From Acidobacteriota bacterium (GTDB lineage Bacteria; Acidobacteriota; Vicinamibacteria; Vicinamibacterales; UBA2999), in contig JAUSDY010000005.1 of the NCBI GenBank assembly GCA_030650395.1, forward strand, positions 1-49,683: a stretch of DNA of 49,683 nt, in the 5' to 3' direction. Made by a program: the position numbers and the translations under genes. A model generated the notes under the pieces. The model was not told the origin of the DNA. It worked only from the letters and a program-made list of their open reading frames with translations, and ran no database searches. This document shows, in pieces, positions 1 to 49,683 of the stretch. Position 1 is the stretch's first letter, and every line of letters begins with the position of its first letter.

Positions 1-1
1 C

Positions 2-442
2 GGCGTTGCGGCGTACGGGGTCGGCCGCTCGTTCGGCAACGCCAGGACCGCCACCGTGGGCCGCGACATCATGCGCGCCCAGATTCTGTCGCAGGTGCTC
101 GTGCAGGGCATGAAGGTGACCATCCGCCGCGAGCGCCCCGACAAGAGCAACAGCCTGTCGTTTCCCTCCGGACATGCCGCGAGCGCATTCGCCACGGCCG
201 GCGTGCTCCATAAACATTACGGCTTGAAGGCCGGCGTGCCCGCGTACGCGTTCGGCTCGTACGTCGCGCTCGCCCGGATGTCGTGGAACCGGCATCACGG
301 CACCGACGTGGTGATGGGCGCGGGCTTTGGTCTCGCGTCGGCCCGCACGGTGACGATGAGCGTGGGCGGCAAGAAGTTCAGCGTCGGGGTGCAGCCGCAG
401 GTCGGCGGCGCATCAGTCCACTTCACGAGGATCTACAAGTAG
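2..442 (+). CDS. PAP2-family phosphatase, 5'-truncated by the window edge
   Basis: C-terminal part of a type-2 phosphatidic acid phosphatase / vanadium haloperoxidase fold protein. The frame is open from base 2, so the gene begins upstream. The three PAP2 signatures are visible in order: KVTIRRERP (K-x6-RP), PSGHAASAF (PSGH) and ARMSWNRHHGTD (R-x5-H-x3-D), which supply the phosphate-binding Lys/Arg and the catalytic His and Asp. The family dephosphorylates lipid phosphates or undecaprenyl pyrophosphate at the membrane. The tail after the last motif (about 40 residues, ending HFTRIYK) has beta-strand-like alternation and suggests a periplasmic C-terminus. The substrate cannot be read from this part. 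The gene stops just before a pair of GGGGTCAGACCCC palindromes. Confidence 0.85.
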   Translation, partial: GVAAYGVGRSFGNARTATVGRDIMRAQILSQVLVQGMKVTIRRERPDKSNSLSFPSGHAASAFATAGVLHKHYGLKAGVPAYAFGSYVALARMSWNRHHGTDVVMGAGFGLASARTVTMSVGGKKFSVGVQPQVGGASVHFTRIYK

Positions 443-453
443 TTTCCCTGCCA

Positions 454-496
454 AGGGGTCAGACCCCTCGGCACTTCTTGCTCGGGGTCAGACCCC
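454..496. repeat. Two copies of the palindrome GGGGTCAGACCCC
   Basis: The 13-bp odd palindrome occurs at 455-467 and 484-496, in the 55-bp gap between the PAP2 gene and the next reading frame. The second copy ends one base before the ATG at 498. Each copy could fold into a 6-bp stem around a single A. Identical spaced copies suggest a dispersed intergenic repeat and possibly a terminator for the PAP2 gene. No transposase is nearby. Confidence 0.6.
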
Positions 497-497
497 T

Positions 498-1101
498 ATG
501 ATCATTCTCCTCTTGCTCGCGCTCGTCCTGGGGCCGCAGACTGCGCTTGCGCAGGCGGTCGCCACCGCTCCGCACGTCTTCACGCAAGAGGAGATGCGCG
601 AGCTGCTCGTCAAGGGCAAGGTGACGAAGTCGCGCGACACCAGCAAGGGCGTGACCAGTCCCAAGCGCCTGACGCTGTCGCTCAACGGGCTCACCCACGA
701 CGCCGCGTTCCAGAGCGTCGACGAGCACAACACCGTGGCCAACCTGAGCGGCGCGGGACGCGCGCCGACCGTCGAGTTGAACTTCATCGATCATTACCGC
801 GCGACACCGATCGCAACCTCGGCAACGTCCTGATCACGCCGGAGTGGAAGGTATCATGATCGACTTCACCCGGGCGTTCCGCCTGCACAACGAGCTGTCG
901 TACTCGAAGGACCTCCCGAAGATCGATCGGGCGTTGTTGCCGAAGATCGAAGGGCTCAGCAAGGCGTCGGTCAGGGCCGCCGTCGGCAACGAGCTGACCA
1001 ATCCCGAGATCGACGCGGTGCTGAAGCGGCGCGATCTGCTCGTCGCGCACTTCAAGAAGCTGATCGCTGACCAGGGCGAGGACAGGGTGCTCTACGAGTA
1101 A
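498..1101 (+). pseudogene. Decayed secreted protein with a kinase-fold catalytic core
   Basis: Two frames together spell one damaged protein. The first (498-833) starts with a signal peptide (MIILLLLALVLGPQTALAQ) and runs to NFIDHYR. A third frame over about 799-855 then reads DTDRNLGNVLITPEWKV, and the frame ending at 1101 continues MIDFTRAFRLHNEL to the end. D-x4-N followed by I-D-F-T-R resembles the catalytic-loop and metal-binding motifs of PI3K/HipA-like kinase folds. The stretch normally expected between NFIDHYR and DTDRN is absent, so I infer an internal deletion of several tens of codons plus a one-base shift near 857. The kinase-fold reading comes from motif recall only. Alternatively this is an unknown acidobacterial secreted family. 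It is very unlikely to make a functional protein. Confidence 0.55.
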
Positions 1102-1242
1102 GTCGATCTCGGATCTCGGATCTCGGATTGCAGATTGATTTCAGATCGTAGAGCTGGAGATTGATCGCGATCCCGAGTACCAATCCCGACTTCTTCCATC
1201 TTCAATTGATCTGCAATCTGAGATCTAAGATCTGAAATCGAC
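1102..1242. repeat. GATC-rich palindromic spacer between convergent genes
   Basis: This 141-bp gap between two converging genes is built from degenerate words such as GGATCTC and CAGATTG. It holds nine GATC sites. Inverted pairs include 1127-1135 with 1209-1217 (ATTGCAGAT/ATCTGCAAT) and 1137-1147 with 1229-1239 (GATTTCAGATC/GATCTGAAATC). The pairs cross rather than nest. A bidirectional terminator role is inferred from position. Confidence 0.55.
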
Positions 1243-3765
1243 CTATCTCACCGTCGTCGGCGGGCGGCGATGTCTGGTCGCCCGCTCGTAGGCCGCGGCT
1301 AATTCGAGCAGCCGCTTGTCGTCCCACATCCGGCCAAGCAGCGAGATTCCCATCGGATAGCGTCCGCCGATGAAGCCGGCCGGCACCGTGACTTGCGGCA
1401 AGCCGGTGGCCGCGCTCTCTTCGCAAGTCCCCGGCTCCGAGCCGTAACGCTCGAGCCCACCTTCATGCGTGTGCGGGCGCGCGTGGTTGGCGGGGTACAG
1501 AATCGCATCGAGCTTCTGCTGATCCATCAGGTCGACGAAGACCTGCCGGAACGTTTCGCGGCCCGCGACGAACCGGCGCGTGGCTTCGTCGAGCGCAGCG
1601 CCCGTCGGTGGCGGCGCGAGCGCCCCTTCGAGCCGGCGCGCGCTGACCGGGGCGAGCTTTCCTGACGCGAGCAGATCCTGGATGGTAAGGACCTTGTCGC
1701 CGGGCTTCGAGCCGCGCGACAGATACGCCGTCCACCCGGCGTGCAGCGATCCCGGCGCCGCACCCCTCGCGGTCGCGTACTTCGCGTCGTAGTCGGGAAT
1801 AACGACGTCGACAACGATCGCGCCGTGGGATTGCAGCTCCTTGATGACGCGGTCCATGCTGTCGGCAATCTCGCGCTCGCCGGTGAAGCCGACAAAGCGC
1901 TGGCGCAGCGCGCCGATGCGCTTACCTTTCAGGCTGGCGGCGTCGAGATCCTGCGCGAACGAGCCCGAGATGTGCGAGCCGGCTTCGGCGGTCACCGGAT
2001 CTTCGGGGTCGCTGCCGGTGACGAGATCGAGAGCCAGGGCGACATCGCGCACGGACTTCCCCATCGGTCCGACCGCATCGTTGTAGGTGTTGAGCGGCAT
2101 CACGCCGGCGCGGCTGGTCAACCCGCGCGTGGTGCGAATGGTCGCGAGCGACGCAAAGGCGCTCGGGTTCGAGAGCGAGTTACACGTGTCGGTGCCAAAG
2201 CCAAGCGCGGCGAGGCTGGCAGCGACGGCGGTGGCGCTGCCGCCGCTCGAGCCCGCGGTCGACAATGACGGATCGTAGGCATTGCCGACGGTGCCGCCGA
2301 CCGTGCTGATGCCGAAATCGCCGAACGGGAACTCGTCGAGGTTGGCCTTGCCGAGCACGACCGCGCCACCGCGCTTCATGCCGGCGGCGACGCGCGAATC
2401 GAGCCGCGGGCGGTGATCGAGCAGGGCGGCAGATCCGCCGGTCGAGGGCAGTTCGATGGCGTCGATGTTGTCCTTGAAGACGATCGGGATGCCGTGAAAA
2501 GGGCCGCGCGCGCGGCCTGCTGCGCGCTCGGCATCGCGGCTGCGCGCGTCGGCGATCGCGCGCGGGTTGGTCGCGAGCACGGACCTGAATGCCGGCCCGT
2601 TGCGATCGTAACGCGAGAGCCGGGCGAGGTACTCGCGCGTGATGTCTTCGGACGTGGTCTCGCCCTTCGCCATCGCGTTCTGCATGTCGGTGACGCTTCG
2701 CTCGAAGACAGAGAACGGCTCGGAGGACTTGAGGGCTTCCACCCCAGCGCGGGTGCCGCGCTGGGGGCCCGGCTGAGGGCTTGGGGGCTTGAGCGGCCAG
2801 TTCACGATTTGCGACTGCTGCAACGCCGTCAGGCCACGCAGATCGGGCTCCTTCGCCAGTTGCCGGGCGACGCCGGTCACGCGCGCGATTTCCGATCCGG
2901 CTGCAGGCACCGTCTTATCCGCGCCGGCGTAGATCGCTTCACCGGTGACCAGCGCGTCCTTGAACGGCATGGGATATCCACCGCGCGGGTCGTAGACCTC
3001 GCTCAGCCCCTTGACGACAAACGTGACGAGCGCCGAGGTGTCGCCGGGTCGAAGGCGAAGCGTGAACACATAGCCGATGTGGGCGGGATCGTAGCCGGGC
3101 CACTGGTCGAGGAAGGGATCGCCGAACATGTCGCCAATCGCGGTGAGCACTCCCGTCCTCGAACCGAGCACGTGCGCCGAGGGGCCGTGCCCTGACGGGC
3201 CGCTCATCGGATCCGAAACGCTTCGAGCGTTTTGCATGACGGTCACGAAGCTGTCAGCCAGATCGACACGGCGGTCGCCATCAGACGTCGCCGCCACCGC
3301 CACTCGCCCGCCATCGTCAAACGCGCCGGCGGCGCCGCCCCACGCCACTTGCAGCAGCCGCTCTTCGTCCGAGGTATTCGTGAAGCTGTCGAAGTAACGC
3401 AGGTAGCTGGTGTCTTTCGATGTCGTGATGCCACGGGCGATGAGGATGCCGTCCTGCAGCACGGGCGTGATCGAATCGAAGCGGCCCGCGCCGTCGTGCG
3501 CCAGCCCGAAGCCCTTGAGGTAGTGATTACGCGTCAGCGTGGAGTTATCGGCGCGCTTGACCTGTAGTTTCAGGTAGCCGAAGCCGTTGAACGGGTTGGC
3601 GCGCCCGCCGGTGGCGATGCCGCCGCTGTCTTGCGCCCACGGCGAGGTGTCCTGGATGTCCCAGAACTGGCCGTCGGACGAAGGCACGCGCGTCACCGCG
3701 CCGGTGCTCATCACCATTAAGACGGCGCCGGTCACACCACGCGCGAGGGTCGTCAGGGATCGCAT
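1243..3765 (-). CDS. Exported amidase-signature hydrolase with an uncharacterised N-terminal domain
   Basis: An 840-residue protein. An N-terminal signal sequence is followed by a domain of about 300 residues that I do not recognise (rich in beta and loop, with GWGGAAGAFDDGG-like patterns), a repeat-derived linker, and an amidase-signature domain from about residue 350. Catalytic elements are present with family spacing: Lys in VFKDNID near 430, the cis-Ser in GSSGGS near 505, and the nucleophile region GTDTCNSLS near 530. The usual DTGGS is replaced here by DTCNS. The family hydrolyses C-N amide bonds. An ATG at 3765 is chosen over the TTG one codon upstream because a TAGACT hexamer lies exactly six bases before it. 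The gene diverges from the TolB-amidohydrolase, suggesting a shared catabolic role. Substrate unknown. Confidence 0.85.
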   Translation of the reverse strand: MRSLTTLARGVTGAVLMVMSTGAVTRVPSSDGQFWDIQDTSPWAQDSGGIATGGRANPFNGFGYLKLQVKRADNSTLTRNHYLKGFGLAHDGAGRFDSITPVLQDGILIARGITTSKDTSYLRYFDSFTNTSDEERLLQVAWGGAAGAFDDGGRVAVAATSDGDRRVDLADSFVTVMQNARSVSDPMSGPSGHGPSAHVLGSRTGVLTAIGDMFGDPFLDQWPGYDPAHIGYVFTLRLRPGDTSALVTFVVKGLSEVYDPRGGYPMPFKDALVTGEAIYAGADKTVPAAGSEIARVTGVARQLAKEPDLRGLTALQQSQIVNWPLKPPSPQPGPQRGTRAGVEALKSSEPFSVFERSVTDMQNAMAKGETTSEDITREYLARLSRYDRNGPAFRSVLATNPRAIADARSRDAERAAGRARGPFHGIPIVFKDNIDAIELPSTGGSAALLDHRPRLDSRVAAGMKRGGAVVLGKANLDEFPFGDFGISTVGGTVGNAYDPSLSTAGSSGGSATAVAASLAALGFGTDTCNSLSNPSAFASLATIRTTRGLTSRAGVMPLNTYNDAVGPMGKSVRDVALALDLVTGSDPEDPVTAEAGSHISGSFAQDLDAASLKGKRIGALRQRFVGFTGEREIADSMDRVIKELQSHGAIVVDVVIPDYDAKYATARGAAPGSLHAGWTAYLSRGSKPGDKVLTIQDLLASGKLAPVSARRLEGALAPPPTGAALDEATRRFVAGRETFRQVFVDLMDQQKLDAILYPANHARPHTHEGGLERYGSEPGTCEESAATGLPQVTVPAGFIGGRYPMGISLLGRMWDDKRLLELAAAYERATRHRRPPTTVR
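2724..2793 (-). repeat. In-frame repeat forming the amidase interdomain linker
   Basis: The linker between the two amidase-protein domains is encoded by CTTGAGGGCTT-type words flanking a perfect 11-bp stem (2742-2752 with 2756-2766, loop GTG). The same word family fills the 24839-24904 spacer. The segment stays in frame and encodes a Pro/Gly-rich linker. Confidence 0.55.
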
Positions 3766-3771
3766 CAAGGG

Positions 3772-3781
3772 AGTCTATACT
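3772..3781. promoter_or_regulatory. Overlapping divergent -10 elements of two leaderless genes
   Basis: Only 22 bp separate the ATG codons at 3765 (minus) and 3788 (plus). On the plus strand TATACT (3776-3781) is followed by six bases and then the ATG. On the minus strand TAGACT (3777-3772) is also followed by exactly six bases and then an ATG. The two hexamers overlap within the near-symmetric AGTCTATACT. No Shine-Dalgarno sequence sits at the right distance and no clear -35 box is visible. Leaderless divergent transcription is an inference. Confidence 0.5.
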
Positions 3782-3787
3782 CCTGCC

Positions 3788-6700
3788 ATGCGCACTGAAA
3801 AATTGTCCCTTTTCCTGTTCCTGGTGTGCCTGATTGGCCTCGTTCCGTTGCGAGGACAGGATCGGCAGCCCGATGACGCAAAGCCGGTCGAGGGCTTCAC
3901 GTTGAAAACGGCCGAGACGATCGAGTTTTCGACCGACGAAGTGACGTGGATGCAGGTCGACGTGTCGCCCGACGGACGGACGATTCTGTTCGACCTGCTG
4001 GGCGATCTCTACACGATGCCGATCGCCGGCGGCGAGGCCACGCGCATCATGGGCGGGCTGTCGTTCGAGAGCCAGCCGACCTGGTCGCCGGACGGCAAGA
4101 GCATCGCGTTCCTGACCGACCGCACAGGCATCGAGAACCTGTGGATCGCGAACGCTGACGGGTCGAGCCCGAAAGCGGTCAGCAAAGACGGCAAGACCAA
4201 CGATCGCCCGCAGATCATGGTCTCGCCGGCTTGGACCCCCGACGGCCAGTACATCGTCGTGTCGAAGTCGCGGCCGCCGGAGCCCGGCACGTTCGGGCTA
4301 TTCATGTATCACCGCGACGGCGGCACCGGCGTTCGCATTGGCGCGGCGCCGCCGCCGCAGCCGGGACCCGACGCGCAAGGGCCTCCGCCGGCACCGCCCA
4401 TCAACAAGATGGGCGCCGTGGTGTCGCCCGACGGCCGCTTTATCTTTTACACGCAACGGACCCTGTCGTTCACCTATAACGCGCGGTTCCCGCTCTGGCA
4501 GATCTATCGCCACGATCGGGAAACGGGTGACGTGACGCAGGTCACCAACGCCCAGGGCAGCGGCATTCGCCCCGCGATTTCTCCCGACGGCAAGTGGATG
4601 GTGTTCGGGACGCGCCACAAGGCGCAAACCGGCCTGCGCGTCCGCAACCTCGAAAACGGCACGGAGCGATGGCTCGCCTATCCGGTCACGCGCGATGACC
4701 AGGAATCGCGCGCCAGCCGCGATACGCTCCCCCGCTACGATTTCATGCCCGACGGCAAGTCGCTGATCGTCCCCGTCGCCGGCAAGCTGCAGCGGATCGA
4801 TTTCGAAACCGGCGCCGCGACGCCGATTCCGTTCACGGCCAAAGTGCAAGCCGAGATCGCACCGCGGGTCTACACACCGGTACGTGTTGAGGACGGCGCT
4901 ACCGTTCGCGCGCGGCTGATCCGGTGGCCATCGGTGTCACCCGATGGCAAACAGCTGGTGTTCTCGGCAATGAATCGCCTTTACATCAAGGACATGCCGT
5001 CGGGCACACCCCGCTTGCTGACGCGCTCGGACAAACCTGACCTGTCCGCCGTAGCGCCCGGCGCGAAGGTGGAAGGTTTGTCCCCACAACACGAAGGCGA
5101 GTTCATGCCGTCGTGGTCGCCGGATGGCCGATCGATTGTCTACACCACCTGGACCACGACAGGCGGGCACATCAAGAGGGTGGCGGCAGCCGGCGGAGCG
5201 CCCCAGACGCTGACGCGGAGCGAAGGCTATTACCTCGATCCCGTTGACACACCTGATGGCGCGCGCGTGGTGTTCCTGGCGGGCGCCGCGTCGGATCAGC
5301 TCTATTCGATCCTGATGGACACGCCTCCCGAGAACGATCTCGAAGGCGACGAGCATGCGCCGCGCGAGATCGGCGGCGTGAACCCGCCCAACACGCTCGA
5401 GATTCGATGGATGCCGGGGGCCGGCGGTGCGTCAACGCTGGTGGCGTCCGCGCAGAACGGCCGCGGGCCGCATTTCTCGAGAAAGGATTCCTCGCGCGTC
5501 TACCTGACGACCAATCGCGGACTGCAGTCGATCACCATGGATGGCTACGACCGGCGTACGCATCTGCGTATTACCGGGTCGGGCCCGGGCAACAACCCAC
5601 CGGGCGCCGGCGAGATCCGGCTGTCGCCGGACGGCACGCGCGCGTTCGTGAGCCTGCAGGAGAAGCACTACCTCGTGAACGTGCCCCGGGCGGGACGCGA
5701 GACCGTGGAAGTGCGGGTGCAAGGCCGCGCCGACAACGCCTCCGTGCCCGTGAAGCGCATGTCGCTCGATGGCGGCGACTATCTCGACTGGACCGCCGAC
5801 GGCAACGCCGTGACGTGGGCGTGGGGCGCCCAGTTCTTCCGCCAGGACCTCGACGCCGACGAGCCACAGAAAACCGACGTGGTCGTGGAAATGCCGCGAT
5901 CGCGGCCGAAGGGATCCGTGCTGCTGACCGGCGCGCGCATCATCACGATGAAGGGCGCCGACGTGCTGCCACAGGGCGACATCCTGGTGACCGACAACCG
6001 CATCGCGGCGGTCGGGCGACGCGGATCGCTCACCGCGCCCGCAGGCACGCGGACCATCGACGTCGCCGGCAAAACGATCATGCCCGGCTTCGTGGATGCG
6101 CACTCACACATGTGGGCGCCGCGCGGGCTGCACCAGACCGAGGTCTGGCAGTACCTGGCCAACCTCGCCTACGGCGTGACCACGACGAGGGATCCGCAGA
6201 CCTCCACACCGGACGTGTTCGCCTATGCCGACATGGTGGATGCGGGAATGATGCCCGGACCGCGCGTCTACGCGACAGGCCCGGGCGTGTTCTCGGGATC
6301 GGGCATCGAAGACCGTGATGCGGCGTTCCGCTTCGTCAAGCGCTACAAAGAGGCCTACAAGACCAACACCCTCAAACAATACGTGGCCGGCGACCGCATC
6401 GTCCGGCAGTGGATCATCGAAGCGTGCAAGGAGTACGGGATCACCGCGACGATCGAGGGTTCACTCGATCTCAAGCTCAACCTCACGCAGATGGCCGACG
6501 GCTACTCAGGCCAGGAGCACAGCTTTCCGATCGCGCCGCTCTACAAGGACGTGACGACGTTCGTGGCGAAGACCAAGACGTTCTACACGCCGACGATCCT
6601 GGTGGCGTACGGCGCGCCGTGGAGCGAGAACTACTGGTTCGAGAACGAGAGCCCGGCGACCGATCCGAAGCTGCGGAAATGGATCCCTTGGGAGCTGCTC

Positions 6701-7150
6701 GACGGCATGGTCCGCCGGCGGCAGCAGTGGTTCCTGCCGGAGGAATACGGGCACCAGCTGATCGCCAAGGGCGTCGCCGATATCGTGCACGCGGGCGGGC
6801 GGGCCGGTCTGGGCAGTCACGGGCAGCTGCAGGGGCTGGGCGCGCACTGGGAAACGTGGAATCTGGCGTCGGGCGGGCTGACGCCGCACGAAACGCTGCA
6901 GGTCATCACGATGCACAGCGCCGAGGCCATCGGCCTTCAACAGGACGTGGGTTCGCTGGAAGCCGGCAAGCTCGCGGACCTGCTCGTGCTGGATCGCAAT
7001 CCGCTCGAGAACATCAAGAACACGAATTCGATCCGTTACGTGATGAAGAACGGCGAGATCTACGAGGGCGACACGCTCAACCGGATCTGGCCAGACAGCA
7101 AGGCGCTGCCGAAGCAGTTCTGGTGGGGGACCGAGCCGAAGAACGAATAA
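3788..7150 (+). CDS. Exported TolB-propeller amidohydrolase
   Basis: A 1120-residue protein with a signal peptide (MRTEKLSLFLFLVCLIGLVPLRG). It then has WD40/TolB-like blades marked by repeated WSPDGK / VSPDGR motifs, and a C-terminal amidohydrolase barrel. The barrel opens with VLLTGARIITMKG and carries the metal-binding HxH in GFVDAHSHMW (His772, His774). It ends with the usual return to the small beta domain (GSLEAGKLADLLVLDRNP). Related acidobacterial proteins are thought to act on cyclic amides or peptides in the periplasm; the substrate is not deducible here. The start at 3788 gives a clean signal peptide; upstream in-frame starts would overlap the divergent amidase. Residues 415-434 come from an inserted palindromic element (see 5029-5088). 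The gene is followed 27 bp later by an SSS transporter. Confidence 0.9.
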   Translation: MRTEKLSLFLFLVCLIGLVPLRGQDRQPDDAKPVEGFTLKTAETIEFSTDEVTWMQVDVSPDGRTILFDLLGDLYTMPIAGGEATRIMGGLSFESQPTWSPDGKSIAFLTDRTGIENLWIANADGSSPKAVSKDGKTNDRPQIMVSPAWTPDGQYIVVSKSRPPEPGTFGLFMYHRDGGTGVRIGAAPPPQPGPDAQGPPPAPPINKMGAVVSPDGRFIFYTQRTLSFTYNARFPLWQIYRHDRETGDVTQVTNAQGSGIRPAISPDGKWMVFGTRHKAQTGLRVRNLENGTERWLAYPVTRDDQESRASRDTLPRYDFMPDGKSLIVPVAGKLQRIDFETGAATPIPFTAKVQAEIAPRVYTPVRVEDGATVRARLIRWPSVSPDGKQLVFSAMNRLYIKDMPSGTPRLLTRSDKPDLSAVAPGAKVEGLSPQHEGEFMPSWSPDGRSIVYTTWTTTGGHIKRVAAAGGAPQTLTRSEGYYLDPVDTPDGARVVFLAGAASDQLYSILMDTPPENDLEGDEHAPREIGGVNPPNTLEIRWMPGAGGASTLVASAQNGRGPHFSRKDSSRVYLTTNRGLQSITMDGYDRRTHLRITGSGPGNNPPGAGEIRLSPDGTRAFVSLQEKHYLVNVPRAGRETVEVRVQGRADNASVPVKRMSLDGGDYLDWTADGNAVTWAWGAQFFRQDLDADEPQKTDVVVEMPRSRPKGSVLLTGARIITMKGADVLPQGDILVTDNRIAAVGRRGSLTAPAGTRTIDVAGKTIMPGFVDAHSHMWAPRGLHQTEVWQYLANLAYGVTTTRDPQTSTPDVFAYADMVDAGMMPGPRVYATGPGVFSGSGIEDRDAAFRFVKRYKEAYKTNTLKQYVAGDRIVRQWIIEACKEYGITATIEGSLDLKLNLTQMADGYSGQEHSFPIAPLYKDVTTFVAKTKTFYTPTILVAYGAPWSENYWFENESPATDPKLRKWIPWELLDGMVRRRQQWFLPEEYGHQLIAKGVADIVHAGGRAGLGSHGQLQGLGAHWETWNLASGGLTPHETLQVITMHSAEAIGLQQDVGSLEAGKLADLLVLDRNPLENIKNTNSIRYVMKNGEIYEGDTLNRIWPDSKALPKQFWWGTEPKNE
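5029..5088 (+). repeat. In-frame 60-bp nested palindromic element, copy 1
   Basis: The outer arms are GACAAACCT / AGGTTTGTC followed by CCCAC (GTGG on the other strand). The inner palindrome runs TCCGCC...GGTGGA around GTAGCGCCCGGCGCG. It encodes DKPDLSAVAPGAKVEGLSPQ inside a propeller region. Its reverse complement matches 41768-41827 at 58 of 60 positions. The flanking protein reads through naturally without it (LLTRSD...EHEGEFMPSW). Confidence 0.85.
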
Positions 7151-7177
7151 CCAATTACGAATAACCAATAACGAATA
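7143..7177. repeat. 14-bp tandem repeat spanning the stop codon
   Basis: ACGAATAACCAATT / ACGAATAACCAATA / ACGAATA: two and a half units, starting within the last codons of the amidohydrolase and ending at the GTG of the transporter gene. It is AT-rich in a GC-rich context. Confidence 0.6.
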
Positions 7178-8566
7178 GTGAACCTGCCCCTCGTTCTCGT
7201 CGTCGTATACACAGTCGGCCTGACCGCGTTCGGCATCTGGATCGGCCGTCGCGTCAAGGGCGCCTCCGATTTCTTCGTCGCCGGACGCAGCCTCACCTGG
7301 CCGCTCGTCGGGGGCACGGTGCTCGCCGCGAACATCGGCGCAGGCACGACCGTGGGCGCGGCCGGTCTCGCGTATCGGGACGGCATCAGCGCCTGGTGGT
7401 GGAACGGTTCGGCCGGGCTCGGCACGCTGGTGCTCGCGTTCTGGGTCGGACCGCGGCTGTGGGCCCTCGCCTCGTCGCGCGGCTACTTCACCCTGGGCGA
7501 CTATCTCGAAGATCGCTACAGCGGCACGATCCGTGGACTTGTCGCGATACTCCTCGCCGTCGGCACGCTCGCCATCCTCGCCGGTCAACTCATCGCCGGC
7601 GCGGCCGTGCTCGAAGTCATTGCCGGGCTCCCCAAGTGGCAGGGCGTGGCGATTGGCGGCGTCGCCATGACGCTGTATTTCACGGCCGGCGGCCTGCTCA
7701 GTTCCGCCTGGGTCAACGCCGTCCAGCTCGTGGTGCTGGTCGCAGGCTTTTTGATCGCGATGCCAATGGCCTTGTCGAGTGCCGGCGGACTCGGCGCCAT
7801 CGCCGCCGCACCGGGAGTGCCGGTCACCTACTTCGATCCGCTCTATTCGGCCGGCGCGTTCTCGGGTTGGACGATGTTCCTCTTGCTCGCTCCGGGGTTC
7901 GTCGTCTCGCCCGGCCTCGTGCAGAAGGCGTTCGGCGCCGAAAGCGTCCGGGCCGTCCGCATCGGCCTTGGCGCCGCCGGCGTGGCGCAGCTGGCGTTCT
8001 CGTTCCTGCCGGTGCTGCTCGGGATGGCCGCGCGCATCCACAATCCCGATCTGACCAACCCGAATCTGGTCCTCCCCACGGTCATGATGACCGCGCTCCC
8101 GGTGTGGATCGGCGCGCTCGGACTCGCCGCGATCTTCTCCGCGGAAGTCAGCACCTGTGACGCCATCCTGTTCATGCTCTCGACCTCCGCCTCGAAGGAT
8201 TTGTATCAGCGGTTCGTCAATCCGTCGGCGCCGCCGGACCTGGTGCTGCGGGTCGCGCGGATCGCGGCTGTGGCCGGCGGGATGCTCGGAATGTTCATGG
8301 CGATCCAGCTATCAACGGTCGCCGACGCGCTACGGATTTTCTATTCGCTGCTGATCGCGACGCTGTTCGTACCGGTCGTGGGCGGGCTCGTGTTCCCGCG
8401 CGCGACCTCGCGGGAAGCCTTGGCAGGGATCGCCTTCGGCATCGGCACGCTGCTGGCGGTGTACTTCGGCACCGATCGCACCGGCTGGTGGGACCCGGGC
8501 ACGTGGGGCCTCATCGGCAGCGCCGTCGGATTCGGGTTGATGATGGTCTTCCGGAGAAAAACATGA
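7178..8566 (+). CDS. Sodium:solute symporter (SSS family)
   Basis: A 462-residue polytopic membrane protein with about 12-13 predicted hydrophobic helices. It carries the SSS hallmarks near the N-terminus (GRRVKGASDFFVAGRSLTWPL, then GTTVGAAGLAYRDG) and the AEVSTCDAILFMLSTSASKDLYQRF segment typical of helix 8-9. The family couples Na+ entry to uptake of sugars, amino acids, nucleosides or similar solutes. It starts at GTG 7178, directly after a 14-bp tandem repeat, and lies 27 bp downstream of the TolB-amidohydrolase. An operon that imports the periplasmic hydrolysis product is a reasonable inference. The stop codon is followed at once by a strong hairpin. Confidence 0.9.
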   Translation: MNLPLVLVVVYTVGLTAFGIWIGRRVKGASDFFVAGRSLTWPLVGGTVLAANIGAGTTVGAAGLAYRDGISAWWWNGSAGLGTLVLAFWVGPRLWALASSRGYFTLGDYLEDRYSGTIRGLVAILLAVGTLAILAGQLIAGAAVLEVIAGLPKWQGVAIGGVAMTLYFTAGGLLSSAWVNAVQLVVLVAGFLIAMPMALSSAGGLGAIAAAPGVPVTYFDPLYSAGAFSGWTMFLLLAPGFVVSPGLVQKAFGAESVRAVRIGLGAAGVAQLAFSFLPVLLGMAARIHNPDLTNPNLVLPTVMMTALPVWIGALGLAAIFSAEVSTCDAILFMLSTSASKDLYQRFVNPSAPPDLVLRVARIAAVAGGMLGMFMAIQLSTVADALRIFYSLLIATLFVPVVGGLVFPRATSREALAGIAFGIGTLLAVYFGTDRTGWWDPGTWGLIGSAVGFGLMMVFRRKT

Positions 8567-8605
8567 ACAGGAGATCAGGAGAAACGTGTTCTCCTGATCT
8601 CCTGT
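8567..8605. terminator. 17-bp perfect hairpin between convergent genes
   Basis: Arms 8567-8583 and 8589-8605 pair perfectly (ACAGGAGATCAGGAGAA and its complement) around ACGTG. The hairpin sits one base after the symporter stop and 16 bp from the end of the converging methyltransferase gene. No U-tract is clear on either side. The same GGAGATCAGGAG words reappear at 10564-10587 and 32914-32990. Confidence 0.65.
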
Positions 8606-8621
8606 CCTCCTGTTGGTCTTT

Positions 8622-9278
8622 TCACGGTTTCCGGAATAACACCAGGAACAAATTGTCCTTCTCGTCGGGCCAATGATCCGCGGTCTTCACGTGGGTAAAT
8701 CCGGCTGCTGACACTTCGGAGACGACGATCGCCGGCGGAATGCCGTGGCCGCCGCGGTTGGGGTTCACGCCCGGGAACACCTTTGATCCGGGGCGGGCGC
8801 GGAAGTCGATCACCGCGAGGCGGCCGCCCGGTTTGAGCGACGCGGCAAGGCTCTTGTTGAACGCCTCCGGCTGCGTGATGTGGTGATAGACATCGCGCAT
8901 GACAATCGCGTCGCAACATGCCGGCGGCAGGTTGGTGGCGGCTTCCGCGCCTTCGAGAACGGTGACGTTGGTGAGCCCTTCGCTCTTCGCATACTCACGG
9001 GTTTCCCGCAGCGCACTATCGGTAATGTCGGTGGCAAAGACGCGGCCGGACGGCCCGAGCCACTTGCCGAGCACCACCGTCATCGCGCCCCCGCCGGCGC
9101 CGACATCGGCCACGGTCATCCCGGGCTTGAGCTCCAACACCTCGACCAGCACTGGCACGGTGCGCTCAGCCGCGGTACGCTCCTGCGCGATCTGGCTGGC
9201 ATCCTGCGCTTGGAGGACGCCGACGGCAGCGACCGCCACCATGGCCAACGTGAGCTTGATGTTCTTGAGCATAGTCAC
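8622..9278 (-). CDS. Class I SAM-dependent methyltransferase with a signal peptide
   Basis: A 218-residue Rossmann-fold methyltransferase. Motif I is VADVGAGGGAMTVVLG, followed by the acidic residue in VFATDIT, motif IV in CDAIVMRDVYHH and a post-motif GGRLAVIDF. The N-terminus (MLKNIKLTLAMVAVAAVGVLQAQD) is a convincing Sec signal ending in AQA-like residues. That is odd because SAM is cytosolic. Either the hydrophobic segment anchors the enzyme, or it is an exported family whose cofactor supply is unknown. Translation starts at GTG 9278 (AGGAG six bases upstream) or at ATG 9272. The substrate is unknown. The gene converges on the symporter across a hairpin. Confidence 0.8.
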   Translation of the reverse strand: MTMLKNIKLTLAMVAVAAVGVLQAQDASQIAQERTAAERTVPVLVEVLELKPGMTVADVGAGGGAMTVVLGKWLGPSGRVFATDITDSALRETREYAKSEGLTNVTVLEGAEAATNLPPACCDAIVMRDVYHHITQPEAFNKSLAASLKPGGRLAVIDFRARPGSKVFPGVNPNRGGHGIPPAIVVSEVSAAGFTHVKTADHWPDEKDNLFLVLFRKP

Positions 9279-9335
9279 TAGGCGCTCCTGCGGCCGATCG
9301 AGTTCGGCTTTCAGTGCGGCTTCGCTCCCGCGACC

Positions 9336-9370
9336 AAGTTCCGCGCTACGGGTTGGGATTCCCGCGCTAC
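9336..9370 (-). repeat. Two half copies of a GTAGCGCGG-type palindrome
   Basis: On the minus strand GTAGCGCGGGAATCCC (9370-9355) and GTAGCGCGGAACTT (9349-9336) lie in tandem in the 130-bp gap 9279-9408. They match the left half of the intact element at 22724-22746. Nothing else is recognised in this gap. Confidence 0.5.
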
Positions 9371-9408
9371 AGGTGGGGGCGGTTCGTGCGCGTCCACGGT
9401 TGCCAATC

Positions 9409-10005
9409 CTACTTCACGGCGCCCGCCAGCACGAGCCATGCCGCCAGGGCGGCCATCTTCTGCTCCGCCCGCCACGGACCGTCGCTGCCCTGGCCCAATG
9501 CCGAAAGCCGGCTCTTGATCCGCGCCTCCGGCAAGCGCAGGGTGGTGCGGGCCTGTTGAAACAGGTCGCGCTGCCGCACGATCAGGCGCGGCAGATCCTC
9601 GCCCTCGCACGCCCCGTCGATCACGCCGCGAAACAGCTGCCCTTCCATCGCATGAATGCGAATGTGCTCGTTGCCGATGGTCTTCGGATCGATCAGGCTG
9701 CCGACGACGATGCCGCTGCCGCGAAGGACGTATCCGTTCTTCTGGTGTGTGCGAATCCAATTGCGCACTTCGCGCCGGCCAAATGTTTTCACCGACGCCA
9801 ACAAGCGCGTCAACACCGGCCCCTCCTTGCGCATCGTCGCAAAGCCGTCGTGATATGGCTGGCGCGCGGCGGCATCCGCCGGATCGCTGAGCTCGAGACG
9901 CGAGGCGGCGATGAGCTCCGGATCGGCGGCGGTGCCGGAGAGGACGACGGCGCTGGCCCAGCCGGACTTGACGGTGAAGCCGACCGCTGCAGGAGTGGCG
10001 CTCAC
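9409..10005 (-). CDS. Conserved hypothetical protein coupled to a YdeI-like gene
   Basis: A 198-residue soluble protein of unknown function. The GTG start at 10005 is chosen because it overlaps the TGA of the upstream YdeI-like gene (GTGA), implying coupled translation. The in-frame upstream extension would lie wholly inside that gene. No signal peptide or membrane segment is seen. Visible patterns include GWASAVVLSG near the N-terminus, RQPYHDGFATM and HIRIHAMEGQLFRGVID. The charged middle (RREVRNWIRTHQKNGYV) looks alpha-helical. I cannot assign a family. Context suggests only that it is made together with the YdeI-like protein. Confidence 0.65.
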   Translation of the reverse strand: MSATPAAVGFTVKSGWASAVVLSGTAADPELIAASRLELSDPADAAARQPYHDGFATMRKEGPVLTRLLASVKTFGRREVRNWIRTHQKNGYVLRGSGIVVGSLIDPKTIGNEHIRIHAMEGQLFRGVIDGACEGEDLPRLIVRQRDLFQQARTTLRLPEARIKSRLSALGQGSDGPWRAEQKMAALAAWLVLAGAVK

Positions 10006-10556
10006 CGCGTTCCCTTCGCCGCCCTTTGGATAAACATTTCGAGCCTCCTGAGGCGGGTCGCTTCGTTCTTCGCGCTCATCACGCGGTAACGCACGACCCG
10101 CTGGTACCACGGCGGCTGCGCCTCGAAGAACGCCCACGCCTTCTTGTTGGCACGACACTTCTTTTCGTATGCCGGATCGAACTCGGTCGTCTTTCTCTGC
10201 TCGTACGAGTAGATCGCCGACTTCTTCTCATCGCGCCGCTCGAATGCGGCGAGGCCAGCGGGCCGCATCAGCCCGTCCTTTGTCAGCTCGCCTGCGCGCT
10301 TGATGTTGACGGCGCTCCAAATGCTACCCTTGCGCCGCGGTGTAAAGCGGATCGTGTAAGCCTCGTCTCCGAGGCTCTTGCGCACGCCGTCGATCCAGCC
10401 GACGCATAACGCCTCGTCGACCGATTCCGGCCACGTGATGCTCGGTTTGCCGCTGTCTTTCTTGTAAAAGCCAACCAGCAACTCGTGGGCGGTCTTGTGG
10501 TGCTTCGACAGCCATGAGCGGAACTGAGATGGTTTTGCAAAGAAAGTCGGCTTCAA
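10002..10556 (-). CDS. YdeI/OmpD-associated family protein
   Basis: A 184-residue cytosolic protein of the YdeI / OmdA family. Recognisable parts are FRSWLSKHHKTAHELLVGFYKK, then the family signature SITWPESVDEALCVGWIDGVRKSLGDEAYTIRFTPRRKGSIWSAVNIKRAGELTKDGLM. The C-terminal segment has the KKCRANKKAWAFFEAQPPWYQRVVRYRVMSAKNEATRLRRLE pattern. Members have been linked to bacteriocin or polymyxin tolerance, but the biochemistry is poorly known. The start is TTG at 10556 with GGAG upstream. It is followed by an overlapping hypothetical gene, and the upstream spacer to the SDR gene contains GGAGATCAGGAG words. Confidence 0.8.
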   Translation of the reverse strand: MKPTFFAKPSQFRSWLSKHHKTAHELLVGFYKKDSGKPSITWPESVDEALCVGWIDGVRKSLGDEAYTIRFTPRRKGSIWSAVNIKRAGELTKDGLMRPAGLAAFERRDEKKSAIYSYEQRKTTEFDPAYEKKCRANKKAWAFFEAQPPWYQRVVRYRVMSAKNEATRLRRLEMFIQRAAKGTR

Positions 10557-10563
10557 AGAAACT

Positions 10564-10587
10564 ACTCCTGCTCTCCTGATCTCCTGT
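10564..10587. repeat. CTCCTGATCTCCTG word repeat
   Basis: A short run of CTCCTG/GATCTCCTG words in the 35-bp spacer between the SDR and YdeI-like genes. It is a half version of the hairpins at 8567-8605 and 32914-32953. On the minus strand it reads as stacked purine-rich GGAG motifs and may double as the ribosome binding site for the YdeI-like gene. Confidence 0.45.
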
Positions 10588-10591
10588 TGGC

Positions 10592-11338
10592 CTATTTACC
10601 GCCAGCAACATCGATCAGCGCGCCGGTGGTGTAAGACGCCTCGTCTGAAAGCAGCCAGAGAATGGCGTGGGCGACCTCATCGACGGTGCCGCCGCGCTTC
10701 ATCGGCACAATCGACTTGACGCGCTCGATGCGATTGGGCTCGCCGCCGCTGGCGTGAATGTCGGTGTGGATGAAGCCGGGCCGAACCGCATTGACGCGAA
10801 TGCCCTCCTCGCCGAGCTCCCGCGCCAGACCGATCGTGAAGGTATCGATCGCGCCCTTCGATGCGGCGTAATCCATGAACTCGCCAGGGGATCCCATTTT
10901 TGCCGCGCCTGAAGAGACGTTGACGATGGCGCCGCCTTTGCCACCGTGCGTCGTCGACATGCGCCGCACCGCTTCGCGCGCGCACAGAAACGAACCGGTC
11001 ACGTTCGTGGCAAAGACTCTCTGCAGCCGGCCCGCATCCATGGCATCGACGCGCATCCTGGCCTCGAGAATACCGGCGTTGTTCACCAGCGCGTCGAGCG
11101 GTCCGAGCTCTCGATCGCAGGTCTCGAACAAGCGCACCACGTCGGCTTCAACCGCCACATCGGCCTGCACGGCGACGGCGCGGCCTCCCGAAGACGTGAT
11201 GCCCGACACGACGCCGGCGGCGGCGTCGCGGTTTCGCAGGTAGTTGACGCAGACGGAATAGCCCCGTTCGGCAGCCAGGCGCGCGGTGGCGGCGCCGATA
11301 CCCCGGCTGGCGCCGGTCACAAGCAGCACCCGTGACAT
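10592..11338 (-). CDS. Short-chain dehydrogenase/reductase
   Basis: A 248-residue classical SDR. The NAD(P)-binding motif TGASRGIG lies at residues 8-15, NNAG near 88, the catalytic Ser in NVSSGAAKMG, and YAASKGA supplies the catalytic Tyr and Lys. Further family patterns are RVNAVRPGFIHTDIH and the C-terminal ALIDVAGGK. Basic residues after the second strand (NYLRNRD) favour NADPH. The sequence resembles glucose/3-oxoacyl-ACP reductase type SDRs such as YgfF, but the substrate cannot be fixed. The ATG directly follows the stop of a truncated creatininase-like frame (TAGATG), so expression is probably coupled to it. Confidence 0.88.
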   Translation of the reverse strand: MSRVLLVTGASRGIGAATARLAAERGYSVCVNYLRNRDAAAGVVSGITSSGGRAVAVQADVAVEADVVRLFETCDRELGPLDALVNNAGILEARMRVDAMDAGRLQRVFATNVTGSFLCAREAVRRMSTTHGGKGGAIVNVSSGAAKMGSPGEFMDYAASKGAIDTFTIGLARELGEEGIRVNAVRPGFIHTDIHASGGEPNRIERVKSIVPMKRGGTVDEVAHAILWLLSDEASYTTGALIDVAGGK

Positions 11339-11644
11339 CTAGATCAACGTATCGCCAAGCTTGCGCGCGATCGCCTCCGCGGTGGCTTTCAACACGTAGA
11401 CGTGCTTGCCGGTGGGCACGTAGGGTCCGTTCTGCTCGGTACTGCCGGCGACGATGAGGGCGGTGGTCTTCCCCGCTTTCATCGCGTCACGTACTTCCAT
11501 CCACGTCAGCTCTTCGATCCACACGCTGTCGTGCGCCGCAATCGGTCGCGGCGTGGTCAGGTCGAACGCGCGCCGCTGGGCGATGGCGCCGGCAGCCACC
11601 AACAGCACAGCGCCCGCGGCCATCACAATCCGAAATCGCGTCAT
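11339..11644 (-). pseudogene. 5' fragment of a creatininase-family gene
   Basis: A 101-residue frame with a signal peptide (MTRFRIVMAAGAVLLVAAGAIAQ) and the opening of a creatininase fold: SVWIEELTWMEVRDAM, then VAGSTEQNGPYVPTGKH. The Glu of the metal site is visible. The next ligand position has Asn (EQNGP) instead of the usual His. The family is normally about 240-280 residues, and the remaining metal ligands lie in the missing two thirds. The frame ends DTLI-stop and the SDR ATG follows immediately, so the rest seems to have been deleted at this junction. It overlaps the upstream esterase stop by ATGA. A functional short protein is unlikely. Confidence 0.75.
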
Positions 11645-13032
11645 GGGACAATCCTCAATTCCGCACCATAGAGCGTGGTGCGATCGTTATCGCGCGCCGA
11701 CCAGCGCAACAGCACGGCCGGGTCTGGTTTCACCATCCCGCTGAACGCCGGTTTGCCGTTGACGGTGACGGTCACTGGTTTGGAGAAGTCGATCGCATCC
11801 GGCGAGAGCAACACCGTGAACGCGCCCACGTCGCGCGTCGTGGCGTCGAACGTGTTGCCGGCGCGGACGATGTCAACGCGGCCTGAGCGCTTGGTGTGCT
11901 GGAAAAACCCCATGTCTTTGAGCGGGCTGGTGCGAGTGGCATCCTGGCACAGCTCGTTGATCACCAGCCAGCGATTGCGGTTGAACTTGTCGACGCGCTC
12001 CGTTTCCCACGACAGCTTCGCCGGATGCGCCGCGCGCGGATGCTCGCGCACGAACTGCTCGAACGGCTCGCGCTCGGTCGGCCACCACGCGGTGTTGTGC
12101 CCGGCGCCGGCCTGCGGCCGGAACAGGTGCGAGACGCCAAGGGTCTGGAACCACTTGAGGTGCGGCTCGACCTGATCGACGGGATAGAGCGGATCGTTCT
12201 CGCCGTTCACGATATAGAGCGGCGCATTCGACAGGTTGTTGCCGTGCATCTCGCCGTCGGCGCCGTTCTCGGGGTGCCGAATCACGGCGATGCTGCCGTT
12301 GAGCGGCAGGTACGACGACCACAGATTGGGCTCCTTCAGCGCCATGTAATACACACCGGTGCCACCATCGGAGATACCGGTGACGTAGATCCGAGATTCG
12401 TCGATGTTGTATTTCCGCTTCAGCGCATCAACCGCTCGCAGGACGTTGTCGATCTGCTCTTCATCCCACCACTGCGCCGCGGCCCAGCCGCTGGGGTGCA
12501 GATAGATTTGTTTTTCTCCCGCAATGCGATTCGGTGCGCCCGACAAACCTAAAGGTTTGTCGCCACCAGTGGGTCGGCCGGGCGCGACGGCGTTCGGTGA
12601 CGGCCGTGCCACGCCGCCATGCAGTTGCACGCGCAGCTGCAGCGGCTTCGACGGATCGTAGTCGGCGGGCACGTCGACCACGTTATTGAAGAACGGGCCG
12701 GACTTCGATCGCCACCGCAACGAGTACTCGCCCCGCTTTTCGTCGAGGTAGGTGCGGCCCTTCTCGAGCCGCGCGTAGGCGGTGTCGAACGCCACGCCCG
12801 ACGCCGCAATCTGATCCGCCGCCACGAGCGCATCGGCGGGACTCTCTGCCGCGAAGAATTTGTCGAACAGCGCGTCCGCGGGGGCGGGCGCCTGCGCCGA
12901 CAGGCCCGCCACCAGCGCGAGGGCCAAAACAATGCCAGTAGGGCACCCCTTTCCGCCTTCGCGCGAAGCGCTTCGGCGAGACCTCGCCGTAGCCTTGGCG
13001 GAGGCGGGTATGGGGTGCCGCATCACTCTCAT
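11641..13032 (-). CDS. Exported alpha/beta-hydrolase esterase with two inserted repeats
   Basis: A 463-residue secreted hydrolase. The oxyanion region is LRVQLHGGV, the nucleophile elbow is VTGISDGGTG, a probable acid lies in NGENDPLYP, and His in GAGHNTAWWP completes a Ser-Asp-His triad. The C-terminal about 100 residues form a small beta domain. The layout resembles PHB-depolymerase-like esterases; substrate unknown. The start at 13032 overlaps the NUDIX stop (ATGA). The n-region of the signal peptide is extended by about 25 basic residues encoded by the repeat at 12938-13019, before the hydrophobic GIVLALALVAGLSAQ core. A second insertion adds GGDKPLGLSG ahead of the nucleophile region. 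Both keep the frame, and the catalytic motifs are intact. Confidence 0.85.
   Translation of the reverse strand: MRVMRHPIPASAKATARSRRSASREGGKGCPTGIVLALALVAGLSAQAPAPADALFDKFFAAESPADALVAADQIAASGVAFDTAYARLEKGRTYLDEKRGEYSLRWRSKSGPFFNNVVDVPADYDPSKPLQLRVQLHGGVARPSPNAVAPGRPTGGDKPLGLSGAPNRIAGEKQIYLHPSGWAAAQWWDEEQIDNVLRAVDALKRKYNIDESRIYVTGISDGGTGVYYMALKEPNLWSSYLPLNGSIAVIRHPENGADGEMHGNNLSNAPLYIVNGENDPLYPVDQVEPHLKWFQTLGVSHLFRPQAGAGHNTAWWPTEREPFEQFVREHPRAAHPAKLSWETERVDKFNRNRWLVINELCQDATRTSPLKDMGFFQHTKRSGRVDIVRAGNTFDATTRDVGAFTVLLSPDAIDFSKPVTVTVNGKPAFSGMVKPDPAVLLRWSARDNDRTTLYGAELRIVP
12542..12566 (-). repeat. In-frame GACAAACC palindrome in the esterase
   Basis: GACAAACCTAAAGGTTTGTC at 12542-12561 followed by GCCAC. 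On the coding (minus) strand this is GTGG, one C, and the hairpin with loop CTTTAG. It encodes GDKPLGLS in frame. It is the simplest copy of the family also found in the amidohydrolase, TPR and heme A synthase genes. Confidence 0.8.
12938..13019 (+). repeat. Nested palindrome in the esterase signal-peptide region
   Basis: GTAG (12938-12941) precedes GGCACCCC (12942-12949), whose complement GGGGTGCC lies at 13012-13019. Between the arms sits a second palindrome, CCGCCTTCGCG...GGCGGAGGCGG. The outer arms match those of the intact element at 23617-23640, where the loop is only AAA. The inner sequence matches the insert family at 22343-22415. So one element appears inserted in the loop of another. 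Confidence 0.75.
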
Positions 13033-13661
13033 ACTGCCGAGAGAATAGCGCAAAACTCCGCGAGCACCATCGCGGTGGCCCCCCAGACTTTCTCGCCGTC
13101 GATGTCGTAGAACGGCACGTCGATCTCGATCGGCTCGCCGTCGGTCTCACGCAGCCGGCCCTCGCGCATCACGACGCCGGGGTCGCACAATCGAGCGACC
13201 GGCGCCTCGATGATGCGAGCCACCTCCCGTTCGGCGGGATGAAACACCGGCCTTGCATTGGTCACGCCGACGACCGGATGAAGGATGAAGCCGCTCACCG
13301 GTATGTGGAGCGGCGTCAGCCGCCCGATCACCTGGACCGCGGCGGGATCGACGCCGATCTCTTCAGCCGCTTCCCGCAGCGCGGCCATCTCGATCGTCTC
13401 GCCTTCGTCGACGCGCCCGCCAGGAAGCGACACCTGGCCCGTATGGTTCCGTAGTTCGGACCCGCGCACCGTCAACGGCACCTGAAACTCGCCGTCGTGT
13501 GGATAAATCAGCAGCAATGCCGCGCCCGACTGGGCGCCGGCGGGAAATTTCTCCGGATCCCACCCGAGCCTCGGGTTGGGCGCCATGCGGAGCTGCGCGT
13601 CGAGGCCGGGCAAGGGCCGCGACAACGCGGCCCTCAATTGCAGAACGAGATCCGAAGTCAC
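13029..13661 (-). CDS. NUDIX hydrolase, CoA pyrophosphatase type
   Basis: A 210-residue NUDIX protein. The NUDIX box runs from GGRVDEGETIEMA into LREAAEEIG (G-x5-E-x7-REAxEExG). It is preceded by LRNHTGQVSLPGG, matching the UPF0035 pattern of CoA pyrophosphatases (LLxxR...HxGQVSFPGG), which cleave CoA to phosphopantetheine and 3',5'-ADP. The central PVSGFILHPVVGV and the late DIDGEKVWGATAMVL (W-G-x-T) are also family features. The GTG start at 13661 overlaps the stop of the upstream hydrolase (GTGA). Its own stop overlaps the esterase ATG, placing it in a tightly coupled set. Confidence 0.88.
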   Translation of the reverse strand: MTSDLVLQLRAALSRPLPGLDAQLRMAPNPRLGWDPEKFPAGAQSGAALLLIYPHDGEFQVPLTVRGSELRNHTGQVSLPGGRVDEGETIEMAALREAAEEIGVDPAAVQVIGRLTPLHIPVSGFILHPVVGVTNARPVFHPAEREVARIIEAPVARLCDPGVVMREGRLRETDGEPIEIDVPFYDIDGEKVWGATAMVLAEFCAILSAV

Positions 13662-14576
13662 CGATCCACCTTCTCTGTTGCACTCTTAATGAACCGGCCG
13701 GCGCGCGCGAGGGCTTCGCCGGCTTCGGGCACAAGCCCATCGAGCATCTGCCAGACGTGGAATACGCCCTCGTACGTGACGAGCTCACTCGATCCGCCCG
13801 ACGAGTGGAATCGCTCGTGAAGGCGCACCGAGTCATCGCGCAACAGTTCGTCTGATCCCACCTGGAAATGCAACGGCGGCAAACCGTCGAGACGACCGTA
13901 AATGGGCGAGACCGCCCGCATCGCGCCAGGCAGCGGGTGGCGCGTAGCAGGCTGCGAAGGCGGAGATGTTTTTGGGGCGAAACATCGCGTCCTTGCCGTC
14001 GTTCTCCTGCAACGACGCACCGGTGCCGGCCAGGTCTGTCCACGGCGAGAACAGCACGGCGCAGGCTGGCAACGCACTACCTTTGTCTCGCAGGCGCATG
14101 AGCAGCGCCAGCGTCAGCCCCCCGCCGGCTGAATCCCCTGCTACGGCAATTTCATTGGACGGAATCCCGAGCGAGAGCAACCACTCATAGGCGCGCTCCG
14201 CATCGTCGAGCGCAGCCGGATACGGGTGCTCGGGCGCGAGGCGATAGCGGGGCGCGAAGACCTGCGCCGGGGTGCCGCGCGCAAGTGCCGCGATGATCGG
14301 ACGATGGGTCGCCGGCGAGCAGGAGACATAGCCGCCGCCATGCAGATAGAGAATGGTGCGGGAGCCGGCAGCCGGCGCGACAACCCACTCACCGGGCGGT
14401 TCGCCCGCTTGCGTGCGGGTGACCCGCACTCCTAAGGAACGGAGCCGCTGAAACAACGGCGGAGATCCCATGACGCGCCGCGAACGGCGCGCCAGCGCGT
14501 CGGATGCGCCCCAATCGCGCCGCCGAATCAGGAGGCTCACGGCCACACCAAAGAACCGGACGCGCAGGCTGCTCAT
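13658..14576 (-). pseudogene. HSL-type alpha/beta hydrolase split by a frameshift
   Basis: The N-terminal frame (from 14576) holds a hydrophobic start, the oxyanion motif ILYLHGGGYV, APRYRLAPEHPYPAALDDAERAY and the nucleophile GDSAGGGL, all typical of the hormone-sensitive lipase family. Near 13940 the frame breaks after CYAPPAAW. The neighbouring frame continues with HPLPGAMRAVSPIYGRLDGLPPLHFQVGSDELLRDD and the catalytic His in YEGVFHVWQ, ending at 13658. The joined length of about 305 residues is normal for the family. All three catalytic residues survive, so a single-base indel is the only defect. It may be genuine decay or an assembly error. It would act on short acyl esters in the cytoplasm or at the membrane. 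Confidence 0.75.
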
Positions 14577-15223
14577 CGCGCCTGCGTATTAGCAGGCCTG
14601 ATCAGCAGGCCCGTTGTCGAGACACGGACCTCGAGCTCGGCGGGCGCGCTGACGCGGACGAACGTGCCCGACCCGTACTCGGCATCGAGCACCGGCGCGA
14701 GAAACGCATACCGCGTGCGCAACCCAAACAGATCGATACGGCGTTCGGGCGTCAGCGTATGCACGGTTCGAGGCGACGACCGTTCCTGTTCGACGTCATC
14801 GTAGCGGCCGGCGACGCGATCGAGCTCGTACGCGGTATGCAGGCCGAACACGTTTACGATCGGTTTCCATTTCAGGATGTGGGCGTCGACGTAGATCGCA
14901 TCGCCGGCGAGCTCGTAGTAAATCGTCTCGGGCCGGCCCGGGATGTGGAACGTCGCGGAGAAGCGCTGCGGGCCGAGCGGCTGCACCACGACGCGGGCGG
15001 CAACCTCCTCCCGGGTCAACCCGCGATAGCCCTGCATGCCGATGCCGATCACGCCTGCGAGCGCGCCGAGTGACAGCAACAGCAGACCGAACAGCGTGCG
15101 GAGAATGAAACGAAAGGGCCGCCGGCGCTTCAACGCGACCAGCGCGGCGATGAGCAGGATGAGGCCGATCAGTCCGAAGCACGCCGCCGCCAGCTCGAGC
15201 GGGGATGCCAGTAGTGCCGTCAC
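14573..15223 (-). CDS. Membrane-anchored protein of unknown function
   Basis: A 216-residue protein with two N-terminal transmembrane helices (about residues 5-31 and 38-62, separated by KRRRPFR) and a roughly 150-residue extramembrane C-terminal domain. The soluble part is beta-rich (FSATFHIPGRPETIYYELAGDAIYVDAHILKWKPIVNVFGL). Its tail reads YAFLAPVLDAEYGSGTFV. I do not recognise the family; similar acidobacterial proteins are often labelled as efflux-pump-like without evidence. Its stop overlaps the start of the HSL-type hydrolase gene (ATGA), so the two are probably co-translated. Confidence 0.7.
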   Translation of the reverse strand: MTALLASPLELAAACFGLIGLILLIAALVALKRRRPFRFILRTLFGLLLLSLGALAGVIGIGMQGYRGLTREEVAARVVVQPLGPQRFSATFHIPGRPETIYYELAGDAIYVDAHILKWKPIVNVFGLHTAYELDRVAGRYDDVEQERSSPRTVHTLTPERRIDLFGLRTRYAFLAPVLDAEYGSGTFVRVSAPAELEVRVSTTGLLIRPANTQAR

Positions 15224-15290
15224 AACATCAACGTACCACGCTCAGACGCGCGGCGTATCCGCGAGTGTCGCGTGGGTCTCGGCAAGGCCG

Positions 15291-15460
15291 ACGCCGAGAG
15301 GCATAGGCCAGTGCTCGCTCTCGTTCGCCGGACAAGTGTCGCTCGGCGCATTGAACGCTGGAGCGATGGACGTCTATGCCCGCACGGCGCCTGCGCGGCC
15401 TCCGCTCCATTTGTCTCTCGGCTCACTCGAACGCTCGCACTGGCCTATGCCTCTCGGCGT
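15291..15460. repeat. Repeat X, copy 1, flanked by a 24-bp perfect inverted repeat
   Basis: Arms at 15291-15314 and 15437-15460 (ACGCCGAGAGGCATAGG... and its exact complement) enclose 122 bp. The core (about 15343-15412) is clearly related to about 18980-19056: both read CTCGGC-CATT-A-CGC, then ATGGACG, then ACGGC, and then GCG-GGCCTCCG-TC-ATTTG. The flanking arms of the two copies are unrelated to each other. Most of this element lies in the 15224-15422 gap; its right arm enters the 3' end of the small basic protein gene. Confidence 0.7.
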
Positions 15461-15749
15461 CAGCTTTCGCTGTCGGAGCGCGACGTGCGGGCGCTGGTCC
15501 GACGAGACGGAGACATGCGATCCGGCGTGAGCGTCCGACTGAGCCGATACCCATGGCCTTCGATTTCGGCCTGGCCCGTTTCGCCTTCGCCTTTCGCGCG
15601 GACTTGCGCTTCTTCGCCGGCTTCACACGCTCCGGCAGCGCCTTGCCGCCGGTCGAGCGATTCCACTCCTCGTAGGTTTCGTCCGAGATCTTCCCCTCGA
15701 CCAGGAGTTGCGCGAACTTACGCCGTTGCGCCTTGCTCTTGAAAGGCAT
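15423..15749 (-). CDS. Small basic protein with a repeat-derived tail
   Basis: A 108-residue, strongly basic protein. The N-terminal half (MPFKSKAQRRKFAQLLVEGK, then ISDETYEEWNRSTGGKALPERV) matches small proteins of the 'MPFKSKAQ' type seen in phages and bacteria. It is followed by a Lys/Ala-rich segment (KPAKKRKSARKAKAKRARPKSKA) that suggests nucleic-acid binding. From about residue 65 the frame runs towards and into repeat X, so the last 40 or so residues (to RPVRAFE) may not belong to the ancestral protein. Function unknown. It stands alone, 17 bp upstream of a small secreted-protein gene's end. Confidence 0.6.
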   Translation of the reverse strand: MPFKSKAQRRKFAQLLVEGKISDETYEEWNRSTGGKALPERVKPAKKRKSARKAKAKRARPKSKAMGIGSVGRSRRIACLRLVGPAPARRAPTAKADAERHRPVRAFE

Positions 15750-15766
15750 GATCTATCGAGCGCGCG

Positions 15767-16099
15767 TCATGGCTTGCAGATCGGCGGCTCAATCAGACGC
15801 ATCGTATACTTCGTCGCACGATCCGGCGGAGCGATGGTGAACTTTGGATCGATGCTCGGGTCGGCGGGAATGACGGTCATGCCGCACACCACCTTCGGCT
15901 TCGCCGGCGTGGATGGCTGGGTCACCTGAGTGCGCTCACTCGGTTTAACGAGCGGGGACGGCTGAAACAGGTCGCTGTAGGGATTCGATTTTCGCTGCCA
16001 CCCCGATTGAGCCGTTGGGGCCGGCGACGCGAAGACGCTACTCGTGAAGATCGCCGCAACCAGAATTGCGATTCCCGAACTTAATGCACGACTATTCAT
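15767..16099 (-). CDS. Small secreted hypothetical protein
   Basis: A 110-residue protein starting at ATG 16099, chosen because GGAGG sits six bases upstream and a typical signal peptide follows (MNSRALSSGIAILVAAIFTSSVFASPAP). The mature part is Pro/Lys-rich. Two Cys occur, in VVCGMTVIP and near the C-terminus in PPICKP, which could pair. No family recognised. It lies 17 bp downstream of the M14 carboxypeptidase gene and is probably co-transcribed with it. Confidence 0.7.
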   Translation of the reverse strand: MNSRALSSGIAILVAAIFTSSVFASPAPTAQSGWQRKSNPYSDLFQPSPLVKPSERTQVTQPSTPAKPKVVCGMTVIPADPSIDPKFTIAPPDRATKYTMRLIEPPICKP

Positions 16100-16116
16100 G
16101 TTCGCCTCCGGATCGG

Positions 16117-18888
16117 TCACTGTGCCGTACTGGTACCCGTTGCGGCCACTGGCCTTCCCATCTGCGCCGCCGGCACAGCGGTCGACGGACCGTGGAAGAT
16201 CGCGTTGAAAATCAGCTTGAACGTCGCCCGTGGCTGCGTGCGGAAGTCGATCTGGCTCCCGTAGGTGACGACGTAGCCCTTGCCGATGCGGAACGAGAGG
16301 ATGTTCGCCTGGTCCTTGAGGTACTCCTCGCCCAGCAGCCATCCGCTCTGCAGGATGTTTTGTGTCGGGTAGCGCGACACGACTTGCGTCTCGACCCCGA
16401 ATCCAGGGCGCAGCCGGTACGCCTGATCGCCCTCGAAGAATACCGGCCAGGCGGCGGGCATCCCCCACGCCACCGGATGATTGGGATCGAACTCGTTCTG
16501 TAACAGCGAGCCCGGACAGAAGAACAGCGACTCGGGGTCGGCGACTCGATCGCGCAGCGTCTGCATCAGCCGCGCGGGGCTGCTGAACGCTTCGCGTAAC
16601 GTCGCGTCAGCCGATCCGCCGGCCGCGTCCGCGGCAGCCGCCTGCGGCCCAAAGCGGGGGCGACCCTCCGGCAGCACCTTCTCGATCGGCAGATCGAGCA
16701 GCTCGCGCGCCGTCTCGACAGCCGATCCAATCGCCAGCAGCGTGCCGCCGTTCTCGACAAACGCGCGCAGCTTCTTCCAGCCGTCCTCACCCACGCCAAA
16801 CGCCCACGCCCACTCGGCTGGATCATTTCGCTTTGGATCGAGGCCCGAGACAATGCGAGCCTTGGTGGTGTTCGACGGCAGCAGGATGACGTCGTACTTC
16901 GCGTTCAAATCACCCGCGAAGTCCTGCGCCCTGACGATGTCGTGGTTGATGCCGTACTGCTCGAGCATCCACAACAGCCAGCCGCCGGGCATGTTGCCGG
17001 CGCCCTTCCACAAGCCGACCTTCGTCGCCGGTTTCAAACGGAAGCCGTCAACTGCGGGAACACGATCAACGCCTGCGACCGCCACGCCGAGATCTTTCGC
17101 GGCTTTCTCGAGAATCGGCTGCGCCCCCGCGCTCGGCGGGATCACCCAGGTGCCGGCGGCAAACGTACGCGCCCCCTGGCCTGAGCCTGTCGAAGGCTGG
17201 GCTTCGAACGCCTTGCCGGCGCGATAGATCGGCACGTTGGCCTTTTGCAGTTCGGCGACGGACTTGAAGAAGCCGTACGAATCGGGGCCGACCAGATACG
17301 CGCCTTTGGGCCGGGCCGCCGCCGTCGCCGGGACCGGCGCGACTTTCTTGACGATCTCGAGCGACGCGTCGAACGGCCTGTCGGCCGCATCAACCGTCAC
17401 GCCCATCAGCATCCACAGCGTGTGACCGGTGACGTCATACGGCGGTTCGGGCGGGCCGCCGGGAAAAATCCTCAGATCCGGATAGACCTGCTTCTCGAGC
17501 ATCGTCTTCGCGAATGCGCCGTATGGCTGCGCGGTCTTGACGACGTAGGAGCCGGCCGCGTACGACTTGCCGTTGGCCGTGAATGGCGCGGTGGCGCGGT
17601 GGATCTCCACCTCGCCGAATTCGAGGATCTCGAGCATCTCGTAGGTGGCGAACGGGTCGCGCTGGGTGGCTGGAACGACGAAGGCGTACGGTCCCTTGCT
17701 GTAGTTCACCCAGTCCTTGTGCACCGTGTAGAAGTTGTAGAGCCATTCGCGTCCGTACTTCGCGACGTGGGACATGCCGGCCAGCGCGGCGGTGATGCCG
17801 TAATCCATCTGCTGGCCGAGCGTCCACGTGTCTTTCGAGTACGGCACCGGGAACGTCGCGCGCGGTTCCTGCGGGCCGAGTGGCTGGCCCTGTCGCGGAT
17901 TCACGTACGGATCGGCCAGGTTGCCGCTGGCGATCTCGGTGAGGATGCGCGGCTGTCCGTGGTAGACCATGTACTGGCGCGCCGGCGTCCACATGTCGTA
18001 GCTCTCCGTCCACGCGACGCCTTCCTTGCCCTCGCCGACGAGCGCCGACGCCATCGCCTGTCCCACCGTGGCCTGGCCGAGGGCCAGCAGCGGGTGGATG
18101 TTGACGTCGAACGGATCGGTGAACGGAGGCACGAAAATACGCGAGCCCCCGGCGCCCTGCTGGTGCATGTCGTGCGAGATGATCGGCTTGTACTTGTTCT
18201 GCACCGCCGCGATGTTCATGCGCGTTTCTTTCTGCGTGAACATGAACCAGTCGCGGTTGTCGTCGTGTCCGACATATTTGTGATACAGGTCCGGATAGAC
18301 CCGGTTGAACGGTGTGCCCTTGGTCTTGTACCAGTGGTCGATCACGAGGTGCTGCCCGTCCGGGTTCTGCGACGGCACCATCAGCACCACGGAATTGTCG
18401 AGGATCTCGCGAATCTGGACGGAGTTCTCGGTCGCCAGCCGATGCACGATGTGGATGATGGCCTGGCCGTTCGAGACTTCGGTCGAATGGATCGTGGCGT
18501 AAATGAAATAGAAAGGTTTGCCTTCAGCGGCGAGCTGCCGCGCCTCGGTGTCGGACAACCCGCGCGGATCCGCCAGGCGCCGGTTGATTTCCACCAGCCG
18601 GTCGAACTTCGCCAGGTTCTGAGGCGAGCTGATGCGCAACAGCGGATAACTGTTCCCCATCGTCGTCTTGCCGAGCTCCTCGTACTTGACGCGATCGGTC
18701 TGTTTGGCGATCAGTTGAAAGTATTCGAGGATCTTCGGATACTTCGCCAGCTCGCCGTCGGAGCCAATCTTGAAACCGAAGTATTGGTCGGGAGGTGTCA
18801 CCGCCTGCTGGGCAGCCATCCAGCCGGACGGCAGAGACAACAGTGCAAGGGCGAGAACGGTCAGTCGCAGGGTAGCGCGTGCAAACAT
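16117..18888 (-). CDS. Secreted M14-family zinc carboxypeptidase
   Basis: A 923-residue exported metallopeptidase with a signal peptide (cleavage near WMAAQQ). The catalytic domain spans about 35-400. Zn ligands are in ATIHSTEVSN (His134, Glu137), with the third His in ISHDMHQQG; NPDGQ and NRDWFMFTQKET are also typical. The catalytic Glu is probably in RILTEIASG. The long C-terminal half resembles the GATase-like region of acidobacterial 'peptidase M14' proteins (GGTLLAIGSAVETA). It probably cleaves C-terminal residues from peptides in the periplasm. A short insertion encoding PSTGSGQG derives from a CCTGAGCCTGTCGAAGG repeat (17180-17197). GAGG seven bases before ATG 18888 supports the start. 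Confidence 0.88.
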   Translation of the reverse strand: MFARATLRLTVLALALLSLPSGWMAAQQAVTPPDQYFGFKIGSDGELAKYPKILEYFQLIAKQTDRVKYEELGKTTMGNSYPLLRISSPQNLAKFDRLVEINRRLADPRGLSDTEARQLAAEGKPFYFIYATIHSTEVSNGQAIIHIVHRLATENSVQIREILDNSVVLMVPSQNPDGQHLVIDHWYKTKGTPFNRVYPDLYHKYVGHDDNRDWFMFTQKETRMNIAAVQNKYKPIISHDMHQQGAGGSRIFVPPFTDPFDVNIHPLLALGQATVGQAMASALVGEGKEGVAWTESYDMWTPARQYMVYHGQPRILTEIASGNLADPYVNPRQGQPLGPQEPRATFPVPYSKDTWTLGQQMDYGITAALAGMSHVAKYGREWLYNFYTVHKDWVNYSKGPYAFVVPATQRDPFATYEMLEILEFGEVEIHRATAPFTANGKSYAAGSYVVKTAQPYGAFAKTMLEKQVYPDLRIFPGGPPEPPYDVTGHTLWMLMGVTVDAADRPFDASLEIVKKVAPVPATAAARPKGAYLVGPDSYGFFKSVAELQKANVPIYRAGKAFEAQPSTGSGQGARTFAAGTWVIPPSAGAQPILEKAAKDLGVAVAGVDRVPAVDGFRLKPATKVGLWKGAGNMPGGWLLWMLEQYGINHDIVRAQDFAGDLNAKYDVILLPSNTTKARIVSGLDPKRNDPAEWAWAFGVGEDGWKKLRAFVENGGTLLAIGSAVETARELLDLPIEKVLPEGRPRFGPQAAAADAAGGSADATLREAFSSPARLMQTLRDRVADPESLFFCPGSLLQNEFDPNHPVAWGMPAAWPVFFEGDQAYRLRPGFGVETQVVSRYPTQNILQSGWLLGEEYLKDQANILSFRIGKGYVVTYGSQIDFRTQPRATFKLIFNAIFHGPSTAVPAAQMGRPVAATGTSTAQ
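17180..17197 (-). repeat. In-frame CTGAGCCTGTCGAAGG repeat in the M14 gene
   Basis: A short imperfect palindrome of a type widespread in many bacterial genomes, here in frame and coding PSTGSGQG between two segments of the carboxypeptidase C-terminal half. A related motif occurs at 48043-48062. Confidence 0.6.
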
Positions 18889-18925
18889 GGCAAGACCTCA
18901 CTGCGAATCTTATCGCAGCGGCACG

Positions 18926-19124
18926 CGGCCGCGCTGAGGGGTGCCTTCCGGCGGCTCGCGACTCGTCTCGGCGCACTCAAATCTCCCTCGGCACATTAAG
19001 CGCCTCAGCTATGGACGCGCCAAAGACGGCAAGACGCCAGCGTGGCCTCCGGTCGATTTGACGCTTGAAGCTTGTCGTCGCCTCGCTCGACGCTCGCGCC
19101 GGAAGGTACCCCTCAGCGCGGCCG
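18926..19124. repeat. Repeat X, copy 2, flanked by 28-bp inverted arms
   Basis: Arms at 18926-18953 and 19097-19124 match at 27 of 28 positions after inversion (CGGCCGCGCTGAGGGG...). The core shares blocks with the repeat at 15291-15460, but the arms differ completely from those of that copy. It lies in the gap 18889-19344 between the carboxypeptidase and the helical-repeat protein gene. There is no coding evidence. Confidence 0.7.
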
Positions 19125-19139
19125 TCCGTCCGAGGCGAT

Positions 19140-19328
19140 GCGCAAAGGCATCGCGGTTGCGCGCGACTCTGAGGCGCTCGATGACAAGCGGCCCGTCGAA
19201 AAACGCACCGCAGGCGGGTACTGAACGCTGGGGTTGGGGGTCCCCAGCGTGCTTGTATAGAGTCGATGAGCCGAAGGCGCGTTTTTCCGAGCGCCGAAGT
19301 GGAGCGCGCGGCCGCGATGCCTTTGCGC
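19140..19328. repeat. Repeat Y: three nested inverted repeats
   Basis: The outer arms are 19140-19156 and 19312-19328 (GCGCAAAGGCATCGCGG and its exact complement). A middle pair GAAAAACGC / GCGTTTTTC and an inner hairpin CTGGGG...CCCCAG lie within. The element directly follows repeat X copy 2 and ends 17 bp from the stop of the next gene. It could be a structured RNA, a MITE-like element or a terminator. Confidence 0.6.
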
Positions 19329-19344
19329 GACACGCCCGCGGTCG

Positions 19345-20213
19345 CTAGCCGCGCTTGCGCCAGCGAGGGCCGTGGATGGCGAGGTCGACCGCGTCGCCGG
19401 GCGTCTGCACCCCAGGCCGTCGGCACGCGCGTCGCGGATGAACTGGGCGTCGACCTTGTGGATCTTCATGCGCACCAGCTGCTCTTCCGACACCGTCACG
19501 AAGCCGACGTCGCGCAGGCCCTTGATGTAGTCGGGCGTGACCTTGTGAATGCGGAACTTGATCAGGTCTTCAACCGACGAGCCGCGGATGCCGGCGGCCT
19601 GCAGCGCCTTGATGTTCGCCGGCGTCGCGCCGTGAATCCCCATGCGCACGAGATCGTCGACGACGATGCCCTTGTAGCCGACGGCGGCCAGGTCGCGGAT
19701 GAATTCCGGCGTGACGCGGTGAATGCGCGTGCGGATCACATCGTCCAGCGGCAGCGTGGTGTAACCGGCCTGCGAGAGCCCGCGGACGTGCGCGACGGTC
19801 ACGTCGACCACGGCCAGCCGGACGACGTCGTCAGTTGAGAGGGCGCGATAACCGGCGGCGCCGATGTTGCTGATGAAGGATGCATCCGGCGTGAACGTGT
19901 AGGTGCCGTTGCCGCGGCCCTGGTCGAACGAGCCGCTGAAGCGGAACACACCCGCTTCGCGCGTCCAGGCGAACTGGATGTTGTCGGCCGTGTTCGACAA
20001 TGCCGATGAGGGGAGCCCCGCGAGGTCGCGGAGCTTGACGCCAAAGCCCCAGCGGTTATCACCTGCGTTGCTGCGCAGGTTGAACTGCACGCGCGGCTCC
20101 CCGTCATCGTCCCGCCACGTAATGCGGGAGTCCGCGGTCCAGTCTCCGCGGTAAGCCGCAGGCTGGCCCGACAGGGACAAGAATGTGAGGGTGAGAACTG
20201 CGAGCGTTCGCAT
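19345..20213 (-). pseudogene. Secreted helical-repeat protein with a C-terminal frameshift
   Basis: A signal peptide (MRTLAVLTLTFLSLSGQPAAYRG) and a 100-residue beta domain are followed by about six repeats of roughly 25 residues of the form IHGVTPEFIRDLxAxGYxxLxxDDLVRM. Such repeats also occur at the C-termini of acidobacterial BlaR1/M56 regulators and may mediate protein contacts. Near 19410 the sequence CTGGGGTGC lacks one G compared with a frame that continues VQTPGDAVDLAIHGPRWRKRG and stops at 19345. Without that base the frame runs on into repeat Y. The 869-bp length is one base short of a multiple of three. An assembly error in the G run is quite possible, so the gene may be intact in the cell. 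Confidence 0.65.
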
Positions 20214-20263
20214 AACAGTGACCTCGGAGCCTTGGATGGTCCGAAGTCACCAGATGGTTGGAA

Positions 20264-20288
20264 GGCGGGTCTAAAGACCCGCCTCTAC
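20264..20288 (-). repeat. REP-like palindrome, GGCGGGTC stem
   Basis: GGCGGGTCTAAAGACCCGCC (20264-20283) followed by T and CTAC. On the minus strand this reads GTAG, then A, then the hairpin with loop CTTTAG. It sits in the spacer between the first HEAT protein gene's upstream partner and its downstream neighbour (20214-20296). Confidence 0.75.
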
Positions 20289-20296
20289 AGATCCGC

Positions 20297-21106
20297 CTAA
20301 CGAAGGATTTCCTCGAAGAACTTGAGTGCGCGTGGGTCCTTCGATTGGCCGAGCCAGAACATCGCCTGCTTGCGCACGGCGGCGTTCTTGTTGGTCCGGG
20401 CCTGCTGAATCAGGAGCGGCACACCCTCGTCCCTGGGCAGCTGGCTCAGAGCGAACACGGCCTTCTTCTTCACGTCGGTGTCCGGGTCGTTGTCGATCGC
20501 CGCGGTAATAGTGCCCACGGCCTTTTGCCCCGCGCGCTGCGCCAGCCAGAACAGGGCGTTGCCCTTGACGCTCGAAGTGGTACCGGTGCTGGCCAGAGCG
20601 ATCAATTCATTTAGCGGCTGCTGCCCTTCCGTGAGCGCGAGCACCGTGACCGCGGAGTCATTCATCTTGCGCGCGGCGTTGGCTCCCATGAACGTCTTCA
20701 GGTAGTTCACGCTGTCGTTCACCGCAACGTTATTGAACCAGTGCACCGCCTTGCCACCGGCATCGAGCGGGCAGTTGTCCGAGTAGGTGCGGATGCGCGT
20801 GATCTGCTTGTTCTCGACCCGGAACATCACGAAGAAGAAGTCCGCGGGCTCGAGCCGGATCGGATCCGTTGACTGCGTGTAACGATTGCCGTTGTTCCAG
20901 TAGTCGCACATCTGGTGATCGCCGTCGATGAGCGGCTGCGTGTAGCCGATCCAGGTCCCCTCGGTAAGGGTGCTGGCAAGGGCCTGGAGGTCCTTGCCGA
21001 TATTCGTCGTGGTGTGCGGCTCGATGCGCCCGTTAGAGAGCCGCGGTGTCTGCGCTTCCGCGGCGGTGGCCACCAGGAACAGGGCAACCGCAAGAAGGGA
21101 TGTCAT
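20297..21106 (-). CDS. Exported HEAT-repeat protein
   Basis: A 269-residue secreted protein. The signal peptide (MTSLLAVALFLVATAAEAQ) is followed by a domain with a Cys pair (HQMCDYWNN and SDNCPLDAG). About 130 residues of HEAT/armadillo-type repeats follow (LIALASTGTTSSVKGNALFWLAQRAG, DVKKKAVFALSQLPRDEGVPLLIQQARTNKNAAVRKQAMFWLGQ). Such repeats bind proteins; no catalytic motif is seen. Its ATG overlaps the stop of the longer HEAT gene upstream (ATGA), so they are co-translated within the sigma-factor operon. Role unknown; a periplasmic scaffold or sensor partner is plausible. Confidence 0.8.
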   Translation of the reverse strand: MTSLLAVALFLVATAAEAQTPRLSNGRIEPHTTTNIGKDLQALASTLTEGTWIGYTQPLIDGDHQMCDYWNNGNRYTQSTDPIRLEPADFFFVMFRVENKQITRIRTYSDNCPLDAGGKAVHWFNNVAVNDSVNYLKTFMGANAARKMNDSAVTVLALTEGQQPLNELIALASTGTTSSVKGNALFWLAQRAGQKAVGTITAAIDNDPDTDVKKKAVFALSQLPRDEGVPLLIQQARTNKNAAVRKQAMFWLGQSKDPRALKFFEEILR

Positions 21107-22680
21107 TTGTTCAAGATCTCCATCAGGTAGTCGAGGGCGACCTTCGACTTCATCAGCGACAGCTTCGACACCATCTCGCGCTTCAGCGCCGGATCGGTTT
21201 CCTTGCGGGCGATGGCCACCAGCGACTCGGCGTTGTTCTGCACGAACAAGGCGTTAATCACCTGGCGCTTGATGTCGGTTTCCTTTTCCTTCGCATAGAT
21301 CCCGACAAGGGCGTCGCCGGTCTTGGTGCGGCCCATGGTGCCGAGGTGGCGCACGGCGCTGCGGCGCAGCTCAGGGTCCTTCTCGCTGTTGGCGACGTCA
21401 ATCAGGTGCGTCGCATCACCGCCGACGAACAGCGACTGCAGGATCTGCTTCTTGACGTCAACGGTCCCTTCCTTCTGATACATCTGCCACAGCTCTTCGC
21501 GCGCGCCCATCACGCCCAGCTGGCGGACGGCTTCCTGCCGCAGCTCGGGCAGCTTCTCGGTGTGGGCGGCCGCGAGCACGCGCGTCTTGTCTCCCGACAC
21601 CATGAAGGCGCGCAGGATTTGACGCTTGATGTCGACGTCGGAGCTCGACGCGTAGATCTCGGCCAGCACGCCGCGGTTCTCAACCGTGCCGTGCACGCCG
21701 AGGTACTGAATGGCGCGGCGTTGGACGTCGGGGTTGGACGCGCCGCGCGCGGCCTGCGACAACACCTGCCGCGCCCGCGTCGAGTTGCTCTGGGCGAGCA
21801 CGAACAGCGCGCGCGCCTTCAGCTGCGGCGAGGCCGTGCCCTGCAATATCTTTTCGAGCATCGGCACGGCTTGTTCCGGATCCGAGTGCTGCAGCCCCTG
21901 GATGGCGAGCAGCTTCAGCTCTTCATCCGATTCCGCTTCGGGCCGTGGCGCCTGGCCGGCGTTCTGCCGCACCTGCAGTTCGAGCGCCTTCGCGTCCGCG
22001 AGCCACCGGCTCTGCGGGAAGCGCTTGATCAGATCCTGCGCGGCCGCGAGCGCGTCGGTGGACTGGCTCAACTTGTCGAGGGCGTAGGCCTTCCAGTAGA
22101 GCGCGGCGTCAACACGGGTCGAGTTCTCCGCTTCGATGACGCGCGTGAATGAATCCGCGGCGCGCGACCATTGGCGGCGTTCGAGCGATTCCTGCCCGCG
22201 CTGGTAGCTCTCGTCGATGCGCTGCCGGCGCTCCGCTTCGCGCTGCTTCACTTCTTCGACACGTTGCTTTTCTTCGTCGGCGCGCTGGCGCGCTTCGTCT
22301 TCGCGCGAGCGCTGAAAGTCGCCGTCGAAATACGACAGGTTTCCGCCTTCGCGGCCGAAGGCCGCTACGGCGGACCTCGCCGTAGCTCGCAGAAGTTCCT
22401 GGCGAGCGGAGGCGGGCAACAGCATCGACAGATCGGGCAGGTCCGCCAGCATCGGCAGGTTCGAGAAGTCCGGCAGCATCGGCAGCTCGAACAGCATGGG
22501 GCGCATCGGCGCAACCGGCGCGACCGGTGCGACCGGCGCCACCGGCGCCACGGGTCGGACCTCCACCCCACCACGCGAAGTCCGCGTGGCGGGGGCCCCG
22601 GTCTGCGCCGCCGACAGGGCGGCCGTCGCGAGGACGGCGCATGCGATTGCGGTGCGCCAGGTGTTCGTCGTCACTCTCAT
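21103..22680 (-). CDS. Exported HEAT-repeat/TPR-like protein with a coiled coil
   Basis: A 525-residue secreted protein starting at ATG 22680 (GGAG nine bases upstream, clean signal peptide). After cleavage there is a PVAPVAPVAP low-complexity stretch encoded by a 9-bp minisatellite (about 22505-22555). A strongly charged coiled coil of Arg/Glu/Gln (REDEARQRADEEKQRVEEVK...) follows, then a tetratricopeptide-like part (AADSFTRVIEAENSTRVDAALYWKAYALDKL) and about nine HEAT repeats to the C-terminus. No enzymatic motif. Residues around SARQELLRATARSAV come from the repeat at 22343-22415. It is located downstream of the sigma/anti-sigma pair and may be a target or partner of that system. Confidence 0.82.
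   Translation of the reverse strand: MRVTTNTWRTAIACAVLATAALSAAQTGAPATRTSRGGVEVRPVAPVAPVAPVAPVAPMRPMLFELPMLPDFSNLPMLADLPDLSMLLPASARQELLRATARSAVAAFGREGGNLSYFDGDFQRSREDEARQRADEEKQRVEEVKQREAERRQRIDESYQRGQESLERRQWSRAADSFTRVIEAENSTRVDAALYWKAYALDKLSQSTDALAAAQDLIKRFPQSRWLADAKALELQVRQNAGQAPRPEAESDEELKLLAIQGLQHSDPEQAVPMLEKILQGTASPQLKARALFVLAQSNSTRARQVLSQAARGASNPDVQRRAIQYLGVHGTVENRGVLAEIYASSSDVDIKRQILRAFMVSGDKTRVLAAAHTEKLPELRQEAVRQLGVMGAREELWQMYQKEGTVDVKKQILQSLFVGGDATHLIDVANSEKDPELRRSAVRHLGTMGRTKTGDALVGIYAKEKETDIKRQVINALFVQNNAESLVAIARKETDPALKREMVSKLSLMKSKVALDYLMEILNK
22343..22415 (-). repeat. In-frame CCGCCTTCGC palindromic repeat in the HEAT gene
   Basis: Reads CCGCCTTCGCGGCCGAAGG...GAGCGGAGGCGG with an internal GCTACGGCGGA. 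It keeps the reading frame and encodes about 24 residues between the N-terminal linker and the coiled coil. It belongs to the same family as the inner element at 12938-13019. Confidence 0.65.
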
Positions 22681-22723
22681 CGTTCTCTTCTCCATGTTCG
22701 TGTCCGCATTTGCCCGGCCGATC

Positions 22724-22746
22724 GCGGAACTAAAGTTCCGCGCTAC
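22724..22746 (-). repeat. REP-like palindrome, GCGGAAC stem
   Basis: GCGGAACTAAAGTTCCGC (22724-22741) followed by GCTAC. On the minus (coding) strand this is GTAG, then C, then the hairpin with loop CTTTAG. It sits in the spacer between the anti-sigma gene and the HEAT gene (22681-22770). Confidence 0.75.
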
Positions 22747-22770
22747 GAGCGCGCTACGACTCTCCGAAAG

Positions 22771-23607
22771 TTACGAAACCGGGAGCCGCTGCGCAGGTCG
22801 ATCGCCAGCCTCGCGATCGGTTCGGTTTCGTTGACGCATCTCCGAGGCGATCACGCGGACGCGGAACAGCAGGTCCTCGGTCGTGATTCTCGATTTCAAG
22901 TCAGACAACTCGTTAGACGTGACATCTGCCGGCGCGTTGGCAATCTCGAGCAACACGCGCTCGAGGTCTTCGAGGATGTCGGCAATCGCCCCGTCGCCCG
23001 ACTGCTCGGCCGACTGGCGCATCAACCGGTTGGCGGCGACGAGATCCGACGCGCGCGCCTGCTCGCCGGCGAGCTGATCGAGTTGATCGGTGTCGGCGTT
23101 GACCAGCTCGACGAGCATCATCTGCGTGCGATCGAGGTGATCGCCGACGGCGGCATGCAACACGCGCTCGGGTGAGGCCGCGGCCCGCTGTGGCGCCGGC
23201 AAGACGACGTCGGTGCCGTTGGAGATGCGGCCGGCCATGAACGCCACCACGACGAGAGCCGCGACGCCGCCGGCCAGCGCCCATTGCGGCGCCCAGAAGA
23301 ACGTGCGCCATCCGCCTTCGCGCGTCGCGCTTCCACCTTCGCGCACAGCGCTTCGGCGGACAAGCCGGCGGACAAGGCCCTCGTCGAGCTGCGGCTCGAG
23401 CCGCGCCCACACGTCGCGCTCGAAACCGGGACGCGCGTCAACCGGCGGCGCGCTATCGACCAGCGTGAGCACGCGATGCAAACGGGTGTTGGCCGCCTCG
23501 CATTCACCACACGACGCGAGGTGCTCGGCGAGGCGCGGCGCGGCGGCGCGAGGCGTCTCGCCGTAGTAGTGGAGGATGAGTTCTTCTTCCGACAGATGGT
23601 TCGTCAT
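22771..23607 (-). CDS. Zinc-finger anti-sigma factor, membrane-anchored
   Basis: A 278-residue protein starting at ATG 23607 (MTNHLSEEELILHYYGE). The cytosolic N-terminal zinc-finger anti-sigma domain carries H-x3-C-x2-C (EHLASCGECEA), which binds and holds an ECF sigma factor. One transmembrane helix (WALAGGVAALVVVAFMAGRI) leads to a C-terminal helical domain of about 130 residues, presumably periplasmic. Upstream in-frame codons run back through a palindromic repeat and are rejected as a start. The juxtamembrane segment RLVRRSAVREGGSATREGG is encoded by the repeat 23312-23373. The gene lies 40 bp after the sigma factor gene, with a REP-like hairpin between. Confidence 0.88.
   Translation of the reverse strand: MTNHLSEEELILHYYGETPRAAAPRLAEHLASCGECEAANTRLHRVLTLVDSAPPVDARPGFERDVWARLEPQLDEGLVRRLVRRSAVREGGSATREGGWRTFFWAPQWALAGGVAALVVVAFMAGRISNGTDVVLPAPQRAAASPERVLHAAVGDHLDRTQMMLVELVNADTDQLDQLAGEQARASDLVAANRLMRQSAEQSGDGAIADILEDLERVLLEIANAPADVTSNELSDLKSRITTEDLLFRVRVIASEMRQRNRTDREAGDRPAQRLPVS
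23312..23373 (-). repeat. In-frame CCGCCTTCGC repeat in the anti-sigma gene
   Basis: Two partial copies of CCGCCTTCGCG / GCTTCGGCGGA words in frame just before the transmembrane helix. They add about 19 mostly basic residues on the cytosolic side. Confidence 0.6.
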
Positions 23608-23616
23608 GTTTCTCAC

Positions 23617-23640
23617 GGCACCCCTAAAGGGGTGCCCTAC
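23617..23640 (-). repeat. REP-like palindrome, GGCACCCC stem, between sigma and anti-sigma genes
   Basis: GGCACCCCTAAAGGGGTGCC (23617-23636) followed by CTAC (23637-23640). On the coding strand it reads GTAG followed by the hairpin with loop CTTTAG. It falls exactly in the 40-bp spacer of the sigma/anti-sigma pair and could affect the ratio of the two products. Confidence 0.8.
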
Positions 23641-23647
23641 ATTCGGC

Positions 23648-24217
23648 CTACGATTCAACGAACGGCTCCAGGGCCGTCCGCATCTTGCGCACCGCGCGAA
23701 AGATGCTGTGCTTGGTGGCGCTCGTTTTCATGCCGAGCTGCTCGCCCACCTCTTCGATCGACATCCCTTCGACATGGCGAAGGGTGAAGGCCGCGCGCTC
23801 GAGCGCGGTCAAGAGCCCCAGCGCCTGCTGCACGCGATCCGAAATCTGCACGCTGGCCGCAACACGCTCGGGCGTCGGCTGCGTGTCGGCGCCGCGCTCG
23901 CTGAGCGGGCCCTGTTCGAGGTCCGCCGGATCGTGCGCGTCTTCGCGGTGCCGCCGCGAGCGAATCAGGTCGATGGAACAGTTCACGGTGATCCTGTGCA
24001 GCCATGTTCGAAAATCGGCCCTGGCCTCGAACCGCGCCAGCTGCTTGTGCGCCTTGAGCCAGGCTTCCTGCACGACGTCCTCGGCATCTTGCGCGTTGCC
24101 GGTCATGCGATGCGCCAGCGAATAGATGTAGCGGCTATGGAGATCGACCAGCGCTCGAAACGCGTCGCGGTCGCCGTCGCGGGCCCGGGCGACAACCGAC
24201 GGGTCGCGCTCCTCCAT
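23648..24217 (-). CDS. ECF-type RNA polymerase sigma factor
   Basis: A 189-residue sigma-70 family protein with only regions 2 and 4. Region 2 spans about 20-90 (AFRALVDLHSRYIYSLAHRMTGNAQDAEDVVQEAWLKAHKQL, then FRTWLHRITVNCSIDLIRSRR). An acidic linker follows, then region 4 at about 130-185 (RVQQALGLLTALERAAFTLRHVEGMSIEEVGEQLGMKTSATKHSIFRAVRKMR), whose helix-turn-helix reads the -35 box. It is the first gene of a minus-strand operon with an anti-sigma factor and HEAT proteins, so it is probably autoregulated and held inactive by its neighbour until a periplasmic signal arrives. The signal is not apparent. Confidence 0.92.
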   Translation of the reverse strand: MEERDPSVVARARDGDRDAFRALVDLHSRYIYSLAHRMTGNAQDAEDVVQEAWLKAHKQLARFEARADFRTWLHRITVNCSIDLIRSRRHREDAHDPADLEQGPLSERGADTQPTPERVAASVQISDRVQQALGLLTALERAAFTLRHVEGMSIEEVGEQLGMKTSATKHSIFRAVRKMRTALEPFVES

Positions 24218-24266
24218 TCCTGCTACTTTGACGGACTCAAGGGGAATCGGTTGGTTTCCGCTTCGC

Positions 24267-24293
24267 GGGTTCAGAGGTTCAGGGGTTCAGAGA
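24267..24293. repeat. GGTTCAGAG word repeat in a divergent spacer
   Basis: Three near copies of GGTTCAGAG/GGTTCAGGG lie in the 108-bp gap between the divergent sigma-factor and DinB-family genes. They are close to where the -35 regions would be. Confidence 0.45.
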
Positions 24294-24313
24294 GACTTAC
24301 CCTTTAGAATCAA

Positions 24314-24325
24314 TATCTTACGCGT
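24314..24325 (+). promoter_or_regulatory. TATCTT-N6-ATG leaderless start for the DinB-family gene
   Basis: TATCTT (24314-24319) is followed by ACGCGT and then ATG at 24326. No Shine-Dalgarno sequence is visible. The spacing is the same as at six other genes in this window. Confidence 0.45.
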
Positions 24326-24838
24326 ATGATTAGCGGCATGGACCCACGCTATCCCACCGGCAAACTCGTCATCGATCCTCACATTACCCCCGAGAAACGG
24401 CGCCAGATGGTTGCCGCCATCGGCAGCTTCCCGGCTGAGCTCGCGGTGGTGATGCCAACGGCACAGCTCGATCGGCCCTACCGCGAAGGCGGCTGGACCG
24501 CCCGGCAGGTCGTGCATCACGTCGCCGACAGCCACATGAACGCGTTCATCCGCTTCCGGCTGACGCTGACCGAGGACTCGCCGACGCTCAAGCCGTACAA
24601 CGAGTCGGAGTGGTCGAAGCTGGTCGACGCGAAGGAAGACCCATCGGTCTCGATCAAGATTCTCGAGGGCCTGCATCACCGATGGCATCGCATGCTGGAG
24701 GCGATGAGCGACGCCGACTTCGCGCGCCCGGCGATCCATCCCGACCATGGCCCGGTCAGCAACGATTGGCTACTGCAGGTATATGCTTGGCACGGGCGCC
24801 ATCACATCGGCCATATCAAACTGACGGCGAGGACTTGA
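24326..24838 (+). CDS. DinB/YfiT-family putative metal-dependent enzyme
   Basis: A 170-residue four-helix-bundle protein of the DinB superfamily, closest in pattern to YfiT/BstA. The hallmark PYREGGWTARQVVHHVADSHMNAFIRFRL carries the first metal His residues, and the C-terminal YAWHGRHHIGHIKLT supplies the others. Such proteins transfer thiols (for example bacillithiol) or have related metal-dependent activity. Which thiol this lineage uses cannot be told here. ATG 24326 is preferred because of the upstream TATCTT-N6 element; ATG 24338 is possible. The gene diverges from the ECF sigma factor gene and precedes mscL, separated by a word-repeat spacer. Confidence 0.85.
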   Translation: MISGMDPRYPTGKLVIDPHITPEKRRQMVAAIGSFPAELAVVMPTAQLDRPYREGGWTARQVVHHVADSHMNAFIRFRLTLTEDSPTLKPYNESEWSKLVDAKEDPSVSIKILEGLHHRWHRMLEAMSDADFARPAIHPDHGPVSNDWLLQVYAWHGRHHIGHIKLTART

Positions 24839-24904
24839 GGCCTTGAGGGCTCGAGGACTTGGCCAAGCCCACAAGCCCGTAAGCCCTCAAGCCCGCGAGT
24901 ACTT
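24839..24904. repeat. CTTGAGG/CCTCAAG word-palindrome spacer
   Basis: GAGGCCTTGAGGGCTCGAGG on the left and AAGCCCTCAAGCCCGCGAG on the right form an imperfect hairpin that fills the gap between two same-strand genes. It is the same word family as the in-frame amidase linker at 2724-2793. Confidence 0.55.
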
Positions 24905-25273
24905 ATGTCCATGATCAGCGAGTTCAAGGAATTCATCGCCAAGGGCAACGTGATGGATCTCGCCGTCGGCGTGATCATCGGCGCGGGGTTCCAGCGGATC
25001 GTCGATTCAGCGGTCAACGACCTGATCATGCCGTTCGTCGGCTTGGCCTTGGGCGGCCGCGACTTCACCAGCATGTTCGTGGTGCTCGAGGAAGGCGCCA
25101 AGGTGCCCGGGCCGTATGCGTCGCTGGTCGAAGCGCGAGCTGCGGGCGCGGCGGTGTTCGCCTACGGCGCGTTCCTGACGCAGCTGTTCATGTTCCTGAT
25201 CCTCGCGTGGATCGTCTTCATGATGGTGAAGGCCGTGAACCGCATGCGGCGCACCACTCCTGTAATTCCTTAG
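24905..25273 (+). CDS. mscL: Large-conductance mechanosensitive channel
   Basis: A 122-residue MscL. The N-terminal amphipathic helix and TM1 are characteristic ([41 protein letters not shown]). A periplasmic loop follows, then TM2 ([26 protein letters not shown]). It opens under membrane tension to release solutes after hypo-osmotic shock. The protein ends TTPVIP straight after TM2, so the C-terminal cytoplasmic helix (usually about 20-30 more residues ending like LLTEIRDLLK) is missing. Channels lacking it still gate in other bacteria. The stop overlaps the stop of a solitary kinase-propeller tail on the other strand, which suggests the 3' end was lost in a rearrangement. Confidence 0.92.
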
Positions 25274-25340
25274 TTCGGTTTTTTCAGCAGCGCCGGCCAG
25301 TTGACGATCACCTCGATCGGCGCGTGGTCGCTGTCGCCGA
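25270..25340 (-). pseudogene. Solitary C-terminal tail of a kinase-propeller gene
   Basis: The minus strand reads [21 protein letters not shown]-stop. The ending is nearly the same as the [12 protein letters not shown] tails of the collapsed kinase genes at 26611 and 27703. No upstream domain is attached. Its stop overlaps the mscL stop. SDHAP also resembles the end of exonuclease/phosphatase folds, so a different origin for the first residues is possible. Confidence 0.5.
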
Positions 25341-25415
25341 CGGACCGTTGACAAGTCTTTGACGACGATGGCATCGTCGTCGTCGACGCTACCCGGCGTC
25401 GGAATGAAGGCGTGT

Positions 25416-25712
25416 ATGGCTGAGATCACAATCAACGAAGGTCTGGCATGGCTCAAGACCCTCAAGAAGCGCCACGAGGAGCTCCTGGCACTTCGCAACG
25501 ACAACGCTCACCGTGAACGGCGGTTCTACGGAGCGTCCGCCGACAAGGAAATTGTCAAGGAGCCCGTCTACGACGTAAAGGTGCTCGACCGTATTGTGAC
25601 GCGAGTGGCTCGTGAGATTCGGCTGCTCGAGCAGGCCCTCAAAGCCACCAATGCGAGAACGCCGATCGACGCGTACCAGCAAGACGACGCGGTGCTCGGA
25701 GAGTTGTCGTAG
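25416..25712 (+). CDS. Small coiled-coil hypothetical protein
   Basis: A 98-residue protein (MAEITINEGLAWLKTLKKRH...). It is mostly helical, with heptad-like Leu/Arg patterns in VLDRIVTRVAREIRLLEQALKATNA. It has no signal peptide, membrane segment or known catalytic motif. Start 25416 is chosen because the longer upstream frame is a low-complexity ACGACG run. It lies among toxin-antitoxin genes and kinase remnants and may be an accessory or antitoxin-like gene, but I do not recognise it. Confidence 0.55.
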   Translation: MAEITINEGLAWLKTLKKRHEELLALRNDNAHRERRFYGASADKEIVKEPVYDVKVLDRIVTRVAREIRLLEQALKATNARTPIDAYQQDDAVLGELS

Positions 25713-25927
25713 CGAGTTTGTGGGGAAGGCAGGAGGGGCGCGCGGTCTAGTGGGTCTGTCAGCCCACGAAAAGCCCAATAGACGATTGGTCCCTTCAAAG
25801 GATCCGTAGTTGATGGTCAGTCGTTGCTCGTAGGTGGTGCGGAGGTGCGCAAGTGCCGCTGCAATATCGTCGTTGCGTTGGTGGTTTCACCTGACCGCGG
25901 ACTTCCCGGCCTTCCCCTCCAAACGCT

Positions 25928-25962
25928 TTGACTTGGTCCGGGTAAGACGATATCTTACATCT
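25928..25962 (+). promoter_or_regulatory. vapB promoter with overlapping operator palindrome
   Basis: TTGACT (25928-25933), 17 bp, TATCTT (25951-25956), six bases, then ATG 25963. The inverted repeat GTAAGA-N5-TCTTAC (25942-25958) overlaps the -10 box, as expected for an autorepressed VapBC operon. The preceding gap 25713-25927 shows no gene. Confidence 0.6.
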
Positions 25963-26192
25963 ATGAAGACCACGGTATCCTCGAAGGGCAAATCGTTCTG
26001 CCGGCCGAGATCAGGCAACTCGACCGCGTCGAGCCGGGCCAGGAGTTCGACGTCGAGCGCCTCGATGGTGGCGACTATCGCCTCGTCCGGCGCGCCGCTC
26101 GAGCCAATGATGGCGCCGTCGACTGGCTGCTGGCCTGCCCACAACCAGGGTTCTTCGTCGCCATCGACTCGGAGTCGACGGCCGACCTGTGA
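25963..26192 (+). pseudogene. vapB: AbrB-type VapB antitoxin with a one-base deletion
   Basis: Starts MKTTVSSKG. Adding one base after codon 9 restores QIVLPAEIRQLDRVEPGQEFDVERLDGGDYRLVRRAARA and a C-terminal toxin-binding segment ending DSESTADL. These are the SpoVT/AbrB DNA-binding fold features of a VapB antitoxin. The length (230 bp) is one base short of a whole number of codons. As written, the frame is out from residue 10 and no antitoxin is made. The stop overlaps the vapC GTG. The promoter and operator upstream are intact. Confidence 0.72.
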
Positions 26193-26597
26193 AGTACCTG
26201 GTCGACGCCAACGTGCTGAGCGAGCCTACCAAGGCAGAGCCCGATCAGCGTGTGATTGAGTGGCTGCGGCTGCACGAGCAGGACATCGCCGTGGACCCGA
26301 TTATCCTGGGTGAAATGCGGTTTGGCATTCTGCTGTTGCCCAAGGGAAAGAAACGGACGGCTCTCGAACGGTGGTTCGATGGCGGCGTCCAGCGCCTCCA
26401 TTGTCTGGCATGGGATGCGGAGACCGGCCTGAGGTGGGCTGAACTGCTGGCGCCTTCGCATCGCCGGAAAGGCAATGCCGATCAAAGACAGCCTGATCGC
26501 GGCGACCGCACTCGCCAATGACCTGGTCGTCGTGACGCGAAACCGTTCTGATTTCGCGAAGACCGGGGTACGGATCGTCGATCGATTCGCCACCTAG
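26189..26597 (+). pseudogene. vapC: VapC PIN-domain toxin with a one-base insertion
   Basis: Starts at GTG, overlapping the vapB stop (GTGA). MKYLVDANVLSEPTK holds the first PIN acidic residue and ILGEMRFGI the second. After AELLA the frame breaks near 26470. One base less gives MPIKDSLIAATALANDLVVVTRNRSDFAKTGVRIVDRFAT, with the remaining acidic sites, stopping at 26597. The restored length (135 residues) is normal for VapC, an RNA-cleaving toxin. Because the toxin is also broken, loss of the antitoxin would not be lethal. Confidence 0.75.
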
Positions 26598-26610
26598 AAT
26601 CTGCGGCCCG

Positions 26611-27196
26611 TCAGTTTTTCTTCAGCAACGCCGGCCAGTTGGTCACGAGCGTGAGCGGCGTCGCCGTCGCCTGGTCGACTGGCACAACGTGCAGGAAGCG
26701 CTGGCCATCGGGCGAGACATCGTTAGAAGCTACGCCCAGTGCCGCCCGGCTGCCGCATCTCGAACAGCGGCTGGACCGCCTCGACACTCATGCGCCCAGC
26801 CTCGCTGCGAACGGTGGCCGCCATCAGCCGACCGTCTGACCAGTAGAACAGCTCCTTCCCGTCAGCCCGCCACCGCGGGAAGCCGCCGCCGGCGTCGGAG
26901 ATCTGCCACTTCGCGCCCGGTTTCGGAAAGGAAGCCGGACGCCACATCCCCCGGCACTTCTTCGAGCCCGTAGATGCCGGCGATGTTGGGGTGATTGAGC
27001 GATGCCAGCACCTGCGCTTCACGACTGAAGCGCGCCAGGCGATCCGGATCGTTGGCGACGGCGGGCAGCGCACCTTGATCGCGACATCGCGATTTAGCTT
27101 GGTATCGCGCGCACGATACACCTCACCCATCCCGCCCACGCCGAGGGCGGAGACGACTTCGTAGGGGCCGAGGCGCGCGCCGGGATGAAGAGCCAT
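26611..27196 (-). pseudogene. Collapsed Ser/Thr kinase-propeller gene (remnant C)
   Basis: Begins [41 protein letters not shown], i.e. the glycine loop and the Lys of a PknB-type kinase. A one-base shift follows; another frame then continues to about YGLEEVPG. There the sequence jumps to the end of the C-terminal propeller ([31 protein letters not shown]), with most of the kinase, the membrane helix and most blades deleted. A second shift before the tail separates SFYDVSPDGQRF from the final [14 protein letters not shown] half copy of a GTGGCGTCCGGCTTC palindrome lies exactly at the deletion joint (26931-26947). The gene starts two bases after the hicA stop. Confidence 0.75.
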
Positions 27197-27198
27197 GG

Positions 27199-27441
27199 TC
27201 AGCGGAAGAGCAGGTCGAGCAGCGCTTCGCGGTCGAGACGATGATGCGACTCGAGTTCTGTCAGCACTGCTGCCAGCGTCCCGATTCGGAGCGCCGCGTG
27301 CCGCGGAATCGTAATGTGATGCTGACCGTTTCGATCGGTCGTCAGCCGGAGGTGGCTGCCGGATTGACGCGTCGTCTGATATCCGAGCCGCGCCAAGTGC
27401 CGAGCCAGGTCGTCGCCCGACACATCTCGCGGCAGTCTCAC
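27199..27441 (-). CDS. hicA: HicA-family mRNA interferase toxin
   Basis: An 80-residue small basic protein with a dsRBD-like fold of the YcfA/HicA type: [31 protein letters not shown], whose His is the likely catalytic residue, then [20 protein letters not shown]. HicA cleaves mRNA and is blocked by HicB. Its start overlaps the upstream hicB stop by four bases, typical for a coupled toxin-antitoxin pair with the antitoxin gene first. Both proteins look intact, so this pair may be functional. It is placed between two collapsed kinase genes. Confidence 0.85.
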
Positions 27442-27644
27442 GGTGTGATTAGTTCTTCACGAACGACGTGCAACCGCAATATGCGCGGTTCATCTCCAAC
27501 CTCGAAGTGACAGCGGACGGCATCCCGAATCGCCGCTCGCAGAGCGTCGAGGGTGTCGGCCTCGGTGAACACCGGAACGCCCAGAGCGCGGGCGGTGAAT
27601 CCACCCTCGGGGGCCTCTTCAACCAGAAACACCAGCTCGTTCAC
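27438..27644 (-). CDS. hicB: HicB-family antitoxin
   Basis: A 68-residue acidic protein ([45 protein letters not shown]). It has the beta-alpha-beta HicB fold that mimics RNase H and binds HicA. It is short and lacks an obvious C-terminal DNA-binding domain, as in many HicB-like antitoxins. The start is GTG 27644, six bases after a TATAAT box. It is translated just before and overlapping hicA. Confidence 0.8.
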
Positions 27645-27656
27645 GGCGTGATTATA
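27645..27656 (-). promoter_or_regulatory. TATAAT-N6-GTG start for hicBA
   Basis: On the minus strand a perfect TATAAT (27656-27651) is followed by CACGCC and the GTG start. There is no room for a Shine-Dalgarno sequence, and no clear -35 box 17 bp upstream. A leaderless hicBA transcript is inferred. Confidence 0.55.
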
Positions 27657-27702
27657 GCGCGTCGACCTTTCGCCAGGATCAGTCTGCCGCCGGCCGGCCC
27701 CG

Positions 27703-29138
<1,436 letters not shown>

Positions 29139-29180
29139 CGCGGAACGAGCACCGCGGTGCGATTCAGATCAGCCCAGGCG

Positions 29181-29687
29181 TCAGAGGCCTGGCTCGTGGA
29201 GGCGTTTCTGGATGTCTTGCAGTTGCGCGATGTCCAGCAGATCCTGCGGTCTCCCCGCCTTCCGTTTCATGGCGATGAGGTCGTTGATCGACGCCACAAA
29301 GAACGTTCGCTGATCGATCACGACCTTGACCGCGCGCTCGCGCAGGGCGGTGAACTGCTCGCTTTCGCTCACCAGCAGGTCCACCTCCGTGCTGCCATCC
29401 GGCGTGCGGAAGTTCAGCGCCAACATGCCCTTGTCGCGCTGCCAGCGCCGGACCTGCTCGACATCGCGAATGCGATCCAACGATTCCGGAATGCGCGGTT
29501 GAGCGCCGAGGGACCACAACAGATCGACCGCTGCCTGCCAGGACGCCTCAGCGAGGCTGGGCACCAGATCAAGGTCGAAGGTGACGCGGGACCCGCCATG
29601 GAGCGCCGCCGCCACGCCGCCGACGATCACGAAGTCAACGTGACGGTCGTGAAGTTGGCTCAGGATTGCTTGGAAGTTGCTGGCCAT
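29181..29687 (-). CDS. AbiEii-like nucleotidyltransferase
   Basis: A 168-residue NTase-fold protein. FVIVGGVAAALHGGSRVTFDLDLVPS contains the GG...H-G and the D-x-D metal ligands, and TEVDLLV supplies the third acidic residue. The C-terminal INDLIAMKRKAGRPQDLLDIAQL is typical of AbiEii/DUF6036-type proteins. Relatives act as type IV or tRNA-modifying toxins paired with a small upstream gene. All catalytic residues are present. It overlaps the upstream small gene by about 50 bp and is followed by kinase remnant B. Assignment as a toxin is by family and context. Confidence 0.75.
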   Translation of the reverse strand: MASNFQAILSQLHDRHVDFVIVGGVAAALHGGSRVTFDLDLVPSLAEASWQAAVDLLWSLGAQPRIPESLDRIRDVEQVRRWQRDKGMLALNFRTPDGSTEVDLLVSESEQFTALRERAVKVVIDQRTFFVASINDLIAMKRKAGRPQDLLDIAQLQDIQKRLHEPGL

Positions 29688-29841
29688 CAGGCGACTGGTC
29701 GTGGAAGGCCTGGCGCAGGCGTGTCAAGCTCTCGGCCCGTTCGGCTAGCAGGCGCAACCTCGTGGAAAACGTCTCGGCATCCAGCGGGCGAATCGGCGAC
29801 CGGTCAGGCTGCACGCCGGTCCAGTCGATCGTCTCTGCCAT
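29635..29841 (-). CDS. Small partner protein of the nucleotidyltransferase
   Basis: A 68-residue protein ([20 protein letters not shown]..., then [28 protein letters not shown]). It has a helical, charged core and a Pro/Ser-rich tail. It precedes and overlaps the NTase gene, the usual position of a cognate antitoxin or partner. The tail after QSPDG overlaps the NTase coding region and might not be ancestral. A TATCAT-N6-ATG element precedes it. Function unproven. Confidence 0.55.
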
Positions 29842-29858
29842 GGCCTGATGATATCAGG
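29842..29858 (-). promoter_or_regulatory. TATCAT-N6-ATG start with CCTGAT palindrome
   Basis: Minus strand TATCAT (29853-29848), CAGGCC, then ATG 29841. The box lies inside the inverted repeat CCTGAT-GAT-ATCAGG (29844-29858), a possible autoregulatory operator. The whole unit is only 12 bp long between remnant A's stop and the start codon. Confidence 0.45.
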
Positions 29859-30145
29859 GCTTCCTTAGCAACGCCGGCCAGTTGGTGACGAGCGTGCGTC
29901 GACCTTCTTGAGCTTGCCGCCGGCATTGAATCCGACCAGGCGGCTGTCGGGCGCCAGCACCTGCGCTTCACGGCTGAAGCGGGCGAGCCGATCGGGTCGT
30001 AGGCGACCGCGGGCAACAGCACCTTGATCGCGACGTCGCGACTCAGCTTGGTATCGCGAGCGCGATATACCTCTCCCATTCCGCCGACCCCGAGAGCGGA
30101 GAGGATTTCGTAGGCGCCAAGTCGAGAGCCGATGATCACCGCCAC
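29854..30145 (-). pseudogene. Collapsed Ser/Thr kinase-propeller gene (remnant A)
   Basis: Starts at GTG 30145, seven bases after the near-complete kinase gene. The N-lobe is present ([51 protein letters not shown]). Then, after a frame change, a single piece of propeller ([21 protein letters not shown]) leads straight to the tail [12 protein letters not shown] and stop at 29854. About 90 percent of the normal gene is missing through at least two deletions. Confidence 0.72.
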
Positions 30146-30152
30146 AGACTGC

Positions 30153-32888
30153 TCATTTCCGAATCTCCGCCGCCCAATTCAGCACGACAGTCGCGGGCGG
30201 GAAGCTCGTTTCGCCGACACTGGTGGGAACCGGGATCAGAAAACGCTGGCCGCCGGCCGTTGGAGCGTACTGCTGCTGACTGCCCCATCCCGTGACCCCG
30301 AGCGTGGCGCGCGGCAGGTCGAAAAGCGACTGAGGTGCGCCGGCCTCGAACCTCGTACCAAGGTTGACCACGTTCACCGGAACGGCGGTGAGCTTGCGAT
30401 TGGCCGCCAGGTAGAAAAGCTCCTTACCATCGCGGCGCCATTCGGGCGCGTCGCCGCCGCCCGTCGAAATAGACCATTTGCCACGCGCGCTCGGAAAAGC
30501 CGTCACGTACACTTCCGCTGTGCCCGACTCATCGGAAACATACGCCATCCAGCGGCCGTCGGGCGAGATCCGCCCGCCGGTTTCGGCGGACCGCGTGCGA
30601 AGCAACGGTGTGGGCGCCCGCGCGCCGGCGGTTGGCAGCAGCCACAAGTCCCAGTTCGTCACAGCGTCAATCGATTGATAGATGAGCGTCTTGCCGTCCG
30701 CAGACCAGTCATTTGGCATGCTGGCTGCCAGTGCCTTGAACAGCAGCTCATCCTGTCCGGCGTTGTCGGCCGACTTCTGAAAGAGGCTCGGCGGCCCTTC
30801 TCGCGGTGACGAGAACGCGATGTGTGCTCCGTCTGGCGACCACGTCGGACTGTGTGAGCCGGTGCCGAATGTGAACTTCGTCGAGGTACTTCGCTCAACA
30901 TCGACGAGCCAAACGGCGACCAACTGGACTTTCTCATTGGGTTCGAACCGATTGACGGCGACGGTCCGCTCGTCGCGAGACAGCGACAGCCCGAAGTAGG
31001 CGCCCGCCGGGCCCACCGTTCCAGCGGCTGTGCCGTCGCGTTTGATCCACGTCAGCCGGGTTTCGGGTGGCAGCACCCCGCCCCAAAACACCAACACGCC
31101 GTTGGTGGAAACCGAGAAGGATGAGGACCCTGGCCCCTCTTTCAAAACGCCGTCGGCTACCTGGACGATGTCTCCCTCGAGCGCGAGCCGCTTCGCGTTG
31201 AACGGTTGCGCCAATAACGCGCGATCACGGACGAACAGGAGGTACCCGGGTGCGGCGTACTCGACCTTGCTATATTCCTGACCCAGACGCTCGACGTCGA
31301 GAAGCAGTGTTCTGTCCTTCGAATCCATCGAGCCGACATACAGCCCCGAGTTGTCCCGGCCTCCGACGACGTACAAATAGTGGCGGCCGTCCGGCAGGAA
31401 CTGCGGCCAGAGATGATTGGTTTCGCCGTGCGCGGGGTCGAGCGTCGTCACGGGTACCGGCGTGCCGCCGCCACCCGCCACGCGCACCAGGCCACCCTCA
31501 CCGGCCGGTGCCGGCGAAAACACGATCACATCGTCGCGGTTCCAGGTTCCCCCTCCGCCAGCGGCCGAGTCGCACAGAATTTGCGGTTCTCCCCCACCGA
31601 TTGAAATCCGTTTCAGCTTCGCGTTCGCGAAGAAGGCGATCCATCGGCTATCCGGCGACCAGAACGGACTACTCGCTCCTTCCGTTCCCACCAGCAGTTG
31701 CGGCGACGTCGCATCGAGCGGCCGGATCCACAAGCGTGGCGTGCCGTCGGAGCCAATGACGACGAGGACGATGCGCCGCCCGTCGGGTGAGACGACCACG
31801 GCTGATCCACCGCCAGCCCCATTCGACAGCAACGCCGACCCATCAGGGGGGCCGACCGAGAAGCGCGTGACAGTCTCAATTTGCGGTGGCGAGAGTTGTG
31901 GAATCGCCAACGTCAGCGCCACAAGGGCAAGGATCGCCGCCAGGCCCCAGGCGGCTTGTTCGCGTCGCGCGGATCGTTGCGCGGGAATAGCGGCGGCCGT
32001 CGACACGTCAGCTGGTCCGGTCAGCGAGTCGTCTATCTCCAGCCGCGCGATCGCGGCGTCCGGCAGCCGCCGTTTGCGATCCTTCTCCAGGCAGCGGCGC
32101 AGTAATCGGCGGATCGATGCGGGCGTCTCGACCGGCAGCGTCGTCCAGTCCGGTTCGTCTTTCAACACGGCGGCGAGCACGTGGGATATCGACTCGCCCG
32201 CGAACGCCTGACGCCCCGTTAGCATCTCCAGCAGCACGACGCCAAACGCCCACAGGTCGCTGCGCTTGTCGACGGCCTTGCCGGCCGCCTGTTCGGGGCT
32301 CATATAGGCGGCGGTGCCGAGAATCAGCCCGGCCTCAGTGGCGTGGATGGAGAGGGTTGGGGAATTCGCTGCACCCGCCGATCCCTGATCCCTGATCCCC
32401 GATCCCTGGTCCACCGCCTTCGCCAAACCGAAATCGAGCACCTTGACCGTGCCGTCCGGTCGGACCTTGATATTGGCGGGCTTCAGATCGCGATGGATGA
32501 TGCCGTGATCGTGCGCAGCTTCGAGGGCTTCGGCGATCTGTCGCGCGATCGGCAGCGCCTCGTCGAGCGGAATCGGCCCGCGCGCGATCCGCTGCGACAG
32601 ATCTTCACCCTCGACCAGCTCCATGACGAGCGCACGTACCCCATCGGCCTCTTCGAGGCCATGGATGTGCGCGATGTTGGGATGGTTGAGCGCCGCCAGC
32701 ACCTGCGCTTCGCGACTGAAGCGCGCAAGGCGATCGGGATCGTTGGCGACCGCCGGCAGCAACACTTTGATCGCAACGTCGCGATTCAGCTTGGGGTCGC
32801 GCGCGCGATAGACCTCGCCCATACCACCGGCCCCAAGGGCAGAGAGAATTTCGTAGGGGCCGAGGCGGGCGCCGGGTGTGAATGGGAT
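30153..32888 (-). CDS. Membrane Ser/Thr protein kinase with TolB-like propeller
   Basis: A 911-residue PknB-type kinase if begun at ATC 32888. The glycine loop is [12 protein letters not shown], with the ATP-binding Lys41 in VAIK, catalytic Asp134 in [11 protein letters not shown] Asp152 and the MSPEQ (APE) segment. One transmembrane helix (about 312-330, [19 protein letters not shown]) leads to an extracellular propeller with WSPDG blades, ending [11 protein letters not shown]. It presumably senses a periplasmic ligand. The first in-frame ATG (32822) would remove most of the glycine loop. The codon at the position of Met in the sister copies is ATC, with TATACT six bases before it. A GATCCCT word repeat adds [11 protein letters not shown] in the activation segment. 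It may be the only functional copy of four. Confidence 0.82.
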
Positions 32889-32900
32889 GCCGGGAGTATA
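32889..32900 (-). promoter_or_regulatory. TATACT-N6-ATC start for the kinase gene
   Basis: Minus strand TATACT (32900-32895) followed by CCCGGC and ATC at 32888. The spacing is identical to the other leaderless candidates here, which argues that ATC marks the original start position, either as a rare start codon or as a mutated ATG. Confidence 0.4.
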
Positions 32901-32913
32901 GCCGCCCCGGAGA

Positions 32914-32953
32914 GGAGATCAGCAGTCAGGAGAAAGAATTTCTCCTGATCTCC
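32914..32953. terminator. Hairpin after the trehalose gene cluster
   Basis: TCAGGAGAAA (32926-32935) pairs with TTTCTCCTGA (32939-32948) around GAA. Outer GGAGATC (32914-32920) and GATCTCC (32947-32953) words extend the symmetry. It is the same word family as 8567-8605. It lies between the GH15 stop and the kinase gene, and the segment to 32989 holds further CTCCTG words. Confidence 0.55.
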
Positions 32954-32989
32954 TGGCCTCCTGTTTCGTTGTCCTGGTCTCCTGTTCAG

Positions 32990-34777
32990 TTAGGTCCAGG
33001 CCCTGAACGTGCCGTGACGGGCGTCGAGAATTTCGCCGATCGTGATCGCGGCGTGAATCAACCCGACGTGCGTATAGGCCTGCGGAAAATTGCCGAGCAG
33101 CACGCCGGTCGTGGGCTCGACGTCCTCCGAGAACAATCCGAGCGGGTTGGCGAAGGTCGCCAGGTGATTGAAGAGCGCGACGGCTTCGTCCACCTCGCCC
33201 ATCATCGCGAGCGCCTCGACCCACCAGAACGAGCAAATCGAAAACGCGCTCGTTGTCTCGCCGAAGTCGTCGGGATGCTTGTAGCGGAGCATCAACCCGT
33301 TGTCGACCAGCCGCGTTTCGTAGGCGCGCACCGTCGAGCGGAAGCGCGGATCGGTAGGATCGATTAAGCCGATTTGCGGCAGCAGTAAATTGGACGCGTC
33401 CGGATAATGGCCGTCGAGCGCCTGCGTGAAGAAGCCGAGCTCTTCGTTGTAGGCGTGCTTGAGGATGCGCTCTCGTTCGACCACTTCCCACGCCCGCCAC
33501 TCGCGCGCGCGGTCGGGCAGGCCGAGGAAGTCCGCCAGCTTGGCGCCGCGATGCGCCGCCACCCAGCACATCGCCTTGGAGAACGTGTAGTGGCGGGGTT
33601 GCGTCCGGTATTCCCAGAGACCGGTATCTTCCGTCGGCGCCGACGCGATCGCCTCCTCGACCAGCCGCTCGAGCAAAGGCGCGAGCGACGGATCTTCCCA
33701 CACCACGCGCGGGTCGGTGAGGATCGTCTCGAGGCACAGCACCATCTCACCGTAAACATCGTACTGCCGGTGGTAGTAGGCGGCATTGCCGATGCGAACC
33801 GGGCCGATGCCGTCGTAGCCGCGCAGGCTCGGCAGGATCTCTTCGTCGAGGTTGCGCTTGCCGGTGATGCCGTAGATCGGCTGCAGCGGGCCGCTGTCGG
33901 CCATCTCGCGCAGGAAGCGCACGAACGCCTCGCCTTCCGCCAGATGGCTCAGGCGCCGCAGCGCTTCGACGACGAACGCGGCGTCGCGCAGCCAGCAGTA
34001 GCGATAGTCCCAGGTGCGCTCGGAGCCGAGCGCTTCAGGAATGCTGGTGGTCGCGGCCGCGATGATCGCGCCGGTGTCGTTGAACGCGTGCAGCTTGAGG
34101 CAGAGCGCCGATCGCAGCACGGCCTCAGGTGCAAACGACGGCAGGTTGGTGGTCTTCGCCCACACCCGCCAGCCGCGGATGGTCTGATCGAGCGAAGCTT
34201 CGGCGGCGGTGCTCGAATCGACGGACGGCGGCTTGCCCGCGCTCAGCGACAAGAACACCGGCCGGTCGATCCGCACGAGCGAGCCGTCCTGGATGTGCGA
34301 GGCCGACAGGTTGGAAGACAGATACAGGCGGTTTGGGCCACCCACCACTTCGAGGCCTTGTCCCGATGCGACGATTTCGATCTTCGCGCGCGCGTAGTCA
34401 GGTTTCGGATCGAAACGGACGCGCAGGCGCGGCGTCCCTTCCAGCGGCCTGATCAAGCGGGTGATCTCGACCGGCGCGTCGATCTTCATGCCTTGCATGA
34501 TCCGCGGTGCGAAATCGAGGACCTCGAAACGCCCTTCAGCGCTCGTGATCTCCGTCCGCAACACGTTGGTATTGCGGATGTACGTCGAGGCGGATCGCCA
34601 CGGGCCGTCGCCCTCGAAGGCCCAGGACCCGCCGCGCTCCTGGTCGAGCAGCCGCGCAAACACCGACGGGCTGTCGAACCGCGGCAGGCACAACCAATCG
34701 ATGCTGGTATCGGGCCCCACCAGCCCCAGCACGCGGCCATTGCCAATGGCCCCGTGGTGGAGCGGCAGCGGTGTCAC
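32990..34777 (-). CDS. GH15-family glucosidase, probable trehalase
   Basis: A 595-residue glycoside hydrolase family 15 enzyme. The N-terminal beta-sandwich starts HHGAIGNGRVLGLVGPDTSIDWLCLPRFDSPSVFARLLD. The (alpha/alpha)6 barrel carries WDYRYCWLRDAAFVVEAL with a probable catalytic acid region. The late segment HVGLIHAAITIGEILDAR is typical. GH15 enzymes of this subtype next to otsA/otsB hydrolyse trehalose to glucose, while others cut maltodextrins. ATG 34777 overlaps the otsA stop (ATGA), so synthesis and breakdown enzymes are co-translated, which suggests turnover for osmotic or carbon control. A cytosolic location is expected since no signal peptide is seen. Confidence 0.88.
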   Translation of the reverse strand: MTPLPLHHGAIGNGRVLGLVGPDTSIDWLCLPRFDSPSVFARLLDQERGGSWAFEGDGPWRSASTYIRNTNVLRTEITSAEGRFEVLDFAPRIMQGMKIDAPVEITRLIRPLEGTPRLRVRFDPKPDYARAKIEIVASGQGLEVVGGPNRLYLSSNLSASHIQDGSLVRIDRPVFLSLSAGKPPSVDSSTAAEASLDQTIRGWRVWAKTTNLPSFAPEAVLRSALCLKLHAFNDTGAIIAAATTSIPEALGSERTWDYRYCWLRDAAFVVEALRRLSHLAEGEAFVRFLREMADSGPLQPIYGITGKRNLDEEILPSLRGYDGIGPVRIGNAAYYHRQYDVYGEMVLCLETILTDPRVVWEDPSLAPLLERLVEEAIASAPTEDTGLWEYRTQPRHYTFSKAMCWVAAHRGAKLADFLGLPDRAREWRAWEVVERERILKHAYNEELGFFTQALDGHYPDASNLLLPQIGLIDPTDPRFRSTVRAYETRLVDNGLMLRYKHPDDFGETTSAFSICSFWWVEALAMMGEVDEAVALFNHLATFANPLGLFSEDVEPTTGVLLGNFPQAYTHVGLIHAAITIGEILDARHGTFRAWT

Positions 34778-36291
34778 CGCATGACCTCCATCCGGCCCGC
34801 CGCCTGCAGCAGCGCGCCGGCCCAGTCGAACACGGTGTGGGACCCGACCCGCTCGCGCATCGATCGCATCCGCCGCCGTTGCTCGTCGGCCGGCATGACG
34901 AGCGCGCCGTGCAGAGATTCGGCGAACGCGTCGACTGCGTAGGGATTGACCTGGACCGCGGCCTCGAGCTCGCGCGCGGCCCCGGTGAATTCCGAGAGCA
35001 CCAGCACGCCGCGCTCGTCGCCGCGCGCGGCGATGAATTCCTTGGCGACCAGGTTCATGCCGTCATGCAGCGACGACACCACGCACACGTCGGCGGCCCG
35101 GTAGACGCGCGCGATCTGCTCGGGACTGTGATGCTCGGGCTTGTAGATCACCGGCTGCCAGGTATCCGTGCCGTGCTTCGAGTTCACCGCCTCGACGCAG
35201 GATTCGACTTCGGCCTTGAGCTGCTGGTAGCGCGCCAGGTGATCGCGGCTGGGCGCGCCGATCTGCAGCATCACCACGCGGCCGCTCCATTCCGCATGGG
35301 TGTCGAGCATGCGCCCGAAGGCCTTGAGGCGATCGGGAATGCCCTTGGTGTAGTCCAGGCGATCGACGCCGCAGATGAGCTTCTCATCCGACAGGCCCAG
35401 CGACTGGCGCACAGCCTTGGTCTCGGCGGCCAGATCCGCCGTCTTGGCCGGCGCTTTCCACAACGACGGATCGATGCTGATCGGAAACGGCTTGATGTAG
35501 GTGGGCCGCCCACCGCGCCACACCGCGAAGTGCTCGTAGTCGACCCGCGCCTCGAGCCCCCGATCCACCGTCGACATGAAATTGTTGCAGTGGTACTGCA
35601 CGTGAAAGCCGAGCAGGTCGTTGCCGAGCAGGCCGTGCAGGATCTGCTCCCCCCACGGGCACACCCGGAAGGCCTCGCGGTTGGGCCACGGGATGTGCCA
35701 GAACTGGCAGACGGTCACGTCGGGGCGCGCTTCCTTCACAAACCGCGGCAGCAACGCGAAGTGATAGTCCTGCACGAACACGATCGCCGGCGTGTCTTTC
35801 ACCTCTTCGATCACCGCATCGGCAAACCGGCGGTTGACGCGCACGTACTGCTGCCAGTCGGACTCGGCAAACTCGGGACGCGCGTAGGCGATGTGACAGA
35901 GCGGCCACAGCGCGTTGTTGGCCAGGCCGTAGTAGTAGCCCTGCTCTTCTTCGGGCGACAGCCAGATGCGGCGCAGCGTATAGGAGGGCTTGTCGGGCGG
36001 CACTTTCACGCGGCCGCGGGCATCGGCCGTCTCGCGATCGGCGTTGCCGCTGCCATGCGCGATCCACGTGCCGCCGCAGGCGCGCATCACCGGGTCGAGC
36101 GCCGTCACCAGGCCGCTCGCGGGCCGCAGGCATTCCACGCCTATGGTTTCCTTGCGCCCGCGCAACCAGTTGATGACGCCCTTGGCCGGGCGCGTCTTGC
36201 GGACGTGGATGTACGGCTCGCGATTCGCCACGACGATCAGGCGCGAATCACGGAGCGAGCCGACCGCCGATTCCAGCTGGGCCGCATTCAT
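34774..36291 (-). CDS. otsA: Trehalose-6-phosphate synthase
   Basis: A 505-residue GT20 glycosyltransferase that makes trehalose-6-phosphate from UDP-glucose and glucose-6-phosphate. Visible motifs are [10 protein letters not shown] with the [12 protein letters not shown] segment, [52 protein letters not shown] and the nucleotide-binding [14 protein letters not shown]. Family length is about 450-500, so it is complete. It lies 13 bp downstream of otsB and overlaps GH15, forming a four-gene minus-strand unit with the flavoprotein gene upstream. Confidence 0.95.
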
Positions 36292-36304
36292 CCTGCTTCT
36301 GAAC

Positions 36305-37081
36305 TTACCCTTTGGCTGCCAGCCACCTCAAGAAAAGATCCACTTCAGCGATACCGTTGAGCTTGTGCGTGGCCGCGGTGGGTCGAAGGCCGACGAGGAC
36401 GCCGATGCCCGATGTGATCGCGCGGAACGCGTCTTCGTCGGTGATGTCGTCGCCGATGTAGGCGACCCACGCCGGCTGCTGCGCCCGGCGCTCGAAGTCT
36501 TCGGTGATCCACCGCGTCGCCTCGCCCTTATGCCCGCTGATGTTGGGCAGGTACTCGACCACCGCATCGCCTTCGAGGCGGCGAACACGGCCCTCGGCAA
36601 TCCAAGGCGCAGCCAGGCTGTCGGCCAGGGCCAGCACCACTTCGCGGCGATTGGGAGGCAGCCTTCGCACATGCACCGCCACGCTCGCGCTTTTGTCTTC
36701 GATGAACGCGTCGGGATGTTCGCGCACGATGCGCGACAGGCATTCGGCCAGCCCCTGCACGCGCTCCTCGGCGCTGTGCAGATCAGAGTGCTCGGTCCTG
36801 TTACCCTCGATTTCGATTTCAAGGCCGTGCAGCCCGGCGTGATAAATGCGATCGGGCAGGCGGGTGCGGCGGCGCAGGTCGTCGAGGCGGCGGCCGCTGA
36901 CGATGCCCACGGCGGTGCCGCGCTGCACACTGATGCGATCGATCAGATCCCAGCGTTGGTTGGTCAGGCGCGGCGCGCTTGGATCGGTATTGAACTCGGC
37001 GAGGGTGCCGTCGAAATCAAGCAGGAGCAGGAGGGCGGAGGCGGGCCGGTTCACCACCTCGGCCTGCACTTGATCTAGCAC
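36305..37081 (-). CDS. otsB: Trehalose-6-phosphate phosphatase
   Basis: A 258-residue HAD-superfamily phosphatase that converts trehalose-6-phosphate to trehalose. The HAD motifs are LLLLDFDGTLAEF (motif I), GIVSGRRLDDL (II), the Lys in HKGEATRW (III) and YIGDDITDEDAF (IV). The GTG at 37081 is preferred: it lies four bases after the stop of the upstream flavoprotein gene and puts the DFDGTL motif near residue 20, whereas the longer alternative would overlap that gene. Located directly before otsA. Confidence 0.92.
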   Translation of the reverse strand: MLDQVQAEVVNRPASALLLLLDFDGTLAEFNTDPSAPRLTNQRWDLIDRISVQRGTAVGIVSGRRLDDLRRRTRLPDRIYHAGLHGLEIEIEGNRTEHSDLHSAEERVQGLAECLSRIVREHPDAFIEDKSASVAVHVRRLPPNRREVVLALADSLAAPWIAEGRVRRLEGDAVVEYLPNISGHKGEATRWITEDFERRAQQPAWVAYIGDDITDEDAFRAITSGIGVLVGLRPTAATHKLNGIAEVDLFLRWLAAKG

Positions 37082-37085
37082 CCTG

Positions 37086-38669
37086 TCATTGTGCCGGGAA
37101 AATGACTCCGGGTGCGAGCAGCCCATCCGGATCAAGGCTGAGCTTGATGGCGCGCATCGCCTCGACGCCGTCGGCGCCGTACAACTGTCTCAACAGTTGC
37201 TGCTTGATCGCACTGCGGCCGACGCCATGCTCGGCCAGCGGGCACCCGCCCATCCGGATCACCTCATCGCCCAGCGCCAGTATCGCCTCCTGCCCCTGCC
37301 TCACCTCGTCTGCGCTCCTGGGAATGACGTTGGGATGGACGTTGCCGTCGGAAATGTGTCCCCACACCGCAAGATCCAGGCCGCGCTCGGCGAACAGGCG
37401 CCGGCAGGTTCGCATCATCTCGCCAAAGCGGTCGAACGGCACGATCATGTCGGCGGCGGTCTTCGAAATCTGCGGATCGATCTGCTGCTGCGCGAGAGCG
37501 ACGCGGCGATTGACGCCGGCAGGCACGGCTTCGCGCAGTTCCGCAAAGGCGCGCGCCCGCGCTTCGTCTGACGGCATCGCGATCTCGGTGGTGTCGAGGG
37601 CTTCCCATTCATCGAGCAGCTGGCACAGACGGCGCACCGGCGTATCGGGGGCGTCATCGTTCAATGCGTCCTGGAACTCTGGCCACAAGTCGCGTCCGCG
37701 ATCGGCCTGGCGCAGCTCGATCTCGACGAGCAGCATCACCGCGGTATCAGGACGGATCGCGATGTTGAGTTTGCGGTCGACGCCGTCTTCCCTCACCACG
37801 GCCAGCGATCGCGCGTCCATGTGCTCGATCGCGGCCACGTCGAGCCCGAACGGGTTGTCCGACTGGTAGTCTCCGTCGGCATTGTTACGAAGATGATCGA
37901 CCAGGGCCATCGCCTCAGACTCACTCGACAGCTGAACGAGCGCGCGCACCACCGGCCCGCGCTCAGGAGCTGTGCGCAACACCGCTTCCGCGATCACGCC
38001 GAGCGTGCCTTCGGAGCCGATGAACAGATCGATCAGGTCCATTCCCGGCGCGCAGTAGTAACCGGCCGAATGCTTTTCGACGGCCGGCATCTTGATCGGC
38101 GGGATGCGAACGGTCCTGATTCCGGAAGCGGTTGTGATTTCGAAGGTCGCGTCGGGTGACGCGAACACCTCCTCACGCGTGATCTGAAGCACATCGCCGC
38201 CCGCCAGAACCACGGTGATGCCGTCGACCCACGGCCGCACGCTGCCGTACTTGAACGTTGCGGCGCCGGCCGCGCAGGTCGCAATCGCACCGCCGACCGT
38301 GGCGCCGAGATACGTCGGCACCGGTGGAAACCATCGACCGGCGGCCGCGAGTGCGCGCTGAACGGCCTCGAGCGTGACGCCTGCGCCGACTCGAATGTGC
38401 GCCGGCTCGATCGTGAGCGTCGTCAGCCTTTCCGTGCTCAGCACGACTTCGCCCAGCGGCGTCGCGCCTCCGGTGAGCGACGACTGCGCACCGATCGGCA
38501 GTATGCGCTCGTAGGGCGCCCCTTTATGGGGCGCCTTCGCCAAACACGCTGACAACTCCGCGACATTGCGCGGACGCAGCACGCCCGCCGCGCGCCCGCC
38601 GGGGTAGTGTGCCGCGTCTTCCAGAAACCTGGAGACGAGATCCGGATCGGTCTCAAGGGGAATGGTCAC
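37086..38669 (-). CDS. FAD-linked oxidase of the GlcD / D-lactate dehydrogenase type
   Basis: A 527-residue flavoprotein. The PCMH FAD-binding domain shows ILPIGAQSSLTGGATPLGEVVLST, then PTYLGATVGGAIATCAAGAATFKYG and IGSEGTLGVIAEAVLR. The C-terminal FAD-oxidase domain includes WGHISDGNVHPNVIP and LAEHGVGRSAIK, which hold the conserved His and Arg. The family oxidises D-lactate, glycolate or other 2-hydroxyacids and passes electrons to the respiratory chain. The start is GTG 38669; upstream in-frame codons are only GGTGCC repeat. An in-frame insertion (38511-38535) encodes APHKGAPYE just before the first FAD motif. It is the first gene of the unit leading into otsB-otsA-GH15. Confidence 0.88.
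   Translation of the reverse strand: MTIPLETDPDLVSRFLEDAAHYPGGRAAGVLRPRNVAELSACLAKAPHKGAPYERILPIGAQSSLTGGATPLGEVVLSTERLTTLTIEPAHIRVGAGVTLEAVQRALAAAGRWFPPVPTYLGATVGGAIATCAAGAATFKYGSVRPWVDGITVVLAGGDVLQITREEVFASPDATFEITTASGIRTVRIPPIKMPAVEKHSAGYYCAPGMDLIDLFIGSEGTLGVIAEAVLRTAPERGPVVRALVQLSSESEAMALVDHLRNNADGDYQSDNPFGLDVAAIEHMDARSLAVVREDGVDRKLNIAIRPDTAVMLLVEIELRQADRGRDLWPEFQDALNDDAPDTPVRRLCQLLDEWEALDTTEIAMPSDEARARAFAELREAVPAGVNRRVALAQQQIDPQISKTAADMIVPFDRFGEMMRTCRRLFAERGLDLAVWGHISDGNVHPNVIPRSADEVRQGQEAILALGDEVIRMGGCPLAEHGVGRSAIKQQLLRQLYGADGVEAMRAIKLSLDPDGLLAPGVIFPAQ
38511..38535 (+). repeat. In-frame REP-like palindrome, GGCGCCCC stem
   Basis: GTAG (38511-38514), GGCGCCCC, TTTAT, GGGGCGCC (to 38535). 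It encodes the PHKGAP part of the flavoprotein in frame on the minus strand. The stem differs by one compensated base pair from the element at 23617-23640 (GGCACCCC). Confidence 0.78.
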
Positions 38670-38671
38670 GG

Positions 38672-38742
38672 TGCCTGGGTGCGTACGGTGCCTATGTGTG
38701 CCTAAGGGTTGGTGCCAGGGTGCCAGGGTGCTAAGGTGCTCA
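38672..38742. repeat. GGTGCC word repeat between divergent genes
   Basis: About seven variants of GGTGCC/GTGCCTA/GGTGCTA fill the 75-bp gap between the divergent flavoprotein and DUF1223 genes. They leave little room for conventional promoters; TAAGGT seven bases before ATG 38745 is a weak -10 candidate. Confidence 0.5.
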
Positions 38743-38744
38743 TT

Positions 38745-39521
38745 ATGTTCCGGCACGTTGCCCGCGTCGTGGTCGTCACGGTCGCGTTTGGGAGCATGGC
38801 GACCGCGCAGCGCCCGGCAACCAATTCGCCGGGAGAGCCCGTGCTGGTGCTGGCCGAGCTCTTCACCTCACAAGGCTGCTCGAGCTGTCCGCCGGCCGAT
38901 CACGTGCTGGAAACTCTGCTCAAGGAACAATCCATCAGCGGCGTCCATGTCGTGGCGCTGAGCGAGCACGTGACTTACTGGGATCACCAGGGATGGAAGG
39001 ACCCATTCGGGTCCGAGCAGTTCACGAACAGGCAGAAGGACTACGGATTCGGTTTCAATCTCGACAGCATTTACACGCCGCAGCTGGTGATCGACGGGGT
39101 GAGCGAAGCCGTCGGCAGCGACGAGCGCAACATCCGGGGGATGCTGGTGAATGCGGCGAAGGTGCCGAAACCGCGGTTAATCGTCGAGGCGTCGTTGAAA
39201 CCCGATGGCACCCTCCATGCGTCAGTGTCTGGCGCCGGAATGGCGGGCATCTCTGCGAGCGATGCGGAGCTGTGGTGGGCGATCACGGAAGACAACCTCG
39301 TGGTCGATGTGAAGCGGGGCGAGAATGCGTCGCGCACGCTACGTCACTCCGGCGTTGTTCGGATGCTGTCGTCCGATAAAGTCTTCAAGCCCGGGTTGAG
39401 CGGCACCCTCACGATTCCCGGTTCATCGAACTGGAAGCGCGAGAACCTGCGCGTCGTGGCGTTCCTGCAATCAAAGGAGACACGACGCGTGCTCAGCGTC
39501 GGATTTGCGCCAGTTCTCTAA
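38745..39521 (+). CDS. DUF1223-family secreted thioredoxin-like protein
   Basis: A 258-residue exported protein. The signal peptide (MFRHVARVVVVTVAFGSMATAQ) is followed by VLVLAELFTSQGCSSCPPADHVLETLL. The CSSC in this position is the DUF1223 hallmark and resembles a thioredoxin CxxC. YWDHQGWKDPFGSEQFTNRQ and YTPQLVIDGVSEAVGS are also family features. The C-terminal third is a beta domain. The redox role is inferred from the CxxC; the function of the family is not settled. ATG 38745 gives a normal signal peptide. Confidence 0.88.
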   Translation: MFRHVARVVVVTVAFGSMATAQRPATNSPGEPVLVLAELFTSQGCSSCPPADHVLETLLKEQSISGVHVVALSEHVTYWDHQGWKDPFGSEQFTNRQKDYGFGFNLDSIYTPQLVIDGVSEAVGSDERNIRGMLVNAAKVPKPRLIVEASLKPDGTLHASVSGAGMAGISASDAELWWAITEDNLVVDVKRGENASRTLRHSGVVRMLSSDKVFKPGLSGTLTIPGSSNWKRENLRVVAFLQSKETRRVLSVGFAPVL

Positions 39522-39531
39522 TCGACAGCAA

Positions 39532-39625
39532 CTACCAGGTGTTCAGATCCCGGATGGTGCCCGTGGCGACCAGGTAGATGTAGAGTGACGACGAGGATGA
39601 AGGTAAAAATTAAGTACGCAATCAC
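39532..39625 (-). pseudogene. Small single-helix membrane protein, possibly frameshifted
   Basis: A GTG overlapping the DUF1684 stop (GTGA) opens MIAYLIFTFILVVTL, a membrane helix. As written the frame continues into non-hydrophobic sequence. With one base fewer after VVT it reads LYIYLVATGTIRDLNTW and stops at 39532, giving a 30-residue protein with one clean helix. This is a low-confidence call. Nothing else is seen in the 39522-39621 gap. Confidence 0.3.
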
Positions 39626-40533
39626 TTCCTCAGGACGGCCGCGTTCGACGTCGCGGCCGCGTGATAGCGCTTCTCGCCCGCTTCAATGCGCACCGGCAGC
39701 TTGTTCGCCGACGGCGGCAGCGGGCAGGTCGTCCACGGGTTGTAGGCGCACGGCGGATTCTGGGCGCGATTGAAATCGAGCACCACTTTGCCGTCGGCGG
39801 TGGGCGCGTCTGTATAGAGGAATCGCGCCGATGGATAGGTCGAGTCCGCACTGGTCAGATCGCGGAAGACGAACCAGAGGCGCTCGCCCGACCGCCACGC
39901 TTCCATGTTGTGGGTCTTGCCGCCGATCGTGACCGCAACGTTGCCCGGCACGGTGAACGGCTCGAGGTCACCGAGAATCGTCGGCGCCATGATCTCTTTG
40001 GCCGTCGTCAACGGCGTGAAAGTTCCGACGACGCGCATGGCCGGGTTGACAGCGTACCACTTGAGGCCCGAGAAGCCGGTGCGAAGCGGCGCCTTCTGAT
40101 CGCGCACGCGAATGGCGAGACGCGGGCCGCTGAAGTGGAGGAAGAACGACGTGCCGTTGTAGGTAATGAGGTCGGCGGGCCGGCCCTTGGCGCTGAGGCG
40201 CAGCTCGCCTTCCTTCACGGGCTTGCCGTTATAGGTGAGGGTCTGCCCTTCCGCCGCCTTGATGGTGACGGTCTTGCCATTCATGCCGATCACGCCGGCG
40301 TGCTTGGGCACGTCCGCGAACTCGAGCACGATGTCGTTGAGCGGATCGGACCCGAACGTGTTGTCGCCCGGATTCAGAAAATGGAGGCCGGCGACGGTAA
40401 ACCAGCCGTTGTCGGCCAGCAGCACTTTCTCGCGCTCGGCGCGAAAGGCCTTGAGCGCGGCTTCGTCGTAGGTGCTCTGCGCCGCGGCTGCGGTGGCGAT
40501 CAGGGTCAGGACAAGCAGGCTGATGCGTTTCAT
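39622..40533 (-). CDS. DUF1684-family secreted protein
   Basis: A 303-residue exported protein with a signal peptide (MKRISLLVLTLIATAAAAQ). It has the DUF1684 layout: FRAEREKVLLADNGWFTVAGLHFLNPGDNTFGSDPLNDIVL, the middle DQKAPLRTGFSGLKWYAVNPAMRVVGTF, then the C-terminal signature VVLDFNRAQNPPCAYNPWTTCPLPPSANKLPVRIEAGEKRY with two Cys. Members are widespread secreted beta-rich proteins; their activity is not established to my knowledge. AGGGGA before ATG 40533 is a ribosome binding site, and TAGAAT lies just upstream. The gene is 12 bp downstream of the TPR lipoprotein gene. Confidence 0.88.
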   Translation of the reverse strand: MKRISLLVLTLIATAAAAQSTYDEAALKAFRAEREKVLLADNGWFTVAGLHFLNPGDNTFGSDPLNDIVLEFADVPKHAGVIGMNGKTVTIKAAEGQTLTYNGKPVKEGELRLSAKGRPADLITYNGTSFFLHFSGPRLAIRVRDQKAPLRTGFSGLKWYAVNPAMRVVGTFTPLTTAKEIMAPTILGDLEPFTVPGNVAVTIGGKTHNMEAWRSGERLWFVFRDLTSADSTYPSARFLYTDAPTADGKVVLDFNRAQNPPCAYNPWTTCPLPPSANKLPVRIEAGEKRYHAAATSNAAVLRK

Positions 40534-40545
40534 GATTCCCCTATT

Positions 40546-42303
40546 CTATTTCTTCGTGCTGTACAAATCGTCGCCGAGGGCGACGTCGGCGTCGGCCCAG
40601 GCCTTGTCGAACAACGCTTTAGTCGCCGCCGCGTCGGCCTTCTTTTGCGCCTGGAGGCTGCGCCACAAGCCAAACAGCGAGCGCGGGTTGCCGACGTTCT
40701 TTTTCAGGTCGGCGCGGAACACGCGCTCGGCTTCGGCGTGTTTGCCGGCCTTGATCAAGGTCGCGCCGAGCCGCTCGCGCTCCGGGATCAACCAGTCGGG
40801 CGGCTCGTTGTAGCCGAGTCGATCCTCGGCGGCCACGGCCTTCGTGAACCCCGCAATCGCGCCAGCCGTATCACCCTTCGCTTCCGCAATGCGCGCGGTG
40901 AGATCGGTGATGGCGACGGCGATCACGTCCGCGGCGGAATTGGCCGGCCCGAGCATCGCGTCGGCGGGAATCTTCGCAGCCGATTGCTTGAGCGCCGCGA
41001 GCTCGGCCTCCGCATCCGCCGTTTTGCCCATGCCAACCAGCGCCGCGCCCCGTGCGAAGTGATAGAGCGAGGTTTGCATCGCGCGCGTCGGCGCGGGCGC
41101 CTTCGAGCCGAGCACCAGACCCCACATGCCAAAGCGGGTCGCCACCGCGAGCTCCATCGCCGCAAACGGCTCGATCATCACCATCTGATCGGCGATCGGA
41201 TCCGCGAACTGGACCGTGCGTTGCGCCGCAGCCTGCGCCTGTGCGAGGTTGCCGGAAAACATCGCGGCGGCGGATTCGAACTGCAGGTTGTGGCCGTAGT
41301 ACATCATCGGATATAAGCCGGTGGCGCCGGTAGCCTTGATGTACTTCTCATCGACCACCGCAGCGTCAGCATTGCTCTTGGCCGACTTTGCGTATTCTCC
41401 GGTGCGAATGTAGATGTGCGCCGGCATGTGGACCAGATGGCCCGCGCCGGGCACGAGCGTTTCGAGGCGCGCCGCCGCCGCAACGGCACGCTCTGGTGAC
41501 TTCGATGCCTCGACGGCGTGAATGTAGTAGTGATTCGCCCCCGGATGTTGCGGGTTCGCCTTCATCACGCGCTCGAGCGTTCCGACGATGGTCGCGGTAT
41601 CGGGCGCGGGCGTGCCATCTGACTTATAGAACTTCCACGGGCGAAGGTTCATCAGGCTTTCGGCGTAGAGCGTCGCCACATCAAGGTCGTCGGGGAAGCG
41701 CTTCGACAGCGCAGCCATCGCATTCGAGTACGCCTGCTCGCGAACGGCTTGAGCGGCGGCAAACACCTGTGGGGACAAACCTTCCGCCTTCGCGCCGGGC
41801 GCTACGGCGGACAAGTCAGGTTTGTCCACATAGCGCTTGCCAAGTGCGGCCACGAGACCCTGCTCGACTTCGCTGCCGGCCGCCTTGCGCTTCTCGGCTT
41901 CGGCAAGATGGCCATACCCCTGCTTCAAGCGTTCCGCCGGCGCGATGTCGTTGATGTTGGTGCCGAGCGCCAGCGACATGCCCCAATGCGGCATCGGCGC
42001 AGCGGGGTCGAGCGCCGCGGCGCGCTCGAACGACTTGAACGACTCGTCGTGGTTGAAGCCGTACAACAGCGTGAGCCCCTCGTCGAAAAACTTCTGGGCC
42101 TCGGCGTTCGAGGTCTTGATCGGGCGCTGATAGGTGCCGAGGTTTCCCAGCAGCGTTGTACGGGGCCCGGCCGCGGGCGCGGCAGGATGATCGCCGGCGT
42201 GCGCCGACTGGTTAGTCGGCGCCGGCAGTTCCGGCCTCTTGGCGCAAGCGACAACACCGCTCAAGGCAACGGCCGCGACGATGGCGAGGGCGCGCAGGCT
42301 CAT
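40546..42303 (-). CDS. TPR-repeat lipoprotein
   Basis: A 585-residue protein. ATG 42303 overlaps the heme A synthase stop (ATGA). The N-terminus (MSLRALAIVAAVALSGVVACAKRPE) has a lipobox-like VVAC, so it is likely a lipid-anchored periplasmic protein. TPR units are spread along the length (AQKFFDEGLTLLYGFNHDESFKSFERAAALDPAAPMPHWGMSLALG, then HPGANHYYIHAVEASKSPERA and HAEAERVFRADLKKNVGNPRSLFGLWRSL). An inserted repeat encodes DKPDLSAVAPGAKAEGLSPQ after GKRYV (41768-41827). Function unknown; the translational coupling suggests a link to heme A synthase or cytochrome oxidase assembly. Confidence 0.82.
   Translation of the reverse strand: MSLRALAIVAAVALSGVVACAKRPELPAPTNQSAHAGDHPAAPAAGPRTTLLGNLGTYQRPIKTSNAEAQKFFDEGLTLLYGFNHDESFKSFERAAALDPAAPMPHWGMSLALGTNINDIAPAERLKQGYGHLAEAEKRKAAGSEVEQGLVAALGKRYVDKPDLSAVAPGAKAEGLSPQVFAAAQAVREQAYSNAMAALSKRFPDDLDVATLYAESLMNLRPWKFYKSDGTPAPDTATIVGTLERVMKANPQHPGANHYYIHAVEASKSPERAVAAAARLETLVPGAGHLVHMPAHIYIRTGEYAKSAKSNADAAVVDEKYIKATGATGLYPMMYYGHNLQFESAAAMFSGNLAQAQAAAQRTVQFADPIADQMVMIEPFAAMELAVATRFGMWGLVLGSKAPAPTRAMQTSLYHFARGAALVGMGKTADAEAELAALKQSAAKIPADAMLGPANSAADVIAVAITDLTARIAEAKGDTAGAIAGFTKAVAAEDRLGYNEPPDWLIPERERLGATLIKAGKHAEAERVFRADLKKNVGNPRSLFGLWRSLQAQKKADAAATKALFDKAWADADVALGDDLYSTKK
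41768..41827 (-). repeat. In-frame 60-bp nested palindromic element, copy 2
   Basis: GTGGGGACAAACCTT... through inner CCGCCTTCGCGCCGGGCGCT to AGGTTTGTCC. It is 58/60 identical to the reverse complement of 5029-5088. Although the host genes lie on opposite strands, the element has the same orientation relative to both and is read in the same frame. It encodes DKPDLSAVAPGAKAEGLSPQ. Confidence 0.85.
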
Positions 42304-43256
42304 GTCGTTTGTCTCCAGCTCAATAAGAACAACACCGTTTCCGCGCCCAGCAACAGGCTTGCGATAGTTAGATGCAGAACCTGGGCGGCCAGTAACAGGG
42401 AACCATACGCCATCACCACCCCGACTGCGACCTGAAGGGCCGCCAACGTAAGGACAGCGTACGACCAGCGGACGAGCGGTGAATGTCTCGATACCAGCCA
42501 CGCCGTCAGCAAGACGGCGCCGAGGAGCACGGCCATCGCCGCGTCGCGATGGGCGTAGTCGAGCCAGCCGACCGTGGCGAGCGCATCGGCACGCGCGGTG
42601 CCGGCATCGAGCGCGGCATCAACGCCGCCCCGGACCTGCGTACCGAGCGCGATCTGGATCAACGTGATCACGATCAGCACGCTGATCGACAAACCTAAAG
42701 GTTTGTCGCCACGTAAAGGTTTGTCGCCACCTGAGGGCTGTGGGGACAAACCTTGCTGTGGGGACAAACCTTTAGGTTTGTCCTGGGCGACGACGGTGAC
42801 ATACAACAGCATCTGGACGATCACGAGCGCGACGATCATGTGGATCGTCACGATCCACGCGGCGAGCTCGTGCGCCACGACCCGGCCGCCCAACCATCCC
42901 TGAAATCCCGTCAAGAGCAGCGCCGCGATCGCCGTCCAGAGAATGCGCGGCTCGCGGCGATGGTGGCGCCAGGCCGAGACCACGGTCGCGAGAATCAGGA
43001 ATCCCACTGCCATACCGAGCAGGCGATTCAGGTACTCGGTCCACATCAGCGTGGGGTTGAACTGCGACGCGTCGAACTGCGGCGGCAAGTCTGCCGCCGA
43101 CAGCGGCGGAATCCAGCCGCCGAAGCAGCGCGGCCAGTCGGGGCAGCCCAGCCCCGCGCCGGAGGCGCGAACCAGGCCGCCCACCAGGATCAGGAAATAG
43201 GTGATCGCCGTCGTCCACAGGGCGAGGCGCTGGAAAGATGACAGCCGATGAAACAT
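42300..43256 (-). CDS. ctaA: Heme A synthase (COX15/CtaA family)
   Basis: A 318-residue polytopic membrane protein of the COX15/CtaA family, which oxidises the C8 methyl of heme O to make heme A for cytochrome oxidase. Visible are the first helix (ALWTTAITYFLILVGGLVRASGAGLGCPDWPRCFGGW, with a Cys pair), LVAHELAAWIVTIHMIVALVIVQMLL, LGTQVRGGVDAALD, the heme-ligand type DYAHRDAAMAVLLGA, and QVLHLTIASLLLGAE in the last helix. A loop between two helices holds about 35 residues encoded by four repeat copies (42688-42783). The gene diverges from an ADOP permease with a 29-bp gap. Confidence 0.88.
   Translation of the reverse strand: MFHRLSSFQRLALWTTAITYFLILVGGLVRASGAGLGCPDWPRCFGGWIPPLSAADLPPQFDASQFNPTLMWTEYLNRLLGMAVGFLILATVVSAWRHHRREPRILWTAIAALLLTGFQGWLGGRVVAHELAAWIVTIHMIVALVIVQMLLYVTVVAQDKPKGLSPQQGLSPQPSGGDKPLRGDKPLGLSISVLIVITLIQIALGTQVRGGVDAALDAGTARADALATVGWLDYAHRDAAMAVLLGAVLLTAWLVSRHSPLVRWSYAVLTLAALQVAVGVVMAYGSLLLAAQVLHLTIASLLLGAETVLFLLSWRQTT
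42688..42783 (-). repeat. Cluster of four GACAAACC elements in frame in heme A synthase
   Basis: Full palindromes at 42688-42707 and 42758-42783 plus half copies at 42713-42730 and 42740-42754, in both orientations. They encode DKPKGLSPQ, GLSPQ, DKPLR and DKPLGLS in frame within an extramembrane loop. Confidence 0.82.
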
Positions 43257-43285
43257 TCGGGACCGTTGATCAGTCTAGTGCCTGC

Positions 43286-45739
43286 ATGGCCATCCTTACC
43301 GATCTCAGGCACGCCGTCCGCCTTCTGGGCCGCAGCCCGGTGTTCACGCTGACGTCAATCGCGTCGCTGGCGATCGGCATTGGCGCCGCGGCCACGATCT
43401 TCAGCCTGACCGACGCACTGCTCTTCAAGCCGAGCGCGGGCGTCCGCAACGCGTCCGAAGTGGTCGATATCGGACGATCCGACGAAGGTAGTGGCTTCGA
43501 CAACATGTCGCACCCGCGGTTCAAGTACCTGCACGATCACACGCAGTCGCTGGTGTCGATGGCGGCGGTGGATTTCGGCGGCGGCCCGATGAGCCTCGGC
43601 GAGAACGGATCCAGCGAGCGCATCTTCGGCACGCTGGTCTCGGGCAATTACTTCGACGTGCTCGGCACGCGGCTGGCGCTCGGGCGATTCTTCCGGGCTG
43701 ATGAAGACACCATCCCCGACGAGCGTCCAGTCGTGGTGTTGAGCCACGCCTTCTGGCAACGCCGCTTCCACGGCGACCCCGACATCCTGCACAAGCCGAT
43801 GCGGCTGAACAACCGCGACTTCGCGGTGGTCGGCGTGGCCGAGCCCGGCTTTCTGGGTGCGTCGCTGGTCGGCACCGACGTGTGGGTGCCGATGGCTATG
43901 GTGGCGAACGTTCGCGGACTGCCCACCTCCGACATGCTGACCGAGCCGGGAGGCGTCTGGCACGTGGCGATCGGACGCTTGAAGCCCGGCGTCGCGAAGG
44001 CGCAGGCCCAGGCAGAGTTGAACACGCTGAATGCGGCGTTCAATCAGGCTGAGCCGCGCGCCAATCAACGCCACACGATCGCGGTGATCGGCACGAGCAA
44101 GGTCCCCGGGCCGGTGCGGCTGCCTTTCCTGGCGTTCATTGGTTTTCTGTTCGCACTCACGGGCGCGCTGGTCGCTATTGCCTGCAGCAACGTCGCCGGC
44201 ATGCTGCTGGCGCGCGCGGCCACGCGGCGCCGCGAGATGGCGACGCGTCTCGCGGTGGGCGCCAGCCGCGGGCGGCTGATCGGGCAGCTGCTGACCGAGA
44301 CGCTGGTGCTCTTTGCGGCGGCGGCGATCGCCGCCTTGCCCATCACGCTCTGGTTGATCGCCGGGCTCGAAGGCTTTCTGCCGGCGCTGCCCGTGATCAT
44401 CGATCTCGACTTGAGTGTCAACTGGCGGGTCCTGACCTTCGTCGGCGGCCTCGCGCTCGTCACCGCGATCGTGTTTGGCCTGGCGCCGGCCCGTCATGCG
44501 CTCGGCGCCGACCTGGCGCCGATGCTGCACGGCGCGCACTCGACCGCCGATCGCCGGCGCTTCCGCCTGAGAAACTCGCTCGTGGTGGCGCAAGTCGCGC
44601 TCTCGTTGATGCTGGTCGTGATCGCGTTCCTGTTCGTGCGCACGCTGCAGGCGGCGACGACGATCGACCCGGGATTCGAAACGGCGAACATTCAAATCGC
44701 GTCGGTTGACGTCGCGCTCTCGGGTTACCGCGAGCAGGCGGCGGTCGCGCTCGCGGAACGATTCGAAGAGCGGTTGCGGACCATCAGCGGCGTGACCTCG
44801 GTCGCCACCGCGCGGATGATTCCCATGCAGGGTGGCGGACTGGGCCTGGGCCGCATCACGGTTCCCGGGGTGGCCGGGACCGAACAGAATGGCTCGTGGG
44901 ACGCCGACTGGGACATCGTGTCGCCCGATTATTTCCGGACCATCGACATGGGTGTCGTCGAAGGGCGCGCGTTCACGGCCGCGGACCGCGAGGGTGCGCA
45001 GCAGGTCGCCATCATCAATGCCACGTTCGCGCGAAGGGCATTTCCTGGACAGACGGCGATCGGACGCCATCTGATGCACGAGGTCGGTGAAAACGAGATT
45101 CGTCGGCTCGAGATCGTCGGCGTGGCGCAGGATGCCAAGTACCGCTACATCAGCGAGACAGGCCGGAACTTCATCTACGTGCCGCTGCGACAGCACCCGA
45201 GCAGCCGCCTCGAATTCTTCGTCAAGCATGCGGCCGGCCGGCCGATGGCGCAGGACATCCGCTCGGCGTTTGCCCAGGTCGAATCAAACGTCCCGATCGT
45301 CATGCTGCAGTCGTTTGACGACGCGACGGCATTGGGGCTGTTGCCGCAGCGGCTCACCGCCTGGATTGCGGGCAGCGTAGGGACGATTGGCGTGTTCCTC
45401 GCCGCGCTGGGCCTTTATGGCCTGATGGCGTTCCTGGTGGCGCAGCGCACGCGCGAAATCGCGATCCGCATGGCGCTCGGCGCGTCAAACGGGAACATGC
45501 AGTCGATGGTCTTGAAGCAAGCCGCGCGGCTCGGTGTGATCGGGGGCATCGTCGGCTTGGTACTCGCCGGCGCGATTGGCATGCTGGCGCGAAGCCTGCT
45601 GGTGGGCGTGCCGCCGATCGATCCGGTGGCCTTCGGCGGTACGGCACTGCTGTTCGGCGCTGTGCTTACGCTCGCCGCATGGTCACCTGCGCGGCGAGCG
45701 GCCGCGACAGATCCAGCGACCGCTCTCAGGGCGGAATAG
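43286..45739 (+). CDS. ADOP-type duplicated ABC permease (MacB/FtsX family)
   Basis: An 817-residue membrane protein with two FtsX-type permease halves. The N-terminus (DLRHAVRLLGRSPVFTLTSIASLAIGIGAAATIFSLTDALLF) is the MacB periplasmic-core entry. VALSHAFWQRRFHGDPDILHKPMRLN, then three helices around ACSNVAGMLLARAATRRREMATRLAVGASRGRLIGQLLTETL form the first FtsX domain. A second core domain and the C-terminal IAIRMALGASNGNMQSMVLKQA follow. Such orphan duplicated permeases are expanded in Acidobacteriota. They lack their own ATPase gene here and may transport or sense peptides or lipids at the envelope. ATG 43286 is chosen; the upstream in-frame start would overlap the ctaA 5' end. Confidence 0.9.
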   Translation: MAILTDLRHAVRLLGRSPVFTLTSIASLAIGIGAAATIFSLTDALLFKPSAGVRNASEVVDIGRSDEGSGFDNMSHPRFKYLHDHTQSLVSMAAVDFGGGPMSLGENGSSERIFGTLVSGNYFDVLGTRLALGRFFRADEDTIPDERPVVVLSHAFWQRRFHGDPDILHKPMRLNNRDFAVVGVAEPGFLGASLVGTDVWVPMAMVANVRGLPTSDMLTEPGGVWHVAIGRLKPGVAKAQAQAELNTLNAAFNQAEPRANQRHTIAVIGTSKVPGPVRLPFLAFIGFLFALTGALVAIACSNVAGMLLARAATRRREMATRLAVGASRGRLIGQLLTETLVLFAAAAIAALPITLWLIAGLEGFLPALPVIIDLDLSVNWRVLTFVGGLALVTAIVFGLAPARHALGADLAPMLHGAHSTADRRRFRLRNSLVVAQVALSLMLVVIAFLFVRTLQAATTIDPGFETANIQIASVDVALSGYREQAAVALAERFEERLRTISGVTSVATARMIPMQGGGLGLGRITVPGVAGTEQNGSWDADWDIVSPDYFRTIDMGVVEGRAFTAADREGAQQVAIINATFARRAFPGQTAIGRHLMHEVGENEIRRLEIVGVAQDAKYRYISETGRNFIYVPLRQHPSSRLEFFVKHAAGRPMAQDIRSAFAQVESNVPIVMLQSFDDATALGLLPQRLTAWIAGSVGTIGVFLAALGLYGLMAFLVAQRTREIAIRMALGASNGNMQSMVLKQAARLGVIGGIVGLVLAGAIGMLARSLLVGVPPIDPVAFGGTALLFGAVLTLAAWSPARRAAATDPATALRAE

Positions 45740-45924
45740 GAAGATCTATTGATCTCGTGAGCTGTTGAGCGGTTGATCTGTCTGTTGATCTGCTGACTGG
45801 TGATCGCTCGATCTCATCTCTCGATCTACGAGAGATCGGCAGATCGTTCGAGAGATCGCAAGCTCAACAGATCAACAGACCTATCAAGAGCTCACCACAT
45901 CAAGAGATCGCCAGATGTGCCGTC
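45740..45924. repeat. GATC-dense palindromic spacer between convergent genes
   Basis: This 185-bp gap contains twelve GATC sites within words such as TTGATCTG and GAGATCG. A perfect 12-bp inverted repeat (45781-45792 with 45868-45879) encloses a local hairpin ATCTCTCG / CGAGAGAT (45816-45823 with 45829-45836). It is probably a bidirectional terminator; it resembles the 1102-1242 spacer. Confidence 0.6.
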
Positions 45925-48147
45925 TCATTTAACAACCTCGAAGATCCTGACCATCGGGGTTTCGTTGGGTTTCTGTCCAGACTCGCGAAACTCTTGCGCG
46001 ATGCGGAGGCCGGTGATTGGCGGCACGGGGAAGGCCGGCTGCCAGGGCGAGAGACCGACCACGCGAGCCCCTGCCCCACTTTTTTCTGCCGCCGCCTTTG
46101 CGGCATCGGCGTTTGCAAAGACCTGGCGTCCGGCCACTTCGCAAAATTGTCGGCCGGTGCTGTCGGTGCGGTCCCTGACGGTAACGACGTAGGTGCTGTT
46201 CGCCGGCACCACCGGGCCGCCGCCCGCCACCATCAGCCGATACACCATCGACTGGTAGTACGGCTCGTGGAACAGCCAGATCGGCTGCCACGGATCGCCC
46301 TCGCTGGCCTGCGTGTAGCACAGCGAATAAAAACGCGACGTGGGAATACCCGCCCAGTCGGCGAGGTTCTGGAACCGGCCCCCGAGCGCGCCCGCGCCGG
46401 CTTGGCGAAACGGCAGCTCCCAGTCGACGAGCACGTAGCGCGCGCGCTCCGCCGACAACATCGCCAGCGCCGCGGCTTCATCAGTGGCGGTGTAGAACGC
46501 CGCCGCGTTCGGCGCCCTGACCTGCGTGGGGTTTGAAACGGGCACGCGGTGGCCGGCCTGCACGATCCAATAGCCCTGGTCCCACCAGTTCATCACGGTG
46601 TAACTCGCCGCCGGATTGGTGTCTCCGTAACGCGCGTTGTAGAGTGCGTCGGACCCGAACGGCGGCGGCGTCGACGCGCGCAGCCACTCCATGGCGTTTG
46701 CCCAGTAGTCGGCCATGCCGCCCGCGCGGGTGGTGGTCAGCGCCGCAGGCACGAGGTTGGGCGCGATGGCGAGCCCCGCCACCAGGATCACGGCCACTTC
46801 GCGCTGCAGCGGCATCACGACTCGAACGTTGGGCATTGGATTGCCGGCGTGCGGCACGCCACCCCAATCGAGCACGCGTACCGACAGCCAACCGATCACG
46901 ACCGCGGTGGCCGGCACCAGGTAATAGCCGAACCGGTTCTGACCGATGGTTGCGATGAAGGCCGCGGCGGTGAATATCACGATCAATAAATGATCGAGAC
47001 GGCGAGAGCGCCAGATAGTGAAGGCCAGGGCGATGAGCGCGAGGGCGCCGATGTAAAAGCCGCTGCGGAAGAACGTCCAGGGCTGAAGCCAGTCCCAGTT
47101 GCCGGTGTAGAGGAACAGCGGCCGCGCCTCGAGCACCGCCATGCGCGTGGGGTCGGGGCGAAAGCGGCTCAGATCGCTGGTGACCTGCCGCACGAGGTCC
47201 GGCGCCCACACGTACGCCGCCACCAACAGCGCCGCAGATGCCACGGATAAAGACAACAGGGCCGCAGATGACACAGATGACGCAGATCTAAATACTTTTC
47301 TCTCAGAGACCAACGCGACGATTGCCGATGCGCTCAAGAGGCCGACCAGCGACGCGATCTGCGTGTTGTAGCGAAACATCGCCGGGTTCTGCAGTAACAG
47401 GACGAGGGCAAGCGCGACGATTGCTGCGAGCGCCACGCCACGCGCAGTTGCGACGACGGTCTTTTGCTCGCCGACAAAGGCGCTGACGACGATCCATCCG
47501 GTCAGAATCGCAACGAGGAACGCGCCACTGCTCCACGCCAATAAGTACAGCCCTAAACACACGCCGGCGGCGGTGGGACTCCACGCTCCGGGACTTCGCA
47601 CCAACCACGCCAGCGCTGCGAGCGTGGCGAAAGACAACAAGACTTCGAGCGCGTGGTGATCGACGAAACCGACCAGCGTGCGATCGAGAAAATGGCCGGG
47701 GAGCACGGCGGCGAGGAACGCCGCAATCAGGTTGGCGCGGCGATCGAACGCGATCGTGGCGAGGGCCCAGACCGCGGCGACGGCCAGCACGCCCATGATC
47801 GGCGGCGCCAGCGCGGCGACGCGCTCGATGTAGGCGGTCGGCGCGCTGGGCCCGCGCGTGACGAAGACCACGGTGGCGATGGCCGCATCGAACAGCGGGG
47901 CCACCGCGACGAACTGGCCGTCGGGCGCGGCGTAGGGATCGACCGTGATGTGGTGCGGAAAGTTACGGACCTGGTTTTCGACCAGCCGCACGTGGTACCA
48001 GGCGTCGGTCTCCAGGAAATTGATGCGGGTGGCGCCGCTTGCCCCGAGCGCAGTCGAGGGGAACACATCGCCCCACGGCGCCCACACACGCAACGCCGCA
48101 GAGATGAACAGAATTACTGCAAGGAAGAACAAGTCAGGCTTTCGCAC
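45925..48147 (-). CDS. STT3-family oligosaccharyltransferase
   Basis: A 740-residue membrane enzyme with about 11-13 N-terminal helices and a soluble C-terminal domain of about 250 residues. The STT3/AglB/PglB hallmarks are present: acidic site Asp48 in LETDAWYHVRL of the first outer loop, the second acidic motif GFVDHHALE (Asp163, Glu168), and the sequon-binding NWWDQGYWI near residue 521 (WWDxG). The family moves a lipid-linked glycan to Asn in N-x-S/T of exported proteins. Repeats inserted in frame add PSTALGASG in the first loop and a Ser/Ala-rich stretch within a helix region (47262-47291). The start is GTG 48147. It diverges from a glycosylasparaginase gene. Confidence 0.88.
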   Translation of the reverse strand: MRKPDLFFLAVILFISAALRVWAPWGDVFPSTALGASGATRINFLETDAWYHVRLVENQVRNFPHHITVDPYAAPDGQFVAVAPLFDAAIATVVFVTRGPSAPTAYIERVAALAPPIMGVLAVAAVWALATIAFDRRANLIAAFLAAVLPGHFLDRTLVGFVDHHALEVLLSFATLAALAWLVRSPGAWSPTAAGVCLGLYLLAWSSGAFLVAILTGWIVVSAFVGEQKTVVATARGVALAAIVALALVLLLQNPAMFRYNTQIASLVGLLSASAIVALVSERKVFRSASSVSSAALLSLSVASAALLVAAYVWAPDLVRQVTSDLSRFRPDPTRMAVLEARPLFLYTGNWDWLQPWTFFRSGFYIGALALIALAFTIWRSRRLDHLLIVIFTAAAFIATIGQNRFGYYLVPATAVVIGWLSVRVLDWGGVPHAGNPMPNVRVVMPLQREVAVILVAGLAIAPNLVPAALTTTRAGGMADYWANAMEWLRASTPPPFGSDALYNARYGDTNPAASYTVMNWWDQGYWIVQAGHRVPVSNPTQVRAPNAAAFYTATDEAAALAMLSAERARYVLVDWELPFRQAGAGALGGRFQNLADWAGIPTSRFYSLCYTQASEGDPWQPIWLFHEPYYQSMVYRLMVAGGGPVVPANSTYVVTVRDRTDSTGRQFCEVAGRQVFANADAAKAAAEKSGAGARVVGLSPWQPAFPVPPITGLRIAQEFRESGQKPNETPMVRIFEVVK
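47262..47291 (-). repeat. CGCAGATGACACAGATG word repeat inside STT3
   Basis: GGCCGCAGATGACACAGATG... here matches 48173-48203 (GGCCACAGATGACACAGATA...) closely. In this copy it is in frame and encodes a Ser/Ala-rich segment (RSASSVSSAALL) in a membrane part of STT3. Confidence 0.6.
48043..48062 (-). repeat. CCCCGAGCGCAGTCGAGGGG repeat inside STT3
   Basis: A 20-bp imperfect palindrome in frame coding PSTALGASG in the first outer loop of STT3, just ahead of the catalytic ETD. It is related to the CTGAGCCTGTCGAAGG element at 17180-17197. Confidence 0.55.
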
Positions 48148-48151
48148 GGAT

Positions 48152-48226
48152 GCCGCAGATGATATTCAACCAGGGCCACAGATGACACAGATAACGCAGA
48201 TCACTTTATGGGATAGCATCTGCGGC
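48152..48226. repeat. Inverted word repeat in the STT3/asparaginase divergent gap
   Basis: GCCGCAGATG (48152-48161) pairs with CATCTGCGGC (48217-48226), and CACAGATGACACAGATAACGCAGAT words lie between. It occupies nearly the whole 89-bp divergent gap. A GGGGG tract follows as a possible ribosome binding site for the plus-strand gene. Confidence 0.55.
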
Positions 48227-48236
48227 GGGGGACGTT

Positions 48237-49355
48237 ATGTCGAAAAAAATCACGCGTCGTGAGTTCGTCCAAACGGGTACGGCTGTTGGTGTGGCGATCG
48301 GCGGCGCATCCGCCCCGGTATTCGGGAAGGCGCCGGCGCTGCAGACCAGCAGCGTGAAGCCGGTCGTCGTGGCCTCGAACAACGGCAACGTCTACAAGAA
48401 CGGCGGCGCCCAAACCGGCGTGCAGAAGGCGTTCAACCTGATCACCAGGGGCACCGACGTGCTCGATGCGCTGATCGCCGGCGTCAACAACTGCGAGCTC
48501 GATCCGGCCGAGTCGGGCGTGGGCTATGGCGGCCTGCCCAATGCCGATGGCATCGTGCAGCTCGACTCGTGCTGCATGCACGGGCCGACGAAGCGCGCGG
48601 GTGGGGTCGCCGCCCTCGAAGGCGTCCGGACGCCGTCGCTCGTCGCCAAGGCAGTGCTCGATCACACCGACCACCACCTGCTCGTCGGCAAGGGGGCGCA
48701 GGACTTCGCCCGCAACATGGGCTTCAAGATCGAAGACGACCTCAATACCGAGAAGTCACGCGGGTTGTGGCTGGAGTGGAAGCGGCGAATCGATCCCGAG
48801 CACTATCTCGATCCAAAGAAACGGGGCCAGGCCAGTCACATGGCGGGGCTTAGCATGGTCAGGGACGGTCTCATCGATCCGATGAGCTACTACGGCACCA
48901 TCAACTGCGACGGCGTCAACGCCAAAGGCGAGGTCTGCGGCGTCACCACGACCAGCGGGCTGGCGTGGAAGATCCCGGGGCGCGTCGGCGACTCGCCGAT
49001 TCTCGGCGCCGGCCTCTACGTCGACGGCGACATCGGCGCCGCCGGCTCCACCGGCCGCGGCGAAGCCAACCTCTATAACCTGTGCTCATTCCTCATCGTC
49101 GAGCAGATGCGGATGGGCAAGTCGCCGAAGGATGCCGGCATGGAAGCGCTGCGGCGGATCCAGAAGAACACCGTCGAGAAGCGCCTGCTGAATGCGCGCG
49201 GGCTCCCCAGCTTCGGCATCAGCTTCTACATCGTCAACAAGAAGGGTGAGTACGCCGGCGTGTCGATGTACGGCGCGACGTATGCGGTGTGCACCGAGAA
49301 CGGGCCGCAGACGCTGCAGTGCGAGCCGCTGCATCCCGGCCGCGCGACAGACTAG
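48237..49355 (+). CDS. Tat-exported glycosylasparaginase (N4-GlcNAc-asparaginase family)
   Basis: A 372-residue Ntn-hydrolase. The N-terminus MSKKITRREFVQTG has a twin-arginine motif (Arg7-Arg8) and a hydrophobic segment, so export is by Tat. The body matches aspartylglucosaminidase: GVNNCELDPAESGVGYGGLPNADG, CCMHGPTKRAGGVAALEGVRTPSLVAKAV, and the autocleavage site YYG-TINCDGV, where Thr221 becomes the N-terminal nucleophile. The substrate-pocket segment WKIPGRVGDSPILGAGLYVD then GAAGSTGRGE is fully conserved in style. The family cuts the GlcNAc-Asn bond of N-glycans; some members are plain asparaginases. It is divergent from STT3 and convergent with a probable glycosyltransferase. Confidence 0.88.
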   Translation: MSKKITRREFVQTGTAVGVAIGGASAPVFGKAPALQTSSVKPVVVASNNGNVYKNGGAQTGVQKAFNLITRGTDVLDALIAGVNNCELDPAESGVGYGGLPNADGIVQLDSCCMHGPTKRAGGVAALEGVRTPSLVAKAVLDHTDHHLLVGKGAQDFARNMGFKIEDDLNTEKSRGLWLEWKRRIDPEHYLDPKKRGQASHMAGLSMVRDGLIDPMSYYGTINCDGVNAKGEVCGVTTTSGLAWKIPGRVGDSPILGAGLYVDGDIGAAGSTGRGEANLYNLCSFLIVEQMRMGKSPKDAGMEALRRIQKNTVEKRLLNARGLPSFGISFYIVNKKGEYAGVSMYGATYAVCTENGPQTLQCEPLHPGRATD

Positions 49356-49362
49356 GGTCAAT

Positions 49363-49400
49363 GCAACCACGAAGGTCACGAAGGGCATCTTCGTGGTTGC
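49363..49400. terminator. 12-bp hairpin between convergent genes
   Basis: GCAACCACGAAG (49363-49374) and CTTCGTGGTTGC (49389-49400) pair perfectly around a 14-base loop that repeats CACGAAGG. It ends one base before the stop of the converging gene and is a probable bidirectional terminator. Confidence 0.65.
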
Positions 49401-49401
49401 T

Positions 49402-49683
49402 TTAAGGCAGGCGCTCGGTGGCCAAGTTTTCACCGCGTATGAATCGCTCGCGATCGCTCAGTTGCCACGCGCTGGTGCGGTGCGTGGTCCCCGCCGTGAC
49501 CGCAGGCGGCCAGTCGAGTGCCGCCTGCGGCACGCTCGCGAACTTCGCGCGGAAGGGTTCCAGTTCCCAGGCATCGAGCACGAACCACACGGGCCGCTTC
49601 GCCGTTTGGAGCGCCCCGAGCGCGCGCAGTAGATCCTCAGGTGATGCGGCATCCCATCGAACGATAGGACGGCTGGTGTAGTA
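49402..49683 (-). CDS. C-terminal part of a probable membrane glycosyltransferase
   Basis: Open to the right edge of the window; 93 residues are visible, beginning YYTSRPIVRWDAASPEDLLRAL and ending GENLATERLP. The pattern YxxRPIVRWD, then RPVWFVLDAWELEPFRAKF and ALDWPP, recalls the soluble C-terminal domain of GT39/ArnT-type dolichyl- or polyprenyl-phosphate-mannose protein glycosyltransferases. No catalytic part is in view, so the assignment is tentative. It fits the neighbouring STT3 and glycosylasparaginase genes as part of an envelope glycosylation locus. Confidence 0.5.
   Translation of the reverse strand, partial: YYTSRPIVRWDAASPEDLLRALGALQTAKRPVWFVLDAWELEPFRAKFASVPQAALDWPPAVTAGTTHRTSAWQLSDRERFIRGENLATERLP

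Follow-up and report, generated by a model that had tools for sequence, protein, structure and literature searches.

A REP-type palindrome with a second palindrome nested in its loop and its in-frame copies in genes of an Acidobacteriota genus

Small repeats inside bacterial genes are known from enterobacteria (PMC2759123, PMC2229807), and intragenic REPs from Opitutus terrae and Rickettsia conorii (PMC3733652). The family reported here comes closest to the GTAG-family REPs whose tag, stem, and loop are set out in section 5 of PMC3733652, where GTGG is the tag of most O. terrae GTAG-20 elements. As that paper portrays it, O. terrae GTAG-20 (Di Nocera et al. 2013) shares with our family an unpaired GTRG tag, a short stem, a TY loop, a high copy number, inverted dimers, and some copies in open reading frames (ORFs), including DNA-repair and tRNA-related genes, but the family here has another stem, belongs to another phylum, and carries a second palindrome in its loop. 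Some GTAG families in the same account have long self-complementary loops, which we set beside our inner palindrome by description and not by sequence. A second likeness is to the Rickettsia palindromic elements (RPEs). RPE-1 to RPE-7, as PMC3767692 outlines them, are palindromes that lie in frame in housekeeping genes, in exposed areas, and different element types can occupy one site in orthologues. RPEs belong to Rickettsia/Wolbachia hosts and measure 100 to 150 bp (PMC3767692), whereas the elements here, compared with them by description rather than by sequence, measure 22 to 60 nt, come from environmental Acidobacteriota, and have a tag and a RAYT context.

The kind of element is therefore already known, that of REPs living in genes as RPEs do. 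What appears undescribed within our literature searches are these families, their single frame, how far they reach into the core genes of an Acidobacteriota genus, and, most of all, the nesting of a single palindrome, mostly of codon-multiple length, in several REP families. Among the matches listed by full-text searches, no title or abstract start named these sequences, and 13-mers of the inner element brought up only one rhodopsin paper, with one 13-mer.

The window, the whole stretch of 49,683 nt that was analyzed, comes from the genome designated G000. It contains two 60-mers, at 41768-41827 (+) and 5029-5088, that are reverse complements of each other at 58/60 positions (97%). They lie in the same orientation and phase in two long ORFs for unrelated proteins, a TPR lipoprotein and a beta-propeller/amidohydrolase (TolB), and both translate to DKPDLSAVAPGAK(A/V)EGLSPQ, as the first-pass annotation had reported. 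Both fold as strong hairpins (z of -3.6 to -5.7 versus shuffles). With up to one mismatch, GACAAACCT matches 17 times in the window versus 5.1 expected, a number reached by 0/100 shuffles, and a 64-bp query against the whole genome returned 41 matches at E <= 7e-6, some to the inner part only. Protein homology, which the annotation had already discounted, is ruled out as the cause because the hosts are unrelated, copies are dispersed over unrelated hosts and intergenic DNA, and several orthologues are empty. The annotation had named two outcomes that would speak against a mobile element, no further copies in the genome and a peptide carried by all orthologues. Neither was found: the genome has more copies, and the peptide is missing from some of the orthologues examined. 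Dispersed copies and empty orthologues bear out a repeated DNA element persisting within coding sequence. The single 60-bp element, on the other hand, resolves into two nested ones, a REP shell and an inner palindrome (the core); of the phrase "mobile or gene-converted," the repeated element stands, and conversion between copies may also act. The proposed resemblance to RPEs holds for behavior only, because the tag, stem, and loop make the shell REP-type.

We consider it very probable that the 60-mer is a composite mobile palindrome, a RAYT-spread REP shell with a core, whose in-frame survivors sit in tolerant protein loops. The shell would have spread within one Acidobacteriota genus, most likely in trans through a Y1/HUH RAYT acting on its single-stranded hairpins, and a distinct core palindrome, mostly 30 or 33 nt long, would have entered the loops of the shell and of other REPs. 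Intragenic copies would survive only if the frame is kept and the peptide is hydrophilic, flexible, and in a tolerant loop, so that purifying selection rather than targeting presumably fixes the frame. The elements and host genes of the window are collected in Table 1.

Table 1. Elements and host genes in the window
Feature	Position	Strand	Parts	Context
Composite	41768..41827	+	GTGG tag 41769-41772; REP left arm 41773-41782; inner 33-nt palindrome 41783-41815 (inner strand -); loop remainder and right arm 41816-41827	Within TPR lipoprotein gene (gene on -)
Composite	5029..5087	-	Left arm and loop 5029-5040; inner 33 nt 5041-5073; right arm 5074-5083; tag 5084-5087 (GTGG on - strand)	Within TolB/amidohydrolase gene (gene on +)
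Short REP	12541..12566	-	Stem 12541-12562; tag 12563-12566	Alpha/beta-hydrolase (Peptidase_S9) gene; read GDKPLGLS
REP cluster	42687..42783	.	Two full short REPs (42687-42712; 42758-42783) and two half sites	Within ctaA
Inner palindrome in a second inner palindrome	23311..23376 (outer limits approximate, set by eye)	-	Inner 23332-23362	Within gene 22771-23607
Second-REP short copy	20263..20288	-	AGGCGGGTCT..AGACCCGCCT; GTAG tag on - strand	Intergenic
Host gene	3656..7150	+		PD40 beta-propeller and amidohydrolase
Host gene	40546..42303	-		TPR lipoprotein; TPR_2 match below Pfam cut-off
Host gene	42300..43256	-		CtaA, heme A synthase (COX15-CtaA, PF02628)
Host gene	11641..12927	-		Alpha/beta hydrolase (Peptidase_S9/DLH)

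The window also holds other repeats. At 26600-32880, several diverged direct repeats of ~40 to 230 nt (D1-D9) probably correspond to paralogous gene segments in tandem. The family CAGGAGATCAGGAGAA..TTCTCCTGATCTCCTG has members at 8567-8614, 10557-10596, and 32926-32965 and is palindromic at 8567 and 32926. An inverted repeat (58 nt, 76%) rich in TTGATCTG-like units lies between two genes at 45739-45921, and short direct repeats of CAGGGCCGCAGATGACACAGATGACGCAGATC lie at 47227-47288 and 48171-48202.

Judged by its sequence, the shell of the composite is a REP-type element of the GTRG-tagged kind. Its consensus has a GTGG tag on one side, a 10-bp stem (SGACAAACCT/AGGTTTGTCS), and a TY loop. Alignment of 30 genome copies gave GTGG-S-GACAAACCT...AGGTTTGTC-S around the core, CTTGTCCGCCGWAGC...GCGAAGGYGGA, and the single-stranded tagged form is written GTGG-SGACAAACCTTYAGGTTTGTCS. 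The pattern GACAAACCT-N(0-30)-AGGTTTGTC has 127 matches in G000 and 102 in its sister genome G001, and the reversed control pattern has 0 in G000. Exact short copies with a two-base loop number 114 and 89, respectively, a high copy number like that of GTAG-type REPs. By the two-base-loop pattern, the shell is found in 6/162 genomes and 1/86 genera of the order, which is presumably Vicinamibacterales; by a looser pattern, it is found in 7/43 genomes of the family, all in the same genus, and two of the nine genomes of that genus have no shell by either pattern.

Anatomy was scored in 86 shell copies of G000, taken from the window, from four further contigs (797,925 bp in total), and from 51 loci. 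The loci were picked because they bear copies, the contigs are the longest among those already known to hold one, and the detector misses degenerate copies (e.g., L026 and L027). GTGG stood on exactly one side in 81/86 copies and on both sides in none (25/29 on one side in G001), and the base opposite the last G of the tag was C in 0/81 (32.5% expected) and in 1/25 in G001, so that the tag is unpaired and at one end, as in GTAG-type REPs. The closing pair was C-G in 45 and G-C in 35 of the 86 copies. Short loops read on the tag strand were TTTA in 37 and TTCA in 9 of 53 parsed copies, which gives a TT or TC loop in 46/53. At 26 nt with its tag and with a 10-bp stem, the short form has the size, stem, and loop of a GTAG-type REP, a size that the 59-nt composite exceeds. 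The inverted dimers of GTAG-type REPs are represented by the cluster in ctaA, which is in inverted arrangement and encodes DKPKGLSPQQGLSPQPSGGDKPLRGDKPLGLS.

Two further features concern the ends of the shell. Terminal direct repeats of 3 to 6 nt, the target-site duplication of DDE-type MITEs, were present at the assumed ends of 0/81 copies. The cleavage dinucleotides of TnpAREP are CT and CA, and in the REPtron model of PMC8266576, the GTGG tag of Marinomonas goes with CA or CC. An unpaired tag with CT or CA 3 nt upstream, the likeness to the REPtrons portrayed there, was seen in 38/81 copies (10/35 for intergenic copies alone; background, 10.5%), and CT at -3 accounts for 20/81, which departs from the GTGG prediction of the Marinomonas model.

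The core is a separate palindrome within the REP loop and measures 33 nt in 29 sampled composites, including two with a mismatch in an arm. When the 33 nt are excised, 28/29 composites retain a loop that is common among short REPs (TTTA in 20, TTCA in 3, and TGAA, which is TTCA on the other strand, in 5; the last retains CTTA). This boundary is partly set by construction because the cut site was defined by requiring AGG after the core. In a composite outside the sample (C52:20927), the core is ~34 nt long. The core also occurs alone and more widely than the shell, in 21/43 genomes and 12/24 genera of the family and, by a stricter pattern, in 16/396 genomes and 9/210 genera of the phylum. Cores, partly with other loops (e.g., CCCGCAGG), were also seen outside the class but in the same phylum (G153, G285, G309, and G054), which suggests wider or horizontal spread.

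The shell is one of several homes of the core. The five contigs have four sites at which the core sits in the loop of GTAG-AGGCGGGTCT, a second REP; the core also lies once in the loop of a AGGCAACCC REP (G006, L153), where AG does not follow it, and once, as a variant, in that of a CGTCCGGCT REP (G003, L313). It is also nested in other core copies (C171:73982, C1:156375, C48:170232, and window position 23332), and at the place of the last one G001 reads RLVRHSLGEGGW, one inner element alone. In GACAAACC REPs, those of the shell family, and in AGGCGGGTCT REPs, the core stands just 5' of AG; its usual lengths overall are 30 and 33 nt. Flanking arms of at least 8 nt were found at 9/35 inner copies versus 21/3000 random positions; five of the nine are GACAAACC composites, which are arm defined, leaving 4/30 as the free test. 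Free core length was a multiple of three in 17/18 intragenic copies versus 7/12 others (Fisher p 0.026), counts that retain the intragenic row C137:128832 although it is probably a chance match. Its presence in the loops of four REP families and in itself leads us to offer, tentatively and at somewhat less than even chances, that the core is an autonomous mobile element targeting single-stranded REP-hairpin loops, a hyperparasite of REPs. If so, it could enlarge a resident intragenic REP without breaking the protein, since insertions of 30 or 33 nt add whole codons and the frame survives its entry.

Many copies lie inside genes that seem to work, some of them essential. Among the hosts with Pfam support are IGPS/TrpC, a threonine-dehydratase-like PLP enzyme, PurH, a PurL-like AIRS protein, MutS2, TruA, GcvT, an ABC-F-like ATPase, gamma-glutamyltranspeptidase, a P450, and leucyl-tRNA synthetase (LeuS). 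For the last, G000 yields a single match at E <= 1e-50, and the gene contains two tandem short elements; the alignment breaks at this site in all seven congeners with a match (G001 has none), and LeuS of G003 is continuous through the site and lacks the element. Between conserved blocks of PurH, there are 22 residues in G006 and G002, 45 in G000, and 46 in G001. Three relatives have 22 codons at the TPR site. Two more, with a short element or the decayed remains of one, have 30, and the window has 41, which is 33 nt longer than in those two. The first-pass annotation had expected orthologues to reveal precise insertion boundaries; orthologues without the insert were recovered, but none of those compared offers a clean scarless empty site, and the flanking codons also differ. 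Set against solved structures, the inserts in IGPS, the PLP enzyme, LeuS, and PurH fall at alignment gaps or breaks. In CtaA, the element occupies a loop whose length varies among orthologues even without it, and the structural model places two confident helices around the element, which is itself disordered (pLDDT <50 at 164-166 and 169-174). The model of the TPR lipoprotein is weak (pLDDT 65.7).

Several shared sites differ in a way that bears on how copies arise. The TolB site holds a composite in G000, a short element in G001, inner elements only in G003, and neither in G006 and G007. The GcvT and MacB sites likewise have the composite in G000 and the short form in G001. At the L042/L148 site the two forms trade places, the short one being in G000 and the composite in G001, and there the G/C closing pair has switched in both tandem units. 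More generally, species that share a site may have a different base in the loop or a different closing pair there, which could reflect gene conversion. Such exchanges would be expected if copies were spread or homogenized mainly by gene conversion or recombination between palindromes, with short and composite forms interconverting in place. We regard this account as rather unlikely, since relatives without the element at the TPR, TolB, LeuS, and PurH sites imply that these sites were gained or lost. The arms, at ~11 bp, are also short for homologous conversion.

For the preferred RAYT-spread composite, a mobilizer was sought in nine genomes of the genus. None of the Y1/RAYT loci fetched from them, in one set of 30 and another of 14, has a RAYT flanked by a GACAAACC REP, in which respect the family differs, within this sample, from REPtrons; GACAAACC elements lie 0.9 to 1.3 kb from a Y1 gene at L031, L209, and L223. 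G000 has only one Y1 transposase (its only PF01797 match), which scores 61 to 63 bits against the NCBIfam RAYT cut-off of 80. This Y1/HUH gene (L047:4606-5752, on C1) has 61-nt terminal inverted repeats (TIRs) that are 92% identical, and two short GACAAACC REPs and a half site lie ~1.3 kb downstream, not at its ends. Being TIR flanked and below the cut-off, it was rejected as an own-genome RAYT mobilizer. The arrangement is that of the TIRYTs mentioned in PMC3733652, also for Koribacter versatilis, except that the TIR of the G000 gene differs from the REP. The 60-mer had no match in plasmid and phage collections. K. versatilis is itself an acidobacterium.

Sibling REPs do accompany RAYT genes of the genus. 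Of 13 RAYT loci over the cut-off that were examined, three have GTRG-tagged hairpins on both sides, which matches the arrangement given for REPtrons in PMC8266576. At L312 (G005), a AGGCGGGACT REP lies on one side and AGGCGGGTCT and AGGCGCAACT REPs lie on the other, the AGGCGGGTCT REP and close variants thus flanking a RAYT in this congener; AGGCAACCCC REPs lie on both sides at L317 (G007), and CGTCCGGCT REPs, one with an inner-like element, do so at L313 (G003). A further REP family, GTAG-CGACGGCTAAAGCCGTCG, was seen near RAYT genes at L308 (G006; five copies) and L318 (G005). We infer RAYT mobilization of the GACAAACC family from this shared anatomy, because no RAYT with a GACAAACC REP was found. 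The missing cognate RAYT would also suit an RPE-type palindrome or a DDE-transposase MITE whose mobilizer is unrelated to RAYTs, and in-frame survival in housekeeping genes and in exposed loops matches RPEs as PMC3767692 and PMC3733652 depict them. The unpaired one-sided GTGG tag, the TY loop, the lack of terminal direct repeats, and the siblings of the same architecture beside RAYTs nevertheless make this alternative improbable.

Intragenic copies are read in a single frame. In G000, the 38 intragenic shell copies, 18 short and 20 composite in 33 genes, without exception read xDKP...GLSx, as do 14/14 in G001 (13 genes), a set that is partly not independent, at least 6 of the 13 host genes sharing the site with G000 (S9, PurH, GcvT, P450, MacB, and L042/L148). 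Short inserts encode xDKPxGLSx, and those with a core encode xDKPFLSAEAPxAKAEGLSx or xDKPSAFAxGASADKKGLSx; these peptides, read from the gene sequences, would be neutral linkers. Genes were called with a simple codon-usage script trained on 112 ORFs, and only copies in an open frame enter the frame count: gene-breaking insertions would be classed as edge or intergenic and so drop out of the intragenic class, for which reason open frames were weighed. Of the 20 composites, 17, all in different genes, can be read without a stop in any of the three gene-strand frames, giving a chance of 8e-9 for the observed frame, a figure free of tandem-copy dependence. The 18 short copies have two open frames in 15 cases and three in 3, and the product of 1/open frames over all 38 copies is 4.4e-15 when tandem copies in one gene are treated as independent. 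In-frame persistence in ORFs of unrelated conserved proteins (LeuS, TrpC, PurH, and others) is also the habit of RPEs. The single frame is a feature of the copies sampled here; our comparison with the O. terrae family, as PMC3733652 presents it, leaves its frames aside.

One frame in 38/38 and 14/14 copies is also what would be seen if the DKP...GLS peptide were a functional module, selected and copied as a linker or signal, but we hold this to be very unlikely. Genes appear to be avoided: in the four contigs other than the window, the 25 shell copies divide into 14 intergenic, 5 at a gene edge, and 6 intragenic, versus 86.5% coding (P 2e-12); including the window, which was chosen for its copies, 11/30 were intragenic. 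GTAG-type REPs, for comparison, lie mostly between genes. Called gene edges account for 10/86 sampled copies, which may include broken genes. Moreover, the scanned hosts have no common function, orthologues lack the peptide, and the second REP gives a different one, GGSxDPP, in one frame at 6/6 distinct intragenic sites in G000 (three with a core). That count takes C137:139099 as the same site as 139114, includes the untagged C48:163460, and places the frame-2 row C1:121193 and the untagged intergenic C171:100585 and C48:47121 outside the family. The few intragenic copies and their shared frame favor purging by selection over targeting, and selective removal of bad insertions would fit better. 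As for chance similarity, which the shuffles and the genome copy number rule out, an assembly artifact, or MAG contamination, G000 is a 180-contig assembly but is 98.4% complete and 0.9% contaminated, with >100 copies on many contigs, a family that recurs in other genomes of the genus, and a pattern that shuffles do not yield, so that we dismiss them.

On this reading, core enzymes of an environmental lineage distant from Rickettsia would have gained peptide loops from tiny selfish palindromes, and one of these enzymes is a leucyl-tRNA synthetase that the genome encodes once. Because two REP families are each seen in one frame only, they amount to a natural experiment on the insertions that proteins tolerate. 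That the same palindrome sits in loops of several REP families raises the question of what places DNA into hairpin tips, and the congeneric RAYTs beside sibling REPs make that question testable.
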